NCBI GenBank assembly: GCA_904419785.1
Contig: CAJFSY010000006.1
Location: 1 to 64,000, forward strand
DNA: 64,000 nt
Reading direction: 5' to 3'
Origin: an uncultured Neglectibacter sp.
GTDB lineage: Bacteria; Bacillota; Clostridia; Oscillospirales; Acutalibacteraceae
Both the position numbers and the translations under genes were made by a program. Shown piece after piece: positions 1 through 64,000 of the stretch (the stretch's first letter is position 1; every line of letters begins with the position of its first letter). Below the pieces are notes generated by a model, which was not told the origin of the DNA, searched no databases, and was given only the letters and a program-made list of their open reading frames with translations.

Positions 1-80
1 AGCGTAGCGTCCCCTGTGATGATTGGAAGCAACCGCAAGTGTGCTGGAAATCATCCGCTTTCCGCAGGAAGCCCCCGGCA

Positions 81-125
81 GGGCGCAACGCACCGGCTCG
101 ACCGGTGTATAGTTGCGCCCTTACT
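81..125 (+). other. Candidate MOBQ-type origin of transfer (oriT)
   Basis: A nested hairpin: a 9-bp outer stem (81-89 with 112-120) surrounds a 6-bp inner stem (91-96 with 102-107). The inner repeat is followed by TATAGTTGCGCCCTTAC, which resembles the nick region of RSF1010/MOBQ plasmids, where an inverted repeat is followed by a TGCGCCCT-type core. It directly abuts the stop codon of the relaxase fragment at 121-420, consistent with a mobilizable-element remnant. The function is inferred from layout and similarity to that known nick site. The relaxase is incomplete here, so the site is probably a relic or usable only by a relaxase supplied elsewhere. Confidence 0.5.
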
Positions 126-420
126 CCGTAAGGGGTTCCCCGGCTATGGCAAGCACGATCCTGCGGGCAAGCTGGGAGTTCCATTGTTTTTCTACGGCTT
201 CGGCGGCGTTCCACAAGGTGTTGCGGTCTGCGTACTCCGGCGGGGCGTGGGGCGGCAGCATGATTTCCGTGTGGACAATCCCTCGTTTCTCGGCATAGTA
301 TTTCTGCTTCTGGTCGTACTCAGAAAACAGCCGCTCGCCGCTCTGGTAAGCTGCGGCGGCTACGGCTGACTGGCGATTGCTGCGCTGGACGATTTTTATA
401 TCATGGTGGGGACAGGGCAT
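121..420 (-). pseudogene. MobA/MobL-family relaxase, N-terminal fragment
   Basis: The 99-residue product begins like MobA/MobL (MOBQ) relaxases: CPHHDIKIVQRSNRQSAVAA, then AAYQSGERL, a late ARRIVLA segment and a histidine-rich start. Full-length relaxases have several hundred residues and a downstream HxH metal site. Here the reading frame ends at EPLTE followed by TAA, exactly where the oriT-like hairpin begins. The conserved fold is therefore cut off after its first quarter or so. A deletion that fused the 5' part of the gene to oriT-side DNA would explain this. It is most likely non-functional and marks an excised or decayed integrative mobilizable element. Confidence 0.65.
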
Positions 421-599
421 AACGGCTTCCTCCGGAAACCGTTTCTGATTTCCTGCTTAGGTGTCCGCCGGTGGGCGGCTGGTATTCAGTTTTGAAAGTT
501 CTGGTCAGATTGGTCGATGATGGACAACTCATTAAACTGGGATTTGAAAACTTATAACTCTACACTTTCGATTTTGTCCAAATTCCAGATTTTCATATA

Positions 600-1003
600 T
601 TATAATTCCAATTCCATAGAAAAGGCTTCTATACCATTTTCTTTTTTAAATCTTTTCTTTATTTTAAAGCCGCAGGCAGTGTATACTTTTCTAGCACGTA
701 CATTTTCAGCCCTTACATTCAAGGTAATCACATGAATACCGTCACTTTCAGCCATGGTAATCATCTGTTGTATTGCCAGCTTTCCAATTCCTTTATCCCG
801 ATACGCAGGTTTACCAAATGAATATCTTTGCCCTCTATCCAGATACTTCCAATATAACGCTGGTCCTCCTCAATATACATCCATTTCAAATAAGAAGATT
901 CATAATCCGGGTATATTCTGGACATATAAAGTGATAAATCTTCCGCGTTTTCAAATTTTTTATAAAAATCTATGTTTTCTTTATTAACCGGAATAAATCT
1001 CAT
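600..1003 (-). pseudogene. GNAT-family N-acetyltransferase, frameshifted
   Basis: The first part (1003 down to about 800) encodes MRFIPVNKENIDFYKKF and continues through YIGSIWIEGKDIHLV, a typical GNAT first half. Near 800-815 the similarity moves to another frame, which reads PAYRDKGIGKLAIQQMI (the acetyl-CoA binding R/Q-x-x-G-x-G/A motif), then VRAENVRARKVYTACGFKI, and stops at TAA 600-602. Neither single frame encodes a whole protein, but together they give an ordinary acetyltransferase of about 134 residues. A one- or two-base indel is the simplest explanation. The substrate cannot be told. It lies between the relaxase fragment and an unidentified stretch, so it probably belongs to the same decayed accessory segment. 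Confidence 0.6.
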
Positions 1004-1358
1004 CCTACACCTCTATCATTGTATATCCATAAAAACTGTATAAATGATTTCTTTATCTTCTATTCCACTGCTATTCCTGTAGCTCAACCAATTCCAATTT
1101 GTTGTTGGTTTTATTATATCATGGCCGTCTACTTTTGGGAATAGATAAATTGTAAAACTTGCTGGACGGGAACAGCTTGCGACGCAAGGTGTTTCCGGGC
1201 GGCAAGTCCACAAAGGGGTAGCTGGCGGTAGCCAGCGCAGGGGAAGTGTATCCAATGACTTCCGCCTCCCCCCATGGCGGAAACTTGGAGAAAGTTCACG
1301 TTTTCCGCTGGAAACCCTGCCTTTGCAGATAGAACCCAATGTACCTTCAAGAACAAAA
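1004..1358. other. Intergenic stretch without a recognised gene
   Basis: About 355 bases separate the acetyltransferase relic from the terminator of the surface-protein operon. Short open frames exist on the minus strand, but I recognise no protein in them and they lack convincing ribosome binding sites. A TATAAT-like hexamer on the minus strand near 1110-1118 could have served the acetyltransferase gene, though no good -35 is visible. The GC-rich part (1160-1330) differs from the AT-rich part beside it, consistent with patchwork mobile-element residue. Confidence 0.4.
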
Positions 1359-1395
1359 ACAGCTCCCCCTGAGTTTTAAAGCTCAAGGGGAGCTG
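1359..1395 (-). terminator. Rho-independent terminator of the surface-protein operon
   Basis: Arms 1359-1373 and 1381-1395 form a 15-bp stem with one mismatch around a short TTTTAAA-type loop. On the minus strand it is followed by GTTTTTGTTC. It lies 36 bases after the stop codon of the SLH protein at 1431-4088. T-rich DNA also follows on the plus strand, so it may work in both directions. Confidence 0.8.
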
Positions 1396-1430
1396 TTTTG
1401 TTTATTCTGAATTTAGGGCTGACCGCCCGT

Positions 1431-4088
1431 TTACAGGGTCAAAATGTGATGCAAGATGGTAGCCATTTCCGCACGGTTCAAGTTCTTTTGGGGATTGAGT
1501 CGCTTATGGTCATCTCCTATGATAATGCCCATTTCAACCATGGCACCCATAGCGTTTCTGGCATAGGGCGAAACGCTTTCACGGTCCACAAAGCCAATCA
1601 AGCTGGCATAGGAGCCGTCCGGCACATCCATGCCGGCTACTTTCATGGCCTTTTGCAGCATCACCATGGCATCCTGCCGCAGCAAACCACTGGTGGGCCG
1701 GAATTTCCCAGTTTCGTCCCCAACCACGATCCCCAGGTCCTTGGCCGTAGCCACCGCCCAGGCATAATAGCTGTCCGGAGACACATCCGGAAAACTGGCC
1801 GTATTCCCTGTGTCAAACCCAAAAGCTTTGCAAAGCATCAGGGTAAAATCTCCACGCTGCATTCTCTGGTCAGGACCAAACCGGGTAGCGCTGACACCGC
1901 TCACCACGTCCATGGCGTATAAGAACTCTACCGCAGGCTGAGCCCACTTCCAATTACGCATATCGGTAAAATGAGCCGCCGCGTAATTGTCCGCGATATA
2001 GATTTCCACAGAACCGGTAAAGCTGTCATTATTTGTGTCATAGCCGGTATACATCAAGGTGGTCCGACCCTGGAACCCTGCCCGAGGGACGAACGTAAGC
2101 TTTTTGAAGTCATCCCCTGTTTTCAAGAAACACTGAGTGTCTTCGGTCACCAAAGAACCCTTCGCATTGGGATTTTCGTAATTTTCATACAAGGTTCCAT
2201 AGCTGGCGTCGGGCAGTTTGGAGAATTGAATATAGGACAAATCCGTTTTTAACAGTGTTTTGCAAGCCTGTTCAAAGCTGGACCTGGCAAACACAACAGG
2301 CAGCGCGTTACCAGAATAACGGATAGCGGAAGTAGTAGGCACATTGGCTTGAATCGCCACAGTGCCTTTTACCAGGTCTCCTCCGGTGCTTACCCCAGTG
2401 AAGGGGATATTCACCGTGCCTTTGGTATCGGTATCCGGTAAAAAGGTCAAATCCGATATCAGGGGAGATGTGGTCATATAATAGGCTTTGTCTGCCGTAA
2501 CGACACTTTCTTTGGTCCCCTTATAGTCGTAATACAAGGTGCCTCCGCTGCTGGGTGGGGTAAACTGCAAATAATTCAAGCTCATACCCGTCAGCTTTTT
2601 GCACACGGAATTGAAATCTTCCCCTCGGAACGTGGCGCCGCTTTCTCCCGCCGTATAGGATATGGTACCTAATGAGACAACCTCATCCTCACCGGAAGCC
2701 GCAACCGAAATCAATATAGTTCCAGCATAAGGGGCGCTGCCTTCCGCGCCATAGGCAAAATATTTGATCTTCACCTGGCCGGAGGAACCTTGGGCAGGCA
2801 CAAAAGAGATCAAATCGATCTGTGGGGAACGGTCGCGGTAATAAGACGTTCCGCTCTTCACCGGCTGATTGTACAAGTTCGTTGGCAAATAGTCATAATA
2901 CAACGTACCTTGAACAATAGACGGCAATTCAAAGGTGAGATAGCGCAGGGAACTGCCTGTAACACGCTTATACACCGCGGCGAAATCCGCCGCTTGAAAA
3001 GCCACCGGGGACCCTGCCACACCAGAATAGGATACATCGGCTACACCTTCCACTTGCAAGTGAATGGTGCCGGAGAAGAAATTATTTGTGGCGCTGTAGG
3101 CAAAAAATTGGATTTCTACTCTGCCTGTATACTCGGGGTTTGGCACAAAGCTAACCTCATTGAAATCCAACTGCCCGGGACTGGGCGAAAGATAATACTT
3201 TTCGGTAGAGCCAACGCCATTGCCGGTATTTTCCGTAGAGGAATAACGATAAAAGAGTGTACCTTGCTTTGTAGGGACAGAAAGCCCCATCAAATAGGAA
3301 AGTGTCTGGTCTGCTCCCAGTTTTTCAGTGCACATGGCTTGCAGTTTGGAAGTAAGCTCACTGATCTTAAAGCTCGCCCGGTCTCCCAAATCGCCCGCGT
3401 CTATCACACTGGACGTGTCCTCCAGCACCACCACGGTGCATTCGGCGGAATAATTTCCAATTTCCACCATGATCTTTGTCTCGCCCACATTCTGGCCAGT
3501 CACAGTGCCTCCGGAAGTAACAAAGGCAATGCTGGGACTGTCACTGATCCATTTCGCTTGGGACACACTTCCAATAGAACCATATGGGGTTGCGGTCAAA
3601 GTCTGGCTTTGTCCTTTTAACAAGGTCAGCTTGCCATCGGTAAGACCGGGGCCGGAAAGCCCCACGCCCCGCACAGTCACCTCGCAGTAGGCCTTGGCTT
3701 CCAGTGTTTCTTCCCCTACCTTGGCGGTAGCGGTTACGGTTACCGTGGCGGTGCCCGCTTCAAGGGCTTTTACTTTGGCCTGATATGAACCATCTTCCGC
3801 CTGGCCCTTTTCTTCCACGCTGAGAACGTTCTCTTTCCCCTCATCCAGAGACCAGCTTATGCTAATCTCTTCTTTCGCGTCTGCGGGAGTACGTCCCACG
3901 TTGGCAGACAAGGTAAGTTCTTCATCGACTTCCATTGTGGCGTCGGGGCGGGACAAGCTGACGGAAATCTCTGTCAGTTCACCCTCTCGCGCCTCTCCCT
4001 CCACGGCAAAGGCCGGGGCGGCCGTTGTGACCGCCACCGCTGCCGCCAGCAGCACAGCGCCTATTCGGGATATCCATTTTTTTCTCAT
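1431..4088 (-). CDS. Surface-layer protein with C-terminal SLH domains
   Basis: 885-residue secreted cell-surface protein. Residues 1-28 are a signal peptide (positive start, hydrophobic core, cleavage after APAFA). Residues 38-222 look like two Ig-like (BIG2-type) domains, with Gly-Thr-rich ends such as AGTATVTVTATAK. Residues 232-699 hold four copies of a unit of about 115 residues, each with a GTLYYDY-like core (276, 394, 516, 631) and an F-V/L-P motif near its end. Residues 701-885 are three SLH domains, which normally bind pyruvylated secondary cell-wall polymer. Only 24 bases separate it from the upstream SLH gene, so the two are probably co-transcribed. It is likely a structural or adhesive envelope protein; a precise role cannot be assigned. 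Confidence 0.85.
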   Translation of the reverse strand: MRKKWISRIGAVLLAAAVAVTTAAPAFAVEGEAREGELTEISVSLSRPDATMEVDEELTLSANVGRTPADAKEEISISWSLDEGKENVLSVEEKGQAEDGSYQAKVKALEAGTATVTVTATAKVGEETLEAKAYCEVTVRGVGLSGPGLTDGKLTLLKGQSQTLTATPYGSIGSVSQAKWISDSPSIAFVTSGGTVTGQNVGETKIMVEIGNYSAECTVVVLEDTSSVIDAGDLGDRASFKISELTSKLQAMCTEKLGADQTLSYLMGLSVPTKQGTLFYRYSSTENTGNGVGSTEKYYLSPSPGQLDFNEVSFVPNPEYTGRVEIQFFAYSATNNFFSGTIHLQVEGVADVSYSGVAGSPVAFQAADFAAVYKRVTGSSLRYLTFELPSIVQGTLYYDYLPTNLYNQPVKSGTSYYRDRSPQIDLISFVPAQGSSGQVKIKYFAYGAEGSAPYAGTILISVAASGEDEVVSLGTISYTAGESGATFRGEDFNSVCKKLTGMSLNYLQFTPPSSGGTLYYDYKGTKESVVTADKAYYMTTSPLISDLTFLPDTDTKGTVNIPFTGVSTGGDLVKGTVAIQANVPTTSAIRYSGNALPVVFARSSFEQACKTLLKTDLSYIQFSKLPDASYGTLYENYENPNAKGSLVTEDTQCFLKTGDDFKKLTFVPRAGFQGRTTLMYTGYDTNNDSFTGSVEIYIADNYAAAHFTDMRNWKWAQPAVEFLYAMDVVSGVSATRFGPDQRMQRGDFTLMLCKAFGFDTGNTASFPDVSPDSYYAWAVATAKDLGIVVGDETGKFRPTSGLLRQDAMVMLQKAMKVAGMDVPDGSYASLIGFVDRESVSPYARNAMGAMVEMGIIIGDDHKRLNPQKNLNRAEMATILHHILTL
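1992..3395 (-). repeat. Fourfold internal protein repeat in the SLH protein
   Basis: Four tandem units (residues about 232-350, 351-465, 466-583 and 584-699 of the encoded protein) share a pattern: an opening with aromatic residues and a short helix (DF..VCKKLTG type), then L.YL.F..P, then GTLYYDY, a tyrosine-rich strand (KYYLS, SYYRD, AYYMT), a F-V/L-P segment and a closing GT-I strand. The copies are clearly diverged, so this is an old domain duplication, not a recent DNA repeat. Confidence 0.75.
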
Positions 4089-4112
4089 ATGTCTGTGCTC
4101 CTTTAATGGGGG

Positions 4113-7100
4113 TTAATTGCTCCAAGTGGCTTCCCACTGAGGATCGGGAATATTCACCATACCACTGGTATGCCGGGCGTTAAAGGTCAACTTCAAATGG
4201 GTACCGCTGGGGTTCGTATTACTGTTAGAGTCGCTGATTGCGCCATCTCGGAAGAACGTAATGGTCATGCCATGAGTAGCGGCTTCGAATGACAATGTCA
4301 CAACAGAACCCACTTGCTGACTAGGATTCGTCGACGTAACTTTCAAACCTTCGCCTGCAACATCCAAATGGTCCACCAGTTTTTGTCCATCCAGTTCTAT
4401 CAGGGTCTTTTTCCCCTCTTGTGTGATCAGCACATAAATCCGCTCACTGAACTCTACGGTAACAGAACCTTTATATTCAAAGGACGTGGGATTTTGGCTC
4501 CACCAATAATCCGACACACTATAGTCATTTTTGCCAATATCCGATGCCAGGGGGTGCAAAGCTGTGCTTACACTTAAAAATTGGGGAGGCTCGGTATCCG
4601 GCAAATGCACGTTACCCACTGCTTTAAAGCTGTATTCAGAACCCTGGGTATTGCGGGCCGCCGCCAGGAAGTAATATTGGGTTTCGGGCGTCATATACTT
4701 GGTGCAATCCACAGCTTGCATTTGATTTTGTACCATATCCAAGCTGCCCTTTCCGGCATAAGGCTTTTCACCGGCAGACTGTCCCACCTGAATATGCTCC
4801 AACACAGACTTGATGGTTTCATCATTGGCATACACATCAAATACCGATTTTTTGCTTCCCATAATCGTGGTAGTCAGGGCGTCTAAAACGGTAGGTTTCG
4901 TAATGCCGGGGAACAACTTGCTCTCATTCTCATTATACTCTGATTTTTTATCATCCCTGACCAAGGAGTTGAATTCTGAACCCAGAAGTGGGAACAAAGA
5001 GTCGTTTGCGTACAGCGCCCAATCCAATTTTGCAGAAGTGGTAGTAGTCACCTGCACTTCGGGGCTTCTTTCCCACAACGTAATTTCAGGCGTCACCACA
5101 TCACCAGTTGTAAACTGATAGCACAGCACTTCGGAAAGCTTCTGAGACTGGCCTTTCAAAACAAAGTAAGCGAAATAGGTAGTCTTGGCTTTCAAGCCCT
5201 GTACAGTTACGCTTCTCTGGCTGGTGCTTACCGACTCCTTGCCATATTTGATTTCCGGCTCGCTGGCAAAGTCCTGTTCGAAAACAGCCAGGTTTGTAGG
5301 TTTGCTCAAAGCAGGCGGCTTGGGTTCAAGTACGTCACCACTCTTGGGCACTTTATCCAAAACAGGAGGTTTATTTGTATTTTTATCGATGGTCACCAGT
5401 GTGGGAACATACTCATCCGCTGTGCCGGTTTTCTCAATGGGAGCCAGCACATAATACACTGTTCCGGCCCGATCCAGCTGCAGCTGCATGGTGACAAAAG
5501 AGTCGCCAGGAATGAATTTGGGATAAGATGTAGTAAAGCTGGGAACCTGGGTGTCACTGAACTGCTTATACACCTCGAAATCTTCGGGATCGCCCACAGG
5601 CTTAATGCCATTTCGGGTCAAACCGTTGGTAACCGCGGTGTTCCAAGTATTCTCGTTGATCTCCGCCGCCAGGTTGCCAACGTTTGTATTGGGGCCAGCG
5701 GGAATAGTAACGCCGATAGTGATCCGGTCACTCCAGGCATCCGGGTTGGATTCTGTGCCTACCTGGGTCAGAGAAATGGCGTATTCATAAGAACACCCTT
5801 CCTCAAGTTTGGCAAGTTTCGGGAACGTGAGGGAAGAAGATGTGGCGCCAATGCGGCGGATACTCTTACCAACACGGGGACCGTCGGAAACGATTTCTTC
5901 CTCGCCCAAATAGTACCAATCGTTGCCGGCAGGAGTGGGAATGCTTCCCATGCTTTCCACCAGAGGATCTGTAATAGGATTGCCCTCTTCATCCACTGCC
6001 CGGGCATACACTTTAAACCGAATGTTGGTGTCTGACCAGAGGAACACGTCGTAAGCGATTGATTCCTCTACTGTACCGGTAGAAACAGGGTGCATCTGGA
6101 AGCTCATATCCACACGCACATCTCCACCACTTCCCTGCGGAGGTTCAGTCACGCCTTGGTTTTCCAAATAGATCTTGGCGAACACTGTAGTGAACTCAGG
6201 CAGATCGGTGGGATTCTTCATCTTGTTCTTGTTATTGGAAGTATCACAGATATTGCTTAATCTAAAGAAATATGTTCCACCGCTGGTCAGTTTGATGCTT
6301 TCATTATATTTAAACACAAAGATGGTTTCGCCGTCTTCCATGCGAACCTCGACCTTGGTGTAATCCACCCAATGGGACTGGGAACTTCCATCGCCGATCT
6401 TTTCAGGAACCAGAACATCCGGGAAGCTGCTGGCATCCCACAAAACGATATCCTGGCGGAGCAATTCGGCCAGTTTCTGGGTTGCGGCATTTCTCTCAGA
6501 CTCAGTCAAAGTCTTATCCTGAGATTTTTGATAAAGCTCATAGAAGATCTCGTTGGACTTTTCATCCTGCACACCCTCGCTGAACACCACATGGATGTCG
6601 GTATCAGGCATGGGCTCTTGGCCTTCCTCATCGCCGGTCTTGGTAAATTCCTGCCTTGCGGTGGGAGGCACAGTATCCAAAGTATGGATAGTAATCTTCT
6701 GCACCCACTCGGAATAGTTTCCGGCCTTATCCTGGGCAACGTAATAGAGGTCGTAGCCTGTCTGTTTTTCCAGGCCGCTAACGGTAATGGTTACTTCCTT
6801 ATTGGCCTGGGCGCTCACTTTGCCGGATTTGATAGCGTTCATACCAGAAGCTACCTGCAACTTTGCCTCAGGGCTGTTCAAAGCGGGCTGCTCTGTCTGA
6901 CCGGCCATGGGCTTGGGATACTCCTCGCCCTGCTTGACCACGGCCCAGTAAATGGTACCCTGTTCGTTCAACGCGGCTGCCAAGCCCACGGAAGTTTCCT
7001 TTACGGAGTTGACAGTGGGGCCGCTGACAAAAATGGGAGGCGTACCGTCTACGGTGGTAAAGGTCAGCTTCTTAACGCCGGAATCCTTACCGCCGTCGGC

Positions 7101-9065
7101 ATCGATCAGGCACAGATACAAGTCGTACTCCACCAGCTCCTGCAAAGGCTGGTTGTTTACATAGAACAAGTCGATAACATTCTTTGTCACGTCACGCACA
7201 CCATAACCCAGGTTGCCGCTGAGCGAGCCAGACTTAAAGTCAGCCACGGTAGGAGCTGTGCTGCCCTTGGGGAACACGGCATAATACAGCTGGCAAGACT
7301 TGCTGGACATGACCGCGACCTGACCAGCGTCGCTGGTGATCTTAGACATGTAAGGATAGCCGTTGGCGAACTTGGGCACCGTGTTATCGGGAGTGGTAAA
7401 CGCGGTCACCTTGACAGGGCTGCGCTGTCCGCGGTTATCCACGGCAATCGCGGACAAATAGTAGGAACCGTCGGAAGTAAGCCCGGAAAGCTTCGCGGAT
7501 TCCTCCGTGTTGGAAGCGTCCATGGCCACATTGCCGCTCTTCAGAATCTTGCCGGAAGAAGGCGGCGGGTTGATCAAATCATCTTCGCTGATAGAGCCAT
7601 CCGATTTTGCGCTGAGAGCCCAGTAAACGGTAGCCTGCTTATTGGTGCTGAACACACCATCGGCAGAAGTGGGGGCCACGTTCTTGGCGACAGGGTATCC
7701 GGCCAACAGACGGGGATCGGAAGAAGACTCGTTTGCCCCTACGCTGTCCATCGTCTCGCCGTCCACCTCAGCGGTGATGCCGGGACGAATAGTAATTGTA
7801 TCGGGCAGCATTTCAATAGAGCATCCCGGAGCGTTTACGTTCACATGGCCCAGGTCACCTTCGCCGTTTACGGTGGTGCCCACGTCCAGGTTCAGTTCAT
7901 TTACAGTGGCCCCGTTCTCAATGGTCAAAGTGGAATTGGTAGCCTTTTCGTCAATAGTGATCTTTTCCGCAGTACCTTGAGCAATGATCAAACGGGAACC
8001 AGGTGTCAGGTTCACCACTTCTTTAATGTTGCCGGCCAGTGTAAGCTCTGCGCCTTCCTCGCCGTCCAGCTCGATATATTTCAAACCATAGCCCGCGGGA
8101 GTCACGTCCTCAATGTAAGCGGAAGTCCGCACGCTGGTAAAGCCAATGGTGGTATCGCCTTCCGCCCGCAAAGTTACATACTGGTCTTTCAAGCTGTCCA
8201 CGATCAGTTCGTTAGCCTGCACGTTCCGCAGGATCACGCTGCTGTCGCCCTTGTTGCTCTCGCCCGCGCCGCTGACGATGATCCGGCCCAGCACAGTGAC
8301 GTTTTCCAAAAGCACGTCGCCCAGGCCCACGCCGCCAGTCAAGTACAAGTCGCCGGCGATCACTGTGTTTTTCAGCTGTACGCCAGGCACGGAAATCAAC
8401 ACGTTGCCGTACACACCGCCCAAAGTCACTTCGCCGGGAGTGTTCACCAGGTTACCCAGTGCCTTTACAACAATACAAGCACACTCGCCGCGGCTGATAT
8501 TGTTATGGGGACGGAAAGTGCCGTCGGGATATCCGCTGATCACATCGGTCTCATCTGCAATTTTAATGTAGCCTTTGCTCCATTCGCTGAAGGTACGGCT
8601 ATCGGTAAAGCCCAGCACTTCGCCTACGCCGGGACGGTACATCAGGTTTTTGCCCAGCATAACGATGGCTTCTTCACGAGTGATGGGAAGGTTGGGAGAA
8701 GCCGTGGTCTTAGAGGTGCCGTACAGATATCCCATATTGTAGGCGATACCAATATCATCGGCAAACCAATCGCTGCTTTTCACATCCGTAAAAGGTGTAG
8801 GCCCGGTTTCCGTATAGCCGAAAGCCCGGTTGAGCATAGTGATAAACTCCGCGCGGGTAATAGCCCGGTTCGGCTCCAGATTGCCTTCCAGGTCACCGCG
8901 CATGACGCCCCATTCCACCACTTTCTTTAAATAGGCGTCCATCCAGGTAGCGGCCTCCGCCTGGTTCTCCACCAGAGGCAGGCTGCCTACCAGTAACACT
9001 AAGGCCAGCGCCAGCGCTAACAGGCGCCGGGCAGGCTTTTTCATCAAAGTCATACACTTTTCCAT
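4113..9065 (-). CDS. Large surface-layer protein with N-terminal SLH domains
   Basis: 1650-residue exported protein. Residues 1-38 form a signal peptide (KKPARR, then an LALALALVLLVG core, probable cleavage after QAEA). Three SLH domains fill residues about 40-210 (TRAEFITMLNRAFGY, ITREEAIVMLGK and ISRGECACIVVKALG are the typical motifs). Residues 210-430 repeat short strands such as NVLISVPGVQLKNTVIAGDL and look like a beta-helix. The rest (about 460-1600) is a chain of fibronectin/Ig-like modules with recurring TVYWALS, TIYWAVV and TVYYVLA strands and DxTPP linkers. The start has an AGGAGG 11 bases upstream. It probably forms or decorates the S-layer. It follows the pilZ gene by 21 bases in the same direction, and the second SLH gene comes right after. 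Confidence 0.85.
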   Translation of the reverse strand: MEKCMTLMKKPARRLLALALALVLLVGSLPLVENQAEAATWMDAYLKKVVEWGVMRGDLEGNLEPNRAITRAEFITMLNRAFGYTETGPTPFTDVKSSDWFADDIGIAYNMGYLYGTSKTTASPNLPITREEAIVMLGKNLMYRPGVGEVLGFTDSRTFSEWSKGYIKIADETDVISGYPDGTFRPHNNISRGECACIVVKALGNLVNTPGEVTLGGVYGNVLISVPGVQLKNTVIAGDLYLTGGVGLGDVLLENVTVLGRIIVSGAGESNKGDSSVILRNVQANELIVDSLKDQYVTLRAEGDTTIGFTSVRTSAYIEDVTPAGYGLKYIELDGEEGAELTLAGNIKEVVNLTPGSRLIIAQGTAEKITIDEKATNSTLTIENGATVNELNLDVGTTVNGEGDLGHVNVNAPGCSIEMLPDTITIRPGITAEVDGETMDSVGANESSSDPRLLAGYPVAKNVAPTSADGVFSTNKQATVYWALSAKSDGSISEDDLINPPPSSGKILKSGNVAMDASNTEESAKLSGLTSDGSYYLSAIAVDNRGQRSPVKVTAFTTPDNTVPKFANGYPYMSKITSDAGQVAVMSSKSCQLYYAVFPKGSTAPTVADFKSGSLSGNLGYGVRDVTKNVIDLFYVNNQPLQELVEYDLYLCLIDADGGKDSGVKKLTFTTVDGTPPIFVSGPTVNSVKETSVGLAAALNEQGTIYWAVVKQGEEYPKPMAGQTEQPALNSPEAKLQVASGMNAIKSGKVSAQANKEVTITVSGLEKQTGYDLYYVAQDKAGNYSEWVQKITIHTLDTVPPTARQEFTKTGDEEGQEPMPDTDIHVVFSEGVQDEKSNEIFYELYQKSQDKTLTESERNAATQKLAELLRQDIVLWDASSFPDVLVPEKIGDGSSQSHWVDYTKVEVRMEDGETIFVFKYNESIKLTSGGTYFFRLSNICDTSNNKNKMKNPTDLPEFTTVFAKIYLENQGVTEPPQGSGGDVRVDMSFQMHPVSTGTVEESIAYDVFLWSDTNIRFKVYARAVDEEGNPITDPLVESMGSIPTPAGNDWYYLGEEEIVSDGPRVGKSIRRIGATSSSLTFPKLAKLEEGCSYEYAISLTQVGTESNPDAWSDRITIGVTIPAGPNTNVGNLAAEINENTWNTAVTNGLTRNGIKPVGDPEDFEVYKQFSDTQVPSFTTSYPKFIPGDSFVTMQLQLDRAGTVYYVLAPIEKTGTADEYVPTLVTIDKNTNKPPVLDKVPKSGDVLEPKPPALSKPTNLAVFEQDFASEPEIKYGKESVSTSQRSVTVQGLKAKTTYFAYFVLKGQSQKLSEVLCYQFTTGDVVTPEITLWERSPEVQVTTTTSAKLDWALYANDSLFPLLGSEFNSLVRDDKKSEYNENESKLFPGITKPTVLDALTTTIMGSKKSVFDVYANDETIKSVLEHIQVGQSAGEKPYAGKGSLDMVQNQMQAVDCTKYMTPETQYYFLAAARNTQGSEYSFKAVGNVHLPDTEPPQFLSVSTALHPLASDIGKNDYSVSDYWWSQNPTSFEYKGSVTVEFSERIYVLITQEGKKTLIELDGQKLVDHLDVAGEGLKVTSTNPSQQVGSVVTLSFEAATHGMTITFFRDGAISDSNSNTNPSGTHLKLTFNARHTSGMVNIPDPQWEATWSN

Positions 9066-9086
9066 ATTTTCTCTTTCCTCCTATCC

Positions 9087-9701
9087 TTAGACGCTACGCG
9101 GCGCGAAAGTTGGCCGAGCGCTCAACTGCACGGAAAAAACCGCTTCCCGTATCAGCATTTCTTCTTCATGGCATAGCTGGACGAATTTCGCCCTATATAA
9201 AGGCACCCCCTTAGAACTCGGCCGGCACCCTAATATCTCACAGGTAACTACCAAAGGCGACGAAGTAATGGGAATCACAACTTCCGCCAGTTCATTATCC
9301 CGCAATTCCTGGTTGCAAAAAAAGGCAATGCCCCCGCAGCTCAGGTCCACAGATTCTATAGCGCACCGGCCTTTCCATTCTCCGCTGACCGGATACAGAA
9401 ATGACTGGAATGATACCGGCATCCGCAAGTTCTGTCTTAAGGTCTCGCCCAACACACGCTGCCTTTCCAGCAAAATGTGGTCGCCATCCCGCTGCAAGAT
9501 ACGGCCCAGCAAGGCTTTTGAATCTTCCGAAGCGCCCACCATTTGGATTTCTTCATGGCGCAGCACTTCTCCCACTTTTCCATCCAGCACCCGCACCCGG
9601 AAATAATGGGCGTCGGGATAATGCTCCAACTGGCCGTAAGCCAGAGGATAATCCTGGCTGTCCAGCAGCAGATAGCGGTTTTTACTATCTTCTATACTCA
9701 C
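9087..9701 (-). CDS. PilZ-domain protein, probable c-di-GMP receptor
   Basis: 204 residues. The C-terminal half has both parts of the PilZ c-di-GMP site: an RxxxR motif (RQNLR) followed by MPVSF, and a DxSxGG motif (DLSCGGIAFF). The N-terminal half resembles the YcgR-like beta-barrel that precedes PilZ in flagellar brake proteins of this architecture. The start is GTG, overlapping the stop of the flhB-like gene as GTGA, with AAGGAGG about 6-12 bases ahead, so translational coupling is likely. It sits between flagellar genes and two S-layer genes, a position that would suit c-di-GMP control of motility or surface assembly. In Bacillus the PilZ protein MotI (YpfA) clutches the stator; whether this one does is unknown. 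Confidence 0.8.
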   Translation of the reverse strand: MSIEDSKNRYLLLDSQDYPLAYGQLEHYPDAHYFRVRVLDGKVGEVLRHEEIQMVGASEDSKALLGRILQRDGDHILLERQRVLGETLRQNLRMPVSFQSFLYPVSGEWKGRCAIESVDLSCGGIAFFCNQELRDNELAEVVIPITSSPLVVTCEILGCRPSSKGVPLYRAKFVQLCHEEEMLIREAVFSVQLSARPTFAPRSV

Positions 9702-10054
9702 TCCGTCCCCTCCTTGCTTTTCTCAGATTCCGCCGGCTTTTCCGGACTGGTTTCTTTTTGATCGGGATCAAATTTTAAAAAGTACAGGTAAATTTCCACA
9801 ATGGCTTGATAAAGCTCTTCCGGTATTTCCTGGCCCAACCGAAGCTGGGTCAGCACCGTGGCCAAAGAATCATCCTCGTAAACGGGCACGCCGCTGTCGG
9901 CAGCCACTTCCACGATTTTCTCCGCCATATAGCCCATGCCCGAGGCCACCACTACGGGAGCGGCGTCCCCAACGCCATATTGCAGCGCCACCGCTTTGCG
10001 GGCGCCGCCTCTGGCACGGCTTTGTTGTTCTGGTTTTTGTTCAGACTTTGACAT
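9698..10054 (-). CDS. FlhB-like short protein (FlhX/YlqH type)
   Basis: 118 residues from the ATG at 10054; a TTG at 10075 would add seven. It matches only the cytoplasmic C-terminal part of FlhB after the autocleavage site: VALQYGVGDAAPVVVASG aligns with the FlhB segment VALRYKPEKDAAPVVMALG, and GQEIPEELYQAIVEIYLYF aligns with NQEIPPEFYGAVAEVLVYI. There is no NPTH motif and no membrane segment. Homologues such as Bacillus YlqH lie next to a FliK-like gene, as here, and can stand in for the FlhB C-terminal domain in substrate switching. The complete flhB lies at 55787-56863. The gene overlaps its upstream neighbour by 14 bases, pointing to coupled translation. Confidence 0.8.
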   Translation of the reverse strand: MSKSEQKPEQQSRARGGARKAVALQYGVGDAAPVVVASGMGYMAEKIVEVAADSGVPVYEDDSLATVLTQLRLGQEIPEELYQAIVEIYLYFLKFDPDQKETSPEKPAESEKSKEGTE

Positions 10055-11471
10055 CGACGCTGTTCTTCCCTTCAAAGATTTTTGGGAACACCTCCGTAAG
10101 GGTCACCGGCCGCATCATCTGGCGGGCCACCACTTTGGCGGGGGTCAACCCGTTGCGCGTCAGGATTTCCGACACGCCTTGCTCAATCTGCCGGGAAAAC
10201 GACGAAACCTTTTCCGGGCACGCGATCTGGATTTCTACTTCACGGTCTTTGGCCATAAGCACAATGTCGAACAGCCCCAATGATTGGATATCCATTTTCA
10301 ACAAAAGCTTGGAAGCGCCTCCCGGCTTTCCTCCCTCTTTCTGATGCTCCCCTTCCGCGTCTGGGTCCACCCACATTTCAGAAAAGAGCATCCGCCCATC
10401 CCACTCCAGCGGGATAAGGTAATGGTTCAGCGGCATATAGACGCTTTCGTTTACCAGCATGGCCTTTACCAGCTGCTGGAACATCTGCTGGACCTGGGCG
10501 TCCCCTTCGCCACGCAAAGCCCGGGCGGCGGCATCCGCCAAATGGTCAGCATACTGCACCGCGGTAGAGGAAGAATCAAACGCGCTGCGGCGGAACAGTT
10601 CCAGCAGCGCCTTGTCATCCACCTTGCCCAGCTGGTCTTTCAGCGTGCCATACCCCGTCAGCCTGTGGAACGCCTGCAGCAGGTTTTCCTCAGACCCATT
10701 CTCATACCGGGCCATGTCCAGCGTCAATAGGGAAAGAAGCATCCGGGCCCTGCCCATGTCGTGAGTTTGGTTCACATAGTCCGCCATATGGGGGAACACC
10801 TGCTGCCGCAGCAAGGCCAGGTTCCCCGCCCTGTCCCCGGCGGCGATACCGTTTTCCAGCTGGGCCGTAAGGTCTAAAAGCTTCTGCGCCCAGCTTTTCG
10901 GCATAGCGTCCGCCATGCCCTGCAGGTTCCGCAGCAGATTTCCCTCTAAATGGGCCGTGGAGGAATAATCGGCGTAACTCTTTAAAAATTGCAGGATGTC
11001 CGCCTGTACGTTCTCAGAAGCCGCTCTGGTATAAGCGTTGCGCAGCAGGGCAAACAACACGCCTTTATAGCGGGACCCTGTTTTAAACTGCTGGGTCAGG
11101 AATTCCAAAAGCTGCCCCTCGTCCATTTGCAGCATTTGCAGGATTTGGGACATATCCTGGGCGATGCCCTCGCTCATGCCTGAGGAAACCACGGTCCCCA
11201 TGCGGAACAGCCCCGAGAGGCTTTCCAGCATGCCCGGGGCTTCCTTCAAACGCTGTAAAAAAGTTTGGAAATTTGAATCGTAACGGATTTTCCCGCCGTT
11301 ATCCAGAGCACTGTTATCCTGCTGCTCCGTGCGGCCGTCCGGACCGATAACCCGACTGGGGTCTGTCAGGTTTTGAATTTGTGTATTTTCCGGCGAAACC
11401 GGTATATTTCTATTGGTAACGGCATTATCATAACCCGGAACCGGGTTAGTCGCTCCCAAAATCTCAGCCAT
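10041..11471 (-). CDS. FliK-like (YlqG-type) hook-length control protein
   Basis: 476 residues, no signal peptide or membrane segment. The N-terminal third is low-complexity and asparagine/glutamine-rich. The middle (about 100-330) is mostly helical. The C-terminal 100 residues, including LLLKMDIQSLGLFDIVLMAK, VEIQIACPEKVS and a final DVKV, resemble the FliK C-terminal (Flg_hook) domain. It is the first gene of the minus-strand operon continuing into the FlhB-like gene, the same pairing as Bacillus ylqG-ylqH. It starts back to back with cheA, sharing the 105-base region where cheA's sigma-D promoter lies. Sequence evidence for the FliK assignment is moderate; context is strong. The main hook-length gene may instead lie in the part of the fla operon outside this window. 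Confidence 0.6.
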   Translation of the reverse strand: MAEILGATNPVPGYDNAVTNRNIPVSPENTQIQNLTDPSRVIGPDGRTEQQDNSALDNGGKIRYDSNFQTFLQRLKEAPGMLESLSGLFRMGTVVSSGMSEGIAQDMSQILQMLQMDEGQLLEFLTQQFKTGSRYKGVLFALLRNAYTRAASENVQADILQFLKSYADYSSTAHLEGNLLRNLQGMADAMPKSWAQKLLDLTAQLENGIAAGDRAGNLALLRQQVFPHMADYVNQTHDMGRARMLLSLLTLDMARYENGSEENLLQAFHRLTGYGTLKDQLGKVDDKALLELFRRSAFDSSSTAVQYADHLADAAARALRGEGDAQVQQMFQQLVKAMLVNESVYMPLNHYLIPLEWDGRMLFSEMWVDPDAEGEHQKEGGKPGGASKLLLKMDIQSLGLFDIVLMAKDREVEIQIACPEKVSSFSRQIEQGVSEILTRNGLTPAKVVARQMMRPVTLTEVFPKIFEGKNSVDVKV

Positions 11472-11508
11472 TCTTCACACCTCTGTGACAAATCTTCCCA
11501 TGTACTAC

Positions 11509-11535
11509 TTATTTTTTCTCGCCGCCTGCCGATAG
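11509..11535 (+). promoter_or_regulatory. Sigma-D (sigma-28) promoter for the cheA operon
   Basis: TTAT, 15 bases, then GCCGATAG. The Bacillus SigD consensus is TAAA-N15-GCCGATAT. The spacing is exact and seven of eight -10 bases match. The expected transcription start is about 35 bases before the cheA ATG. Confidence 0.75.
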
Positions 11536-11576
11536 AATATAGTAGATAATATAGTTAAGGCGGTGTATTTAAACTT

Positions 11577-13676
11577 ATGGATAGCGGCAAAGACATTTTA
11601 GACGCTTATATTTTTGAAACCAACTCACTGCTGGAGCAGTTGGAGGGCATCGTTCTCGAAGCGGAAAAAGTGGATACCTTTTCGGAAGACAATGTTAATG
11701 AAATCTTTCGCATCATGCACACTATCAAAGGTTCCTCCGCCATGATGGAGTTCAATAACCTTTCGACCGTCTCTCACCGTATCGAGGATCTTTTCTTCAT
11801 CATCCGGGACAAATCGATGGACGTTGTACCCATGGAGGACCGTCCTGCCTTGTTTGACCTGTTATTCCAGGCCATCGATTATTTCCGGGGCGAAGTAGAA
11901 AAAATAGAGACCAACCAGCCCCTCAGTGATTATATCGACAACCTTCTTGAAAATATTAATAGTCTGATGGCTAAAATTAAGGGAGAATCCCCGGCTGGCT
12001 CAACGGCCGCCCCGGCAGCTCCCGCCCCAGGCGCCCCGGCGGCTTCCGCTTCCGCGCCTGCGGGAGACGCTTCTTTACCTGCGCCGGGCTTTCCTCATGA
12101 GCTGCATGTTATTTTCGATCAGGGCTGCGGCATGGAAAACCTGCGGGCATTTATGCTGGTCAACTCCATCCGGGATTTCTGCCCGGAAACGGAATTCACT
12201 TTCCAGCCCGCCGACGTGGAGACCAATCCCGCCACCGCGGAAGAGATCGTGGAAAAAGGTTTCTTCCTGTGGTTCAAGTCCGAAGAGGCCAGGGAGCATG
12301 CGGTACAGACCGTTACTTCCTCGGGCTTTGTACAGTCTTATCAAAGCCGCGACCTGACCGCCCCGGCTCCTGCTCCTAAAGAACAACCTCAGGCATCGGC
12401 GGCCCCCGCGGAGAAACCGGCTGCTCCTGCGCCTTCCAAGTCCCGTGCTCCCGCAGGCGGCACACCTTCCCCCTCGGCCACAACCCAGCATCCCAAAGAA
12501 AGCTTGATCAGCGTCAACCTGAGCAAGCTGGACCAGCTGGCCGCCGTGGTGGGAGAAATCGTCATTACCGAGTCCATGGTCACCGCTTCTCCCGATTTGA
12601 AGGGCCTGCCTTTGGACCGCTTTACAAAGTCCGCCCGGCAGCTGCGCAAGCTTACCGATGAATTGCAGGACGTTTCCATGTCCCTGCGCATGGTGCCTGT
12701 GTCCGCTTCCTTCCAGAAAATGAACCGAATCGTCCGGGATATGAGCAAAAAGCTGAACAAACGGGCAAAGCTCACCCTTATCGGCGAGGACACCGAAGTG
12801 GATAAGACCATTGTAGACAGCATCGGCGACCCCATCATGCATATCGTGCGCAACTCCATGGACCACGGTTTGGAAGAGCGGGAAGAAGACCGTATCGCCG
12901 CCGGTAAAGACCCTGTGGGCGAAATCATCCTCTCCGCCCGGGACACCGGCAGCGAAGTGATTATCGAGATCAAAGACGACGGGCAAGGCGTCAACTGCGA
13001 TTCCGTTTTGAAAAAAGCCATCAAAAACGGGCTGGCCTCTCCCGATGTGGATTACTCTCCCAAGGAGATCCTCAACTTCCTGATGCTTCCCGGCTTCTCC
13101 ACCAACACAGAAGTCACCGAGTATTCCGGCCGAGGCGTGGGCATGGACGTGGTCAAACGGAACATCGAGGAAGTAGGCGGCACCGTCAGCATCAGCAGCG
13201 AACCCGGCAAGGGCATGACTACTACTTTAAAAATCCCTCTGACTATGGCCATCATGGACGGTATGGAGGTTTCTGTTGGCGAATCCATTTTCACCATCCC
13301 CATCAACAACATCCGTCAGAGCTTCAAGGTTTCCCAGGAGGATGTGATCCACGACGCCTCCAACCGGGAAATGATCAAGTGCCTGGACAGTTTCTATCCC
13401 ATTGTGCGCGCCCGTGACCTGTATCAGCTGGAAGACGGCGTTTCGGATATTGGCGACGGCATTCTGCTGTGGCTGGAATCCGGTGAACTTTCTTATTGCC
13501 TGTTTGTGGATGAGCTTTTGGGCGAACAGCAGGTGGTTGTAAAACAGCTGCCCAGCTACTTGAACAATTTCAACATCAAAACTTACGGCATTAACGGCTG
13601 TACTCTCTTGGGTGACGGCAACATCAGTGTCATTCTGGATGTGGCCAATCTCTACAAAGCAGCGCATGGGGTTTGA
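11577..13676 (+). CDS. cheA: Chemotaxis histidine kinase CheA
   Basis: 699 residues, normal length for CheA. P1 (Hpt) domain at 1-135 with the phospho-acceptor H48 in IMHTIKGSS. An Ala/Pro-rich linker follows, then a P2-like response-regulator-binding domain (about 170-265), a second Ala/Pro-rich linker (265-310), the P3 dimerisation helices, the P4 ATPase with N box (HIVRNSMDHGLE), G1 (DDGQGV) and G2 (GRGVGMDVV), and a C-terminal P5 CheW-like domain. It phosphorylates CheY and CheB in response to receptor signals at the membrane array. It is the first of four genes cheA-cheW-cheR-cheB transcribed from the sigma-D promoter at 11509-11535. In Bacillus these genes lie inside the large fla/che operon; here they form a separate unit. 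Confidence 0.97.
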   Translation: MDSGKDILDAYIFETNSLLEQLEGIVLEAEKVDTFSEDNVNEIFRIMHTIKGSSAMMEFNNLSTVSHRIEDLFFIIRDKSMDVVPMEDRPALFDLLFQAIDYFRGEVEKIETNQPLSDYIDNLLENINSLMAKIKGESPAGSTAAPAAPAPGAPAASASAPAGDASLPAPGFPHELHVIFDQGCGMENLRAFMLVNSIRDFCPETEFTFQPADVETNPATAEEIVEKGFFLWFKSEEAREHAVQTVTSSGFVQSYQSRDLTAPAPAPKEQPQASAAPAEKPAAPAPSKSRAPAGGTPSPSATTQHPKESLISVNLSKLDQLAAVVGEIVITESMVTASPDLKGLPLDRFTKSARQLRKLTDELQDVSMSLRMVPVSASFQKMNRIVRDMSKKLNKRAKLTLIGEDTEVDKTIVDSIGDPIMHIVRNSMDHGLEEREEDRIAAGKDPVGEIILSARDTGSEVIIEIKDDGQGVNCDSVLKKAIKNGLASPDVDYSPKEILNFLMLPGFSTNTEVTEYSGRGVGMDVVKRNIEEVGGTVSISSEPGKGMTTTLKIPLTMAIMDGMEVSVGESIFTIPINNIRQSFKVSQEDVIHDASNREMIKCLDSFYPIVRARDLYQLEDGVSDIGDGILLWLESGELSYCLFVDELLGEQQVVVKQLPSYLNNFNIKTYGINGCTLLGDGNISVILDVANLYKAAHGV

Positions 13677-13700
13677 TATCAACAGGAGGCGTGACCTAAC

Positions 13701-14204
13701 ATGATAGATACTATGACAAACTTGAGCGAAGACATGATGTTTATGACAGAGGACCAGATAAGTGACCTGGCTTCTCAGCAGGAACAGTCCACTGTGGAAA
13801 CCCGGAAATTCCTGATCTTTCTCACGGATGACCTGCGAATGGGTGTAGACGCCGAATATGTGGTGGAAATCATCACCAACCACAGCATTACATATCTGCC
13901 CATGCTTCCTCCTTATGTGCGGGGGATCATCAACCTGCGGGGACAAATCGTGCCTATTCTGGACATCCGCCTGCGATTGGGCAAAGAACGCAAAGATGAT
14001 TGTCTGGTAATCGTATTAAATATAGAAAACACTCAGATCGGTATTTTAGTAGACGCGGTAGACCAAATGGTGGATATTCCCAAAGATGACATCCTGCCGC
14101 TTCCCGCCCAAAGCAACCAGAAGCTGGTTTCTGGCATGTGTTCCCTGCCTGACGGCTCCGGCACCATGCTGGTGTTGGAAGGAGCGCAGGTCATCCATGA
14201 ATAA
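13701..14204 (+). CDS. cheW: Chemotaxis coupling protein CheW
   Basis: 167 residues: an acidic N-terminal tail of about 30 residues, then one CheW domain from KFLIFLTDDLRMGVDAEYV. The conserved GIINLRGQIVPILDIRLRLG segment contains the arginine that contacts the receptor tip. It links chemoreceptors to CheA in the signalling array. The ATG is preceded by AGGAGG (13684-13689). It follows cheA by 24 bases, and its last codons overlap the cheR start by 8 bases, so cheW and cheR are probably translationally coupled. Confidence 0.95.
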   Translation: MIDTMTNLSEDMMFMTEDQISDLASQQEQSTVETRKFLIFLTDDLRMGVDAEYVVEIITNHSITYLPMLPPYVRGIINLRGQIVPILDIRLRLGKERKDDCLVIVLNIENTQIGILVDAVDQMVDIPKDDILPLPAQSNQKLVSGMCSLPDGSGTMLVLEGAQVIHE

Positions 14205-15045
14205 CACTCCTGAAAACGGCAAGGATTTCCGCTTTGCCCCTTTAACCATTTCCAATGCGGATTTTGTGCGGCTGGCCCAGTTTATGCAGAGCAATTACGG
14301 CATCGACTTGACAAAAAAACGCCAGCTGATTATCGGCCGGCTTTCCGCGTCTATCCGGCAGAGAGGCTATAAAGATTTTACTCAATTTGTGGATCACATC
14401 CTGAAAACAAAAGACCAGGATGAGGTTACACTGCTAATCAACAAACTCACTACCAACTACACATTTTTTATGAGGGAAGTTGACCATCTGGAATACTTCC
14501 GGAAAAACATCATTCCCGAGCTGGTGCGCCGCCACCAGCGGGACCGCGTACTCTCTATTTGGAGCGCTGGCTGTTCCTCTGGAGAAGAACCGTATAACCT
14601 TTCAATGTATTTGTTCGACTACCTGGGTTCCCAGGCCAGCCAGTGGGATACGCGCATTCTGGCCACAGACATTTCCGCCCAGGCTTTGGAAAAAGCCCAA
14701 AAGGGCATCTACGATCTGCCGGATACCATTCCCGCCGATTGGAAGCGGAAATATTTCCGTCCCCAACCTGACGGTCTTTATCAAGTAGTGCCCAATATCC
14801 GCAACAATGTGATTTTCCGCACCTTCAACCTGATGGACCGCATTCAGTTCCGCAGAAAGTTCGACGTGATCTTCTGCCGCAACGTGATGATTTACTTTGA
14901 CCAACCCACAAAAGACGCACTGGTACAGCGTTTTTACGATGCCACTGTCCCTGGGGGATACCTTTTAATCAGCTATTCTGAGAATTTGGGACAGAACGCC
15001 CCCTACCGCAGATTGGCACCCGCTACATTCCAGAAAGGAAGGTGA
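14197..15045 (+). CDS. cheR: Chemoreceptor glutamate methyltransferase CheR
   Basis: 282 residues from the ATG at 14197, which has GGAAGGAGCG upstream inside cheW; an earlier in-frame ATG would add 37 residues unlike any CheR. The N-terminal helical domain (to about 80) is followed by the SAM-binding fold: SIWSAGCSSGEEPYNLSM (motif I), ILATDISAQAL, and DVIFCRNVMIYFD. CheR methylates glutamates on the signalling domains of methyl-accepting chemotaxis proteins, using S-adenosylmethionine. It opposes CheB, encoded seven bases downstream. Two receptors are encoded in this window (35587-37416 and 45769-47757). Confidence 0.95.
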   Translation: MNNTPENGKDFRFAPLTISNADFVRLAQFMQSNYGIDLTKKRQLIIGRLSASIRQRGYKDFTQFVDHILKTKDQDEVTLLINKLTTNYTFFMREVDHLEYFRKNIIPELVRRHQRDRVLSIWSAGCSSGEEPYNLSMYLFDYLGSQASQWDTRILATDISAQALEKAQKGIYDLPDTIPADWKRKYFRPQPDGLYQVVPNIRNNVIFRTFNLMDRIQFRRKFDVIFCRNVMIYFDQPTKDALVQRFYDATVPGGYLLISYSENLGQNAPYRRLAPATFQKGR

Positions 15046-15052
15046 TCTTTCT

Positions 15053-16102
15053 ATGATCCCTGTCAACAAGATCCGGGTCATGGTGGTAGATGATTCCATG
15101 CTGGCCCGCAGCATGTTGATCAAAGGCCTTTCCTCCCATCCGCAAATCGAAGTGGTAGGCTACGCGGTAAACGCTTTGGACGCTAAGACAAAAGTTCCGC
15201 AGCTGAAACCTGACGTGATGACCTTGGACGTGGAAATGCCGGGTTTGAACGGCATCGATTTTCTCAAACAGTTTTTGCCCGACCATCCCCTGCCGGTGAT
15301 TTTGGTATCTTCTCTGAACCTGAAGGTGTTTGATGCCTTGGCTGCCGGCGCAGTGGATTTTGTCCGGAAACCAGAAAAAGAGGGATACGAGGCGTTTATC
15401 CATACTTTGACCCAAAAAGTGCTTATTGCCTCAAAAGCCAAGGTACATCTTCCTTCTTCTGCCGCATTAACGGAACCCACTTTACCAACGCATGGGCATG
15501 CTGCCATAAACAGCCTGGGCAAACAGGTATTGATCGGTCTTGGCGCTTCTACCGGCGGCACGGAAGCAACTTTGGAAGTGATGAAACGGTTACCCGCCGA
15601 TATTCCCGGGATGGTAATTGTTCAGCATATGCCGCCCGGATTCACGAAAATGTACGCCGACCGTCTTAACCGGCTGTGCGCCATGGAAGTGCGGGAAGGC
15701 AAAGACGGCGACGAAATCCGTCCCGGCTTGGCTTTGGTAGCTCCTGCCGACTATCAAGCCAGAATTGTGCGTACCGGCACCCGTTATACGCTCTCCTGCA
15801 CCTATGGTGAAAAAGTAACCGGCCACCGGCCTTCGGTAAACGTACTGTTTCGTTCCATGGCCGACAATGTGGCCTGCAAAATGGTGGGCATCATCATGAC
15901 GGGCATGGGTGAAGACGGCGCCGATGGGCTTCTGGCCATGCGCAAACGAGGCGCTTATACCATTGGCCAGGATAAGGAGTCCTGCGTGGTATATGGCATG
16001 CCCATGGTAGCTTATAATAAAGGCGCTGTGGTCATTCAGGCTTCTTGCGACAACATCGCCGGCACACTTATGCGGCACTTAAAATCGCTTTCTATGCAAT
16101 AA
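15053..16102 (+). CDS. cheB: Chemotaxis response regulator methylesterase CheB
   Basis: 349 residues. Receiver domain 1-125 with phospho-acceptor D59 (MTLDVEMPG) and a KP pair in FVRKPEKEG. A linker to about 155 leads to the methylesterase domain with catalytic triad S166 (GASTGGTE), H192 (VQHMPPGFT) and D288 (TGMGEDGADG). It demethylates receptor glutamates when phosphorylated by CheA. It is the last gene of the cheAWRB unit, and a strong hairpin terminator starts eight bases after its stop codon. AGAAAGGAAGG lies just ahead of the start. Confidence 0.96.
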   Translation: MIPVNKIRVMVVDDSMLARSMLIKGLSSHPQIEVVGYAVNALDAKTKVPQLKPDVMTLDVEMPGLNGIDFLKQFLPDHPLPVILVSSLNLKVFDALAAGAVDFVRKPEKEGYEAFIHTLTQKVLIASKAKVHLPSSAALTEPTLPTHGHAAINSLGKQVLIGLGASTGGTEATLEVMKRLPADIPGMVIVQHMPPGFTKMYADRLNRLCAMEVREGKDGDEIRPGLALVAPADYQARIVRTGTRYTLSCTYGEKVTGHRPSVNVLFRSMADNVACKMVGIIMTGMGEDGADGLLAMRKRGAYTIGQDKESCVVYGMPMVAYNKGAVVIQASCDNIAGTLMRHLKSLSMQ

Positions 16103-16109
16103 TTTTTTC

Positions 16110-16138
16110 GAAAGGATGGGAATTTTTCCCGTCCTTTC
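16110..16138 (+). terminator. Rho-independent terminator after cheB
   Basis: Arms 16110-16120 and 16128-16138 pair over 11 bp, one of them a G-U wobble, with a 7-base loop. TTAATTTTTG follows. It separates the cheAWRB operon from the flgM operon, and the -35 of the next promoter begins on the very next base. Confidence 0.8.
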
Positions 16139-16165
16139 TTAATTTTTGCTTATCCGCGCCGATAT
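16139..16165 (+). promoter_or_regulatory. Sigma-D promoter for the flgM-flgN-flgK operon
   Basis: TTAA, 15 bases, then GCCGATAT, an exact match to the Bacillus SigD -10 element at the exact spacing. The start codon of flgM is about 110 bases downstream, leaving a longish leader. Because flgM encodes the sigma-D antagonist, this makes a feedback loop. Confidence 0.85.
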
Positions 16166-16276
16166 AATAAATAAGCTCATCTTTTGAGCGTTTCTTGTTG
16201 CGGGGAATAAACCTGCTGACTTATTGCGATTTTGAGTACTTTTTATATATGTATGTTTGAAAGGATGTGAGATTTC

Positions 16277-16579
16277 ATGCTGACTTCTTCTGGCCCTATC
16301 TCCAATATAAAACCGGCGAAAACTTATTTTTCAACTGCCGAAAAAGAGGAAGTAGCTCAGGTTTCTCATGGCCCCAGCTATGATTCTCTTACCATATCTT
16401 CCTCTTCAGAGGAAAGCCGTTTCCATATGGAACTGGTCGGCCGTCTGTCCCAAGAGGTGCGCACGGCAACCACTACAGGAGATGTCCAAAGATTAAAGCA
16501 CGCAGTCTCCACGGGGCAATATACTCCCGACCCAATGGCTATTGCCGCCCGTATGCTTTTTCTGACAGAGGAGGCGTAA
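16277..16579 (+). CDS. flgM: Anti-sigma-28 factor FlgM
   Basis: 100 residues, usual FlgM size. The N-terminal half is disordered and Ser-rich (ISSSSEES). The C-terminal half has the conserved helices that bind sigma-28: HMELVGRLSQEVRTAT, then RLKHAVSTGQYTPDPMAIA, matching the family's G-x-Y-x-x-D/P pattern. It binds and inactivates SigD (52750-53613) until exported through the completed hook-basal body. It is first in its operon, next to flgN and flgK, as in Bacillus. GAAAGGATGTG precedes the start. Confidence 0.85.
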   Translation: MLTSSGPISNIKPAKTYFSTAEKEEVAQVSHGPSYDSLTISSSSEESRFHMELVGRLSQEVRTATTTGDVQRLKHAVSTGQYTPDPMAIAARMLFLTEEA

Positions 16580-16580
16580 C

Positions 16581-17054
16581 ATGGAACAAGACATGCTTGA
16601 ATACCTTTCCGTGTTAGACGGCATCCGACGCAGCCTGGAGCAGCTGACCGATTTGGATCAGCGGAAAACCGAGGCGGTACGCAAAGACGATCTGGATTCT
16701 TTAAACGAGATTTTAAAAAAGGAACAGGCCATGTCTTTAACCATGCGGGGACAAGAACAAAAGCGCCTGAAACTTTCTGAAACACTTCATTTACAAGATG
16801 TGCCCCTGCGGCAGCTTCCCAAAAAATATCCGGACGATTTATATTTGCGCGCTAAGGACACCGTGGAAAACCTGACTCGCCAATACGAGCTGTATCAATG
16901 CGCTTCGGAAGTGGCACGGAATACCTTGGAGTGCAATCTGCACGAAATAGAAAAAGTTCTTTCGCAAGTGGGTGGGAACTTACCTATGGGCCCTGGTTAT
17001 TCCTCACCAGACGTAGCTCCGCCCGCCCCCATGAAAACCGACTTTCGCGCCTAA
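16581..17054 (+). CDS. flgN: FlgN-like export chaperone
   Basis: 157 residues, strongly helical and charged, opening with MLEYLSVLDGIRRSLEQLTD and LDQRKTEAVRKDDLDSLNEI. This coiled-coil pattern is typical of FlgN-family chaperones, which escort the hook-associated proteins FlgK and FlgL to the export gate. The C-terminal 25 residues are proline-rich. It begins two bases after flgM ends, with GGAGG ahead of the start, and flgK follows 40 bases later. Sequence identity within FlgN is always low, so the call relies on size, helicity and gene order. Confidence 0.8.
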   Translation: MEQDMLEYLSVLDGIRRSLEQLTDLDQRKTEAVRKDDLDSLNEILKKEQAMSLTMRGQEQKRLKLSETLHLQDVPLRQLPKKYPDDLYLRAKDTVENLTRQYELYQCASEVARNTLECNLHEIEKVLSQVGGNLPMGPGYSSPDVAPPAPMKTDFRA

Positions 17055-17094
17055 ATCCCCTGGGAATAGGTCATATTAAAAGGAGAATGATACT

Positions 17095-18987
17095 ATGAGT
17101 TCTATCGGTACTTTTGGTGCGTTTACCACCGCCCGCCTGGGGATTTACGCTGCCCAGCTGGGCTTGAACGTTACCGGCAATAACATCGCTAACATCAACA
17201 CTTACGGATACACCCGCCAGTCTCTGGATCAGATCAGCTTGCGCACTGGTGTGGGCGACCGTTATCAGTCTGCCTTTGATGTGCGGGTAGGCAACGGCGT
17301 TTTGGCCACCGGCGTTTCCCAGATTCGCGACCCCTATCTGGACATTCGCTACCGCACAGAATCCGCCAGTGTGGGAGCCATGAACACCAAGCTGGAAGGT
17401 TTGGGAGATCTGGCCGCTATTCTGGATGAAGTAGGTTTGGGCGATGAACAAAACGGCCTGATCCATGCCCAGTTTGGCGATCTTTTGGAAAAACTGCAAA
17501 ACCTTTCCACCAACACCAACCAAGGTGAATTTGACACCCAGGTGCGTTCTTCCGTAGAAGCCCTGGTAACTCTGTTCAATAGCTATGCGGGCAAACTGGA
17601 ACAGCTGCAAGAAAATACCATCTCTTCCTTTAAAGAGGATATAAAACGGGTAAACGATATTCTGGCAAACATCGCGGATTTGAACGCCCAGATCCGCAAG
17701 AGCGATATTCACGGCGACAGCGCGCTGGAAATGCGGGACGAGCGGAACCGTTTGATTGATGAGCTCTCCCAATACATGAAGATCGACGTAGAGTATTCTT
17801 ATGAGGATTTGGGTGCGGGTGTAACCGTGGAAAAGCTGACCATCAAGCTGGGCAACGCTAATCCCGATGGCACAGTTACTTCCGACAGTTCTGTGCTGGT
17901 GGACGGCGCTTACGCCACCCAAATTGGAATCGATCAGATTCCCCAGCCTAACCCCGACTTTGATCCTGATGACCCCACCAAGGCTCCTCCTTATCTGGAC
18001 CCCGACGGCAACCCCACAAACGATCCCGATGCCGCCGCCAAAATCGACAACCCCAATTACAATCTTACTCTTTCCGGGCTGAAGGACTCCAAAGGCAAAG
18101 ATCATCCTGATGCCAATTTGCAAGTGGATGTTCCTCTGGACGACAACGATCTCTATGGCGCTTTGCAGTCGAAACGTGAACTGCTTACCGAGGAAGGTGA
18201 GTTCACATCCCAAGATACGATTAATAACGTGGACGAAAACGCTGCCACCAAACGGGGTATCCCTTACTATCAAAAATCTCTGGATTTGCTGGCCAACAAG
18301 CTGGCTAGTGTATTCAATGAGGCTAACCAGGGATATATGGTGAATGAAAAGGATGAGTACATTGACAAAAACGGCAATGTAATTCTGGATAATGCTGGCA
18401 ATCCTGTCAAGAAAGAAGTTCCTCTCTCTCCCGCCACAGAACAGCATTTGATCAAGAAGGGCGCTGAAAAAGTAGGTGGCCCCTTGTTCAGTAACAAAGG
18501 CGACGGGGATGATACTACCGGTATCACCGCAGGCAATATCTCTGTTTCTCATTCTTGGGCTACAGGGGATGTTCACATTGTTTCTTCGTTTACCAAAGTA
18601 GACGGTGTAGAATCCTCTACCGCCAACTCCAACATCCTGCATATGATCAGCTTGCTGGATAAGAAGATGGACTACAATCCTCAGGATATTGACGGCGACG
18701 CTGAATCAAGCAAGTTGTTTAACGGCACATTCCAGGAAATGTTGGTAAATATCAGCGGTGTTTTAGGTAACGATCAGAACAGCACCAATGTAAAACTGAA
18801 CACATATTACAATTCTGCTATAGAATTGGATACCAGCCGCAGTTCCATTTCCGGTGTGGATTTGAATGACGAAGCTACGAACCTGATGCAATATCAAAAG
18901 TCTTATTCCGCCGCTTGCCGGTTAATGACAACATTAGACCAGGTTTTGGATAAACTGATCAACGGCACCGGCACTGCCGGACTGTAA
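17095..18987 (+). CDS. flgK: Flagellar hook-associated protein 1 FlgK
   Basis: 630 residues. The N-terminus has the rod/hook-type D0 helix with QLGLNVTGNNIANINTYGYT. The C-terminus ends with VDLNDEATNLMQYQKSYSA and a final coiled-coil helix, the FlgK/HAP1 signature. It caps the hook and forms the first junction zone to the filament. Residues 281-321 are an unusual Asp/Pro-rich insertion (PNPDFDPDDPTK, PPYLDPDGNPTNDPD) in the variable outer domain. AAAAGGAGAATG precedes the ATG. flgL follows after 17 bases. Confidence 0.95.
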   Translation: MSSIGTFGAFTTARLGIYAAQLGLNVTGNNIANINTYGYTRQSLDQISLRTGVGDRYQSAFDVRVGNGVLATGVSQIRDPYLDIRYRTESASVGAMNTKLEGLGDLAAILDEVGLGDEQNGLIHAQFGDLLEKLQNLSTNTNQGEFDTQVRSSVEALVTLFNSYAGKLEQLQENTISSFKEDIKRVNDILANIADLNAQIRKSDIHGDSALEMRDERNRLIDELSQYMKIDVEYSYEDLGAGVTVEKLTIKLGNANPDGTVTSDSSVLVDGAYATQIGIDQIPQPNPDFDPDDPTKAPPYLDPDGNPTNDPDAAAKIDNPNYNLTLSGLKDSKGKDHPDANLQVDVPLDDNDLYGALQSKRELLTEEGEFTSQDTINNVDENAATKRGIPYYQKSLDLLANKLASVFNEANQGYMVNEKDEYIDKNGNVILDNAGNPVKKEVPLSPATEQHLIKKGAEKVGGPLFSNKGDGDDTTGITAGNISVSHSWATGDVHIVSSFTKVDGVESSTANSNILHMISLLDKKMDYNPQDIDGDAESSKLFNGTFQEMLVNISGVLGNDQNSTNVKLNTYYNSAIELDTSRSSISGVDLNDEATNLMQYQKSYSAACRLMTTLDQVLDKLINGTGTAGL

Positions 18988-19004
18988 AAGGGGGTACTTA
19001 TTTT

Positions 19005-20084
19005 ATGATTCGCGCAACAACTAACGGTGTGTTGATGGGTTACCGCAACAACCTGATGAAATCTTTTATGACCTTGAACCAGGCAAGAAACACTGTGCTC
19101 ACACGGCGGAATTTCAACTCTTTCGCGGAAGATCCTTCCGCCGCTACTCAGGCATTTCAGCTGCGCCGGGCATTTATGCGTACCAGCAGTCAGTATACGG
19201 TAAGCAACTCTGTGGTGCGGAAATATGAAGTAGCATGGAGCGCTTTGGACAGCATTGAGAAATCTGTGGACAGCCAGCAGAACAACTCTGCGTTTGCCGC
19301 GATTCTGGCCGGCATGAACGATGCTACTGGCTCCGGCCGGAATGCTGTTGGTAAAGAGTTGACCCAGCTCGCAGACAGCATTGTGCAAACCATGAATAAT
19401 AAGTATGGTGAAAACTATACTTTTGCCGGCGCAGATGGTTTAAATGTACCGTTTGAATGGCGGGAAAACGCCGCTGGCGAAAAAGAATTGTATTATCGTG
19501 GAATCCCGGTAGATTCTGATGGCCGCGATCCTGTTGGAAATCCCCAAGGCGCTGAAAATCTGGAGAAGTTAGATTACCTCAGCGGAGAAACAACCTATGT
19601 CGATATTGGGTTTGGACTGCAAGAAGACGCTGATGGCAACTTGATCGAATCCAGTGCTTTTAACTCTTCTTTAGTAGGTATCAACTATTTGGGTTATGGT
19701 GTAGACGAAGACGGCGATCCCAAAAATATTGCCTCCATTATTTCCCGCATGGGCACCATTCTTTCCAACTGTTCTGAGGCCGGCAACTGGGCCAGCGAGG
19801 CAGAACATGAGGAATTTGTACGTCTGGCTGGTAAATTTGAGACAGCCTCTTCTGAGTTGAAGAAAAATTATACCGAACTTGACACAAAAGCGACATTTTT
19901 AAAGCAAAATGATCTTCAGTTGAAAACAACTGCTTCCACTTTGAACGAACAATTTTTGTCCCTGGAGCAAGTGGATTTGGCAGATGCTATCACCTCTTAT
20001 TCCTGGGCACAGTATTGCTACAACGCTTCTTTGAAAGTTGGTAACAGCATTCTTTCCCAAAGCTTGATGGATTATCTTAGCTAA
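19005..20084 (+). CDS. flgL: Flagellar hook-associated protein 3 FlgL
   Basis: 359 residues, homologous to flagellin at both ends: an N-terminal helix with NNLMKSFMTLNQARNTVLTRR and EDPSAATQAFQLRRAF, and a C-terminal SLEQVDLADAITSYSWAQYCYNA-type segment (the flagellin family VDxAEAI motif). The central part is a short outer domain. It forms the second junction layer between FlgK and the filament. AAAGGGGG lies ahead of the ATG, and the gene is in operon with flgK. Confidence 0.93.
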   Translation: MIRATTNGVLMGYRNNLMKSFMTLNQARNTVLTRRNFNSFAEDPSAATQAFQLRRAFMRTSSQYTVSNSVVRKYEVAWSALDSIEKSVDSQQNNSAFAAILAGMNDATGSGRNAVGKELTQLADSIVQTMNNKYGENYTFAGADGLNVPFEWRENAAGEKELYYRGIPVDSDGRDPVGNPQGAENLEKLDYLSGETTYVDIGFGLQEDADGNLIESSAFNSSLVGINYLGYGVDEDGDPKNIASIISRMGTILSNCSEAGNWASEAEHEEFVRLAGKFETASSELKKNYTELDTKATFLKQNDLQLKTTASTLNEQFLSLEQVDLADAITSYSWAQYCYNASLKVGNSILSQSLMDYLS

Positions 20085-20101
20085 ACAATTTTTAACTATG
20101 T

Positions 20102-20124
20102 GATTTATTAATTTCTAATAAATC
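20102..20124. repeat. AT-rich perfect inverted repeat between flgL and yviE
   Basis: GATTTATTA and TAATAAATC (9 bp each) flank a 5-base spacer. No T-run suited to a plus-strand terminator follows directly. It could be a weak attenuator, an mRNA stability element or a protein site; nothing in the sequence decides. Confidence 0.4.
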
Positions 20125-20153
20125 TAAATTTTTGAGAAAGGAGCCGCTCGCTT

Positions 20154-20759
20154 ATGTATCCATTGATCGAGATCAAAACTGTACCGATTGAGATCGAGAT
20201 GAAAGTGACAGATGCCAAGCTGGAATATACCCGCGGGACGGCTGATCTGGAGATCTCCCGCGCCAATGGTGGGCTGAGTATCCGCAGCCGGCCGATTCGC
20301 TTGAATCTGGACACTTTTGAGGCGCGCAATTCGGTTGTTCCCACCACGATGCGTTCGGTCGAGCAGTATGCCCAAAAGGGGCAGGAGTCGGCTTATGAAG
20401 CCACCGCTATCTATGCCCAGCAAGGACAAATGCTCTTAAACGCTAAGATTGGGCAGGAACTTGTTACCCAGTTTGCAGCCGACGCCCAAGCGCGAAACAT
20501 AAAGACCAATGTTGGTTTACAGTTTTTGCCTTCTGTTGGGCCGGAAATTTCGTGGACCCCTGCGGAAATGACCATCCATTATGAAATGGATAAATTGAAC
20601 TTTGACTGGCGCATGAACCAGCCCCAGTTCAAATTTACCCCGGGTGACATTGAGATTTCTGTAAAACAGCAGCCTGATGTAATTATCAAATATGTAGGCG
20701 GTCCGCTGTATGTGCCGCCTTCGGCTGACCCCAATTACGAGCCTGAGGAAGAGAACTGA
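20154..20759 (+). CDS. YviE-like flagellar-locus protein (DUF6470 type)
   Basis: 201 residues, soluble, opening MYPLIEIKTVPIEIEMKVTD. Both halves are rich in short beta strands and Gln/Ala-rich helices (AQQGQMLLNAKIGQELVTQF). The family, including Bacillus YviE, lies between flgL and fliW in many Firmicutes, as it does here. Its function is unknown; conserved placement suggests a role in late flagellar assembly or flagellin homeostasis. GAGAAAGGAG precedes the start. fliW follows by 14 bases. Confidence 0.75.
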   Translation: MYPLIEIKTVPIEIEMKVTDAKLEYTRGTADLEISRANGGLSIRSRPIRLNLDTFEARNSVVPTTMRSVEQYAQKGQESAYEATAIYAQQGQMLLNAKIGQELVTQFAADAQARNIKTNVGLQFLPSVGPEISWTPAEMTIHYEMDKLNFDWRMNQPQFKFTPGDIEISVKQQPDVIIKYVGGPLYVPPSADPNYEPEEEN

Positions 20760-20773
20760 CAGGAGGAGCCGTT

Positions 20774-21226
20774 TTGAAGCTTCGCACCAAGTATTTTGGC
20801 GAGATCGATTATGAAAAAGACGAGTTAATTACTTTTCCGAAAGGGTTATTTGGCTTTGAAGACGAACACGCATTTTTGCTGATTCCTTTTCAAGCCGACA
20901 ACCATACGCTTTTTTGCCTGCAAAGCGCTCAAACTTCCAGTTTGGCCTTTGTGTTGATGGACCCCTTTTCTTTGTCTCCCAGCTATGCGCCCATGCCTCA
21001 GTCGGTAGACTTGGAATTTTTAGAGGTTGAAGAAAGCCAGGATCTTTCTTACTACACCATGTGTGTGGTAAAAAATCCTGTTTCGGAAAGCACGGTTAAC
21101 TTGAAATGTCCCGTGGCGATTAACGCTCATACCAGAAAGGCCCAACAGGTCATTTTGGATAGCGAAGAATATCACATGCGTCACCGCCTGGCGGAATTCC
21201 ATCCAGGGGAGGACGTTTCATGCTGA
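20774..21226 (+). CDS. fliW: Flagellar assembly factor FliW
   Basis: 150 residues with the FliW pattern: KLRTKYFGEIDYEKDELITF, then FPKGLFGFEDEHAFLLIPF, and a later CPVAINAHTRKAQQVILD. The start is TTG at 20774, with AGGAGGAG ideally placed eight bases before; no ATG fits. FliW binds flagellin and, when flagellin is low, binds CsrA and relieves repression of flagellin translation. The last codons overlap the csrA start by seven bases, and the CsrA target hairpin lies ahead of flagellin at 21828-21849. Confidence 0.95.
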   Translation: MKLRTKYFGEIDYEKDELITFPKGLFGFEDEHAFLLIPFQADNHTLFCLQSAQTSSLAFVLMDPFSLSPSYAPMPQSVDLEFLEVEESQDLSYYTMCVVKNPVSESTVNLKCPVAINAHTRKAQQVILDSEEYHMRHRLAEFHPGEDVSC

Positions 21227-21474
21227 TTTTAAATCGTAAAGCTGGAGAATCGCTGCAGATTGGCGATGATATTACAATTACTGTAGTTTCGCTGGAAGGC
21301 GGCAGGGCAAAACTTGCTATCTCCGCGCCGAAAAGCATTCCCATTCTCCGGCAGGAATTGATCACCGCCACCACCATTGCCAATCAGGATGCCTCGAAAG
21401 AAGAATCCGACCCTGTGGAGTTGCTCTCTATGTTGCGGTCTGTTTTGGAAGGCGAGCCGTCTTTTGATAAATAA
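21220..21474 (+). CDS. csrA: Carbon storage regulator / flagellin translation repressor CsrA
   Basis: 84 residues, longer than the usual 60-75 because of an acidic C-terminal tail, as seen in FliW-regulated CsrA proteins. MLILNRKAGESLQIGDDITI is the canonical N-terminus. The RNA-binding second edge reads AKLAISAPKSIPILRQELI, keeping the key arginine. CsrA dimers bind GGA motifs in hairpin loops and over Shine-Dalgarno sequences. FliW is encoded just upstream, overlapping by seven bases. The evident target is the flagellin leader 350 bases downstream. Confidence 0.95.
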   Translation: MLILNRKAGESLQIGDDITITVVSLEGGRAKLAISAPKSIPILRQELITATTIANQDASKEESDPVELLSMLRSVLEGEPSFDK

Positions 21475-21498
21475 AATTCAGAAAGGTGTGATGTCACA

Positions 21499-21681
21499 AT
21501 GATGGATTCTATTGCCGCTATGGCAACGGAAATGAGTTCCGCTCAGTTCGCTGTGCAGTATTCCACCGCCGTGACAAAAAAAGTCATGGATACTCAGGAA
21601 TTGGCAGCTCAGGAGCTTATGAAAATGATGCCCCAATCCCCGGCCCCCGCAAAAGGCCAATATATTGACGTTTACGCGTGA
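21499..21681 (+). CDS. YjfB-family putative motility protein
   Basis: 60 residues, matching the YjfB family in size and layout: an N-terminal amphipathic helix (SIAAMATEMSSAQFAVQYST), then AVTKKVMDTQELAAQELMKM, and a short Pro-rich tail ending in YIDVYA. Members are found in flagellar loci of Firmicutes, but their role is not established. A good ribosome binding site (GAAAGGTGTGATG) precedes the start, and the next gene is flagellin. Confidence 0.75.
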   Translation: MMDSIAAMATEMSSAQFAVQYSTAVTKKVMDTQELAAQELMKMMPQSPAPAKGQYIDVYA

Positions 21682-21722
21682 GACTAACGACGGATATTTT
21701 TTGAAAAATTTTCAAAAAACTG

Positions 21723-21749
21723 TTATTTTTATCTGGCAAAGGACGATAT
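21723..21749 (+). promoter_or_regulatory. Sigma-D promoter for flagellin
   Basis: TTAT, 15 bases, then GACGATAT: seven of eight bases match the SigD -10 element. The spacing is exact, and the -35 is the same TTAT seen ahead of cheA. It predicts a leader of about 115 bases carrying the CsrA-site hairpin. Confidence 0.75.
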
Positions 21750-21827
21750 AGTAAATGTCGGGAGTTTTTTCCTCCTTCTTGTACAGGCCTGCTGGAAAGA
21801 GGAAGAAACGACCGTCATCTATATAAC

Positions 21828-21864
21828 ATCAAAGCAAGGACGCTTTGATTAATATTTAAGGAGG
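21828..21864 (+). promoter_or_regulatory. Predicted CsrA-binding leader of flagellin mRNA
   Basis: ATCAAAGC and GCTTTGAT form a perfect 8-bp stem (21828-21835 and 21842-21849) exposing the six-base loop AAGGAC, which presents GGA in the way CsrA prefers. The flagellin Shine-Dalgarno AAGGAGG lies at 21858-21864 and holds a second GGA. This two-site layout, a loop GGA plus the ribosome site, parallels the Bacillus subtilis hag leader, where one CsrA dimer bridges both. Binding itself is inferred. Confidence 0.7.
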
Positions 21865-21872
21865 AACATTTT

Positions 21873-23537
21873 ATGCGTATTCAGCACAACATTATGGCGA
21901 TGAACGCCTATCGCAACTACAACAACAACACCTCCGCCCTCTCCAAGAACCTGGAGAAGCTGTCTTCCGGTTACAAGATCAACCGCGCTGGCGACGACGC
22001 TGCTGGTCTGGCAATTTCCGAGAAGATGCGTGCTCAGATCACTGGTTTGGAGCAGGCTCAGGACAACGCTAAGAGCGGCAAGAACCTGGTTCAGACTGCT
22101 GAAGGCGCTCTGCAGGAAGTTCATGACATGCTCAACCGTATGGTGAAACTGGCTGACCAGTCCGCCAACGGCACCTTTGACAACGAGATCGACCGTAAGG
22201 CTCTGCAGGACGAAATCGTTGAGTTGAAGAGCGAAATCAACCGTATCGCTGATTCCGCCAACTACAACGGCATTAACCTGCTGGACGGCTCTATGGACGC
22301 CAACGGCACCGTGGGCGGCGCAGCTGTGGATTTGACTTCTGCCCTGAGCGCTGCTGGCGGTACACAAGCTGTTGCCGAGGTTCAGCCCAAGTTTAGCATT
22401 AACTTGGATGGTTTCTCTCTGGCCGGTGGCACTGGTGCTGAAACAAAGAAAGTTACTTTGACGATCGGCACCGTGGCTTACAGTGTCTCTGTAACTGTTG
22501 GTCAGAGCGCTACCGTTGATGCTAGCGCTATTGCTGCTAAATTTACCGCTGATTTCTCTGACGGCAACGGTGTTACATATCGTGTTTCCGCTCAGGGTTC
22601 TAGCCTTGTGTTCACCTATAAGAGTGGCACTTTGAATTCAACTAATATCAATCCTGATAAGTCTGTAAAAATTGCTTGGTCTGGCACCAAAGCTGCAGCT
22701 GTTGGCTCTATCAATACAGGTACTCAGGTCATTCAGGCAGGCGTTCTTGCAGATCCTGGCAAGTTGGGTACTGCTTCTTTGACACTGACTGCCGATATGC
22801 TGCAAAATGGCAGCACAATTACCATTGGCAATGAGACCTTTACAATTAACTATGATGACGTCTATAATCCCACCACTGCTGCGGGCAATAAGATCATCAA
22901 TGTAAAGGATCTGTTGAATGATAGCGGTAAGTTGGACGCTACCGATGTTTCCGAGGTTGCCCGCCGCATCACCAATGCTTCTGCTGGTAATAATGCTGTT
23001 ACCATTGGTTATGATGGCAGCAAGCTGACCATGCAGGTACTTTCTACTTATGATAACGATAACGGCACTTATGGTGATTTGACCAACGTAGATAATATCA
23101 AGAAGCTGATCAGCGTGAACGCTCCCTCTGTTAAGGGTGAAGCTTTGACCCTGCAGATCGGCGATACCAGTGATTCTTTCAACCGTATGTCTTTGTCTAT
23201 CCAGGATATCCATACTTCTACTTTGAATATCGCTGACATTGACATTAGCTCTCAGAAGGGCGCTCAAGAAGCCGTTGACAAGATCAAGGACGCTATCAAT
23301 GATGTTTCCAGCATCCGCGCTAAGCTGGGCGCTACCCAGAACCGTCTGGATCACACCATCAACAACCTGTCTGTCATGACTGAGAACATTCAGGACGCTG
23401 AGTCCACCATCCGCGACACCGACGTTGCCGAAGAGATGATGGCTTACACCAAGAACAACATCTTGGTTCAGTCCGCTCAGGCTATGCTGGCTCAGGCCAA
23501 CCAGGTGCCCCAGGGCGTTCTGCAGCTGCTCCAGTAA
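21873..23537 (+). CDS. fliC: Flagellin (filament protein)
   Basis: 554 residues. The N-terminal D0/D1 region begins MRIQHNIMAMNAYRNYNNNT, includes LSSGYKINRAGDDAAGLAI, and runs to about residue 165. The C-terminal D1/D0 region includes ISSIRAKLGATQNRLDHTI and ends with AQAMLAQANQVPQGVLQLLQ. The middle (about 165-440) is a Thr/Ser/Ala-rich variable insert exposed on the filament and is the likely place for glycosylation or other modification. The codon choice is markedly more biased than in its neighbours, as expected for a very abundant protein. It has its own sigma-D promoter, CsrA-controlled leader and terminator. It is the only flagellin seen here. Confidence 0.97.
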   Translation: MRIQHNIMAMNAYRNYNNNTSALSKNLEKLSSGYKINRAGDDAAGLAISEKMRAQITGLEQAQDNAKSGKNLVQTAEGALQEVHDMLNRMVKLADQSANGTFDNEIDRKALQDEIVELKSEINRIADSANYNGINLLDGSMDANGTVGGAAVDLTSALSAAGGTQAVAEVQPKFSINLDGFSLAGGTGAETKKVTLTIGTVAYSVSVTVGQSATVDASAIAAKFTADFSDGNGVTYRVSAQGSSLVFTYKSGTLNSTNINPDKSVKIAWSGTKAAAVGSINTGTQVIQAGVLADPGKLGTASLTLTADMLQNGSTITIGNETFTINYDDVYNPTTAAGNKIINVKDLLNDSGKLDATDVSEVARRITNASAGNNAVTIGYDGSKLTMQVLSTYDNDNGTYGDLTNVDNIKKLISVNAPSVKGEALTLQIGDTSDSFNRMSLSIQDIHTSTLNIADIDISSQKGAQEAVDKIKDAINDVSSIRAKLGATQNRLDHTINNLSVMTENIQDAESTIRDTDVAEEMMAYTKNNILVQSAQAMLAQANQVPQGVLQLLQ

Positions 23538-23586
23538 GCGGCTTCGCGATTACGCGAATATTCAGTTCCCATCTAATGAAAAAGGC

Positions 23587-23617
23587 GGGGCGGGCATTAG
23601 GGCCCGTCCCGTTTTTT
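23587..23617 (+). terminator. Rho-independent terminator after flagellin
   Basis: GC-rich arms 23587-23595 and 23602-23610 (9 bp with one G-U pair) are followed directly by GTTTTTT. It cleanly separates flagellin from the next gene, whose start is 31 bases further on. Confidence 0.9.
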
Positions 23618-23647
23618 ATTTATTTTCTCCCTAAGAGGTGACGCCAC

Positions 23648-25642
23648 ATGGAAATTATCCAACTGGCCCGCAGGCTGGCCGAGCTTGGCCAGACCCAAGA
23701 AGCGCAACAAGCTTATTTTCTTGTTTTAAAAAATGAAAGCGGGAAAAACCCTACGCTAGAATTTGAAGCAGCTAACTACATATTCTTTTCAAAAGGAAAT
23801 TACCGTGTCGCTTACACGGCTTTTGTCTCACTATACAACCGAGGATATTATCAGGATAGGATCTTAGAGATCATCATACAGGGCTTTTATGTGCCCAATT
23901 TAAAGAAGCAGCAAGTATTATACGAGAAGAACCGCGCGAAATTTGAGCGCTATCCATATCTATTCCGACACGATTTTCTGGAATTCGAAGACCTTCCCAT
24001 TATATTTATTCCCTTTAACGATGAAGGATACATACCATTTTATAAAAACGAGAACCGTTTTGGCGAATATGTCAATTTCAACCGCCCCGTAATCGACCGT
24101 TATTTTTTCAAAGACTTGGAAAAACCCGTGTTGGCCGAGGATGTTTACTCGCAGTATCAACTGGAATATCTCAACGATAATGTACGCGAGAGCATGTGGA
24201 TCGCCCGTGAGAACCACATTTACCTTCATTATACCGATTGGGAAGTTTTCTGTGCCTATTTAGCTTGCTTAGATTTTAGGAAAATGTTGGCAAGCAAAAA
24301 ATTTGTTTTCCTCATTGAGGACGAGGTGTCACAATACCCCATCGACTTTAAAGAACGGTTTGGTATCGATTATAGCCAGTATGAAGTGAAGCCACTTGGC
24401 ATCCGGGAGATCAACCGCCTTATTTGGCACACCCAGCTTTCCGCCCACAATGGCGGCGACTTTTTTAACGAGATTTTGTATGGTCACCCCAACCTTATCG
24501 CCTATGAATCTCTGATGTTCGATAACACTTTAAAAACTGCCAACGAGTTTTATAACGTGGTGCGCAACCGTAAAAAGGGCGAAAGATTTATCGACGAAAC
24601 CCTTCATGCAATTAGCCAACTGCCCAACCCTACCTTAAAGGACTGTTTTCTGGCGGTTTTCTTATCGATGAAAGACAATTCTATGAAAAATGTCGACCCC
24701 GCCTCTCGCATTGTACCGGCGCTGCTTTACCAACCCCACTTTAAGAACATTTCTTATAACATCTCACGTTTGCCTACCACAGGCGAATCCGTACTTCACT
24801 CTGAGGAGTATGATCGAATCAAAAACTCCCCTGTTTTTACAGGTTTTCGTTACATCAAAACTTTTACTCCTTTGCGCCGTTTTACTTCCAGCTATGGTGC
24901 TACCATACGATTCATGGTCAAACAGATCAATGAAAAGAAAAGCGATGAAGAAAAAAAAGGTGCTGTGAACGACGTGTTCCTCAATAAAGTGCTCAACCGT
25001 AGTTTCATGATAGATGACTATGACCGCCTATATAAGGATAGCATTTTAGTTCGCTTTGAAGACGGTAAACTGAATCCCACTGCTACTTTCACCGCCCTGG
25101 CAGAGTTCCTGGATATCCCTTACACAGAAAGTATGACTTATTGTTCCGGTGCCACGGGAATAAACCCCGAATCCATGAAAGGCAACGACCTTGGATTTGA
25201 CCCAGCAGCTATTTACCGTACTTATGATGAATTCACCAATGATGCAGACCGTGCTTTAATTGAATATCTGCTGCGGGACGCTTATGAATACTATGGCTAT
25301 GATTTTCATTATTATCACGGCGAAACCGTTGATTCTGATTGGGTGAACGAACAATTAGAGCACATTGATCATTTGGATCAACTTATTTGTCAAACTATTG
25401 CTGAAGTATGCTACACTGCTATCAAAAAAATCGTTACAGACGAAACTGACGAAACCACAGTGAGGGAAATGGCAAATAAAGAAGGAGAGAATATTCTAAA
25501 GCAGTTCCGCGAAAACCGCCAAAATGCCATTGAGAAATTACTTTCCGGATTGCATTTTGTCAATATAAAAGGCCAGCCCTTACATATGATGCCCATGTTG
25601 AAACTTGACCCAGCTTTGCTGGAGCAACCCCTTTATCATTGA
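23648..25642 (+). CDS. TPR-containing sulfotransferase-like protein
   Basis: 664 residues, no signal peptide or clear membrane segment. Residues 1-70 look like two TPR helices (ARRLAELGQTQEAQQAYFLV, ANYIFFSKGNYRVAYTAF). Residues 100-350 are unrecognised. Residues 365-560 have sulfotransferase-like landmarks: RLPTTGESVL (375-384) in the position of the PAPS 5'-phosphosulfate loop, FTPLRRFTSSY (406-416) resembling the 3'-phosphate motif R-D-P-x-x-R-x-x-S, and DSILVRFEDGKLNPTATFTAL (464-484), the late ILVRYEDL-P-T motif. The 5' loop lacks the usual lysine, so activity is less certain. It starts a seven-gene unit whose next two genes make PAPS, which strongly supports a sulfotransferase. Its position right after flagellin suggests flagellin or a flagellar glycan as a possible acceptor. 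GAGGTGA precedes the ATG. Confidence 0.6.
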   Translation: MEIIQLARRLAELGQTQEAQQAYFLVLKNESGKNPTLEFEAANYIFFSKGNYRVAYTAFVSLYNRGYYQDRILEIIIQGFYVPNLKKQQVLYEKNRAKFERYPYLFRHDFLEFEDLPIIFIPFNDEGYIPFYKNENRFGEYVNFNRPVIDRYFFKDLEKPVLAEDVYSQYQLEYLNDNVRESMWIARENHIYLHYTDWEVFCAYLACLDFRKMLASKKFVFLIEDEVSQYPIDFKERFGIDYSQYEVKPLGIREINRLIWHTQLSAHNGGDFFNEILYGHPNLIAYESLMFDNTLKTANEFYNVVRNRKKGERFIDETLHAISQLPNPTLKDCFLAVFLSMKDNSMKNVDPASRIVPALLYQPHFKNISYNISRLPTTGESVLHSEEYDRIKNSPVFTGFRYIKTFTPLRRFTSSYGATIRFMVKQINEKKSDEEKKGAVNDVFLNKVLNRSFMIDDYDRLYKDSILVRFEDGKLNPTATFTALAEFLDIPYTESMTYCSGATGINPESMKGNDLGFDPAAIYRTYDEFTNDADRALIEYLLRDAYEYYGYDFHYYHGETVDSDWVNEQLEHIDHLDQLICQTIAEVCYTAIKKIVTDETDETTVREMANKEGENILKQFRENRQNAIEKLLSGLHFVNIKGQPLHMMPMLKLDPALLEQPLYH

Positions 25643-25675
25643 TCTCACATTCTAAGCAAATGGAGGACGAATACC

Positions 25676-26188
25676 ATGATTATTTGGCTGATCGGCATTT
25701 CTGGAGCAGGAAAAACCACTATAGGCCGCCGGTTGCATCAGTATTTTCAAGAGCAAGGCATCAAAAACGACATGATCGACGGAGATGATGTGCGTGACTT
25801 GTTCGACCGCGATCTAGGCTATACTGACGCAGACCGGGAAGCAAACATCAAACGCATCATCCTGGGCGCTTACCTTTTGGACCGAAACGACATTGTGGGC
25901 ATCATCTGCAACATCTCCCCCTTAGAGCATTTGCGGGCTCTTGCCCGGCGGAAAATTCCCGGATACCATGAAATATACCTGAAAAAAGACTTGTCTATTA
26001 GCCGCAAAAATGACGTAAAAGGCGTTTACCGGGACAACGAAGGGAAAACTCCTATTGTGGGGATCGACGCCTCTTTCGATGAGCCCCAACACCCAGACCT
26101 GGTGCTGGAAGTGGATAAAATGACAGAAGTTGAAACCTTCCAGGCCGTTTTGGATTATCTCGCACAGTGCGGAGGGAATAACGCATGA
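25676..26188 (+). CDS. cysC: Adenylylsulfate (APS) kinase
   Basis: 170 residues. Phosphorylates APS at the 3' position with ATP to give PAPS, the universal sulfuryl donor. The P-loop GISGAGKTT lies at 7-15; DGDDVRDLF and the DRxxNI segment (DADREANIKRI) form the APS site. The normal CxxRDxKGLY region is altered to LSISRKNDVKGVYRDNEG. In assimilatory pathways PAPS is reduced to sulfite; no reductase is seen here, and the neighbours point to PAPS use for sulfation. It overlaps the ATP sulfurylase gene by four bases (ATGA), so production of the two is coupled. ATGGAGGA precedes the start. Confidence 0.93.
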   Translation: MIIWLIGISGAGKTTIGRRLHQYFQEQGIKNDMIDGDDVRDLFDRDLGYTDADREANIKRIILGAYLLDRNDIVGIICNISPLEHLRALARRKIPGYHEIYLKKDLSISRKNDVKGVYRDNEGKTPIVGIDASFDEPQHPDLVLEVDKMTEVETFQAVLDYLAQCGGNNA

Positions 26189-27243
26189 ATCAAGTTGCCA
26201 TTAATGAAGAAACTCTTCAAGACGTTATCAATATAGAAACAGGATTGCTTGCCCCACTCACCGGTTTTATGGGAAAAGAAGATTTCCGCAATGTTGTAGA
26301 TAACTACTGCTTGGCTGATGGGAATGTTTTCACCATCCCCGTTACATTGGACGTGCCGGAAAACACTTACCGGGAAACGAAGCCCGGCGATACCCTTGCT
26401 TTAACGTTTCAAGGGAAGGCCGTTGCGGAACTGGAAGTGAAAAGCTTGTTTGAGGTGACCCCTGAGGACATCAGCAAAGTGTTTCTCACAGACGAAACCG
26501 CTCATCCTGGTGTAAAAAAAGAACTGGAGCGTTTCCCCTATCGTGTGGGCGGGCCTGTGCATTTGACAGACAAATCGTATTTAGAAGGGGCACTGCGTCC
26601 TGAGGATACCAAAAAAGTTTTCGCGGACCATGGCTGGAAAACTGTAGCGGGCTTTCAAACCAGAAACCCGGTACACAAGGCCCACGAGCATTTGCAGCGC
26701 GCCGCTTTGGAACTGTGCGACGGTTTGTTTATTAACCCCATTACCGGTTGGAAGAAAAAAGGGGATTTTACTGAGGAAGCTGTTATGGCCGCATACCACG
26801 CTATGAGCCAGCAGTTTTATCCAAAAGACCGGGTGCACATTGCCGGGCTCAAAACACAGATGCGTTATGCTGGGCCCCGTGAAGCCGTATTTCACGCCAT
26901 TATCCGGCGCAACCTGGGATGCACCCACTTTATCATTGGCCGCGATCACGCGGGCGTAGGCGGCTATTACGGCGCTTATGACGCCCACAAACTTGCCCAC
27001 AAGCTTGCTTCTGAACATGACCTGGGCATTCAGCTGCTGCTCATGCGGGAGCCTTATTACTGCAAAACCTGCGGACAAGTTGTCACAGACAAGCATTGCG
27101 CCCATTATGATACCGGCCGGGTAGAAATCAGCGGCACCATTATTCGCGGTTACATTTCCCAAGGCTACATCCCGGATGAGCTGATGATGCGCAAGGAAAT
27201 TTTTGAAGCAATCCTGGCCTGTGGGCAGATCTTCATTGAGTGA
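26185..27243 (+). CDS. sat: Sulfate adenylyltransferase (ATP sulfurylase)
   Basis: 352 residues. Joins sulfate to ATP to give APS and pyrophosphate. The catalytic QTRNPVHKAHE (158-168) and GRDHAGVGG (252-260) are intact. LAPLTGFMG opens the protein, and C293-x2-C296 with C305 form the zinc-type knuckle seen in many bacterial Sat proteins. It is somewhat shorter than the usual 380-400 residues because the N-terminal PUA-like domain is trimmed. It is the monofunctional bacterial/archaeal Sat type, not CysD/CysN. With cysC it forms a complete sulfate-to-PAPS route. Confidence 0.95.
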   Translation: MNQVAINEETLQDVINIETGLLAPLTGFMGKEDFRNVVDNYCLADGNVFTIPVTLDVPENTYRETKPGDTLALTFQGKAVAELEVKSLFEVTPEDISKVFLTDETAHPGVKKELERFPYRVGGPVHLTDKSYLEGALRPEDTKKVFADHGWKTVAGFQTRNPVHKAHEHLQRAALELCDGLFINPITGWKKKGDFTEEAVMAAYHAMSQQFYPKDRVHIAGLKTQMRYAGPREAVFHAIIRRNLGCTHFIIGRDHAGVGGYYGAYDAHKLAHKLASEHDLGIQLLLMREPYYCKTCGQVVTDKHCAHYDTGRVEISGTIIRGYISQGYIPDELMMRKEIFEAILACGQIFIE

Positions 27244-27249
27244 GCCTGT

Positions 27250-27495
27250 ATGAATTCTCAAGCCGCATTGAAGAAACTGCGCGAGCTTCTGGATGATGAG
27301 ACGTATCAAAAAGTGATGGAAGAACTGGCGGGAACAACGGTATATTTTCCGGCCAGCGGGACTCCCACCGACAGGAATGAGCGCAACCTGATGCTTAAAG
27401 ATGACTTTTACAGCGGTCAGTATGAAATCGCTGATTTAGCCCACAAATACGATCTGAGCATTTCCAGAACCTATAAAATTTTGCAGTCAAAGTAA
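27250..27495 (+). CDS. Small HTH protein (Mor-like fold)
   Basis: 81 residues. The C-terminal half, from RNERNLMLKDDFYSGQYEIA to HKYDLSISRTYKILQSK, is a helix-turn-helix like that of Mor/C-type activators: an IADLAHKYDLS turn and an SRTYKIL recognition helix. The N-terminal half (LKKLRELLDDETYQKVMEEL) is a helical, probably dimerising segment. It starts six bases after the ATP sulfurylase gene, without much of a ribosome site (GAGTGAGCCTG), so coupling is likely. A local regulator of this cluster is the simplest idea. I know of no characterised homologue. Confidence 0.6.
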   Translation: MNSQAALKKLRELLDDETYQKVMEELAGTTVYFPASGTPTDRNERNLMLKDDFYSGQYEIADLAHKYDLSISRTYKILQSK

Positions 27496-27601
27496 ATTTT
27501 CCTTCTTTCTTGGAGTACGACCAAAACCCCCGTTTTGCTATTTTATTGCAAAATGAGACGTGGTATACTGAAATCACTTCAAGAAGAAGGGAGATATCCA
27601 C

Positions 27602-28903
27602 ATGAGCTTAGAAACTTTGAAAGACCAAGAGGTGTTTGTCACCTTTTTAGCTTTGGCCTTGCTGCTTGCAGGCGCCTATATTGGTGGAAAGATTGTAGAG
27701 GTGTTTCGGGCGCCAAAAGTGATCGGCGAGATTTTGGGAGGAATGCTTTTCGGAGGCACTTTTCTCTATCACTTCTTCCCCTCCGCCATGGAAGCTGTTT
27801 TCCAAGCCTATCCCCAAGAAGGGAAAGTTTTGAACCTGGTATATCAGCTGGGCCTGATCTTCCTCATGTTCTGTTCCGGTTTCAATACCCAGATCGAAGT
27901 GGGAAAAGAAAACCGCCGGATCATCAGCTGTGTTTTTATCGGGGCCACGATCCTTCCCATGCTAGGCGGCATCCCCTTCGCCTTTTTCATGAAAGAGCAT
28001 TTTATCGGCGAGGCGGGCAATCAGCTCTCTTTTGTTTTAGTGTTTATTATCGGTGTGGCCATCACATCCATCCCGGTGATCTCCAAGATCTTTTTCGATA
28101 TGGGCGTGATGAATACTCCATTTACCAATACCGTACTTACCGCCTCCACGTTACAGGACCTTTGTTTATGGATCTTGTTAAATCTGGCTACCCGGGTGGC
28201 TGAAACCGGCACAGCCAATCCCTTGGATATGGCGTTGGTGGTCATTTTGACATTGGGCATGTTCGTAGTGGCAAAACTTTTTGCCGACCATCTTCCTTTT
28301 GGATATCACGGCAAAGTAAAGGCAACCGACTTTTACACCATCAGTTTTGTAGCTCTCTTCCTTGTTTGCGCTTTGTTGTGCCGTGTGGGGATCAATATCA
28401 TGTATTCCGCTTTCCTGGTGGGATATTTGGTAAAAGCTATTTCCAAACGGGATGAAGCCGCCAAAGGCCGCATAGAAGCTGTTTCGAATTTCGCGTTTTC
28501 CTTTTTCGTGCCGGTCTACTTTGCTTTAGTAGGCATCCAGCTGAACTTGCTGCATCATTTTTCCTTTGCGCGTTTCGCCTTGTTCTTTGTGGTTGCCTTC
28601 GGCCTGGAAGCGATTGGGACCATTTTGATGCTGCAATTCACCAATCTGCGCAAATCTGTAATTGGGAATTTCGCGGTCACTATGAACGCTCGTGGCGGCC
28701 CTGGCATCGTATTAGCCACTGTGGCATACGCCAGCAAAATTATCAGCATTGAATTTTTCACTGTGCTTATCCTGACCACCATGCTTTCTTCCATGATCGC
28801 CGGCTATTGGCTGCGCTATCAGCAGAAGAAAGACCCTGAGATTTTCCATAAACTTACAAAAGAAGGAGGAGATGGGGTCTCTACCCATCAAGAAAAAGCA
28901 TGA
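27602..28903 (+). CDS. CPA-type cation:proton antiporter (Kef/NhaP-like)
   Basis: 433 residues with about 12 hydrophobic segments and no soluble regulatory domain. KVIGEILGGMLFGG resembles the first-helix motif of monovalent cation:proton antiporter-2 proteins, and ARGGPGIVLATVAYASKIIS the later R-G-x-x-x-x-A motif. The best guess is Na+ or K+/H+ exchange at the membrane. Its presence inside a PAPS cluster is unexplained: it may supply or export an ion or anion linked to sulfation. 106 bases separate it from the HTH gene, with a TATACT-like -10 (27564-27569) that could be an internal promoter; GAAGGGAGA precedes the ATG. It overlaps the next gene by four bases. Confidence 0.8.
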   Translation: MSLETLKDQEVFVTFLALALLLAGAYIGGKIVEVFRAPKVIGEILGGMLFGGTFLYHFFPSAMEAVFQAYPQEGKVLNLVYQLGLIFLMFCSGFNTQIEVGKENRRIISCVFIGATILPMLGGIPFAFFMKEHFIGEAGNQLSFVLVFIIGVAITSIPVISKIFFDMGVMNTPFTNTVLTASTLQDLCLWILLNLATRVAETGTANPLDMALVVILTLGMFVVAKLFADHLPFGYHGKVKATDFYTISFVALFLVCALLCRVGINIMYSAFLVGYLVKAISKRDEAAKGRIEAVSNFAFSFFVPVYFALVGIQLNLLHHFSFARFALFFVVAFGLEAIGTILMLQFTNLRKSVIGNFAVTMNARGGPGIVLATVAYASKIISIEFFTVLILTTMLSSMIAGYWLRYQQKKDPEIFHKLTKEGGDGVSTHQEKA

Positions 28904-29859
28904 AAAAGTATATTTTAACTGTAGGACCTGCCCTTGGCACAGAAGTACCGCTGAAAGAAGTTCATAACGAAAAGAACATTTACCGCATCAACGGCGCTCA
29001 CGGAAGCATTGAAGATATCGAGCGGATGATCCAGAACATCCGCAGCCAGATCCCTGAAAGCGAGATCTTGCTGGACCTTCCGGGAAACAAAGTGCGCACC
29101 GCAAACATCAAGGAAGGCATCCAGTTGGAAAAGGGGAAAACATTCACCCTTTCTTGCGACCATTTTAACTACCGTGATTTTTACCGCCATTTGAAACCCG
29201 GTATGACCGCATGGGCCAACGACAGCATTTTCGAGTTTGAAGTTGTCTCTGCAGATGAGAACGGCATTGTGTTCCTATCCAAATCTGATGGCGTTTTGAT
29301 CAATAATAAAGGCGTACACGTGCGGGGCATCCACAAAGATATCCCCTTCCTGTTTGAAAAAGACCGCCAGTTGATCGACTTGGCTAACCGCTACAAATTG
29401 GATTATGTGGGCCTTTCCTTTGTACGCTTCCCTGAAAACGTGAAGGAAGCCGCCGCCCTGATCGGCAGTGGCACAAAGATCATTTCCAAGATCGAGACCA
29501 TTGACGCTGTTGAGCATTTGAAAGAGATCCTTCCCTTGGTAAAATACATTCTGGTGGACCGGGGCGACCTTTCCACGGATATTGGCATCGCAAAGATTCC
29601 GCGGTTCCAGAAATATATTATTGAAAAGGCCCTCTACGCCAACGTTAAAGTCTTTTTAGCCACCCAGGTCCTTAAGAACATGGAGACCAAGCCCATCCCC
29701 ACTATCGGTGAGATCGAGGCCCTGTATGAGATCATGAAATCCGGCGTATACGGCGTTCAGATGTCCGAAGAGACCGCTGTGGGACGCTATGTTCCCGAAT
29801 GCGTGGCTATGCTGAACGAAATGAGCCAGGAAGTGGAATCCGAAACGATTCAGCTTTGA
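28900..29859 (+). CDS. Pyruvate-kinase-like protein lacking the C-terminal domain
   Basis: 319 residues against about 470-585 for pyruvate kinases. It has the TIM barrel and a short B-domain but no C-terminal allosteric domain. Recognisable motifs: ILTVGPALG (TIGPAS equivalent), YRINGAHG (the NFSHG site, changed to NGAHG), LDLPGNKVRT (equivalent to D-x-KGPEIR), IISKIETIDA with the catalytic K197 retained, LVDRGDLST (VARGDLG equivalent), ATQVLKN and MSEETAVG (SGETA equivalent). The metal/phosphate loops are altered, so normal PEP-to-ATP catalysis is doubtful. It overlaps the antiporter gene by four bases. Its role in the cluster is unknown; a PEP- or phosphosulfate-related reaction or a regulatory role are possibilities only. 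Confidence 0.8.
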   Translation: MKKYILTVGPALGTEVPLKEVHNEKNIYRINGAHGSIEDIERMIQNIRSQIPESEILLDLPGNKVRTANIKEGIQLEKGKTFTLSCDHFNYRDFYRHLKPGMTAWANDSIFEFEVVSADENGIVFLSKSDGVLINNKGVHVRGIHKDIPFLFEKDRQLIDLANRYKLDYVGLSFVRFPENVKEAAALIGSGTKIISKIETIDAVEHLKEILPLVKYILVDRGDLSTDIGIAKIPRFQKYIIEKALYANVKVFLATQVLKNMETKPIPTIGEIEALYEIMKSGVYGVQMSEETAVGRYVPECVAMLNEMSQEVESETIQL

Positions 29860-29900
29860 TTTGGCCGAAATTATTTGAAAGATAGACTGAGGAACTTTGT

Positions 29901-30716
29901 ATGATACAACCATCAGACCTACACACCCATTCTCAAGCTTCCGACGGGCAATATACCCCCAGGGAGCTGGTGGGGCTGGCAAAAGCAGCTGGCATCCAAT
30001 GCCTGGCGATGACAGATCACGATACCATTGACGGTGTGGAAGAGGCTGTTGCGGCAGGGCAAGACGCAGGCATTACCGTTTTGCGGGGCGTGGAATTTGG
30101 CGCCAGTGAAGACCGCCATCTGCACATATTGGGATTGAATCTCACCTCCGGCTGTGCCGCTTTAGAGCAACTGTGCCAGACTTTGAAAGACAGCCGCAAT
30201 CAGAGGAAATACCGCATTGTGGATTTTCTTGAGGAAAAAGGGATTCACATCGATCTGAAAGAAGTGGAAGAATTGGCAGGCGGCGATGTGATCGCCCGGC
30301 CTCACTTCGCCCAAATCTTGGTGCGTCACGGCTATGTGGCCTCTACCCGGGAAGCTTTCGACCGTTACCTGGATACCAACGAATACCAGCGCATAGAGCG
30401 CTTTAAAGCTGATGCCTCCACTTGCATCGACATTATCCACAAAGCCGGTGGAAAAGCGGTGTTGGCCCATCCTTACCAGCTGAAATTCTCTGACGAAAAG
30501 CTGGAGGACATGGTAGTCCAGCTGAAAGAACAGGGATTAGACGGTATCGAGTGCTATTATCCCAAGCATACTCCCGCTATGGTAGAACAATACTTAGGCT
30601 TTGCGAAAAAATACGCCCTTCATATCAGCGGGGGCAGCGATTTCCATGGAGAAAAGGTAAAACCTGATATCGCTTTGCGACCCTTGCCTTTGGAATTAGA
30701 TTGGTTGTTGTGCTGA
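29901..30716 (+). CDS. PHP-domain phosphoesterase, candidate PAP phosphatase
   Basis: 271 residues with a full set of PHP metal ligands: H8/H10 (DLHTHS), D15, H40 (TDHDT), E65 (GVEF), H75, H135 (ARPH), H190 (LAHPY), D247 and H249 (SGGSDFHG). The sequence belongs with the TrpH/YciV (RNase AM) group, which includes enzymes that remove the 3'-phosphate from 3',5'-nucleotide bisphosphates. Sulfotransferases release exactly such a product (PAP), which inhibits them and must be cleared. Position at the end of the PAPS cluster makes this function likely but unproven. A strong terminator begins 22 bases after the stop. Confidence 0.85.
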   Translation: MIQPSDLHTHSQASDGQYTPRELVGLAKAAGIQCLAMTDHDTIDGVEEAVAAGQDAGITVLRGVEFGASEDRHLHILGLNLTSGCAALEQLCQTLKDSRNQRKYRIVDFLEEKGIHIDLKEVEELAGGDVIARPHFAQILVRHGYVASTREAFDRYLDTNEYQRIERFKADASTCIDIIHKAGGKAVLAHPYQLKFSDEKLEDMVVQLKEQGLDGIECYYPKHTPAMVEQYLGFAKKYALHISGGSDFHGEKVKPDIALRPLPLELDWLLC

Positions 30717-30737
30717 AAGTTTATATAAATTAAGAAA

Positions 30738-30772
30738 GGAAGCTGCCCGCTCATTGGGACAGCTTCCTTTTT
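30738..30772 (+). terminator. Terminator closing the PAPS/sulfation cluster
   Basis: GGAAGCTGCCC pairs with GGGACAGCTTCC with one bulge and is followed by TTTTTT. It lies between convergent genes (PHP protein on plus, hemerythrin on minus) and may serve both. Confidence 0.85.
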
Positions 30773-30785
30773 TATGGCTGCTTTC

Positions 30786-31181
30786 TTATTTCTTCAAAAA
30801 GGCTCCCAGCTTCTTATCCGCCACACGAATGTGGGAGATCAAAACGCCTACATGACCGTTTAAGTTGGCCAAGTCGCCTACTGTGGGCCCTGACATGGGA
30901 ATGGCTGCACCGATCTCGCGCAGCTTCCGCTTATAGTTGTCATGGAACAGCTTGTGGGTGTTGTACTCAGGATACTTAGCCTGCTGCTGCAACTGCTCTT
31001 CGTGGGCAAAATGCTTATCCACATAGTCCAGCAGGAATCGGAGGGTAGACTCGATCTTCGCACGGCCCTGACCACTGCTGCAAGCGTCCATCAGCTGGTT
31101 TATGGCATTGAACAGCTGACGATGTTCGCTATCGATGATAGCGTTTCCGGTCTCCAAGTCTTTTGTCAATTCGTACTTCAT
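30786..31181 (-). CDS. Bacteriohemerythrin
   Basis: 131 residues, a single four-helix hemerythrin domain. All di-iron ligands of the family are present: H20, H57, E61, H76, H80, H117 and D122. Such single-domain proteins bind O2 reversibly and are common in anaerobic and microaerophilic motile bacteria, where they may sense, store or scavenge oxygen, possibly alongside chemotaxis. It is monocistronic, convergent with the PHP gene and divergent from the Clp-like gene. AAAGGAGC precedes the start. Confidence 0.93.
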   Translation of the reverse strand: MKYELTKDLETGNAIIDSEHRQLFNAINQLMDACSSGQGRAKIESTLRFLLDYVDKHFAHEEQLQQQAKYPEYNTHKLFHDNYKRKLREIGAAIPMSGPTVGDLANLNGHVGVLISHIRVADKKLGAFLKK

Positions 31182-31269
31182 AGTTGTCTGCTCCTTTCAA
31201 AAGCACAGTTATTTTCTCTATAGTAAAGCCCAATCCACTGATAAATCGGGAATTATGTGCCCATACTTT

Positions 31270-31303
31270 CCTTGGTTCAGCTTTCCAGAGCTGACCAAGG
31301 AGG
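31270..31303 (+). promoter_or_regulatory. Hairpin overlapping the ribosome site of the Clp-like gene
   Basis: CCTTGG-T-TCAGCT (31270-31282) pairs with AGCTGA-CCAAGG (31289-31300), 12 bp with one bulged T. The Shine-Dalgarno AAGGAGG (31297-31303) begins inside the 3' arm, so folding would hide part of it. There is no T-run, so it is not a terminator. A translational switch such as an RNA thermometer is possible but unproven. Confidence 0.5.
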
Positions 31304-31309
31304 TCTTTT

Positions 31310-32671
31310 ATGGAGTTCGATTTTTCTTACTTTTGTTCTTGCAGCCCTGAAGAGTATCAGGTAATTCATCATTATACAGACTATTACGCCGATTTGGGCG
31401 CTGCGTACCAATTTCCCAGGTGCCATATGGCCCCAGGATGTGCCCCACAATGGGCTACTCTCAGCTTTTGGCGCAATACAGAAGGGTATCATCTTGGCTT
31501 TCAGCCCCGGATACTTTACCAGGGTACAAGCCAAGGACTTGCCAAGTTTTTTCAAACCAGCAGCCACTCGTTTCCCACTTTTGAAGCCATGACCCAATGC
31601 TTACGCTCTTTGAAACAAGAACTTGGGCAAGAATCTCTGCCTTTGCTCTATAGGGTGCTCAACGCTGCGCTGCAATCGCTGGTATTAGGACAAACCTCTG
31701 CTGTGGAGGAAGTCGCGTTTAAACTTTACGGCCACATCTGGAAAAAGAACCCAGCGCGGCCGCTTTCTCTTATTTTTTACGGTCCCACAGGCGTAGGAAA
31801 GTCAGAACTGGGAAAAGCTATCGCCCCGGTACTCAACCGGCAGTGCGGCAAAGAAACTTACCAGTTTGTCTGGACAGAACTGAATACCTTTACCCAGGCC
31901 CATTCTGTCTACCGCCTTACCGGAGCGCCTCCCGGCTATGTAGGGTACGACGACCAACCCATCTTCGAAGCGGTGCGCCGCAACCCTTACACTGTGTTTA
32001 TGTTCGACGAGCTGGAAAAAGCCCATCCGGAAGTGCTGAAAGTGTTCATGTCCATTTTGGACGAAGGCCGCTGCACAGCCCGGAAAGAGGACTCCCAAGG
32101 CAACCGGGAACTGGATTTCCGCCATTGTGTCTTTCTGTTCACTACAAACCAAGACCTTTCGGAAAACGGTTCCCAGCCTTTAGGATTCACCGGAACACCA
32201 GAGAAAGAACTTACCTCCAAAAGCTGGGAACAGCCGCTGCTTAGCCAATCTCCCATGGGAACCCTGGCCCACCGTTTGTTTCTTGAAAGCGAAACAGCCC
32301 GGCAAGCCATGGTACGTTCCGGCGCTTTAAAAGAGATCGCAGGCCGGTTCAGCGGCATTATCCCCTTTCGCCCGCTGGATTCTCAGGCAAAGATCGCTAT
32401 CACCGCAAAACAGATCGTTTCGTTGGGAAAAGAATACGGTTTACAGCTGGAAGAAGTAGACCCGGAAATCGTTCAGGCAGTTACTCCAAAAGAATCTTTT
32501 TCCGTGCGGTCCTCGCTGGGCATTTTAGAGGGCATTTTCACCCCCCTGTTCGCCCAGCAGCCACGCTCGCAAGGGACCCGCTTCAAGCTTGCCGGCCCTT
32601 TGGAAAACATGGCACTGGTCCCTTTAGCTCCATTGCCTCAAAAAGACGAACCGGTCAAAGTGGTATGTTAA
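31310..32671 (+). CDS. Stand-alone Clp-type AAA+ ATPase (ClpA/ClpB D2-like)
   Basis: 453 residues. One AAA+ module of the Clp/Hsp100 second-domain type: Walker A GPTGVGKSE (158-166), pore loop GAPPGYVGYD (205-214), Walker B VFMFDELEK (229-237), sensor-1 TTN (278-280) and a C-terminal small domain with KQIVSLGKEYGL. It lacks the first AAA+ domain, the Clp N-domain and the ClpB middle coiled coil. The N-terminal 145 residues (SCSPEEYQVIHHYTDYYADL, many Tyr and Cys) are unrecognised. It may be an unfoldase or remodelling factor for a specific partner. A hairpin partly covers its ribosome site. The gene converges on the lipoprotein gene with a four-base overlap. Confidence 0.8.
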   Translation: MEFDFSYFCSCSPEEYQVIHHYTDYYADLGAAYQFPRCHMAPGCAPQWATLSFWRNTEGYHLGFQPRILYQGTSQGLAKFFQTSSHSFPTFEAMTQCLRSLKQELGQESLPLLYRVLNAALQSLVLGQTSAVEEVAFKLYGHIWKKNPARPLSLIFYGPTGVGKSELGKAIAPVLNRQCGKETYQFVWTELNTFTQAHSVYRLTGAPPGYVGYDDQPIFEAVRRNPYTVFMFDELEKAHPEVLKVFMSILDEGRCTARKEDSQGNRELDFRHCVFLFTTNQDLSENGSQPLGFTGTPEKELTSKSWEQPLLSQSPMGTLAHRLFLESETARQAMVRSGALKEIAGRFSGIIPFRPLDSQAKIAITAKQIVSLGKEYGLQLEEVDPEIVQAVTPKESFSVRSSLGILEGIFTPLFAQQPRSQGTRFKLAGPLENMALVPLAPLPQKDEPVKVVC

Positions 32672-33498
32672 GCTGGAAGAGCAATGGGCAGCTGGGATAC
32701 TTCACCTGTATCCATGTCCACGCGGTAAATGTATTCCCCACTGCTGCTCATCAAATACATGCCTACAAAATGATTCGTTTCTCCGGCATTATTACGGCTA
32801 TACACTTGCAGTTTTACGCAAGGATGCTCATCTACCAGCACATTGCCACTCATAACGTACACTTCATATTCCGACATGCTCTCACCGCTCAAACCAAGGT
32901 CCGCGGGGGTGAGGCTGTTGAAATAATCCACCATTTCGTTTTCAGACATGGGCTCGATGGGTTCCGCGTCCTCCGCCAGCTGAATGGTGCCCTCATCGGT
33001 ACCAACGGTCACCACGCATTCTCCCGGTGACCAGGAAAGCTCCATAGTAAGCAGCTGATCTTGAGAGACTTCCTCAGTTTCACCTTCGGCAGGTGCGCTG
33101 CTGCTTTCTTCCTGGGCAGAGACTTCGCTGGTCTCTCCTTCCCCGCTTCCCTCGCTGAGAGTCTTAGCCAAAAACACCTGATTCTCCTCGGTGGAATAGT
33201 TGGGGTGTTGCACTTGAACGTAATCTTGGTTTACCACTACAAAGCCGTTTTCCTCTTGGGTCAATTCCTGCACGTAGCTTTGCACTGCCACACCGGGCTC
33301 TTTTACCCCTTTATAGGTATAGACTTCCGAAGAAGCTTCTGTTACGCCTGTTTCATCTTCCAGGCTCAAAGCCGCTACGTCCACCCCGCCTACTTGATAA
33401 GTGGCGGGCAGCGTGCTGGCTTCTTTCTGTTGGCAGCCCGCAAAGGCGCTTAACACCATAGCTGCCATGAGGATCGCAAATAGCTTATGTGTTTTCAT
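32668..33498 (-). CDS. Putative lipoprotein of unknown function
   Basis: 276 residues. The signal peptide with lipobox LSAFAGC puts the lipidated cysteine at 22, so the protein is anchored on the outer face of the membrane. The mature part has an acidic, Glu/Ser-rich disordered stretch (about 120-150: SEGSGEGETSEVSAQEESSS) and a C-terminal beta-rich domain (EYEVYVMSGNVLVDEHPCVKL to YRVDMDTGEVSQL) like those of small secreted proteins that carry no known activity. The gene is single, with the FtsA-like gene 71 bases upstream in the same direction. Confidence 0.75.
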   Translation of the reverse strand: MKTHKLFAILMAAMVLSAFAGCQQKEASTLPATYQVGGVDVAALSLEDETGVTEASSEVYTYKGVKEPGVAVQSYVQELTQEENGFVVVNQDYVQVQHPNYSTEENQVFLAKTLSEGSGEGETSEVSAQEESSSAPAEGETEEVSQDQLLTMELSWSPGECVVTVGTDEGTIQLAEDAEPIEPMSENEMVDYFNSLTPADLGLSGESMSEYEVYVMSGNVLVDEHPCVKLQVYSRNNAGETNHFVGMYLMSSSGEYIYRVDMDTGEVSQLPIALPA

Positions 33499-33569
33499 AC
33501 GCTTGCGTCATCTCCTGTCTTTTAGAAAAAGAACTTTAAAATTTATTTCCATCCGCCCGCAAAATGATC

Positions 33570-35474
33570 TCACTTGCAGCGGATGATTACAGAATCATTC
33601 TCTTGCAGCACCTGCTGGAATTCGGCTTCTTTACCATTGACCAGCAATTCCACCGGCCGGTCCAGATTTTGAAAATCGATCTGGGAATATTCCAGCAGAT
33701 CCATCAGGTAGTATGGGGAGCCGTCCAGCTTGCCAGGCAAGTCCATGGCTTCATCATTCAGATACAGATGCAGCGGGCGGAAAAGGACTTGCTCTTGGGG
33801 AGCCTGGTTGACAGGTTCTTCCTTTACAGCCGGAAGCTCTGTCGGGGCCGGAGGGGCAGTTTTCTTCACCGGGGCTTTTGGCCGGGAGCCTTTGGGCATA
33901 GTGAGGATCACATCCCCTTGACTCAAAAAGGTATCCCACGGCACCTCCTGATTGTTCACCAAGACGTCGCCGGAAAAATCCTCCCCTAAAAGCTGTCTCA
34001 AAGTTTTGGAGGCGGGGCTTCCGCTTTTTGCGGGGATAAAGTCGATCTTGTCCCCTGCATGGACAACTGTATGGATGGAAGCATCTTCTCCATTCACCCG
34101 CAAAATAGCGGGCAAAGCGGGCTCTCCATGGAACACGGTACGTTTGCCGTCTAAAGTGACGCTCAAACTCTTGCCGCTTTTTCCGATCATATCCGAATAG
34201 AGATATCCATTCATCATGAGGATCTCTTGCAAACTCAGCACACCGCTGCGGAACAGCTTGGCAGGTTTGCCATTGAGAAGGATCACATAGCTGTCATTGA
34301 GCAATCCCAAACCTGCTGAAATCGCAATGCCCAAAGGCGTGGCAAACTCTGGGGTCGCCACTTCGATCTCTTTGGAAACAACGTTTTTGGAGAAATTGGC
34401 GCCCGCAATGGCCACCCGTTTCTCATCCATCTGCAAATGCTGGGCCACTTTACTGCACAGCCCTTGCAGCTTACTGCCGCCTCCAGCCAGAAACACCGCT
34501 GAAGGCGCTTTGCCCCCATTGGCTTCTGTCACATGGCTGGCGATCTCTTGGGCCAGCTGGTCCATTGCTTCCGCTACGGACTCTTCCACTTCTTTGGCCT
34601 GGGTGGTTTCATCCAACCCCAAAATATTGGTATAGGGGATTTCTTCTTTTTCGCCCAGGCTGCGCTTCATTTGCTCAGCCATCTGGAAATCTACCAGGAA
34701 ATACCGCATGATGGCTTCTGTGATCTCGTCGCCCGCCACAGTAGCCATTGTATAACCCGTAACGCTTCCTTGACGGCACACCGCAATATCCGTGGTGCCC
34801 GCGCCAATATCCACAAGGGCCAGGTTCAGCAACCGGATATCTCCCGGGATCGCCGCATTCATCGCGGCAATGGGTTCCAACGTCATGCTGGACACCTGCA
34901 GCCCTGCCCCGTTCATGGCGGAATACAAGCTCTCTACCACCTCTCCGGGCAGAAACGTGGCCACTACATCTACTTCGGCTTTCTTGCCGTTATGATGCAG
35001 CAGCATAGCCAAAGGATACTGGTCCAAACGGTATTGGGCAACGCTGTATCCTACCAGGAAAAACTGCCGCTCTTCCTGTTCTTGCTGTTGGAGCTGTTCT
35101 TCTGCTGCGGTGATGGCGCCGGCTTCCAGCTGCCTGACCAAATTCTCGGTAATGGCCTGCTTCTCTTCCAGGTCCAGTGAAAAGCTTCCCCGTTCTGTGC
35201 GCAGAGCGCGGCCGGCAGCCGCCACGCACACCCTGCTCAGGTGGACTCCAAGCTTTGCTTCCAGTTTGCCGGTCACTTCTTTGGCCAATTTCGCTACAGC
35301 GTCGATGTCATCGATCTGGCCATCCATCATGACCCGGTTCTTATGCTCGGCACTCTCCACCGCCAAAAGCTCAAACTTTCCTTCCGCCGGCTTCCCCACG
35401 ATCCCCACAATGCTGCGGGTTCCGATATCTAAAGCAAATATCAAATCTTTTTCTTGTTTTTTCCACTTTGCCAT
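33570..35474 (-). CDS. FtsA/PilM-like actin-fold protein with C-terminal extension
   Basis: 634 residues from the ATG at 35474, preceded by GGGAAAGGAATG; an upstream TTG would add 31 residues of unlikely sequence. It has the actin/Hsp70 ATPase signature: DLIFALDIGTRSIVGIV (phosphate 1), ALVDIGAGTTDIAVCR (phosphate 2) and AVFLAGGGSKLQGL (adenosine motif), with an inserted FtsA-type 1C domain. The C-terminal 250 residues hold two or three small beta-grasp-like modules (VNGEDASIHTVVHAGDKIDF, VLVNNQEVPWDTFLSQGD, LLVNGKEAEFQQVLQENDSV) joined by a Pro/Lys-rich linker, absent from canonical FtsA. Such longer FtsA-like proteins occur in Clostridia alongside a normal FtsA. A division or membrane-scaffold role is inferred. 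Confidence 0.75.
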   Translation of the reverse strand: MAKWKKQEKDLIFALDIGTRSIVGIVGKPAEGKFELLAVESAEHKNRVMMDGQIDDIDAVAKLAKEVTGKLEAKLGVHLSRVCVAAAGRALRTERGSFSLDLEEKQAITENLVRQLEAGAITAAEEQLQQQEQEERQFFLVGYSVAQYRLDQYPLAMLLHHNGKKAEVDVVATFLPGEVVESLYSAMNGAGLQVSSMTLEPIAAMNAAIPGDIRLLNLALVDIGAGTTDIAVCRQGSVTGYTMATVAGDEITEAIMRYFLVDFQMAEQMKRSLGEKEEIPYTNILGLDETTQAKEVEESVAEAMDQLAQEIASHVTEANGGKAPSAVFLAGGGSKLQGLCSKVAQHLQMDEKRVAIAGANFSKNVVSKEIEVATPEFATPLGIAISAGLGLLNDSYVILLNGKPAKLFRSGVLSLQEILMMNGYLYSDMIGKSGKSLSVTLDGKRTVFHGEPALPAILRVNGEDASIHTVVHAGDKIDFIPAKSGSPASKTLRQLLGEDFSGDVLVNNQEVPWDTFLSQGDVILTMPKGSRPKAPVKKTAPPAPTELPAVKEEPVNQAPQEQVLFRPLHLYLNDEAMDLPGKLDGSPYYLMDLLEYSQIDFQNLDRPVELLVNGKEAEFQQVLQENDSVIIRCK

Positions 35475-35586
35475 AGGTTGGCATTCCTTTCCCTGCAAAG
35501 TCACCGGACTGTTCTTCTTCCTAGTGAAAAGGGAACCTGCTTCCAGATTCCCTAACCACCTAAACAAACGGTTTAAACTTCAGCTT

Positions 35587-37416
35587 TTAATATTTACTGA
35601 AATTACTTCCGAAAGAGCTGCTGCTGTCGTAAGAGGTCTCTTTTTCATCCTCATACTTAAATTCGGAGTCTCCTGCCAAATTATCCTGGGCCATAGGAGC
35701 GTTAAAAGAAGAATCGCCAGCATAAGTTCCTTCTTCCGTATTGCGCAGCTTAAAGCGGCCAAGCAATTCCTTCATCAAAGCAGCCTGACCAGACAACTCC
35801 TGGCTGGCGGCAGCAGATTCCTCGCTGGTAGCGGAGTTGGTCTGCACCACAGAGGAAATTTGATCAATACCTTCAGTAACCTGAGAAACAGACTCGGCCT
35901 CCTGCTCTACGGCGCTGGCCACATTCTGCATATCGTTGATGGCTCGACCTGCCAATTCCACCGTCTTGGACAAAGAATTAGAAACTTGCTCTACAATCTC
36001 GTTGCCTTCCTGTACGGAAATGATGGAGCGGTCGATATAGTCCTTAGTAGCTTTTGCGGCCTGATCGGACTTGGAAGCCAGGTTACGCACTTCGTCAGCC
36101 ACAACCGCGAAGCCCTTACCGGCGGTACCGGCGCGAGCAGCTTCCACAGCGGCGTTAAGCGCCAAAATATTGGTCTGGAAGGCGATATTCTCAATGGTAG
36201 CGATGATCTTCTTGATTTCCTCAGACGAATCCGAGATCTTCTTCATAGCGCTAACCATGGTATCCATGCACTGGGCACTTTCTTCCACTTGACGGCCGGC
36301 AGCTTGAGAATGCTCCATAGCAAGCTCGCTGTTTTTAGAGTTTTGCTGGGAATTGTTGGAAATCTCGGTAATAGTGGCAGAAAGCTGTTCCACAGCGCTG
36401 GCCTGCTCTGTAGCGCCCTGAGCCAAAGACTGAGCGCCTGTGGACACCTGGTCAGCGCCAGCGGCTACCTGCTCTGCGCTGAGTGCGATCTGTGCCAAGG
36501 TATCGCTCAATTTAAAATTAATGGTGCGAACAGATTCCAAAACCTTGCTCAAACTTCCCACATACACAGAAGTATCCTGAGAACGCACATCAAAGTTGCC
36601 AGAAGCCATTTCATTCAGAAGATAGCAGATGTCTTGAATAGCGGCAGACAACACCTTCTGGCTGGTGCGCAGGCTGTCGCACATTTCACCCAACTCATTC
36701 CGGCTTTCGTATTCCACCGGCACTTCCAAATCACCCTGGCTATATCCAGCCAACGCTTTGTGTACCTGATTGATAGGAGTGACAATGCTGCGAATCAGCT
36801 TAATCACCATAAAGCTGATCAGCAATGTAATAACCACCAGCACTACAGCCATAACCACAATAACCAGCACACCAGCGGTCTGCTGATTGTTTATGGCGTT
36901 AGTCTGTACAGTAGATAACTCTGCACTGATCTCATTGCCCAAAGCCATCAACGTATCCAAACGAGGAGAACACTCATCGCGAATCAAAGTGGTGGCTTCT
37001 TTCACATTGCCCTCATTGACAGCAGTCAGAATTTCCGGCACCATTTGACTCCAGTCATTCACAGCCGCTATGTACTCTTCCAGCTTGCCGTCATTAAGTG
37101 TATATACGCTTTTAAGTTCTTCCAGCTTGCTATTGATATCCTGAATCATCTGAGTAGCTTCGCTGGCTTTGTTTTGCGCATCCGGGTCATCCGGAATAAG
37201 CACCACTTCACGGACATGCGTAGCAGCCGTGCTGATATCCAAATTGCACTGCTCCACCAATTCATTGGCCCGCACCTGTTTATTCAAAATTCCAATAAAC
37301 GTGTTGCGCTGGTAACTCATCAATGAAAGCATGGTAATTGAGATTACCAACGTACAAAGGAGCAGAGTTCCAAAACCTAAAATTAGGCTTTTCCGAATTT
37401 TCATGTTTTTAAACAT
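35587..37416 (-). CDS. Methyl-accepting chemotaxis protein, 4HB type
   Basis: 609 residues. N-terminal TM helix (10-32), an extracellular four-helix-bundle sensor of about 150 residues (4HB_MCP_1 type), a second TM helix (about 183-205: GVLVIVVMAVVLVVITLLI), a HAMP domain, and the cytoplasmic signalling domain whose tip is conserved ([35 protein letters not shown]). Glutamine/glutamate methylation segments flank it. The ligand is unknown. No TM or ligand motif beyond the fold can be read. It is monocistronic, and ATATCATT-like DNA lies upstream, but I see no solid sigma-D promoter. Confidence 0.93.
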   Translation of the reverse strand: MFKNMKIRKSLILGFGTLLLCTLVISITMLSLMSYQRNTFIGILNKQVRANELVEQCNLDISTAATHVREVVLIPDDPDAQNKASEATQMIQDINSKLEELKSVYTLNDGKLEEYIAAVNDWSQMVPEILTAVNEGNVKEATTLIRDECSPRLDTLMALGNEISAELSTVQTNAINNQQTAGVLVIVVMAVVLVVITLLISFMVIKLIRSIVTPINQVHKALAGYSQGDLEVPVEYESRNELGEMCDSLRTSQKVLSAAIQDICYLLNEMASGNFDVRSQDTSVYVGSLSKVLESVRTINFKLSDTLAQIALSAEQVAAGADQVSTGAQSLAQGATEQASAVEQLSATITEISNNSQQNSKNSELAMEHSQAAGRQVEESAQCMDTMVSAMKKISDSSEEIKKIIATIENIAFQTNILALNAAVEAARAGTAGKGFAVVADEVRNLASKSDQAAKATKDYIDRSIISVQEGNEIVEQVSNSLSKTVELAGRAINDMQNVASAVEQEAESVSQVTEGIDQISSVVQTNSATSEESAAASQELSGQAALMKELLGRFKLRNTEEGTYAGDSSFNAPMAQDNLAGDSEFKYEDEKETSYDSSSSFGSNFSKY

Positions 37417-37497
37417 AACTAACTTTCTCTCCTATCTCTTTTCGATTTATCTATATCATTTGCGATGGAAATAACACCTTCATTTAGAAAAATATGG

Positions 37498-38211
37498 CTA
37501 AACAATCTCACCATATCTTCCTTTTTTCACATCGCCAAAAATACAGCCATCTACAAGCGTAACCACCCGGCGCCGCATTATATTTACATACTGGCTGGCG
37601 TGGGTAGCCATCACTACTGTGGTACCTTTTCGATTGATCGCTTCAAGCAAATGAAAAATATCCCAAATATTATCATCATCCAAATTTGCGGTAATCTCGT
37701 CTAACAACAAAACAGACGGGCTGTTGATCATTGCTCGAGCCAATTCTATTCTTCGGCATTCGCCGCTGGAAAGCTCTATAGGATAATATTTTTCATAACC
37801 GGCCATTCCTACCAATCCAAGCACTTTGCGTACCCGCATTCTGGTCATTCGGTGTGTCTCAAACCGAAGGGAAGTTCCAATCATGGCGGCCAACTCTAAA
37901 TTTTCTTCTACAGTTTGTTTACGCACCAAAGTGGGCTCCTGCCAAACCTGGCCAAACTTTAAAGCAATGCGATGTCTTTTTCTTTTTGGAATGCGGGTTA
38001 TATCGGTTTCGCCCAAAAACACATGGCCGCGGTCTGGCTTGATCTGCCCGGATATCAGCCCAAGCAATGTACTTTTGCCCGCACCGCTGCTTCCCGTTAA
38101 AAAGACAAAATCGCCTTGTTCAATGGTGAGATTGGCATCCCGAATCGCAACCTCAACTCTGTGGTCGCCCCGATAAAATTTTGAAACATTGTCTAACCTG
38201 ATGGTAGGCAT
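37498..38211 (-). CDS. FtsE-like ABC-type ATPase
   Basis: 237 residues. Walker A GSSGAGKST, a Q-loop in FGQVWQEPTLV, signature LSSGECRRIELARAM, Walker B VLLLDEITANLDD and an H-loop in ATHASQYV. The overall pattern resembles FtsE (signal FtsEX), with the motif ...PTLVRKQTVEENLELA. The FtsX partner permease is not adjacent; both neighbours are unrelated, so the partner must be elsewhere or the assignment is only to the FtsE-like group of ABC ATPases. It is divergent from the C39-like peptidase gene. Confidence 0.8.
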   Translation of the reverse strand: MPTIRLDNVSKFYRGDHRVEVAIRDANLTIEQGDFVFLTGSSGAGKSTLLGLISGQIKPDRGHVFLGETDITRIPKRKRHRIALKFGQVWQEPTLVRKQTVEENLELAAMIGTSLRFETHRMTRMRVRKVLGLVGMAGYEKYYPIELSSGECRRIELARAMINSPSVLLLDEITANLDDDNIWDIFHLLEAINRKGTTVVMATHASQYVNIMRRRVVTLVDGCIFGDVKKGRYGEIV

Positions 38212-38270
38212 CTTCCCACACCCTCGCCCTATTCTGGCAGCAGAAAATACATTTCATTCTTTTCTCTTCT

Positions 38271-38315
38271 ATTATAAACCATTTCGATTGCAAACCGCAA
38301 GAATCTTGCTATAAT
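38271..38315. promoter_or_regulatory. Overlapping divergent sigma-A-type promoters
   Basis: Plus strand: TTGCAA (38288-38293), 16 bases, TATAAT (38310-38315), reading into the C39-like gene. Minus strand: TTGCGG (38295-38300), 18 bases, TATAAT (38271-38276), reading into the FtsE-like gene. The two -35 regions are interleaved, so polymerases could compete for the site. Confidence 0.55.
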
Positions 38316-38356
38316 GGAACTATAATTTTTCTGGAATTTTACCCGGAGGCTTGTTC

Positions 38357-39205
38357 ATGAATCAGCGTTCCAAAGCAAAACCAAAAAAGAAAAAGAAAAA
38401 AGTCTTTTTATTTCTCATCCTGCTCTGCGCCGGAGCGGTTTATTTTTATTACCATTCTCCACTTTTTAGTCCTAATCTGAATGTCCCTGTTCTTACCAGC
38501 GAAGGCGCCGCCTTGGCAGAAGAACTTGGCTTGCAATTCGGCGCCGCCCTTTCGCCCGAACAAATAGATACCCAGCTTGCCGGCGACCCGGCTATTGCCA
38601 ACGAATTCCCACTTGTAGACCCTGCAGTCACCGAACTGCAAACAGAAGGGGAACAACAGGTGCTGGTCGGCAATGGACTACATACAATTTATTACAGTCA
38701 AACTGACCCACGGTGGGCCGATAAACCTTATGGAACAGATTCCATCGGAGGCTACGCCTGCGGCCCCACTGCCATGGCCATGGTGGTATCTTCACTTACA
38801 GACCGCATCATTGACCCTCCCACTATGGCTCAATGGGCTGTGGATAACGGATATTGGGCCAGCCAAAGCGGTACATATCATTCCTTCATCCAGGGCGCGT
38901 CCAAAGCTTTTGGCCTAAATTGCCAATCTTTTACTCAACGCACTCCTGAGGCATTGCAAAACGCTCTCTTATCCGGAGACTTGCTGGTGGCGCTTATGGG
39001 GCCCGGACATTTTACCCAAGGAGGGCACTTTATCGTTTTGCGTGGAATTACGCTGGATGGTGAAATTCTGGTAGCAGACCCCAACAGCGTTGACCGTAGC
39101 CTAACCGCTTGGGACCCGCAAATTATTTTTGATGAACTTTCCACCAGCACTGCCCATGGGGCTCCGCTTTGGACAATATCTAAGAATTTTCCGCTTTCTC
39201 AATAA
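38357..39205 (+). CDS. Membrane-anchored C39-like cysteine peptidase
   Basis: 282 residues from the ATG at 38357, which is seven bases from GGAGG; an earlier TTG sits too close. A lysine-rich N-terminus and one TM helix (16-32) leave the rest outside the cell. The catalytic domain (about 108-275) is of the C39-like-2 type: IYYSQTDPRWADKPYG, C135 in GGYACGPTAMAMV, H224 in GGHFIVLRG, and D241 in VADPNS. Members cleave peptides or peptidoglycan cross-bridges outside the cell; the substrate here is unknown. The gene's promoter overlaps that of the FtsE-like gene. Confidence 0.85.
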   Translation: MNQRSKAKPKKKKKKVFLFLILLCAGAVYFYYHSPLFSPNLNVPVLTSEGAALAEELGLQFGAALSPEQIDTQLAGDPAIANEFPLVDPAVTELQTEGEQQVLVGNGLHTIYYSQTDPRWADKPYGTDSIGGYACGPTAMAMVVSSLTDRIIDPPTMAQWAVDNGYWASQSGTYHSFIQGASKAFGLNCQSFTQRTPEALQNALLSGDLLVALMGPGHFTQGGHFIVLRGITLDGEILVADPNSVDRSLTAWDPQIIFDELSTSTAHGAPLWTISKNFPLSQ

Positions 39206-39242
39206 GGAATTTGTAAAAAAGCATCAAACCCCTATAACACTT

Positions 39243-39277
39243 AAACATCGGCCGGTTAAAATAACTGGCCGATGTTT
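39243..39277. terminator. Bidirectional hairpin terminator
   Basis: 15-bp arms 39243-39257 and 39263-39277 (one G-U pair) with a 5-base loop between convergent genes: the C39-like peptidase on the plus strand and the FliT-like gene on the minus strand. The 3' arm ends GATGTTTGTG, so the T-run is short. Confidence 0.7.
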
Positions 39278-39291
39278 GTGTTAATTCCTGT

Positions 39292-39678
39292 TTAAATTAC
39301 TGCTTTTTCACGAGAAATTTTACGGTTAAGAACCTTTTCTATTTCTTTTATCCGTTCTAAAAGCTTTCTGTTCGCTTCCATTCGAGTCGCCAACATATTT
39401 TCCTGAGGGTCAGCGGATTTCTCACCATTAAGCAACTTGATAAAGTGTTCCTTTTCCGCTCCAGCCGGCATAGCTTCTCGCTGCCGCTTTAAAGTTTCAT
39501 CCGCCAACTTAAGCTTGGCAATTGGCTCTTCGCGCATGGCAAGCACCAATCGCACAGACACTTGATCGTTACGGTTTAAAGCTTCGCTGAGTTGCTGTGA
39601 ATAATCCAGCACTTCGTTGAGCAAACCAGCCATTCGCTTGGCTTGCACTAAAGCGTCCAACAACAATTCCTGCTTCAT
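39292..39678 (-). CDS. FliT-like flagellar chaperone (probable)
   Basis: 128 residues, almost all helical and charged (LLNEVLDYSQQLSEALNR, LKLADETLKRQREAM). It overlaps the end of fliS by four bases. The position (fliD-fliS-here) is the place of fliT in many bacteria; FliT-type chaperones are short coiled-coil proteins that bind FliD. Sequence identity in this family is very low, so the call rests on context and size. Confidence 0.6.
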   Translation of the reverse strand: MKQELLLDALVQAKRMAGLLNEVLDYSQQLSEALNRNDQVSVRLVLAMREEPIAKLKLADETLKRQREAMPAGAEKEHFIKLLNGEKSADPQENMLATRMEANRKLLERIKEIEKVLNRKISREKAVI

Positions 39679-40058
39679 ATTTTTTCACTTCCCGCGCTGT
39701 TTTTATCCGCAGTTCGAAAAGAGTCCCGCAACTCCATGACCATCTTTTTGATTCTTTCCAGCTCGGTTTTGTTGTGACCAAAATTTACACGGTTCAACTC
39801 ATAGCAGAAATAATCATACAATTTTGTAAGCTGGGCACTGATCTCATACTTAGTATCCAGAGTAGCATCTAAATACCGGATGATTTGCAAACTCTTCTCA
39901 ACAGAAGCTTCCAAAACGGGATAATCCTCTTTGCTGAGCGCGATCTCCGCCCGGGTCAGATGTTTTACCAATTCATCGTAGAGTAGCAACAAAAGCTCTC
40001 CCGGCGTCATGGTGTTGACCGACTGTTCTTTGTATAATTGGAACCCTTTACTATCCAT
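39675..40058 (-). CDS. fliS: Flagellin export chaperone FliS
   Basis: 127 residues with the FliS pattern: a QLYKEQSVNTMTPGELLLLLYDELVK N-terminal segment (the conserved Y, T-M-T-P-x-E-L-L and L-Y-D/E), a helical bundle and a C-terminal region with tyrosine-containing helices. FliS binds the flagellin C-terminus and stops its polymerisation before export; in this organism it also completes the FliW-CsrA feedback. It lies 48 bases after fliD and overlaps the FliT-like gene. Confidence 0.93.
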   Translation of the reverse strand: MDSKGFQLYKEQSVNTMTPGELLLLLYDELVKHLTRAEIALSKEDYPVLEASVEKSLQIIRYLDATLDTKYEISAQLTKLYDYFCYELNRVNFGHNKTELERIKKMVMELRDSFRTADKNSAGSEKI

Positions 40059-40106
40059 GTTTTACGGCCCCTCAATTCATTTGTTAGCAACTAAAACCAC
40101 GCTAGT

Positions 40107-42626
40107 TTACTGACTGCCACCCATCAAACCCATCAGTGTGGAACTCTGGGAATTCATTTGAAGAATCAGCTGCTCCAAACGGGTAAACTGGCTGGAATAG
40201 TAGTCAATCTGGTTAGAAAGCTGGGTGTTCCATTTTTCGATCTGCTCTTCATAATCGTCCAGTTTATCCTGCAACGTATTGTCGTTCAAAGTAGCGGGAG
40301 CTTTCACAGAGCCAGCCCGTTCTACCAAAATACCCTTGCTGCCTGTAACCTTGGCATAACGGTCAACCGCTGTCTGCAAATTCTTCATAATGCCGTCGGT
40401 AGAAGCACCGTTTTCCACAGTCTTGGTAAAAGCATCCTTCACGCCATCTGGATTGCTTTCCAAAGCGGCGCGCAGTTTATCCTCATCCAGCTTTAAGGTG
40501 GTCAAACCATCGCTGTAAGCTGTGTCAATACCAATGCTCCGCAGGAAAGAAGCGTCTGCTCCACCCGGGTTGATAGCGGAGTTCAAGTCTTCATACAAGT
40601 TAGAGATATCCCGGTCAGCAAACAGAATACCCTGTTTTGCCTTCTCCTCATATGCCTTGATCTCCGACTCGCTCATGCCCTCTGCATCCTCAGAAGTAAG
40701 AGGCTCGTACCGGCTTCCGTCGGTTTTCTCGGCGGGCATAGTGGAATACGCGTTCTTGATCTCGGTGATCATGGTGTTGTAATCTTCCACAAAGCTCTTT
40801 ACAGCGTCCACAATCTTATCCGCGTCGGTAGTGGAATTGAAGGTTACAGCTTCCGAGGTAGTATCTAATTCACCAGCTTCTGTATAACCAAACTCACCCT
40901 TTAAATTGATGGTCAGACCGTCGACTTCAAAACTGTTGGAAGAACGGCTGATATTTTCATATTTCTGACCGTTCACACTCATTGAAAGAATGGCATCCTG
41001 GCCGGCATCAAAAGTCGCTTTAGCGTTTTCTTCCTCACCTGATTCAGGTAAGTCGTTTGTTACACTTCCAAACAACTCTTGTGCCAAACCTCCGTCAAAC
41101 TCGATCTTTCCAGACGTGCCGGTTTCGGTAGCAGTAAACTGGAACTGGTTGGTGGTCTTGGAATAGGTAACGTTCACGCCTGCTTCGGAGTTGTTGATAT
41201 CAACCATAATAGACTCCAGAGCGGTGTTCTTGGAATAGCTGCCGATCGTCTTGCCGTTGAGCTTAAAATCATACAGGAATTCGCCCTTGTCGTCTACACG
41301 ATAATAATTATTGTCCTGACCCTTTTTAACAGTATGACCTTCGCTATCCACAAACTTGCCGGTACCCGTTCCGTCACTATTTTTTTCCTCAGTAACTTCA
41401 CCAACCGCGCTGGTCATATTGGTCATATTCGCGTTCCACTTGTCGCCAAGTAGATCGCCCAAAGTCTTACCTGTATCCAAATAGCTGGTGGCAGTGGTAT
41501 CACCCAACCCCAGCACTTCAGCCCCTTCGCCAGATGCGGTCATAACCGACCCAGCTTCTACCTCGAGCTTCAGAGAAAATGTACCATCGCCATCTCCTCC
41601 TCTGACCTGAATCTTAGGACTGCCATCCTGACGGCTACCAAAGGCCGCTGTCAACTCCTCCTGGAGTTTTTTAAGATAAGCCTCGCTTGTTTCACCTTTT
41701 TTGTCTGTTTCGTTTTTGGTATATTCCGGCAAAGTAATGGTCTTTGTCGTGCCATCCAGGGTCACAGTCAGTTCTTTTCCTGAAAGCTGGTCGCCGATAA
41801 CTCCGTTTACATTATACAAAAGTTTTCCGTTTACATTCAGAGTATCACTTTTCGCTTCAGGATCGATCCCCAAAGTATCTTTGATATTCCCGGTGGCGCC
41901 AGAAATGGTAACGGTGTTTCCCGCGTTTTGTGCATCGCTGAATTTGATGTTTCCGTCCACCATCTCGACCTTGATCATCTCGCTGGCACTGACGGTCTCA
42001 CCGCTGCTGTTAGCCACTTTCATCTCATCCAGCTGTTCCTGGATCGCTTTCATGAACTCATCAGAGTTCTTATATACCGTGTCATCGAAAGACAAAGAAA
42101 TCTTACGGCTAGCACCATATGAAATGGTCAAGGTACCAGACACTTTACTTTCCTCGTATGGAGCTCCAAGGTTAATCTCACTGCCGAGAATACCAGAAGT
42201 GTCCAAACCTTTCAGCCCCGTAGTGGAATACTTTGCGGCGGTGGCGATCTGCTTTACGCCCAAGATTTCCACATTACTGGAGGTCTTGCCGCTGGCGGAG
42301 ATCATGTCCGCAAACTTGCCCACGGTAGATACCTTTACAGCACTGTTAAAGAAACTGGGGCTGAACAGGTTGGTATCTGAGGTGTAGGACATGAATTTCT
42401 GGTTAAAATCCACCAACTTGTCAATCATACTACGTAGAGCTTCCTGCTCCCACTGAACCTTCGTTTTATCTTGCTGAAGGCCGGAGATCTTCATTTTAAT
42501 GCCAGAAACAGCATTTTCAATCATGGACTCGGTGTCCAAACCGCTGGCCAAGCCGCTGATGACATTACGGTTGCCATAGATACTGCTCATGGCGCTCGCA
42601 TTCAGGCTGCTAACAGAAGATGCCAT
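40107..42626 (-). CDS. fliD: Flagellar filament cap protein FliD
   Basis: 839 residues, longer than the usual 450-660 because of an enlarged variable middle. The N-terminal domain includes NVISGLASGLDTESMIENAV, and the C-terminal domain has EDYNTMITEIKNAYSTM and a coiled-coil end (LDDYEEQIEKWNTQLSNQID). FliD forms the filament tip cap that feeds flagellin into the growing end. AAAGGAGGCA lies ahead of the start. Upstream a sigma-D-like promoter is visible on this strand. It heads a small operon with fliS and a FliT-like gene and is divergent from parA. Confidence 0.95.
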   Translation of the reverse strand: MASSVSSLNASAMSSIYGNRNVISGLASGLDTESMIENAVSGIKMKISGLQQDKTKVQWEQEALRSMIDKLVDFNQKFMSYTSDTNLFSPSFFNSAVKVSTVGKFADMISASGKTSSNVEILGVKQIATAAKYSTTGLKGLDTSGILGSEINLGAPYEESKVSGTLTISYGASRKISLSFDDTVYKNSDEFMKAIQEQLDEMKVANSSGETVSASEMIKVEMVDGNIKFSDAQNAGNTVTISGATGNIKDTLGIDPEAKSDTLNVNGKLLYNVNGVIGDQLSGKELTVTLDGTTKTITLPEYTKNETDKKGETSEAYLKKLQEELTAAFGSRQDGSPKIQVRGGDGDGTFSLKLEVEAGSVMTASGEGAEVLGLGDTTATSYLDTGKTLGDLLGDKWNANMTNMTSAVGEVTEEKNSDGTGTGKFVDSEGHTVKKGQDNNYYRVDDKGEFLYDFKLNGKTIGSYSKNTALESIMVDINNSEAGVNVTYSKTTNQFQFTATETGTSGKIEFDGGLAQELFGSVTNDLPESGEEENAKATFDAGQDAILSMSVNGQKYENISRSSNSFEVDGLTINLKGEFGYTEAGELDTTSEAVTFNSTTDADKIVDAVKSFVEDYNTMITEIKNAYSTMPAEKTDGSRYEPLTSEDAEGMSESEIKAYEEKAKQGILFADRDISNLYEDLNSAINPGGADASFLRSIGIDTAYSDGLTTLKLDEDKLRAALESNPDGVKDAFTKTVENGASTDGIMKNLQTAVDRYAKVTGSKGILVERAGSVKAPATLNDNTLQDKLDDYEEQIEKWNTQLSNQIDYYSSQFTRLEQLILQMNSQSSTLMGLMGGSQ

Positions 42627-42722
42627 AATGAACTGCCTCCTTTTTTAATCATATCATTTCCCCGCTAAAGCGATACTTTAAGTGAGAAAACGAAATATTT
42701 TTTATTTTTCCTCTATATTTTT

Positions 42723-42749
42723 TTATCGACATATAGTATCATTAACTTA
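42723..42749 (-). promoter_or_regulatory. Probable sigma-D promoter for fliD
   Basis: On the minus strand: TAAG, 15 bases, then GTCGATAA, six of eight bases of the SigD -10 with exact spacing. It lies about 97 bases ahead of fliD and in the region shared with parA. Confidence 0.5.
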
Positions 42750-42791
42750 AGAGCTTTCTTCTTTAATTTTTGTTTTGAGGTGATATCCCCT

Positions 42792-43559
42792 GTGGCACAG
42801 ATAATAACTGTTACAAACCAGAAGGGCGGCGTAGGAAAAACTACCACCGCATCGGCTCTTGTGTGCGGCCTGCATCAGAGAGGCGCCCGGGTTTTAGGCG
42901 TAGACCTGGACCCTCAGGGCAACCTTGGCTTCACACTGGGTCTTGATATTGGAGAAGGCTACACCATTTACGATGTCCTCAAAGGCACCCAGCCTGTAGA
43001 AAACGTCATTGTCTCTACGGAATATGGTGATATCCTCCCCTCAGATATTATGCTTTCAGCGGCGGAAGTAGAATTTACCGCCCCTCGCCGGGAGTTTTTA
43101 CTTGACCAATATCTCTCTGCGGTGCGCAACCGCTATGACTTTATCATCATCGACACGCCCCCTTCTTTAAACGTCCTTACCGTGAACGCTTATGTGGCGT
43201 CCGATGCCCTTATCGTTCCTATGGAAGCTGAGATCCTCAGCCTGGTGGGTATTACCCAGCTGCAAGAAACCATTGAGACAGTGCGCGATACCTTCAATCC
43301 CCACTTGAAGGTGCTGGGCATTTTGCTCAACAAATTCAACCCTCGTCTCACTCTTTCCAAAGAAGTTCTGGAACTGGCTGCCGAAGTGGCGGACCAGCTG
43401 CAAAGCCGGGTGTTCGATGTAAAAATCCGCCGGGGTGTGGATGTGGCCATGGCTCCGGCTCACGGGCAGAACGTATTGACTTATCGCCCCCATTCCAAGC
43501 CCGCCATGGACCTGGAAGCAGTGGTCGATGTTGTGGCGGGGGAGCGTTTCCCACGTTGA
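42792..43559 (+). CDS. Orphan ParA/Soj-type ATPase
   Basis: 255 residues from a GTG start, nine bases after AGGTGAT. Deviant Walker A (QKGGVGKTTT) at 10-19, then VLGVDLDPQGNLGF, and DYDFIIIDTPPSLNVLT-like Walker B. It is a ParA/Soj partition-family ATPase, close to chromosomal Soj in length. No parB or parS-like gene or site is near it; the next gene is the acidic ComFB protein. In other bacteria orphan ParA proteins position chemotaxis arrays (ParC, PpfA) or flagella, and a fla/che island without flhF-flhG suits such a role, though this is inference. Confidence 0.85.
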   Translation: MAQIITVTNQKGGVGKTTTASALVCGLHQRGARVLGVDLDPQGNLGFTLGLDIGEGYTIYDVLKGTQPVENVIVSTEYGDILPSDIMLSAAEVEFTAPRREFLLDQYLSAVRNRYDFIIIDTPPSLNVLTVNAYVASDALIVPMEAEILSLVGITQLQETIETVRDTFNPHLKVLGILLNKFNPRLTLSKEVLELAAEVADQLQSRVFDVKIRRGVDVAMAPAHGQNVLTYRPHSKPAMDLEAVVDVVAGERFPR

Positions 43560-43616
43560 TTCGAGCTGCCCTTCCCATAACCTATTCATTTTGTTTTCGG
43601 AAAGGAGCGCTGTGCC

Positions 43617-44729
43617 ATGCCGGCAAGCAAAAAATCTTCAAATACCAGTAAAACCGCCCATGTTATGAACCTATTAAGCAAAAACAGGGACCGTCAGCCA
43701 GCGCCTTCCACAGATGAGCCCACTTCTCAGGAAAAGCAAGAAAAGCAAGAGAAAAAACAAGCTGCCCCTGCTTCCTCCCTGCCTCCTGTTATGACGTCCC
43801 TCAGTCAAGACGCTGCTGTTTCCGCTCAGATCAAATCCGCTTTGGAAACTTCCCTGGAAAAGGAATTGGAAGCCGAAGCTCCGGCTCCCCAGCCGGAACA
43901 GCCAGCTCCCCTTCAAGCCCCTGCTGCGGTAGAAGAAGTCTCTTCCGCGGAGAAACCCCCGGTGGAAGAACCCAATACCCCCCCTTCGGAAGCGGATGTC
44001 CCCGAAGCTTCACAGGACCAGAAGACGCCCCCGGAAGAACCTCCCCAGCCCGAGGAAAACTTCTCGGCTGACGAATCCCGCGCTGATGCTTTGGAAGCGG
44101 AACTTGCCAAAGCCTTACTGGGCCAGGAGGAGATGTCTCCGGAAGAACCTGCCCGGCCTGAAGAACAACCTCCAGTATCAGAAGCCCATATGGACGTTTT
44201 GGAAGCGGAACTTGCCAAGGCTTTGCTGGACCAGGAGGAACCTGCGGAAGAAAAACCTTCCCAGCCCCAGGAACAACCCTTGCCAGAGGCGCCTGCGGAC
44301 ACTTTGGACACAGAAACCCTTCCGGCGGAAGAAGAGCCCGCCCAGCCTGAAGAAACACCAAAAGCTGAAGAAGCGCCATCCAGTGATACCAGCGTAGAGG
44401 AAGAAATCTCAAAAGCTTTGGAAAAATCACAGGAGGAACCTTCTGAGCCTGCTTTGGTCTGTCTCAACGTCATGGAGGCTTTGGTAGAGGAAAAGGCTGA
44501 CAGGTATATCGAGATGTTTGGTTTATGCAACTGTCCTCGCTGCTCCATGGAGGTGCGGGCCTTGGCGCTGACCTCTTTACCGGCTTTGTATGTAGTTGTT
44601 CCACCCCATGAAGTAAATTTCCGTTTGGCGATTTACGAACCTCGTTACAGTGCTGCCATCATTGCTCAGCTAGTCCACGCCTGTAAAGTCGTGATGGAAA
44701 ACCCACGCCACGACAATAACAACAAATAA
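43617..44729 (+). CDS. Acidic linker protein with C-terminal ComFB domain
   Basis: 370 residues. About 40-275 are extremely Glu/Pro/Ala-rich and probably disordered, with a helix (LEAELAKALLxQEE) occurring at 159-172, 195-208 and, more diverged, 260-274. The C-terminus (279-370) is a ComFB domain: VCLNVMEALVEEKADRY, a C304-x-C306-x2-C309 cluster (zinc-type), LALTSLPALYVV, and C356. ComFB-family proteins are associated with competence in Bacillus, and cyanobacterial members bind c-di-nucleotides. The gene follows the orphan parA by 57 bases in the same direction, an apparent two-gene unit. GAAAGGAGCG is upstream. A terminator follows. Confidence 0.75.
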   Translation: MPASKKSSNTSKTAHVMNLLSKNRDRQPAPSTDEPTSQEKQEKQEKKQAAPASSLPPVMTSLSQDAAVSAQIKSALETSLEKELEAEAPAPQPEQPAPLQAPAAVEEVSSAEKPPVEEPNTPPSEADVPEASQDQKTPPEEPPQPEENFSADESRADALEAELAKALLGQEEMSPEEPARPEEQPPVSEAHMDVLEAELAKALLDQEEPAEEKPSQPQEQPLPEAPADTLDTETLPAEEEPAQPEETPKAEEAPSSDTSVEEEISKALEKSQEEPSEPALVCLNVMEALVEEKADRYIEMFGLCNCPRCSMEVRALALTSLPALYVVVPPHEVNFRLAIYEPRYSAAIIAQLVHACKVVMENPRHDNNNK

Positions 44730-44750
44730 TTTTTCAGTTAGTCAAAAATA

Positions 44751-44785
44751 CGGCGCGGTCGGGCAGAAATATCCTGTCAGACCGC
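44751..44785 (+). terminator. Terminator after the ParA-ComFB unit
   Basis: GCGGTCGGGCAG pairs with CTGTCAGACCGC (one mismatch and one wobble) and is followed by TTTTTT. Confidence 0.85.
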
Positions 44786-44849
44786 TTTTTTGCCGGCTCT
44801 TCTAAAAACGTGGGATCTTTTTTCTCTCTTAAAAGTAATTTTCAGGTGG

Positions 44850-44855
44850 TATAAT
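44850..44855 (+). promoter_or_regulatory. TATAAT -10 element ahead of the EFR1 gene
   Basis: An exact TATAAT lies 62 bases before the start of the gene at 44918. The -35 region is not clear (TCTTAA at 17-base spacing). It is consistent with a sigma-A promoter right after the preceding terminator. Confidence 0.45.
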
Positions 44856-44917
44856 AACAACAAATTCTCACACCCGTCCATACCTGAATGGCGGGACTGA
44901 ATAAAGGAGAACCCTGT

Positions 44918-45697
44918 ATGATTGTCTATTTTTCGGGAACGGGAAACAGTCGCTATTGCGCGCAGATGTTGGCAGACCTGTTACAGGACGAGTGTAAAGA
45001 TGTTTTTACCTATTTACGTAACGGAACATGGGCAACACTTACTTCTGAAAAACCTTGGGTTTTTATTGCCCCTACTTATAGCTGGCAGTTGCCCCGGGTT
45101 TTTGTGGATTTTATCCGCAGCAGCAGTTTTTCTGGAAACCAAAATGCCTATATCCTGATGACTTGCGGCGGTGATATCGGCAACGCGGCTTTTAAAAATA
45201 AAGCTTTACTAGAAGAAAAAGGATTGTGCGGCCACGGAACTTTTCCAGTGGTGATGCCTGATAATTATTTGGTCATGTTTCCCACACCTCCACGAGAAGA
45301 AGTGGAAAAAGCAGTGTCTGCAGCCCGCCCTTCCATCAAAAAAGCCGCTGTCTTTATCCAAAAGGGAGAAGATTTTCCGCCACAAGGTGGGGGACCATTG
45401 AACTGGCTGAAATCGGGGCCTGTTAATACGTTGTTTTATAAATTCCAAGTAAAAGCAAAGCCCTTTACCGCTTCTAACGCCTGTATTTCCTGTGGAAAGT
45501 GTCAACAGGTATGTCCTTTGGGGAATATCCATCTGCAAGAGGGCAAGCCCGTTTGGGGGAACCGCTGCACCCATTGCATGGCTTGTATTTGCAGCTGTCC
45601 CGTAGGGGTGATCGAATACGGTAAAGCTACCCGGGGAAAACCCCGCTACCAATGTCCCGAATACCATAGTACAGCTTCTGAACAAAGGGAAAAATAA
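44918..45697 (+). CDS. EFR1-type flavodoxin/ferredoxin fusion protein
   Basis: 259 residues from the ATG at 44918, preceded by AAAGGAGAA; the earlier in-frame start has no ribosome site. The N-terminal half is a flavodoxin-like FMN domain (phosphate loop SGTGNSR, 6-12; aromatic YSWQLPRV). The C-terminal half has two [4Fe-4S] ferredoxin clusters (CISCGKCQQVCP and CTHCMACICSCP). Such EFR1-family proteins are common in anaerobic Firmicutes and are thought to move electrons in redox reactions; the partners are unknown. It is a single gene with its own promoter and the terminator at 45721-45750. Confidence 0.88.
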   Translation: MIVYFSGTGNSRYCAQMLADLLQDECKDVFTYLRNGTWATLTSEKPWVFIAPTYSWQLPRVFVDFIRSSSFSGNQNAYILMTCGGDIGNAAFKNKALLEEKGLCGHGTFPVVMPDNYLVMFPTPPREEVEKAVSAARPSIKKAAVFIQKGEDFPPQGGGPLNWLKSGPVNTLFYKFQVKAKPFTASNACISCGKCQQVCPLGNIHLQEGKPVWGNRCTHCMACICSCPVGVIEYGKATRGKPRYQCPEYHSTASEQREK

Positions 45698-45720
45698 GCT
45701 GCTCTTATTTTGATACACAA

Positions 45721-45750
45721 AAAAGGCTTGCCATTTCTGGCAAGCCTTTT
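45721..45750. terminator. Bidirectional terminator between EFR1 and chemoreceptor genes
   Basis: Perfect 13-bp arms (45721-45733 and 45738-45750) with a 4-base loop. T-rich DNA follows on both strands (TTTTTGTGTATC on minus, TTTTTCTAT on plus). It lies between the convergent stop codons of two genes. Confidence 0.9.
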
Positions 45751-45768
45751 TCTATAATCTAAACTATA

Positions 45769-47757
45769 TTACATCATGTTATCCGCATCATCACGAAATT
45801 TGAAGTTCCGCAGCAAGGACTTGAGCATATCAGCCTGACCGGACAACTCTTCGCTGGCAGCGGCAGATTCCTCTGCGGTAGCAGAGTTGGTCTGTACCAC
45901 GCTGGAAATCTGGTCGATGCCCTGAGTTACCTGAGAGATGGAATAGGTCTGGCGCTGAATTGCTTCCGCCACGCCATCCATGCTCTGCACAGCCTTCTGT
46001 GCAGAAGTCATTACTCCATTAGTAGCCTCAGTAACATTGTTCATCATATTCACGCCATTGTCAATAGCGGAAATAGATTTCTCCACCAGTTCCTTGGTTG
46101 CCTTGGCAGCTTGATCAGACTTGGAAGCCAGATTTCGCACCTCATCAGCCACAACCGCGAAGCCTTTGCCGGCAGTACCAGCTCGAGCAGCTTCCACAGC
46201 CGCGTTCAAAGCCAGAATATTGGTCTGGAATGCAATGTCTTCAATGGTGTTGATGATCACACCAATCTGCTTGGAAGAATCCGCAATTTCATGCATTGCA
46301 GAACCCAGCTGATCAATATAGTGGCTATTAGTAGTCAATTCGCTACCTGCATTGTCGGCCTCTGCTTTCGCAGCCATAGCCATCTCTTCAGTCTTGCGGC
46401 TATCAGCCGAAATATCGTTAACCGTAGCAGACAGTTCTTGAATTGTGCTTGCCTGCTCTGTAGCGCCCTGTGCCAGTGCCTGTGCACCAGAGGATACCTG
46501 AGAAGCACCTGCGGCTACCTGGTCAGAAGCCAGACCGATTTGATTCATGGTGGAACTCAAACCATACTCGATCTGTTTCAGAGATTCTAATATCTGAGTA
46601 TAGTCGCCTACATAGTAACCATAATCCTGAGAACGAACATTGAAGTTACCATTGGACATCTCGGACAACAGATATTTAATATCGCCGATCAGGCTTTGGA
46701 GATGATTGACAATGGTGCTGGTAGACTGTACCAAACGGCCTGTTTCATCCTTAGAACGGAACTGGGGCACAGGCGAAGTCAGATCGCCTTCTGCCAGCAA
46801 ATCGATGCGGTCCACACACATCTTAATGGGTTTGCCAATGGACACTGCCAAGCGGATCGCCAAACCAATACCAATCAGCAAAGCCAGCACTACCAGAGCA
46901 ATGGTAATGGCCATAGAAGTATACACAGGCCCCATCAAGTCAGACATGGGCACTGCCAGCCCCAAGCTCCAGTTATCGCTTTCTTCCACAGGCGCGTATC
47001 CAAACAGCTTAGACTTACCGCCAATGATATACTCGCCAGTGCCGCTTTCGCCGGCAATCATCTTTTCATAATAGTTCGCCAAAACCTGCAGAGAAGTATC
47101 TGTCTGTGCCTGTGTAATGATATTCTCATTGCACACCTTTTCTGGATCTACGTCAGCGATAGTGTTACCTGCATTATCGATCAAATAAGCATTGGTATTT
47201 TCAGTTACCTTTACCGAACTTACAATGTTGTTAAGGAAGTTTTCGTCAGGTACAAAATACACAACGCCGACTACTTCTGATCCCATTTCGCCATCTTTCC
47301 ACAGAGGTCCAGCCACAATGATTGTCAACTCGCCGGTAATAGCACTGCGCACCGGGGTGGAAACAAAGGTTTCACCCTGCATGGCATGCTGGAAATAATC
47401 ACGATCAGCATAATTGTTGTCGTCAAAATAGCTGTCACCATTGGTATCCAGCAGATTACTCCGTACCAATCCATACTGGGAAGCCCAGTTATTGAGAATG
47501 GTCTGCTTCTCTGTAGTAGAAACCTTAGGATCGCTCAAATCTCCCACAGCGCCCGCAGCCATGGCCACATTTTTATATGCATCCATCTCATACTGAATTC
47601 GTGCAGCAGTAACTTGGGCTGTACCCTCAATAGAGGTCTTGATCATATTGACAGAAGCGAAATAGTTTACTACGATGCTGACGACTCCCAACACGATCAT
47701 ACCAGCCGCTACAATGGCAATTACATTGATCAATATCCTACTTTTGATGCTTTTCAT
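45769..47757 (-). CDS. Methyl-accepting chemotaxis protein with Cache sensor
   Basis: 662 residues. TM1 at about 7-29, then an extracellular dCache-type sensor (to about 275), including [19 protein letters not shown] and [18 protein letters not shown]2 follows (about 278-302), then HAMP and the signalling domain with [20 protein letters not shown] and [15 protein letters not shown]. dCache sensors commonly bind amino acids, amines or other small molecules; the ligand here cannot be told. It is a single gene with a long leader of about 150 bases before the next gene. Confidence 0.94.
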
Positions 47758-47907
47758 TCTTAAAGCCCCTCTTTTTACATGGTTATTTCTTCCTCAAACA
47801 ATCTACTCAAAAGCGTCTTTTCGCACTACAAAAATGACGTGTAACTGCGAGATAAACGCGTAATAAAATGGAAAGAATAAATGGCAAAAAGCATGCCAGT
47901 AAAATGC

Positions 47908-49167
47908 TTATTTTGTCGCCTCAGCATAAGGATTTGTAAGCTGCTGCCACAAAACATTAACATTTTCCATGCAGATGAAATACACGCTGGTAAGCAGCCT
48001 GTCCGGAATGCCAAGCTCACCGGCCAACTGTGTAATTTTCTCCCAATCGGCTGCCTCATAGCTCAAAATCAGGTCATACAGCTTGCCGCAGCGGCCTTCG
48101 TGATGCAACAAAGCTTCCCGCACCGCGTCATCTACAGGGACTTCCGTGAGGATATCTTCCATGGGGGCATCCACCAGATAATTCAGGGTGGAGAACATTC
48201 CCATAAGATAAGCGTCCGATTTGGAAATGGGCATATCCTTGGCGTAGTTCATCAGCTCGCTGCTGAAATTGGCCCGCATAAAGGACAGCTTCAAGAACTC
48301 TTCCGAAGTGGAGTCCAGCTGATTTTCCGCATTGCTGGCGCTCAGAAGATAAATCCACTGTTTCAGCTGTCCCAAACCCAAGGTCATGATCGCCTGATGA
48401 ATGGTAGTAGCCCGATGACGCAGGGCAAAATACACAGAGTTTGCCATTTTCAGCAAACCATAAGTCAGGCCCGCATCAGCTGCGATAAGCTGCTCAATCT
48501 CATCCACATCAGGCTCATCGCGTGTTACCGCAACCATCAAACGGAAGAAATTGCTCTGCAAATAAGCGCTGGAGTGGGTCTTTGTCTTCATCCGTTCCGC
48601 CACATAAGAGCCTTCTACAGCGTCCACGTTCAAGGCCTGCACTTTTTGATAAAGCTCTTCGCTGTCGATATTGGTGGCAATGCACTTTTTCTTCATGCTG
48701 TGGGCAATTTCCACAATGTTGCGAATGGTAAGTTCATTGGATGTCTGGGGATTGATTTTTATGTAATCGATATTGTCCATCAAGGCCAGATACCGAGGCG
48801 CAAACTGGAACTCATTCACGGCAATCTTATAGCCTTCCTGAGCGTATTGGCGCACAAAGTGCATGGCCAGGGGATGAATGATCACGCTGTCATCGATTTG
48901 AATCACCAGCTCGGATTTATCAAACAGCCGGGGAGTCTTTTTCATCAGCAGCATGGTGGTAAAGGTCATAAAATTCAGAGACCCTTTAAAGACCTTTGCC
49001 GTATTTTCTGTTAAGAAATTGTATATAGTGTCTGCGGCAGCAAAGTCGTTGGATGCAGGGGTGTCGCTTCCGAAAGCTTCGTTATCACCGTGGTACAAAA
49101 TCTCATATCCCACGATATTTCCCTGCATATCCTTGATTTGCTGCCTCACAATATACTTGTTTGGCAT
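47908..49167 (-). CDS. EAL-HDOD signalling protein, probably catalytically inactive
   Basis: 419 residues. The N-terminal EAL-like domain opens QQIKDMQGNIVGYEILYHG (EIL in place of EAL/ELL), but the later EAL catalytic motifs are lost or altered: DYIKINPQ replaces the usual DxxKID with acidic pair, and the catalytic glutamates are not seen. The C-terminal part is an HDOD domain (ATNIDSEELYQKV and LLKMANSVYFALRHR type). It belongs to the YuxH-like group and is likely a signalling adapter rather than a c-di-GMP phosphodiesterase. The start lies 14 bases from the end of cheV, so it may be its downstream partner in the fla/che operon. Confidence 0.8.
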   Translation of the reverse strand: MPNKYIVRQQIKDMQGNIVGYEILYHGDNEAFGSDTPASNDFAAADTIYNFLTENTAKVFKGSLNFMTFTTMLLMKKTPRLFDKSELVIQIDDSVIIHPLAMHFVRQYAQEGYKIAVNEFQFAPRYLALMDNIDYIKINPQTSNELTIRNIVEIAHSMKKKCIATNIDSEELYQKVQALNVDAVEGSYVAERMKTKTHSSAYLQSNFFRLMVAVTRDEPDVDEIEQLIAADAGLTYGLLKMANSVYFALRHRATTIHQAIMTLGLGQLKQWIYLLSASNAENQLDSTSEEFLKLSFMRANFSSELMNYAKDMPISKSDAYLMGMFSTLNYLVDAPMEDILTEVPVDDAVREALLHHEGRCGKLYDLILSYEAADWEKITQLAGELGIPDRLLTSVYFICMENVNVLWQQLTNPYAEATK

Positions 49168-49181
49168 ATTCCTCTCCTCCT

Positions 49182-50114
49182 TTACTGATAGTACCGGGCC
49201 AATAAGCGGTCCAGCACATCCACCAGGTGACCAATTTCCGGTTTGCTCATTTGCTCATCGGCACCAAGCTGTTTTCCTTTAATGCGCATCTCATCGGTTA
49301 TCAGCGAAGAGAAAATCACTACAGGAATCTGCTTGAACTCTTTGTCATCCTTAATAAGCTTTGTAAGCCGGTGACCGTCCATCTGGGGCATTTCTATATC
49401 CGTTATAATCAGCGCAACCTTCTCCCGAATGTTGCCACTGTTTCGGATCGACTGTAAATAATCCCAAAGTTCCTGTCCATTGGGGAACATGCTCACATTG
49501 ATATAGCCTGACTTATGCAGCGCTTCTTCAATTAATTTCGATAACAATACCGAGTCTTCAGCAATTAAGATGGGCATCTCGCGGCACTCGCGGTATCCCT
49601 TTTTCTCAATCTCTGACATCTGGATGCTGGTTTCAGGCGCAATCTCCGCAACGATTTTTTCAAAATCCAAAATCGTCACCAATTCTCCCTCACACTGAGC
49701 GATGCCTGTGGCCACGCCATCCTCCCCGCCGGAAATGGCTTTATCCGGCTTTTGGATATTTTTCCAGGAGATACGGCTGATGCCCACTACGGTATGAACT
49801 CGGAAGGCAATAAACATTTTGTTGAAGTTTGTCACAATGAAAAGGTCTTTTTCACCTTTCGGGCTGGATTTTCCATTGAGATAATAAGGAAGATCCACTA
49901 CCGTAAGCACGATATCCCGGGGCTTGAAAATTCCTTCTACCGCGTGGTGAGCGTGAGGCATGGGCTTTACCGGCGCGGCCATCATAATCTCCCGCACTTT
50001 CGCCACGTTAATACCATACAGATTATCATCAATGGTAAACTCCATGATTTCAATCTCATTGGTGCCGGATTCTAACAGAATTCCTTTTTTGGCGTCATCT
50101 AACATTTGCTGCAC
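49182..50114 (-). CDS. cheV: Chemotaxis protein CheV
   Basis: 310 residues: a CheW-like coupling domain (to about 160), then a receiver domain with phospho-acceptor D239 (IITDIEMPQMDGHRL) and KPEIG-type lysine near the end. CheV couples receptors to CheA and, when phosphorylated, takes part in adaptation as in Bacillus. It lies 15 bases after cheD and before the EAL-HDOD gene. Confidence 0.94.
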   Translation of the reverse strand: MQQMLDDAKKGILLESGTNEIEIMEFTIDDNLYGINVAKVREIMMAAPVKPMPHAHHAVEGIFKPRDIVLTVVDLPYYLNGKSSPKGEKDLFIVTNFNKMFIAFRVHTVVGISRISWKNIQKPDKAISGGEDGVATGIAQCEGELVTILDFEKIVAEIAPETSIQMSEIEKKGYRECREMPILIAEDSVLLSKLIEEALHKSGYINVSMFPNGQELWDYLQSIRNSGNIREKVALIITDIEMPQMDGHRLTKLIKDDKEFKQIPVVIFSSLITDEMRIKGKQLGADEQMSKPEIGHLVDVLDRLLARYYQ

Positions 50115-50129
50115 ACACTCCTCACCTAA

Positions 50130-50612
50130 CTAAATGATCAATTCGGGCTTGCCATAGCTGCGAACGCACGCCATGCCATTGGAAACATCAAATAAAAGCG
50201 TACGGGCCACTGAACCGCCCAAATCTTCTTTGAGAATGCGAACCCGCTCATTTTTCAAAATGAGACGCACACTTTCAATATTTCTTTGGCCAATATTTCC
50301 CAGCGAGGTGTTTCCACCCACGTCGAACATTTTGGCTCCGCCAGCGATCTTAGCGGTTATTCTCACTCTGCGGGCACCTTTGGCTTCCATTTGCCGAAGA
50401 GTCTCTCGTATGCCTGTATCTGCGTATTTCATAGGGTTTTTACGGCCTGTTTCCATATTCAAGGGCAGCATGATATGCACCAGCGCGCCCAACTTTATGG
50501 TGGCATCGTATAAGCAGATGCCTATACAGGAACCCAACGCATATGTAACCAGCATCCCGGAGCTCTGGGCCATTTTCATATCCGCAATACCGATTACAAG
50601 TTTATTCTCCAC
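50130..50612 (-). CDS. cheD: Chemoreceptor deamidase CheD
   Basis: 160 residues with the CheD catalytic C29 and H46 (ALGSCIGICLYD, GALVHIMLP) and a GGNTSLGNIGQRNIE segment. It deamidates receptor glutamines and binds CheC to modulate its phosphatase. The gene overlaps the end of cheC by 11 bases, so the partners are probably translationally coupled. Confidence 0.95.
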   Translation of the reverse strand: MENKLVIGIADMKMAQSSGMLVTYALGSCIGICLYDATIKLGALVHIMLPLNMETGRKNPMKYADTGIRETLRQMEAKGARRVRITAKIAGGAKMFDVGGNTSLGNIGQRNIESVRLILKNERVRILKEDLGGSVARTLLFDVSNGMACVRSYGKPELII

Positions 50613-51225
50613 TGCTTACGCCCAGCTTTCTCAATAAAAAATTCAAAGACCGGATATCCGGCGAAAGAAGCAGCCGACAAGGCATTTGCTTGTTGTCACA
50701 AATAAAGGTTCCGCCAATGGTCATGATATGGTCAGACTGGCCGCCATACTCTGCCATAGGCACTGTTAAAATAGCTCCCTGCATATCCACGGCAAAACAA
50801 GGCACCGTAAGGGTAATGGAAAGACCCGAAAGGCCGCTGAGGGCGTTGATAAAGGTGGAAATCATGATGTTTCCCACTTCCACCAAAGCAGATGCTTCCA
50901 AGTTCTCCAGCTGGGAATAATCCTCCACGGTTTTATGAAGCATGGTTTCCAACACCAAATTGACAAATTCCAGCTTTTGCACGGAAAGCATAATCCCGCT
51001 GATCTGTCCGCCTAGTTTTACCAAAACACCCGCCGTGATCTCTTCGGGACCGCCAATCCATTCAATCGCTTCGTTATAGCCCATAATCCGCACTTCAGGC
51101 GTAGTAATACGAACAGGTTTTCCCAGTAGATCCGAAAGGGCTGTGGCCGCGTTTCCTGTGCCGATGCTTCCAATCTCTTTTAATGTGTCCAATTCCAGTA
51201 AATTGAGCTGGTCATAGTTCTTCAT
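50602..51225 (-). CDS. cheC: CheY-P phosphatase CheC
   Basis: 207 residues with two CheC/CheX phosphatase motifs. The second is intact (SALVEVGNIMIST, ExxN). The first reads LKEIGSIGTGNAATA, with Ser where Asn is expected, so it may be weakened or inactive. CheC dephosphorylates CheY-P and is regulated by CheD. It starts after the rod gene at 51240-51986 with 14 bases between, and overlaps cheD. Confidence 0.94.
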   Translation of the reverse strand: MKNYDQLNLLELDTLKEIGSIGTGNAATALSDLLGKPVRITTPEVRIMGYNEAIEWIGGPEEITAGVLVKLGGQISGIMLSVQKLEFVNLVLETMLHKTVEDYSQLENLEASALVEVGNIMISTFINALSGLSGLSITLTVPCFAVDMQGAILTVPMAEYGGQSDHIMTIGGTFICDNKQMPCRLLLSPDIRSLNFLLRKLGVSSGE

Positions 51226-51239
51226 TTATGTTACCTCTC

Positions 51240-51986
51240 TCAGCCGCGCAGCCCGTTAATTGTGCCTTCAATCTCATCAGAAGTTTGCACCATTTTAAGG
51301 GACAGGCTGTAAACCCTCTGTGCCTCGATCACTTTGGTCATTTCCTCAGCCAAATCCACATTGGAAAGTTCCAAAACACCACGGCGCACAGTGCCGGTAC
51401 CCAGCATCAGATTTCCGTTTTTATCCACGGGCATAAAACGCGTATCGCCCACACGGGTAATACCATCGTAATTGGCGAAATCAAACACGCCCACGGGCAG
51501 TTCCGCATCCTCGTCTGTTACCTCGATCAGATCGCCCCGGTTGCTGAGCACGAACCGGCCCTGTCCATCGGAAAGGCACATCACTTTTTCCATAATGGGA
51601 TTTCCGTTCTCATCTGTCTCTCCAGTGGGGCGCTGCAATTCCGCCAGGGAAAAAGCTCCGCAGCGGGTAAAGGACACCTCATTGGTGGCCAAATCGATCA
51701 GCCCAAAAAGGCCGTCGCCCTCAATCATATAATCATAAGGGCGGTTTGTAGTCATCACCGAACCGGTGCCGAAATCGTTAGAAGTCATCAACACACGAGC
51801 TCCGGTGCCTACAGGCAGGCGAGCCCCGTCAATGCCTTCCAAGTCTTGATACATCAAATCGGTAAAACGTGCCTTTTGCGCCTTATAACCATATGTATTC
51901 ACATTGGCGATATTGTTGCCCTGAACATCCAAATGACGCTGCTGCTGCAAAGCCCCGATAGCGCCTGTATAAAAAGACTGATTCAT
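51240..51986 (-). CDS. flhP: Flagellar rod protein FlhP (FlgG-like)
   Basis: 248 residues. The N-terminal rod motif reads FYTGAIGALQQQRHLDVQGNNIANVNTYGYKAQ; the FlgF/FlgG-type central and C-terminal domains end with ELSNVDLAEEMTKVIEAQRV and a terminal coiled coil. It is a FlgG-family axial protein next to a second FlgG-family gene; in Bacillus this pair is FlhO-FlhP, which form the distal rod of the basal body. It follows flhO by 18 bases and precedes cheC. Confidence 0.88.
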   Translation of the reverse strand: MNQSFYTGAIGALQQQRHLDVQGNNIANVNTYGYKAQKARFTDLMYQDLEGIDGARLPVGTGARVLMTSNDFGTGSVMTTNRPYDYMIEGDGLFGLIDLATNEVSFTRCGAFSLAELQRPTGETDENGNPIMEKVMCLSDGQGRFVLSNRGDLIEVTDEDAELPVGVFDFANYDGITRVGDTRFMPVDKNGNLMLGTGTVRRGVLELSNVDLAEEMTKVIEAQRVYSLSLKMVQTSDEIEGTINGLRG

Positions 51987-52004
51987 TGATTCTCCCTCAC
52001 CTTA

Positions 52005-52757
52005 TTACAATCTGCCGACATCCGTGGTTGCTTTCGTCATGATTTGGTCGTACATCTTAGCTGCTTGGGCGGCGCTTTGCAATGCCCTTTGAGCAGTCAT
52101 CATCTCTGTCATTTGGTCTACCATTTCCACATTGGAACGTTCCAAATAACCCCAATGCACCTTGGGGTTGGCCAAGGCTGCGCCCTGGGCTCCCATAAAC
52201 AGCCCTTGATCGTTACGCTCCAACTGACCGTTATCCTGGAAAGTAAACACTCCCAACTGGCCCACAAGCTGGCCCTGCCTATTATAGATACGGCCTTGCT
52301 CGTCGCCCCGGATCTTATCTGTCACCAGCCGGATAGGCTGGCGGTTGCTGCCAAGAACTCTTCCCTGGCCAGGCAGGCACAAGTAGCCTTCCTCATCCAG
52401 AGAGAAGCTGCCCATGCGGGTATAGCCGATCTCCCCGTCTTCTGTCTGCACCGCGAAGAATCCATCCCCTTCAATGGCGAAATCCAAGGCAATGTTGGTG
52501 GGCTCAATCACGCCTTGGGTAAAATCGGTATATACTTCGCTGGATGCCCGGATATAGCTGGAAGGCCCGATTTCCTCGGCGCCGTTCTTATACTTGTTCC
52601 CCACCCGGCTCATCATAAACTCATCGAAGGTGCTGGAGGTATACTGGTCCGCCTTATAGCCGGCGGTGGAAACGTTCACCATATTATTTGCCACCACATT
52701 CAGATTGCGCTGCTGCGTCAGCATACCGGAAGTCAGATTGTAGAAACCCTTAAACAT
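52005..52757 (-). CDS. flhO: Flagellar rod protein FlhO (FlgG-like)
   Basis: 250 residues with the conserved start FYNLTSGMLTQQRNLNVVANNMVNVSTAGYKADQ and a C-terminal LERSNVEMVDQMTEMMTAQRALQS. It is the other member of the FlhO-FlhP pair and probably a rod subunit exported through the flagellar type III gate. It overlaps the end of sigD by eight bases, with GAAAGGAAGG ahead of the start. Confidence 0.88.
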   Translation of the reverse strand: MFKGFYNLTSGMLTQQRNLNVVANNMVNVSTAGYKADQYTSSTFDEFMMSRVGNKYKNGAEEIGPSSYIRASSEVYTDFTQGVIEPTNIALDFAIEGDGFFAVQTEDGEIGYTRMGSFSLDEEGYLCLPGQGRVLGSNRQPIRLVTDKIRGDEQGRIYNRQGQLVGQLGVFTFQDNGQLERNDQGLFMGAQGAALANPKVHWGYLERSNVEMVDQMTEMMTAQRALQSAAQAAKMYDQIMTKATTDVGRL

Positions 52758-53613
52758 TGTTACATTCCTTCTTTCCTTTGGATTCTTTTCCCGGCTGGGA
52801 ACCGTTCATATACTCTTGCATATAGATACGCAGTTTTTGAATCGCCCTGGCGTGTATCTGTGAGATGCGGGGTTCGCTTACCTCCAGCACCTGAGCGATC
52901 TCTTTCATGTGCAGATTTTTTTCGTAATAAAGGGAGAGCACCATCTGCTCGTTTTCCCGCAAATTGCTGATTCCCTGTGCCAGCACTTGCTGGATCTCTT
53001 TCTCTTGGAACACAGCCTCCGGTTGGTCCCGCAAGTCGTCGGTAGGCACTTCAAAGCGCTCCCGGTCCTGTTCTTGCATATCCATCATGGCGTCCAGAGA
53101 AAGCACGCTTTTCAGCGCGGCGTTGGCAGAATCCTTCAAATACCTTTCTAAAGGTACTCCAAGCCGGTCCGCCACTTCCTGGTCGGTGGGAAATCTCCCC
53201 AGGGAAGCGTACAGTTCTGATATGGCCTGGTTGATCTGTTTGGATTGCCTTCGCACATTCCGTGGAATCCAATCCTGTTTCCGGGCCAGGTCAATCACCA
53301 TGCCCCGGATTCGTTTTGAGACATACGTCTCAAACTTCACTCCCTTATCCTCATCAAAGTTGTCAATGGCCCGCTGTAGGGTAAGTACGCCTTCGCTGAC
53401 AATGTCGTCCACCTGGGCAAAGCTGCTGTAGATGCCCCGCATTTGCAAGGCAGCGTTTTTGATCAGGCCGTCATACCGCAGCACTAAAGCCCATTTATAA
53501 GCCGTGTCCCCTGTTTGCTTATACGCTTTCAGCAATTCGGGGGTGCTCATATGCTCCATGCTGGGAGTAGTTCCGGCAGATGCTTTTTCAGAAGCCACTG
53601 AAACATTTTTCAT
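52750..53613 (-). CDS. sigD: Flagellar sigma factor SigD (sigma-28/FliA)
   Basis: 287 residues, usual length for SigD/WhiG-type sigma-28. Region 2 includes FAQVDDIVSEGVLTLQRAID and DNFDEDKGVKFETYVSKRIRG; region 3/4 ends with EKNLHMKEIAQVLEVSEPRISQIHARAIQK, the -35-binding helix-turn-helix. It directs transcription of late flagellar and chemotaxis genes; the promoters at 11509, 16139, 21723 and 42723 are probable targets. It is held inactive by FlgM (16277-16579). It overlaps flhA by four bases (ATGA). In Bacillus flhF and ylxH/flhG lie between flhA and sigD; neither gene is here. Confidence 0.96.
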   Translation of the reverse strand: MKNVSVASEKASAGTTPSMEHMSTPELLKAYKQTGDTAYKWALVLRYDGLIKNAALQMRGIYSSFAQVDDIVSEGVLTLQRAIDNFDEDKGVKFETYVSKRIRGMVIDLARKQDWIPRNVRRQSKQINQAISELYASLGRFPTDQEVADRLGVPLERYLKDSANAALKSVLSLDAMMDMQEQDRERFEVPTDDLRDQPEAVFQEKEIQQVLAQGISNLRENEQMVLSLYYEKNLHMKEIAQVLEVSEPRISQIHARAIQKLRIYMQEYMNGSQPGKESKGKKECNNV

Positions 53614-55727
53614 GAGCTCACCATGGCCTTTCTTTCTGCCCGGGCGGGAGCGGGGGCTTCCAGGGTGATGTTTCCAAGGGACTGTATCTGAACGTCGTTT
53701 GAAATCTCATTAAAGGCCAAAACCGTAATGTTGGGGTAGAACTGGCTGATCATTCGGCTGAAATAGCCGCGGATCACCTGGCTGACCAGCAAAATAGGCG
53801 ACTGCGAAAGCTCGTTGAACTTTTTCATATGCTCAGCAAGCTGAGAGATGATCTGCTGCATCAAATCGGGGCCAATGGCCAGGAACACACCCTGCTCGTT
53901 GCGGGTGATGGAAGCGATGATCTTCTTCTCCACCTCGGCGTCCAGTGTGACCACACGAAGCTGGCCGTTCTCGCAGAAACGGTGGGTAATGGTCCGGCTC
54001 AGCGCCGCGCGGACCTGTTCGGTGGCGGAATCCACATTGGCGCCTTGGCCCATGGCGTCCGCCGCAGTCTCTATAATAGTACCCAGGTCCTTGATGGAAA
54101 CACCTTCCCGCAAAAGGTTCCGCAGAATCTTTTCCAGGTTGGCGTAAGAAACCACATTGGGCACGGTCTCTTCCACCAGTTCCGGGGCGGTATGTTTCAA
54201 GTTCTCCACCAGCTGCATGGTCTCGGCGCGGGTGAGCAGCTCGTGCACATGCTTCTTGATGGTCTCTGACAAGTGGGTCAGCATAACCGACAGGGGGTCG
54301 ATAACGCTGTATCCGTAAATCTCGGCGATTTCCTTGTTCTCCGGCAAAATCCACCGGGAGGGAATACCGTAGGCCGGCTCGATCGTCTCGATACCGTCCA
54401 CCTCGCCCAAAGGATGGGCAGGTTCCAAAGCCAGATAGTAGTCCACCAAGATTTCGCCTCTGGCCACTTCTTCACCCTTGATGCGGATCACATACTGGTT
54501 CGTGCCCAAAGAAGCCGCGTCGTGCATACGGATGGATGGGATAACAAAGCCCATATCCTGGGCAAACTGCCGGCGGAAGATCACCACCCGGCTGATCAGC
54601 TTGCCGCCATGGCTTTCATCCACCATGGGGATCAGGCTGTAACCGAATTCCATTTCTATGGGTTCTACCGCTAACAAGGAGTACACATTGTTGATATCTT
54701 TGAAGTAATCCTGCTCGCTGGGTGCGGCCTCTTCCGGTGTGGGAGCGGCTGCGCTCTCCGCGGCGGCCAGCTCCATAGCTGTCTGCGGTTTCATCTGCCG
54801 GCCGATAACATATCCGGCAACAATCAGCACTGCGCCGCCGGCCAGCAAAGCCAAATGCGGGGTGTTGGGAATCGCCGCCAAAAACAGCAGGATAACGCCG
54901 GTAACAATGATTGCCCGGGGCTGCGCCTTGAACTGCTTGATCACGTCGGTGTTCAAGCTGCCGTCGGAAACAGCGCGGGTAACGATCATGCCGGTAGCAG
55001 TGGAGATCATCAAGGCGGGCAACTGAGACACCAGACCGTCACCAATGGTAGCGATAGAGTAGGTGTTCAGCACCGTATTGAAATCGCCGCCACCGCTAAC
55101 CATACCGATAATGACGCCACCCACAAAATTGATGATGGTGATCAAAAGGGACATAATGGCGTCGCCTTTTACGATCTTGGTAGCACCATCCATAGCACCG
55201 TAGAAGTCGGCCTCTTTCTGAATCTTATACCGGCGCACCTTGGCTTCCTGCTCGTTGATCAAGCCGGAGGAAAGGTCGGCGTCGATGGCCATCTGTTTGC
55301 CAGGCATAGCGTCCAAGGTGAAACGTGCCGCCACTTCAGACACACGTTCCGCGCCCTTGGTGATAACTATAAACTGTACCAGCACGATGATCAGGAAGAT
55401 GACCACGCCGATAACCACGTTGCCACTGGTGATCAATTCACCAAAGGCCTTGATAACCGTACCGGCGTTACCGCCGTTTGAAAGGATCCATCTAGTGGTG
55501 GAAACGTTCAGTCCTAGTCGGAATAGAGTGGTCACAAGCAAGAGCGATGGGAAAATGGAAAATTCCAATGGCTCTGCGATGTTCATGGTGATCATCAAGA
55601 TCAGGATGGAAAGCCCGATGTTGACGATCAAGAGAAAGTCCAACATAAAGGTGGGCAGGGGGATGATAAGAAACAGAACGATAACCACCACGAACAGCGA
55701 AATAACATTGCTCATTATTCGTTTCAT
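53610..55727 (-). CDS. flhA: Flagellar export gate protein FlhA
   Basis: 705 residues: about eight N-terminal TM helices with the FHIPEP-family segment LFRLGLNVSTTRWILSNG and GMVSGGGDFNTVLNTYSIATI, then a large cytoplasmic domain that docks export substrates and chaperones. The cytoplasmic domain has QEDYFKDINNVYSLLAVEPIEMEF and FCENGQLRVVTLDAEVEKKI. It is part of the type III export gate with FlhB, FliP, FliQ and FliR. It follows flhB by 59 bases and overlaps sigD. Confidence 0.96.
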   Translation of the reverse strand: MKRIMSNVISLFVVVIVLFLIIPLPTFMLDFLLIVNIGLSILILMITMNIAEPLEFSIFPSLLLVTTLFRLGLNVSTTRWILSNGGNAGTVIKAFGELITSGNVVIGVVIFLIIVLVQFIVITKGAERVSEVAARFTLDAMPGKQMAIDADLSSGLINEQEAKVRRYKIQKEADFYGAMDGATKIVKGDAIMSLLITIINFVGGVIIGMVSGGGDFNTVLNTYSIATIGDGLVSQLPALMISTATGMIVTRAVSDGSLNTDVIKQFKAQPRAIIVTGVILLFLAAIPNTPHLALLAGGAVLIVAGYVIGRQMKPQTAMELAAAESAAAPTPEEAAPSEQDYFKDINNVYSLLAVEPIEMEFGYSLIPMVDESHGGKLISRVVIFRRQFAQDMGFVIPSIRMHDAASLGTNQYVIRIKGEEVARGEILVDYYLALEPAHPLGEVDGIETIEPAYGIPSRWILPENKEIAEIYGYSVIDPLSVMLTHLSETIKKHVHELLTRAETMQLVENLKHTAPELVEETVPNVVSYANLEKILRNLLREGVSIKDLGTIIETAADAMGQGANVDSATEQVRAALSRTITHRFCENGQLRVVTLDAEVEKKIIASITRNEQGVFLAIGPDLMQQIISQLAEHMKKFNELSQSPILLVSQVIRGYFSRMISQFYPNITVLAFNEISNDVQIQSLGNITLEAPAPARAERKAMVSS

Positions 55728-55786
55728 TTCTTATTCACCCCTTTCTCACCGGAATTTTGCGAACAGTTAAAGCGAAAAAACGCAAT

Positions 55787-56863
55787 TTATTTTGTTCCTT
55801 TCACGATCTGCTTTTTTTCGTTCAAACGGAAAATGTATACTAAAACCTCAGCCACAGCTCCATAGAACTCCGGAGGGATCTCCTGGTTCAGCTTTACATT
55901 GGCGTAAAGCGACCGGGCCAAGGGAATATTCTCGATTATGGCGATATGGCATTCCTCCGCTTTTTTCACGATACGCAGCGCCAGTTCATCTTGGCCCAGG
56001 GCCATCACCACCGGCGCGGCGTCCTTTTCTGGCTTATAGCGAAGGGCCACCGCCACGTGGGTCGGGTTTCGGATGACCACATCGGCTTGGGGCACCTGCT
56101 GCATCATGCGGCTGCGGGCCATCTGCCGTTGAATCTCCCGGATTTTACCCTTGATTTGGGGATTGCCTTCCAACTGCTTGTATTCTTCTTTGACTTCCTG
56201 TTTGGTCATGCGCAGCTGGCGTTCGTAATCACGCCACTGGTAGAAGAAATCCAGGGCGGCCAGCACGATGAATACGCCTACGATCTGCCATACCATAGAC
56301 ACCGCCACATCAAATATGTGACGGGCTGCCGTAGACACATCTACGTAAAAATACTTGGAACTTTCCTTGAACATGCCCTCTAAAGCGAGGTAGATGATGA
56401 TCATCAACAGGCTGATCTTTAAAATGCCTTTTACGGCTTCTACCACACTCCGCAGGGAAAAGAGCCTTTTAAACCCCTGCAGTGGGCTGATACGGCTGAA
56501 TTTGGGCCGCAAAGCTTCGCCGCTGACAAGAAACTTGGTTTGTCCGAACGTGGCCCCTATCGCGCATAAAATCGTCACAGCCACAATGGGCCCGACCGTC
56601 ACCAGCAGCGCCCAGCCGCCTTCTGAAAGAAACTTGGGTAAGTAAGTTTGAAACTGGTCAGGCTCGGCTCCCGCTGAAAGGCAAAACTGCATGAATTGGG
56701 AAAGCTGTTCCACGATGCTGTTCGCCATCAGTATGATGACCGCGAAGGAGCCCAGCAGTGTCGCCACTGCCACGGCGTCCCGGCTCATGAACACATTACC
56801 CTTTTTACGTTCATCCCGCCGTTTTTTCGGGGTCGCTTTTTCGGTTTTAGAGCCGTCCGCCAA
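55787..56863 (-). CDS. flhB: Flagellar export switch protein FlhB
   Basis: 358 residues with four TM helices and a cytoplasmic C-terminal domain. The autocleavage site NPTH (266-269) is intact, followed by VAVALRYKPEKDAAPVVMAL. FlhB switches export specificity from rod/hook to filament substrates. A shortened paralogue of its C-terminal domain is encoded at 9698-10054. It follows fliR by 38 bases. Confidence 0.96.
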   Translation of the reverse strand: MADGSKTEKATPKKRRDERKKGNVFMSRDAVAVATLLGSFAVIILMANSIVEQLSQFMQFCLSAGAEPDQFQTYLPKFLSEGGWALLVTVGPIVAVTILCAIGATFGQTKFLVSGEALRPKFSRISPLQGFKRLFSLRSVVEAVKGILKISLLMIIIYLALEGMFKESSKYFYVDVSTAARHIFDVAVSMVWQIVGVFIVLAALDFFYQWRDYERQLRMTKQEVKEEYKQLEGNPQIKGKIREIQRQMARSRMMQQVPQADVVIRNPTHVAVALRYKPEKDAAPVVMALGQDELALRIVKKAEECHIAIIENIPLARSLYANVKLNQEIPPEFYGAVAEVLVYIFRLNEKKQIVKGTK

Positions 56864-56901
56864 GTTTCATCCCCCCTTTTCTCCCAAAACCAAAGGCCGG
56901 C

Positions 56902-57669
56902 TCAAGCCGCTGTCAGCTGCAAAATTTCTGACAAGCTGCCCAGCATCTGTTCCTCAATTTGCAGAAGGAATTCGCTGAACGGGCTGATGAGCACAAAAAT
57001 CAAAAACAGGCCGATGATCACTTTCAGCTCGATATTGATGGAAAATACATTGATCTGGGGAATGACCTTCATCAAGATCCCCATGCCGATCTCGCCCACT
57101 AGTTCCGCGGCCAAGATAGGCATACACAATTTCACAGCCAATAAGGTGCATTGGATAAACAACTGCAACATGGCTTGGAACACGGTGGTATCAAAAGCGA
57201 TTTCTCCAAAGGGCACCACCTGGCCCGAAGTCAACAGGATGCGCAGCAGCGTGTGATGGCCGTTAGCCGCGAAAAACAGCAGGCTCATAGCCACGTTGAA
57301 CAGCACCGCCGTTGTGGAGAGGTTCGCCTGAGAGCTGGCGTCGTAGATCTGGTTCATCGTCATAGCCATTTGGGTATCTATAACTTCGCCGGCCAGCTGG
57401 GGAATGTAAAAGAAAAAGTTGACCGCCATACCAAGAAGAAGCCCCACTGCCAGTTCTAAAAGCAGGTGGATAATTAGTTCCACCGTGGTCGCGGGCACTT
57501 CCACTGTCTGCTGCGTGCTGGATATCACACTGACGGAAAGCAGCAGAATAAGCCCGCTTCGAAAAATGGCAGGAATGGTTCTCCGCCCCAATATGGGGTT
57601 GAAGAGCACAAAACCGCTCATACGGGCCAATATATAAAGAAATAAGGTAAATTGCGTCCAATCGATCAT
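56902..57669 (-). CDS. fliR: Flagellar export protein FliR
   Basis: 255 residues, six hydrophobic segments, typical FliR opening LFLYILARMSGFVLFNPILGRR and a late VSGILMKVIPQINVFSINIELK-like segment. Part of the export gate in the basal body. It lies 13 bases after fliQ. Confidence 0.95.
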   Translation of the reverse strand: MIDWTQFTLFLYILARMSGFVLFNPILGRRTIPAIFRSGLILLLSVSVISSTQQTVEVPATTVELIIHLLLELAVGLLLGMAVNFFFYIPQLAGEVIDTQMAMTMNQIYDASSQANLSTTAVLFNVAMSLLFFAANGHHTLLRILLTSGQVVPFGEIAFDTTVFQAMLQLFIQCTLLAVKLCMPILAAELVGEIGMGILMKVIPQINVFSINIELKVIIGLFLIFVLISPFSEFLLQIEEQMLGSLSEILQLTAA

Positions 57670-57682
57670 TTTGCCCTCATCT

Positions 57683-57943
57683 CTATCCCATCATTGTGGT
57701 GAAAAGGGAGATGGTAAAATCCTGGAGCACTTCCAGCATCCAGCCGCCGCCCAGCAGAAGCACCGCTACCACCACCACGAGCTTCAAGATGAAGGAGATG
57801 GTCTGCTCGTGAATTTGCGTAACAGCCTGAAAAATGGCCACAACCACACCCACAAGCATACTCAGAATCAGCATGGGGGCTGCCAGCTTGATGGCTACGC
57901 CTATCCCATCCCGCAAAATATCCGTGACTCCCGATGTATCCAT
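57683..57943 (-). CDS. fliQ: Flagellar export protein FliQ
   Basis: 86 residues, two TM helices separated by a short loop, with VVAIFQAVTQIHEQTISFI typical of FliQ. It is a minor export-gate subunit. The gene follows fliP by 18 bases. Confidence 0.95.
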   Translation of the reverse strand: MDTSGVTDILRDGIGVAIKLAAPMLILSMLVGVVVAIFQAVTQIHEQTISFILKLVVVVAVLLLGGGWMLEVLQDFTISLFTTMMG

Positions 57944-57961
57944 TTCCGCCTCCGTCTCTGC

Positions 57962-58624
57962 TTATCGAAAACCTTGTACCAACGTTGAAAAGAGAAGCTC
58001 CCACCCGTTGATTGAAATAAACAGCAGCAGTTTGAAGGGCATTGAGATCATGGAAGGGGGCAACATGATCATACCCATTGACATCAACGTGGAAGATACC
58101 ACAATATCGATGAGCATGAAGGGGATGTACAAATAAAAACCTATCTCAAACGCGCGTTTTAATTCGCATGTCATAAACGAGGGAACGATAATGCGCAAAG
58201 GCAGTTCCATAGCTGCTTCCTGGTCTGCCGGGGGTTCGATCTGGTCCATCCGGCAAAACATCTCTAACGTACCGTTTTCCGTTTGGCGCAGCATAAATTC
58301 TTTCAGCGGCACCTGGGCCCGGTCTATGAATTCCTCTTGCGTGATCTCCTCAGCCACATAAGGCTCATAGGCTTCTGTTTGTATCTGGGTAATCACCGGC
58401 GACATGGTAATCATCGTTAGAAACAGCGCAATGCCGATCAACACCATGTTGGGCGGCGTCTGCTGTGTGCCCATAGCCGAACGCAGAAAGGAAAACACCA
58501 CAATATACCGGGTGAATGATGTCATCATCACCAGCAGAGAGGGCAGCAGGGAAATCAGCGTTGTCAGGAACAGGATTTCCAGCGTTTGAACATTATCGCC
58601 ATTGATATTAATCAAGCCATCCAT
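57962..58624 (-). CDS. fliP: Flagellar export protein FliP
   Basis: 220 residues with the FliP pattern: LLVMMTSFTRYIVVFSFLRSAMGTQ (conserved near the start), a mid-protein helix, and a C-terminal SMGMIMLPPSMISMPFKLLLF. The usual cleaved N-terminal signal is very short here, so the protein starts nearly at the first TM helix. It is an export-gate subunit. The gene follows fliO by seven bases. Confidence 0.95.
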   Translation of the reverse strand: MDGLININGDNVQTLEILFLTTLISLLPSLLVMMTSFTRYIVVFSFLRSAMGTQQTPPNMVLIGIALFLTMITMSPVITQIQTEAYEPYVAEEITQEEFIDRAQVPLKEFMLRQTENGTLEMFCRMDQIEPPADQEAAMELPLRIIVPSFMTCELKRAFEIGFYLYIPFMLIDIVVSSTLMSMGMIMLPPSMISMPFKLLLFISINGWELLFSTLVQGFR

Positions 58625-58631
58625 CCTGTCC

Positions 58632-59006
58632 TCACCTCTTTATCCTTTGCTTGATCACTGTTTGCAGCGCTTCGGTAAAGCTGGGGGGCTGCTCCCCGTT
58701 TTGGGGCGGAGCGGGCTTGTCCCATTTTTGGGCCTCTTCCGCCGTGAACTCCGCCACCAGGGAAATCCCGGCGGTGGTAGCTCCCAGCAGGAAGAATCTT
58801 CCTCCGCTCTCCACCAGTAAAAGCTGTTGATCCTTTCCCACCGCTGTTCGTGAAACCACCCGAATGGCATCCGTTTGCTGGTTACCTCCTAAAAAGCGGA
58901 ACCCGCCTTTTCCGACCACATGCTTGGTAAACCAATACGCCAGGCCGATGACCAGCACCACACAGACGATCACCCACAGCAGGGAGAAAAGCTCCTTGTC
59001 GAACAT
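58632..59006 (-). CDS. fliO: Flagellar biosynthesis protein FliO
   Basis: 124 residues, one N-terminal TM helix (about 7-25) and a cytoplasmic domain with RVVSRTAVGKDQQLLLVESGGRFFLLG, the FliO/FliZ signature. It helps assemble the FliP ring. It lies between cheY and fliP, the usual order. Confidence 0.92.
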   Translation of the reverse strand: MFDKELFSLLWVIVCVVLVIGLAYWFTKHVVGKGGFRFLGGNQQTDAIRVVSRTAVGKDQQLLLVESGGRFFLLGATTAGISLVAEFTAEEAQKWDKPAPPQNGEQPPSFTEALQTVIKQRIKR

Positions 59007-59016
59007 AATATCCCTT

Positions 59017-59385
59017 TTATTCGTTGCCCAAGATGCTGTTCACAGTCTTGAGCACACGGTCCGGCTTAAAGGGTTTTACGATGAAGTCCTTGGCACCGGA
59101 ACGGACAGCTTCCATAACCATGCTTTCCTGGCCCATGGCGGAACACATCACCACATTGGCGCTGCCGTTGAGAGCGCGGATCGCTTTAAGGGCTTCCAGG
59201 CCATCCATGTTGGGCATGGTGATATCCATCACTACCAGATCGGGGCCAATCTCTTTAAACTTCTCTACGGCATCTGCACCGTCTACGGCCTCAAAAACTT
59301 CAGTGTAGCCATTCTTGGTCAGTGTGTCTTTCAGCATCATTCTCATAAAGGCAGCGTCATCCACCAGCAAAATTTTCTTAGACAT
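59017..59385 (-). CDS. cheY: Chemotaxis response regulator CheY
   Basis: 122 residues, single receiver domain. D9/D10 and the phospho-acceptor D54 (VVMDITMPNMDG), T/S at VVMCSAMGQ and KPF near the end are all present. Phosphorylated by CheA, it binds the switch protein FliM to change motor behaviour; in Bacillus-type systems CheY-P favours counterclockwise rotation. CheC and FliY dephosphorylate it. AAGGATGAA precedes the ATG. Confidence 0.95.
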   Translation of the reverse strand: MSKKILLVDDAAFMRMMLKDTLTKNGYTEVFEAVDGADAVEKFKEIGPDLVVMDITMPNMDGLEALKAIRALNGSANVVMCSAMGQESMVMEAVRSGAKDFIVKPFKPDRVLKTVNSILGNE

Positions 59386-59433
59386 CGTAATTCATCCTTC
59401 TCCTTGATTAGTTTTTATATGTGATTGGCCACT

Positions 59434-60792
59434 TCATTTCTGAAGGACCTTTTCAATTCCGGAATTCTGCACGATCTCTGTGATGCGAACGCCAAAATTA
59501 TCATCGATGACAACCACATCGCCTCGGGCAATGCATTTTCCGTTGACAAACAGATCCACTTGGTCGCCCGCCAGTTTATCCAGCACCACCAAAGAGCCTT
59601 TGGAAAATTCCAAGATATCCTGAACCTTTTGCCGTGCGCGGCCGATCTCCACCGTCACTTGCAGCGGCACTTCCATAATCAGATCCAGATTCTGGGCCTG
59701 TTCCTTACCCAGCTGCTCGCCCAAATCCATAGGAGGCATTTCCACCGGCTGAGTATTGATCACCTTGGGGTCCGGATATCCCGCCATAGGAGCCATGGGA
59801 TAGGGATAAGGCGGATAGTACATGGGAGGATATCCCATTTGCCCATTGGCCGCAGGTTGGCCTTGCATAGGCATACCCTGCATAGGAGGCATCTGCTGAG
59901 GCATGGCCGCACCTGCCGCCGGCTGAGCCGGCATTCCGGGCGCTTGGGGCTGGGCAGCTCCACCGCCTTGCAGCATCTTTTCGATCTCTTCCTGGCTCAA
60001 CACGCCGCCAGCAGGCGCTGCAGCCGCCGGAGCAGACTGAGGAGCAGGCGCCGGCGCTGCCTGTGGCTGGGCGTCTCCGCCGCCTTGCAGCATCTTTTCG
60101 ATCTCTTCCTGGCTCAGTACGCCGCCAGAGGAGGCTTCCGCCGCCGGAGCAGGCTGAGGAGCGGGTGCCGCAGCAGGCGCAGGCTCTTCCGAGGTGTCTC
60201 CCAAGCCCAAGCCTTTCAGCAGTTCCTTGGCCAAATCCACAGACATGACGTTCATGAACTCGCTTTCCAGCACACCTTCGATCTTTAACGCAAAGCGTAC
60301 CACTACCACTGTATCCGCATTCTGAGGGAAATGATCTCTCTTAAACTGGTCCAGATCATCCAGTTGAAAAGGCTGGGGTGTAGAAATATTAACCGAGAAC
60401 CCAAAGAAATCAGACAAAGCAGTGGACGCTGCTCCCATCATCTGGTTCATCAACTCACACACCGCGCTGATCGTCAGGTCGTTCAATTCGAACTCTTCGT
60501 CCGACGTTTCCATGCCCATGAGCAGATCTACGATCACTTTGATGTCGCTTCGTTTCAGCAGCATGATGTTGCTGCCTTCCAAACCAGCCACATAACGTAT
60601 CTCTACGCCGATTGCCGGCTCCAAATTCCCCAAAGAGAAATCCTTGGTTTTGATCACAGACACCGTGGGCGTGGTGATATCCACCCGTTGCCCCAACATA
60701 TTGGATACTGCTGTAGCCGAGGATCCCAGGCTGATATTCATCATTTCTCCCAGGGCGTCTACGTCCATTGGGCTGAATAAATCCTTTTCCAT
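59434..60792 (-). CDS. fliY: Motor switch phosphatase FliY
   Basis: 452 residues. CheC-like phosphatase domain (1-190) with two ExxN sites, E16/N19 and E113/N116. A long Pro/Ala/Met/Gln-rich linker (195-355) contains two identical copies of a 14-residue LSQEEIEKML-QGGG segment (226-239 and 265-278). The C-terminal FliN/SpoA domain (about 360-452) starts with LIMEVPLQVTVEIGRARQ and joins the switch ring. FliY hydrolyses CheY-P at the motor. The extra motif copies resemble the FliM N-terminal CheY-P-binding helix (LSQSQIDALL in the neighbouring gene). It follows fliM by six bases. Confidence 0.95.
   Translation of the reverse strand: MEKDLFSPMDVDALGEMMNISLGSSATAVSNMLGQRVDITTPTVSVIKTKDFSLGNLEPAIGVEIRYVAGLEGSNIMLLKRSDIKVIVDLLMGMETSDEEFELNDLTISAVCELMNQMMGAASTALSDFFGFSVNISTPQPFQLDDLDQFKRDHFPQNADTVVVVRFALKIEGVLESEFMNVMSVDLAKELLKGLGLGDTSEEPAPAAAPAPQPAPAAEASSGGVLSQEEIEKMLQGGGDAQPQAAPAPAPQSAPAAAAPAGGVLSQEEIEKMLQGGGAAQPQAPGMPAQPAAGAAMPQQMPPMQGMPMQGQPAANGQMGYPPMYYPPYPYPMAPMAGYPDPKVINTQPVEMPPMDLGEQLGKEQAQNLDLIMEVPLQVTVEIGRARQKVQDILEFSKGSLVVLDKLAGDQVDLFVNGKCIARGDVVVIDDNFGVRITEIVQNSGIEKVLQK
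59959..60117 (-). repeat. Duplicated CheY-docking-like segment in FliY
   Basis: Two copies of the encoded segment LSQEEIEKMLQGGG, 39 codons apart (117 bp), with the surrounding Pro/Ala-rich sequence also repeating (QPQAxP). The nucleotide sequence of the shared core is nearly identical, indicating a recent tandem duplication. Confidence 0.8.
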
Positions 60793-60797
60793 CCTGT

Positions 60798-61805
60798 CTA
60801 CTCACTCCTTCTCTCGGCCCGATAGCAAACCTCATCTATCTTAACCGCCATATTTTTTTTGTAAGTTCCCATGCGCCCAGTAAACCAGTTATACCCGCCA
60901 ATCTCCAAAAATATGGGGCTATCTTTCGGCTGTCCCAGGTCTATTACATCTCCCACATTTAAGTGGAAAATATCGCTAAGTGTCATCTCGGCCGTGCCCA
61001 GTTCGGCAACTACTTCCAAGCTGGATTCCCGCAACTGATCGAAGATCTCCTCAGAGTTATCCTCATCCGAAATCTTTCTCACCGGGTTATCCCGGTTGAT
61101 CTCGCCAAAGATGTTCGTCAGCATCATGCCCGGAAGCACAATGCTCAACCGGCCGGAGCTTTCGCTAAACTGCACTTTCATGTCAACGATCACCACGATC
61201 TCGTCCAGCCCGATCAGCTGCACGAGGGTAGGGTTGACTTCTGTGCGGTTGTATTTAAAATCGATGGAAATGTAGTTTTCCCAGCTCACGCCCATCACCG
61301 ATACCAGGTCTGAAACAATGTTTTCAAAAAGCTTCAGCTCCAGGTCCGTATAGGTGTAATCGGCGCCAGGGACATAATCCATGTGGCCTTCGCCGCCCAT
61401 CATGCGGTCCATCATACACAGTCCCAATGAAGTGGACAAGTGGAGCAGCGCCGGGGATTCCTCCGGCTTCTCCTTCACTTGAGCACTTATTAACGCCAAT
61501 ACGTCGCCATCTGTCAAAGCGTTGGAAAATTCATAATACCGCTGTTCTTCCACACTTTCCACCATAACTTCGCAAGTTGTGTGGAACAGTGTGTTTATCC
61601 GTGAATTGATCACCCGGGTATAGTTCTCAAAAATGCCGCTGAGCATTTTAATACGGTCTTTTGTGAATTTTCTGGGACTTTTAAAGTCATACTTGCGGTA
61701 AGACTTTTTCTGTGATTCTTCCGGCGACTGATCCAGATTCTTTTCACCACTGCGCACCGCGTTTAACAGCGCGTCAATTTGGCTTTGTGAAAGTACTTCT
61801 GACAT
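60798..61805 (-). CDS. fliM: Flagellar motor switch protein FliM
   Basis: 335 residues. The N-terminal CheY-P-binding peptide SEVLSQSQIDALLNAV (2-17), a CheC-like middle domain with GEGHMDYVPGADYTY, and the C-terminal SpoA domain (LNVGDVIDLGQPKDSPIFLEI). FliM makes the C-ring of the motor with FliG and FliY and binds CheY-P. It lies 54 bases after motB; fliL, which usually comes between them, is absent. Confidence 0.96.
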   Translation of the reverse strand: MSEVLSQSQIDALLNAVRSGEKNLDQSPEESQKKSYRKYDFKSPRKFTKDRIKMLSGIFENYTRVINSRINTLFHTTCEVMVESVEEQRYYEFSNALTDGDVLALISAQVKEKPEESPALLHLSTSLGLCMMDRMMGGEGHMDYVPGADYTYTDLELKLFENIVSDLVSVMGVSWENYISIDFKYNRTEVNPTLVQLIGLDEIVVIVDMKVQFSESSGRLSIVLPGMMLTNIFGEINRDNPVRKISDEDNSEEIFDQLRESSLEVVAELGTAEMTLSDIFHLNVGDVIDLGQPKDSPIFLEIGGYNWFTGRMGTYKKNMAVKIDEVCYRAERRSE

Positions 61806-61859
61806 AAGAGCTCATCTCACCTACCCCTTACCGCAAATTTATATTCTTGTGAAATCATT

Positions 61860-62717
61860 TTATTGCGACGCCTCCGATTGTGATTCTACAGACTCCCGGG
61901 AGGCTTCGCCGCCGGTGGTGCTTCCTCCGGCTGTATTTGCTTCACCTTTTTCGGTGTAATATTCCTTAACACTGTCTCTCAATTCGCCGTTGCCCAAATC
62001 GCGGCTGCTGATAATCATTTCCACGCGTCTGTTTTGGGCTCTTCCCTCTTCTGTGTCATTGCTGGCCACAGGTCTCCACTGGCCATAACCCTCGCTGATC
62101 ATACGAGCGGGGTCTACTGTGCAATGCTCTTGGATATACGCCAGAGCGTTGGCCGCCCGCTGAGCGGACAGAACACGGTCTACAAACACAGTGTTGGGCT
62201 TATCGGGATTCGCCTGGGCCGTATGTCCCAGCACCCGCACCTCATCGATCGAATCGGCCGAATGAGACAACATCGCGCCTACGTTTTCCAAAATAGGCTT
62301 GCTTTCTTCTCGTAAAGTCCAATCGTCTCCATCAAAGAAAACCGACTGGTTAAACGTAACGAAAACTTTTCCTTCTCCTTTTGTTACCGATATGTTGCTT
62401 TGCATACCGATACTCTCTACATAAGTTACAAGCTCTTCATACAGGTTAGCCAGGTTCTGATCGGGGATGGCCGGTGCCATCCCCACACCAGAGCCGTCGT
62501 CCGTATTGGGGTCCGCGTTGGGACCATCGTTGCCGCTGGTCTCTGTAATGGTCTTTAACGCGTCCGGATTAAAACTCATCACCAGTGCTTTCCAGTTATC
62601 CTCGCTAATGGTGGACATGGAATATAGCAGCACGAAAAAGCACAGCAGCAGCGTTACCATATCGCCGTATGTATCCATCCAACTGGCGCCGCCGCCTGTA
62701 TTTTTCTTTCTCCGCAT
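61860..62717 (-). CDS. motB: Stator protein MotB
   Basis: 285 residues. One TM helix (about 19-38) containing D19, the ion-carrying aspartate, in WMDTYGDMVTLLLCFFVLL. The periplasmic OmpA-like peptidoglycan-binding domain (about 100-250) includes NPDKPNTVFVDRVLSAQRA and EGYGQWRPVASN. The residues following D19 (FFVLLYSMS) resemble the Na+-type MotS/PomB more than H+-type MotB; this is a hint only. It follows motA by 44 bases. Confidence 0.95.
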   Translation of the reverse strand: MRRKKNTGGGASWMDTYGDMVTLLLCFFVLLYSMSTISEDNWKALVMSFNPDALKTITETSGNDGPNADPNTDDGSGVGMAPAIPDQNLANLYEELVTYVESIGMQSNISVTKGEGKVFVTFNQSVFFDGDDWTLREESKPILENVGAMLSHSADSIDEVRVLGHTAQANPDKPNTVFVDRVLSAQRAANALAYIQEHCTVDPARMISEGYGQWRPVASNDTEEGRAQNRRVEMIISSRDLGNGELRDSVKEYYTEKGEANTAGGSTTGGEASRESVESQSEASQ

Positions 62718-62761
62718 CGATACTCAACTCCTTGAGCGCTCCTGTTTTCCCTTACTTTTCT

Positions 62762-63601
62762 TTACTTTTTAGAACGGCGGCCTTTTGTCTTAGAGCCACC
62801 CTCTACCTCATCGCGCTGCTGCTGGTTCATAAAGGTCAATAACTTCTCCCGCAAAAACTTGGGGTTTTCACCGGATTGAATAGACATAATGCCTTCCACG
62901 ATGATCATCTTACACAGCACTTCTTCCGCGTCGCGAGCACGCAAATTGCTGGCGATGGGGGTAAAGATCATATGGGCCAAGACAACACCATAAAGCGTGG
63001 TGATCAATGCTGTACCCATGTCAGCACCAATAGAACTGGAACCTCCATCTTCCAAATTCATATTTTTCAACATGTTGATCAAACCGACCAAAGTACCCAA
63101 CATACCAAACGCAGGCGCTACCGAGGACGCTCTATCGTACATTGCGGCTACATCCTCATGCCGGGAGGACATGCAGTCTATGTCGTTTTCCAGAATGCCT
63201 CTTACCTTATCAGGGTCATTAGCATCCACGATCAACATGATCGCTTGGCGGAAAAAGGGATCTTCCTGATCATTGGCTTTCTCTTCCAAAGAGAGCAATC
63301 CGTTTTTCCGGGCAATCTGCGCCAACTCTACCAGCTGGTCGATGTAATACATAGGATCGAACCGCTTGGTGTTGAACATGATCTTAAAATGCTTAGGCAC
63401 AGACCGAAGCATCTTTCCAGGAAAGCTGGACACGATCACCGCAAGGGTACATCCCAACACAATCAGAACACTGGAAAAATCATAGAAGTTCCCTATCTGG
63501 TCTGGGGTGAACACGATGGCCATGTTCTCTGTTTTTGTCATCATGCCGAACAGCATAAAAGCGATTGATACAACTAAGCCAATGATATAGGTCAAATTCA
63601 T
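62762..63601 (-). CDS. motA: Stator protein MotA
   Basis: 279 residues with four TM helices. The large cytoplasmic loop contains the charged residues that contact FliG (LAQIARKNGLLSLEEKAND), and PAFGMLGTLVGLINMLKN is the TM3 signature with the conserved proline. With MotB it forms the ion channel that turns the motor. The C-terminal tail is Lys/Arg-rich (SKTKGRRSKK). It lies 56 bases after flbD. Confidence 0.96.
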   Translation of the reverse strand: MNLTYIIGLVVSIAFMLFGMMTKTENMAIVFTPDQIGNFYDFSSVLIVLGCTLAVIVSSFPGKMLRSVPKHFKIMFNTKRFDPMYYIDQLVELAQIARKNGLLSLEEKANDQEDPFFRQAIMLIVDANDPDKVRGILENDIDCMSSRHEDVAAMYDRASSVAPAFGMLGTLVGLINMLKNMNLEDGGSSSIGADMGTALITTLYGVVLAHMIFTPIASNLRARDAEEVLCKMIIVEGIMSIQSGENPKFLREKLLTFMNQQQRDEVEGGSKTKGRRSKK

Positions 63602-63657
63602 GATCCCGCACTCCCTACGAAGGCAAAGGCTATGCCCAAATTTTTAAGTCTCCTCTT

Positions 63658-63873
63658 TTAGCGGCGATCCACCACTGTGATCTCCCGGTGGATATCCATG
63701 ACTTTCGCGTTATACTGCGCGATCTTTTCAACGATTTCTTCCGCTCTTTCTAAAACCAAATAATAGTCATGGTTCATCATAACAACCTTGGATTCCGGTA
63801 TCATTTCGATACACTCAATTTGCAGGTGGTTGACTAGAAACGACTCCCCGTTTCGTTTTGTAAGAACAATCAA
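63658..63873 (-). CDS. flbD: FlbD family protein
   Basis: 71 residues, with the FlbD opening MIVLTKRNGESFLVNHLQIE and a helical C-terminus. This small family lies between flgE and motA in Firmicute flagellar operons, and its biochemical role is not well defined. It follows the flgE end after 106 bases that include the hairpin at 63915-63937. Confidence 0.9.
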   Translation of the reverse strand: MIVLTKRNGESFLVNHLQIECIEMIPESKVVMMNHDYYLVLERAEEIVEKIAQYNAKVMDIHREITVVDRR

Positions 63874-63914
63874 GTTGCAACCCGCCTTTCAAAAATATAA
63901 ATCAAGGCACGCCG

Positions 63915-63937
63915 GGGACGCGGACTTTCCGCGTCCC
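63915..63937 (-). repeat. Perfect hairpin between flgE and flbD
   Basis: GGGACGCGG and CCGCGTCCC (9 bp) with a 5-base loop. No T-run follows on the minus strand, so it is not a standard terminator. It may be an mRNA processing or stability element that separates the output of hook and stator genes within the operon. Confidence 0.6.
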
Positions 63938-63979
63938 AAGCGCTCCTCAAATCTATATCATTCTATTGCCCGCGCTCTA

Positions 63980-64000
63980 TCAGCGCTTCATGTTTACCAA
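63980..64000 (-). CDS. flgE: Flagellar hook protein FlgE, last codons (partial)
   Basis: The window edge cuts a gene on the minus strand whose last six codons read LVNMKR followed by TGA at 63980-63982. A short hydrophobic-basic end of this kind is typical of FlgE, and flgE is the normal gene before flbD in this operon. The rest lies outside the window, so the call depends on context. Confidence 0.45.
   Translation of the reverse strand: MVNMKR

Follow-up and report, generated by a model that had tools for sequence, protein, structure and literature searches.

A flagellin-linked gene cassette encoding a sulfotransferase-fold protein and a predicted PAPS pathway in an uncultured Neglectibacter sp.

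Why would genes for sulfate activation be located directly downstream of a flagellin gene? The question is raised by a seven-gene cassette of an uncultured Neglectibacter sp. (assembly GCA_904419785.1), found in the stretch of 64,000 nucleotides that was analysed here and is referred to as the window (contig CAJFSY010000006.1, positions 1 to 64,000). An earlier note on this DNA had proposed that the seven genes form a unit that makes, uses and clears PAPS to sulfate a surface target. The cassette is probably the sulfate version of a flagellin-dedicated modification system with exchangeable donor modules.

Organization of the locus

All seven plus-strand open reading frames were confirmed at positions 23648 to 30716, between two terminator-like hairpins as had been described. 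The first hairpin, 3' of flagellin (23580..23617, plus strand), has a 16-pair stem followed by a T run; the second, which closes the cassette (30735..30770, minus strand, with a T run on the plus side too), has a 14-pair stem. Such hairpins were found at 17 sites in 10 kb, compared with 11.4 in shuffled sequences, and these two have the longest stems. The first hairpin stands between flagellin and the cassette, which may therefore not be co-transcribed, a point against the explanation given above. The four-base overlaps, previously called several, are two, between cysC and sat and between the antiporter and pyruvate kinase genes. Genes 2 to 7 were identified by Pfam and NCBIfam profiles.

The flagellin gene (fliC; 21873..23537, plus strand; 554 aa, with Flagellin_N and Flagellin_C in Pfam) is the sole Flagellin_N match in its genome, and its product is the proposed acceptor, or the carrier of a modified glycan. 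The region is a chemotaxis and flagellar one, with CheA, CheR, CheB, FlgN, FlgK, DUF6470, YjfB, FliD, FlhA and FliM/N-type genes.

Fold and sequence of the putative transferase

Gene 1 (23648..25642, plus strand), which encodes a putative flagellin-linked transferase of 664 aa, by itself gave no convincing match in Pfam, NCBIfam, PHROGs or PDB sequences. Its AlphaFold2 model, a confident one (pLDDT 91.2, pTM 0.90), was compared with solved structures by Foldseek. The best matches were human TPST2 and TPST1 (E = 3.7e-6, probability 1.00). Sulfotransferases made up all 13 PDB matches with E <= 0.001 (tyrosylprotein sulfotransferases in 12 cases) and also took ranks 14 and 15; a probability of 1.00 was also obtained for 4gox. 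The model thus points to the sulfotransferase alpha/beta fold, which supports the earlier description of the gene as sulfotransferase-like, and no unrelated fold appeared among the 15 best matches. The TM-scores by target length were just 0.38 to 0.57, with an rmsd of 8 to 19 Å, which counts against this explanation; we read these values as reflecting insertions.

TPST1 and TPST2, the closest solved folds to the modelled protein, are PAPS-dependent enzymes that act on protein. They belong to an animal family, share 11 to 16% identity with gene 1, and differ from it in the insertions and in its N-terminal part, which is all-helical and TPR-like by inspection. In the sulfotransferase superfamily, the 5'-phosphosulfate loop usually contains Lys or Arg. 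The candidate donor loop of gene 1, placed by its position, has the sequence WHTQLSAHNGGDFF, with no Lys/Arg where one would be expected, which counts against the favoured explanation. Across the transferase family this candidate loop is nearly constant (WHTQLSxHNGGDFF), with His instead of Lys/Arg, and it was clearly changed only in phosphoramidate-type transferases (4/4). The Sulfotransfer_3 model matched 9 of 36 family members weakly (E <= 0.5, best 0.0014) and left the window's own protein unmatched.

Linkage of the transferase family to flagellin

Relatives were gathered with gene 1 alone as the query. After removal of eight repeat loci (L017, L019, L021, L022, L023, L029, L080 and L082), 50 loci were counted, the window excluded. 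A flagellin C-terminus was located no more than 2.5 kb upstream in 39 of the 41 informative loci, at a distance of 80 to 200 bases in 29 of these 39, and a CysC-like kinase followed the transferase in 41/45 loci. The transferase family thus occurs among relatives of Oscillospiraceae, with flagellin close by and a 3'-kinase gene behind it in nearly all cases. Flagellin, transferase and 3'-kinase genes make up the conserved frame, often joined by a PHP gene, and the adjacency expected of a flagellin modification locus is kept across species, which supports the flagellin link proposed in the earlier note. In a family-level sample of 300 genomes, the transferase was found in 6 and Flagellin_N in 32 (apparently the same draw). 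Five of the six transferase-bearing genomes have flagellin; in the sixth, G078, both transferase matches are cut by contig ends.

The surface target named earlier could be flagellin, a flagellar glycan or a wall polymer. It is possible, at a low probability, that the transferase uses PAPS to modify a wall or capsule polymer and that the flagellin neighbourhood is a regulatory convenience, since motility goes along with other changes of the cell surface. Enzymes of sulfotransferase fold modify a wide range of substrates, and sugar-nucleotide genes are present in the relatives' donor modules. A wall polymer is nevertheless disfavoured because the adjacency to flagellin is conserved, and three genomes (G125, G217 and G262) have two or three copies of the transferase gene, every copy next to a flagellin gene of its own. 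Flagellin or a flagellin glycan is therefore the favoured part of the earlier proposal.

Predicted PAPS synthesis and donor modules

Gene 2 (25676..26188, plus strand; 170 aa; PF01583, 1.7e-32) encodes a predicted APS kinase, CysC, the PAPS maker, and gene 3 (26185..27243, plus strand; 352 aa) a predicted ATP sulfurylase, Sat, the APS maker (PF01747, 9.8e-78; NF003166, 418 bits, above cut-off). Sat aligned along its length to a solved ATP sulfurylase (E = 3.6e-93) and CysC to solved APS kinases. CysC passes the Pfam cut-off, does not reach the curated cut-offs set for the NCBIfam apsK models, and retains residues missing from the kinases of Sat-free cassettes: the APS-kinase-like signature residues occur in 4/4 Sat-bearing loci and are missing in 36/36 other labelled kinases, and NCBIfam splits the kinases in the same way (4/4 and 8/8 tested). 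These family matches and full-length alignments strongly support the predicted conversion of sulfate and 2 ATP to PAPS, the reaction that the note gave for the two enzymes.

The absence of a PAPS or APS reductase, noted before for the locus, holds assembly-wide as far as PF01507 sees: this model matched nothing in the genome, which is 98% complete, and was positive in 14/14 control genomes. PF13469 and PF00685 also gave 0 matches in the genome; as neither detects gene 1, they may have overlooked some other divergent sulfotransferase. The search for relatives of gene 1 in its own genome returned one. Gene 1 is thus the only candidate PAPS user found when the genome was searched with these three families.

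Most relatives of gene 1 lack a nearby Sat and have a kinase of another subfamily, with other donor genes adjoining. Three other loci (L027, L035 and L047) carry Sat and a true APS kinase. The module with Sat and the HTH gene was present in 3/50 other loci, and in two of these, L035 and L047, it also includes the antiporter and the short pyruvate kinase; no antiporter was seen in L027. Because the kinase, where looked at, is of another subfamily and no Sat was seen, most relatives are probably not sulfating enzymes. Four loci near flagellin contain a gene set like that of the O-methyl-phosphoramidate (MeOPN) pathway of Campylobacter: L043, which has a gamma-glutamyl-CDP-amidate hydrolase match, and L046, L053 and L054, assigned by similarity to L043. 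Judging from gene content, the donors in relatives are probably 3'-phospho-CDP-linked groups, such as O-methyl-phosphoramidate. The combination of glutamine-kinase-like and CDP-amidate hydrolase genes that marks a MeOPN-type pathway was not found in the window's genome, which has no glutamine-kinase-like gene; among 6 genomes, only G217 has such a protein. Cassette letters (S, P, M, C, K, G, O and x) were assigned by us from the genes seen; the labels of L061, L065 and several more are based on weak IspD-like matches, and L024 and L025 end inside an IspD-like gene.

The seven genes are accordingly one version among the loci. A fixed seven-gene unit was rejected, the Sat-type module being rare and the short pyruvate kinase having no other relative at E <= 1e-60 among 202 genomes of the order (1/202). 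Of the seven families whose co-occurrence beside fliC the note had proposed to check, transferase and kinase were common partners of flagellin and the Sat module a rare one. The Sat-type transferases do not form one clade (p about 1e-42, with L027 a partial row covering 32% of columns), and their origin as a single lineage was rejected on this basis. In L035 and L047, the module proteins are 90 to 96% identical and the transferases above them 60%, the identity changing sharply where the transferase gene ends and again at the pyruvate kinase stop. In L047, Sat is divided between two reading frames, through either a real defect of this copy or an assembly error, which counts against the favoured explanation. 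No synonymous-site anchor that might guide module exchange was found at the transferase 3' end (0.51, compared with 0.40 to 0.54 elsewhere). A mobile-element origin was also rejected: exact peptide patterns found no close Sat relative in viral contigs, no transferase was found in plasmids, and the HTH protein had no phage relative at 1e-5.

The Sat module stands behind the transferase in 4/4 loci found, with flagellin upstream in the three that have enough contig (the window, L035 and L047). As these loci were found via the transferase, copies elsewhere would be missed except by Sat searches. In those searches, Sat relatives (E <= 1e-60) were confined to the genome of the window, 1 of 394 genomes of the order and 1 of 391 of the class; G078, from which L027 comes, is not shown in these draws.

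The transferase might instead use another 3'-phosphonucleotide donor, as is probably the case in most relatives, with Sat and CysC serving something else. When the full-length Sat-type transferases were compared with the other types (3 or 4 rows set against all others; 1.3 or 0.2 positions expected by chance), 0 positions distinguished them. The enzyme thus bears no mark of its own of PAPS use, and the lack of a nearby Sat in most relatives points the same way. We consider this unlikely, as the Sat/CysC module occupies the slot of the other donor modules, and the genome yielded neither another PAPS user, with the three families searched, nor a glutamine-kinase-like gene.

With PAPS as the favoured donor, the acceptor could be tyrosine in flagellin itself, rather than a glycan or a Ser/Thr target. 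The modelled fold is closest to tyrosylprotein sulfotransferases, and the variable part of the window flagellin contains 8 tyrosines. A similar fold need not mean a similar acceptor, however, and 9 related flagellins of less than 460 aa have 1 to 3 variable-region tyrosines, none at a conserved position (sequences with both ends were surveyed; longer ones, including the long frame of L034, were counted and not aligned). Direct tyrosine sulfation is thus quite improbable. Ordinary assimilatory sulfate reduction or sulfur storage, placed beside flagellin by chance, was rejected as highly improbable: Sat and CysC would catalyse the opening steps of the assimilatory pathway, but the 98%-complete genome has no PF01507 reductase match to continue it, and the module keeps its place behind the transferase in the loci found through that gene.

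Accessory genes of the cassette

Gene 4 (27250..27495, plus strand; 81 aa; PF08765, 1e-6, above cut-off) encodes a Mor-family HTH protein, a probable module regulator, which is matched by two PHROGs families of late transcriptional activators. Gene 5 (27602..28903, plus strand; 433 aa; PF00999, 1.2e-32) encodes a CPA2-type cation:proton antiporter. The antiporter and the HTH gene have no explained role in the module, which counts against the favoured explanation.

Gene 6 (28900..29859, plus strand; 319 aa; PF00224, 9.4e-47) encodes a short pyruvate-kinase barrel; a much stronger pyruvate kinase match is found elsewhere in the genome. Gene 6 had been described as truncated. The protein is indeed short, but it can be aligned to solved pyruvate kinases over the entire barrel and keeps most of what we take to be the catalytic positions, so the term applies to its length and not to any obvious loss of the active site.

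Gene 7 (29901..30716, plus strand; 271 aa) encodes a PHP phosphoesterase, identified by PDB relatives (9etk, 7ug9, 2yb1 and 3e0f) and by NCBIfam matches below cut-off: 190 bits for RNase RNM (cut-off 375) and 188 bits for 3',5'-nucleoside bisphosphate phosphatase (cut-off 400), short of equivalog assignment to the latter. Of the 25 loci that extend far enough, 14 have a PHP gene no more than 7.5 kb downstream of the transferase. This limited occurrence and the low scores count against the favoured explanation.

Proposed function and comparison with known systems

In the proposed mechanism, Sat and CysC would supply PAPS, whose sulfuryl group the 664-aa transferase would place on the flagellin protein or on its glycan, the acceptor and the use of this donor being inferred. 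From its context, the PHP protein is proposed to hydrolyse, and so clear, the 3',5'-bisphosphate product (PAP), and ATP for PAPS synthesis may be regenerated from ADP by the short pyruvate kinase. The donor-making genes behind the transferase would be exchangeable, giving PAPS here and other 3'-phosphonucleotides in relatives.

PAPS synthesis genes beside a dedicated sulfotransferase are known from NodP/NodQ/NodH and RaxP/RaxQ/RaxST, which yield a sulfated surface or secreted product. The window cassette resembles these sets in pairing such genes with a sulfotransferase-fold gene; to our knowledge, the Nod and Rax sets have no flagellin link and no exchangeable donor module. In the MeOPN pathway of Campylobacter jejuni, the APS-kinase-like Cj1415 adds the 3'-phosphate of the donor. 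The gene set for this capsule modification (Cj1415-Cj1418; transferases Cj1421/Cj1422) is matched in the four related loci, the likeness being one of gene set. The MeOPN target is the capsule, whereas the present loci are flagellin-linked, and the window has Sat and APS kinase instead, in a genome without a glutamine-kinase-like gene. The C. jejuni enzymes are described as making a 3'-phosphate-bearing donor, CDP-phosphoramidate 3'-phosphate (PMC11800397).

In Clostridioides difficile, the type A flagellin glycan genes (CD0240-CD0244) are, like those of the window, flagellar-cluster genes that build a nucleotide-activated group, with a proposed CDP-threonine donor, and place it on flagellin. 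They differ in that the transferase is modelled as TagF-like and a separate glycosyltransferase adds the core GlcNAc; the accessible part of this account mentions no 3'-kinase and no sulfate (PMC10714395). Glycoproteins and archaella of Halobacterium salinarum carry sulfated N-glycans, with sulfotransferases reported to modify the same N-glycan, and thus also combine a swimming filament with glycans and sulfotransferases (PMC11980604, PMC6591318). They differ in having an archaeal N-glycan pathway and an unrelated filament protein.

Implications

No description of a sulfated bacterial flagellin was found in open-access PubMed Central, either by a phrase search or among the titles and abstract starts listed in term searches. 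If the favoured explanation is true, the flagella of bacteria akin to gut commensals bear negatively charged sulfate esters, and those of relatives carry phosphorus-based groups, with one enzyme family installing all of them. The data also suggest that adenylyl-sulfate kinase may be too narrow a name for the NCBIfam subfamily PRK05541, some members of which may phosphorylate other nucleotides. The pairs of donor module and transferase form a directly testable set in cultured species.

More tentatively, one sulfotransferase-fold family might read a shared 3'-phosphonucleotide handle, so that swaps of the donor module would change the group added: sulfate, O-methyl-phosphoramidate, and perhaps methyl-phosphate or alditol/sugar-phosphates. 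A bacterium could then change its flagellar coat, or carry several side by side, with the same transferase scaffold. Flagellin is a strong immune ligand, and such a system would be a modular chemotype switch of the flagellum as it faces phages and host immunity.

Organization of the locus and predicted fold of gene 1

All seven genes, and the two terminator-like hairpins, were confirmed at the positions given in the earlier note. Gene 1, a 664-aa open reading frame (23648-25642, plus strand), lies directly behind flagellin (21873-23537, plus strand). It is followed on the same strand by genes 2 to 7, identified with Pfam and NCBIfam as an APS kinase (cysC, 25676-26188), an ATP sulfurylase (sat, 26185-27243), an 81-aa Mor-type HTH protein (27250-27495), a CPA2 antiporter (27602-28903), a short pyruvate-kinase barrel (PK, 28900-29859) and a PHP phosphoesterase (29901-30716). 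The antiporter and PK genes (27602-29859) share a four-base overlap and accompany Sat in two other loci. The surroundings of the cassette are a chemotaxis and flagellar region, with CheA, CheR, CheB, FlgN, FlgK, DUF6470, a YjfB-type motility protein and flagellin on the 5' side and FliD, FlhA and a FliM/N-type protein farther 3'. A hemerythrin-domain gene (30786-31181, minus strand) and the adjoining gene for a 453-aa AAA (Clp-like) ATPase (31310-32671) lie just past the cassette, and a 665-aa FtsA/PilM-like protein is encoded inside the flagellar region (33570-35567, minus strand). The source assembly (2,227,998 bases, 38 contigs, 98.3% complete) contains a single gene-1 homologue and a single flagellin.

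The gene 1 sequence itself had no convincing family match in Pfam, NCBIfam, PHROGs or PDB sequences. An alignment was made of 36 sequences, among them the window's own; nine of the 36 members scanned singly, the window protein not among them, gave weak Sulfotransfer_3 matches (best E 0.0014). The best of five AlphaFold2 models (mean pLDDT 83.1-91.2) had a mean pLDDT of 91.2 and a pTM of 0.90. A Foldseek search of the PDB gave 13 chains at E <= 0.001, every one a sulfotransferase (12 TPST chains of human or tick origin plus the sulfotransferase domain of the Synechococcus olefin synthase), and ranks 14 and 15 (E 2.3e-3 and 0.063) were also sulfotransferases. TM-scores by target length were low (0.38-0.57) and rmsd was high (8-19 Å), indicating that the likeness is confined to the core. 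By inspection of the model, the N-terminal ~100 residues form five helices with a TPR-like look. The model thus bears out the earlier description of gene 1 as sulfotransferase-like and predicts a sulfotransferase fold for its product, hereafter the transferase.

Linkage to flagellin

With gene 1 as the sole query, relatives were found at 37 loci on genome contigs, titled as various Clostridia (Flavonifractor, Agathobaculum, Anaeromassilibacillus, Lawsonibacter, Oscillibacter, Flintibacter and others) or unclassified Bacillota or bacteria; the record titles read as mostly gut bacteria. At the family level 6 of 300 genomes carried a match, and at the order level 11 of 394. Flagellin_N matched 32 of the 300 family-level genomes, apparently the same draw, including five of the six with the transferase. 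For the sixth (G078), both transferase hits run into the edge of a contig. No transferase match was obtained in the remaining 27 genomes of this sample that carry flagellin.

Neighbourhoods were counted in 50 loci after removal of repeats. Where a locus offered 400 bases or more of upstream sequence, a flagellin C-terminus lay within 2.5 kb upstream on the same strand in 39 of 41 cases, a count that allows intervening genes, and in 29 of the 39 the flagellin match ended 80-200 bases from the transferase. The distance was ~1.4 kb in L026, with a second flagellin in between, and in L037. The two exceptions were L020, with a truncated transferase and the N-terminal part of a flagellin upstream, and L087, a partial match of 26% identity. 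A CysC-like kinase directly followed the transferase in 41 of the 45 loci with at least 600 bases downstream. The exceptions were again L020 and L087, together with L056 and L062, whose transferases group together on the tree and which showed no such kinase in the 900 bases behind. The seven families do not occur beside fliC as a fixed set: Sat, HTH, antiporter and PK vary by locus, and PHP was found within 7.5 kb downstream in 14 of the 25 loci with that much sequence. These neighbourhoods indicate a conserved linkage of the transferase to flagellin. Two transferase genes (L066:5820-7522 and L081:351-2384) are disrupted by frame changes or a single stop codon.

PAPS supply and donor module types

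The window Sat aligned full-length to a solved ATP sulfurylase and the window CysC to solved APS kinases, which strongly supports synthesis of PAPS by the module. The reported absence of a PAPS or APS reductase was extended to the whole genome, where PF01507 had 0 matches and 14 of 14 controls were positive. Sulfotransfer_3 and Sulfotransfer_1 also had 0 matches; these are weaker negatives because only 3 and 2 of 14 controls, respectively, were positive and both models miss gene 1 itself. No candidate PAPS user other than gene 1 was found in the genome with these three families.

Module types were assigned by the analyst from the genes seen behind the kinase. The S type (CysC of the window kind, Sat and HTH) was found in the window and three other loci (L027, L035 and L047). 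Antiporter and PK were present in the window, L035 and L047, and none were seen in L027. The L047 Sat (12570-13609) is split over two reading frames, indicating a broken or misassembled copy, and the L037 sequence ends after 40 residues of a kinase similar to the S type. The M type, a kinase fused to a methyltransferase (L030, L031, L039, L051, L055, L058, L060, L084 and L085; PHP seen in seven of nine), would fit a methyl-phosphate donor. In the C type the kinase is accompanied by an IspD/ribitol-type cytidylyltransferase and, in most cases, by an extended SDR; the analyst's labels, some of them weak, place fourteen loci here. The remaining types are single or unclear cases. Several types can occur in one genome: a P locus and two C loci are present in strain D16-76, MAG S26_Bin1 combines an S locus (L047) with an M locus (L039), and An200 and G568 each have more than one transferase locus.

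The P type comprises a kinase, a methyltransferase, a 763-aa PEP-synthase-like protein (PRK05849, 907 bits, above cut-off), a glutamine amidotransferase (gamma-glutamyl-CDP-amidate hydrolase, E 7.7e-27, below cut-off), a nucleotidyltransferase and PHP. It was profile-scanned in L043 (12015-17973) and assigned by similarity in L046 and L054; no PHP was seen in L053. In L043, L046, L053 and L054, an O-methyl-phosphoramidate-type gene set follows flagellin and a member of this transferase family. In C. jejuni, Cj1415-Cj1418 convert glutamine, ATP and CTP to CDP-phosphoramidate 3'-phosphate, according to PMC11800397. The P-type gene set resembles this pathway. None of the literature matches listed linked phosphoramidate chemistry to flagellin.

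In the alignment, the motif [DE]REANIKR and the I[SA]P proline are conserved throughout the four S-type kinases, whereas the 36 other labelled kinases have neither. Four of four solved APS kinases shown have the proline and two of four the asparagine at the motif position, which makes the proline the better marker. The NCBIfam scores agree with this split: the four S-type kinases scored best with the apsK/PRK00889 models, just under or below the cut-offs, and fell below the PRK05541 cut-off, whereas PRK05541 was best and above its cut-off in eight of eight non-S kinases tested. The top scores of NF004041 (PRK05541), named adenylyl-sulfate kinase, belong to kinases of Sat-free modules without the Sat-linked signature residues, and the name may be misleading.

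Proposed mechanism and acceptor

In the proposed mechanism, PAPS would bind the transferase, and flagellin or a glycan on it would receive the sulfate either ahead of export or in the course of it, with PHP clearing PAP and PK recycling ADP. Of the 13 tyrosines in the window flagellin, 8 lie in the variable part, and nine relatives under 460 aa, with 1-3 tyrosines each in that part, share no conserved position there; these counts do not favour tyrosine sulfation in general. More broadly, each kinase type may 3'-phosphorylate a nucleotide-activated group, the 3'-phosphate being read by a sulfotransferase-type pocket. No residue in the alignment sets S-type transferases apart from the other types, and the P-type transferases have an altered loop that is nearly constant in all others. 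This counts against taking the scheme strictly: the transferase may tolerate several donors, or the C-, M- and K-type donors may be misjudged.

A phrase search of the open-access literature found no paper on flagellin sulfation, which is limited evidence given open-access coverage only. The matches listed in broader open-access searches, seen as excerpts, included archaeal N-glycan sulfation and none on bacterial flagellin sulfate. The main text of a 2026 paper on clostridial flagellar pseudaminic acid contains neither sulfotransferase, sulfat- nor phosphoramid-. To our knowledge, the sulfonated C. difficile type B glycan is not PAPS-derived. In excerpts of the respective papers, this glycan is described as sulfonated (PMC5207245), CDP-threonine is proposed for the C. 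difficile type A flagellin glycan (PMC10714395), and the b-type glycan of P. aeruginosa resembles type A (PMC11833859).

Module exchange under the transferase

In a phylogeny of 46 transferase sequences (the L027 row partial), the P-type transferases formed one clade (support 100/100) and the four S-type transferases fell at four places; a single S-type group was rejected (p-AU 1.4e-42). The L035 and L047 transferases are 60% identical, and their modules share 96% (CysC), 96% (HTH), 95% (antiporter), 92% (PK) and 90% (Sat, first piece only) identity. Between L035:3684-7851 and L047:12035-16206, DNA identity climbs over the final ~60 bases of the transferase gene and drops at the stop codon of PK; the L035 module is followed by the start of a second flagellin gene. 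Such similar modules with sharp edges under divergent transferases point to exchange. M-type modules are likewise more alike than their transferases, so a faster-evolving transferase may account for part of the identity contrast. The window PHP is 66-69% identical to those of its M- and K-type tree neighbours (L030, L060, L031 and L032) and 62% to that of S-type L047. Taken at the sequence level, these comparisons indicate that donor modules are exchangeable and move under the transferase.
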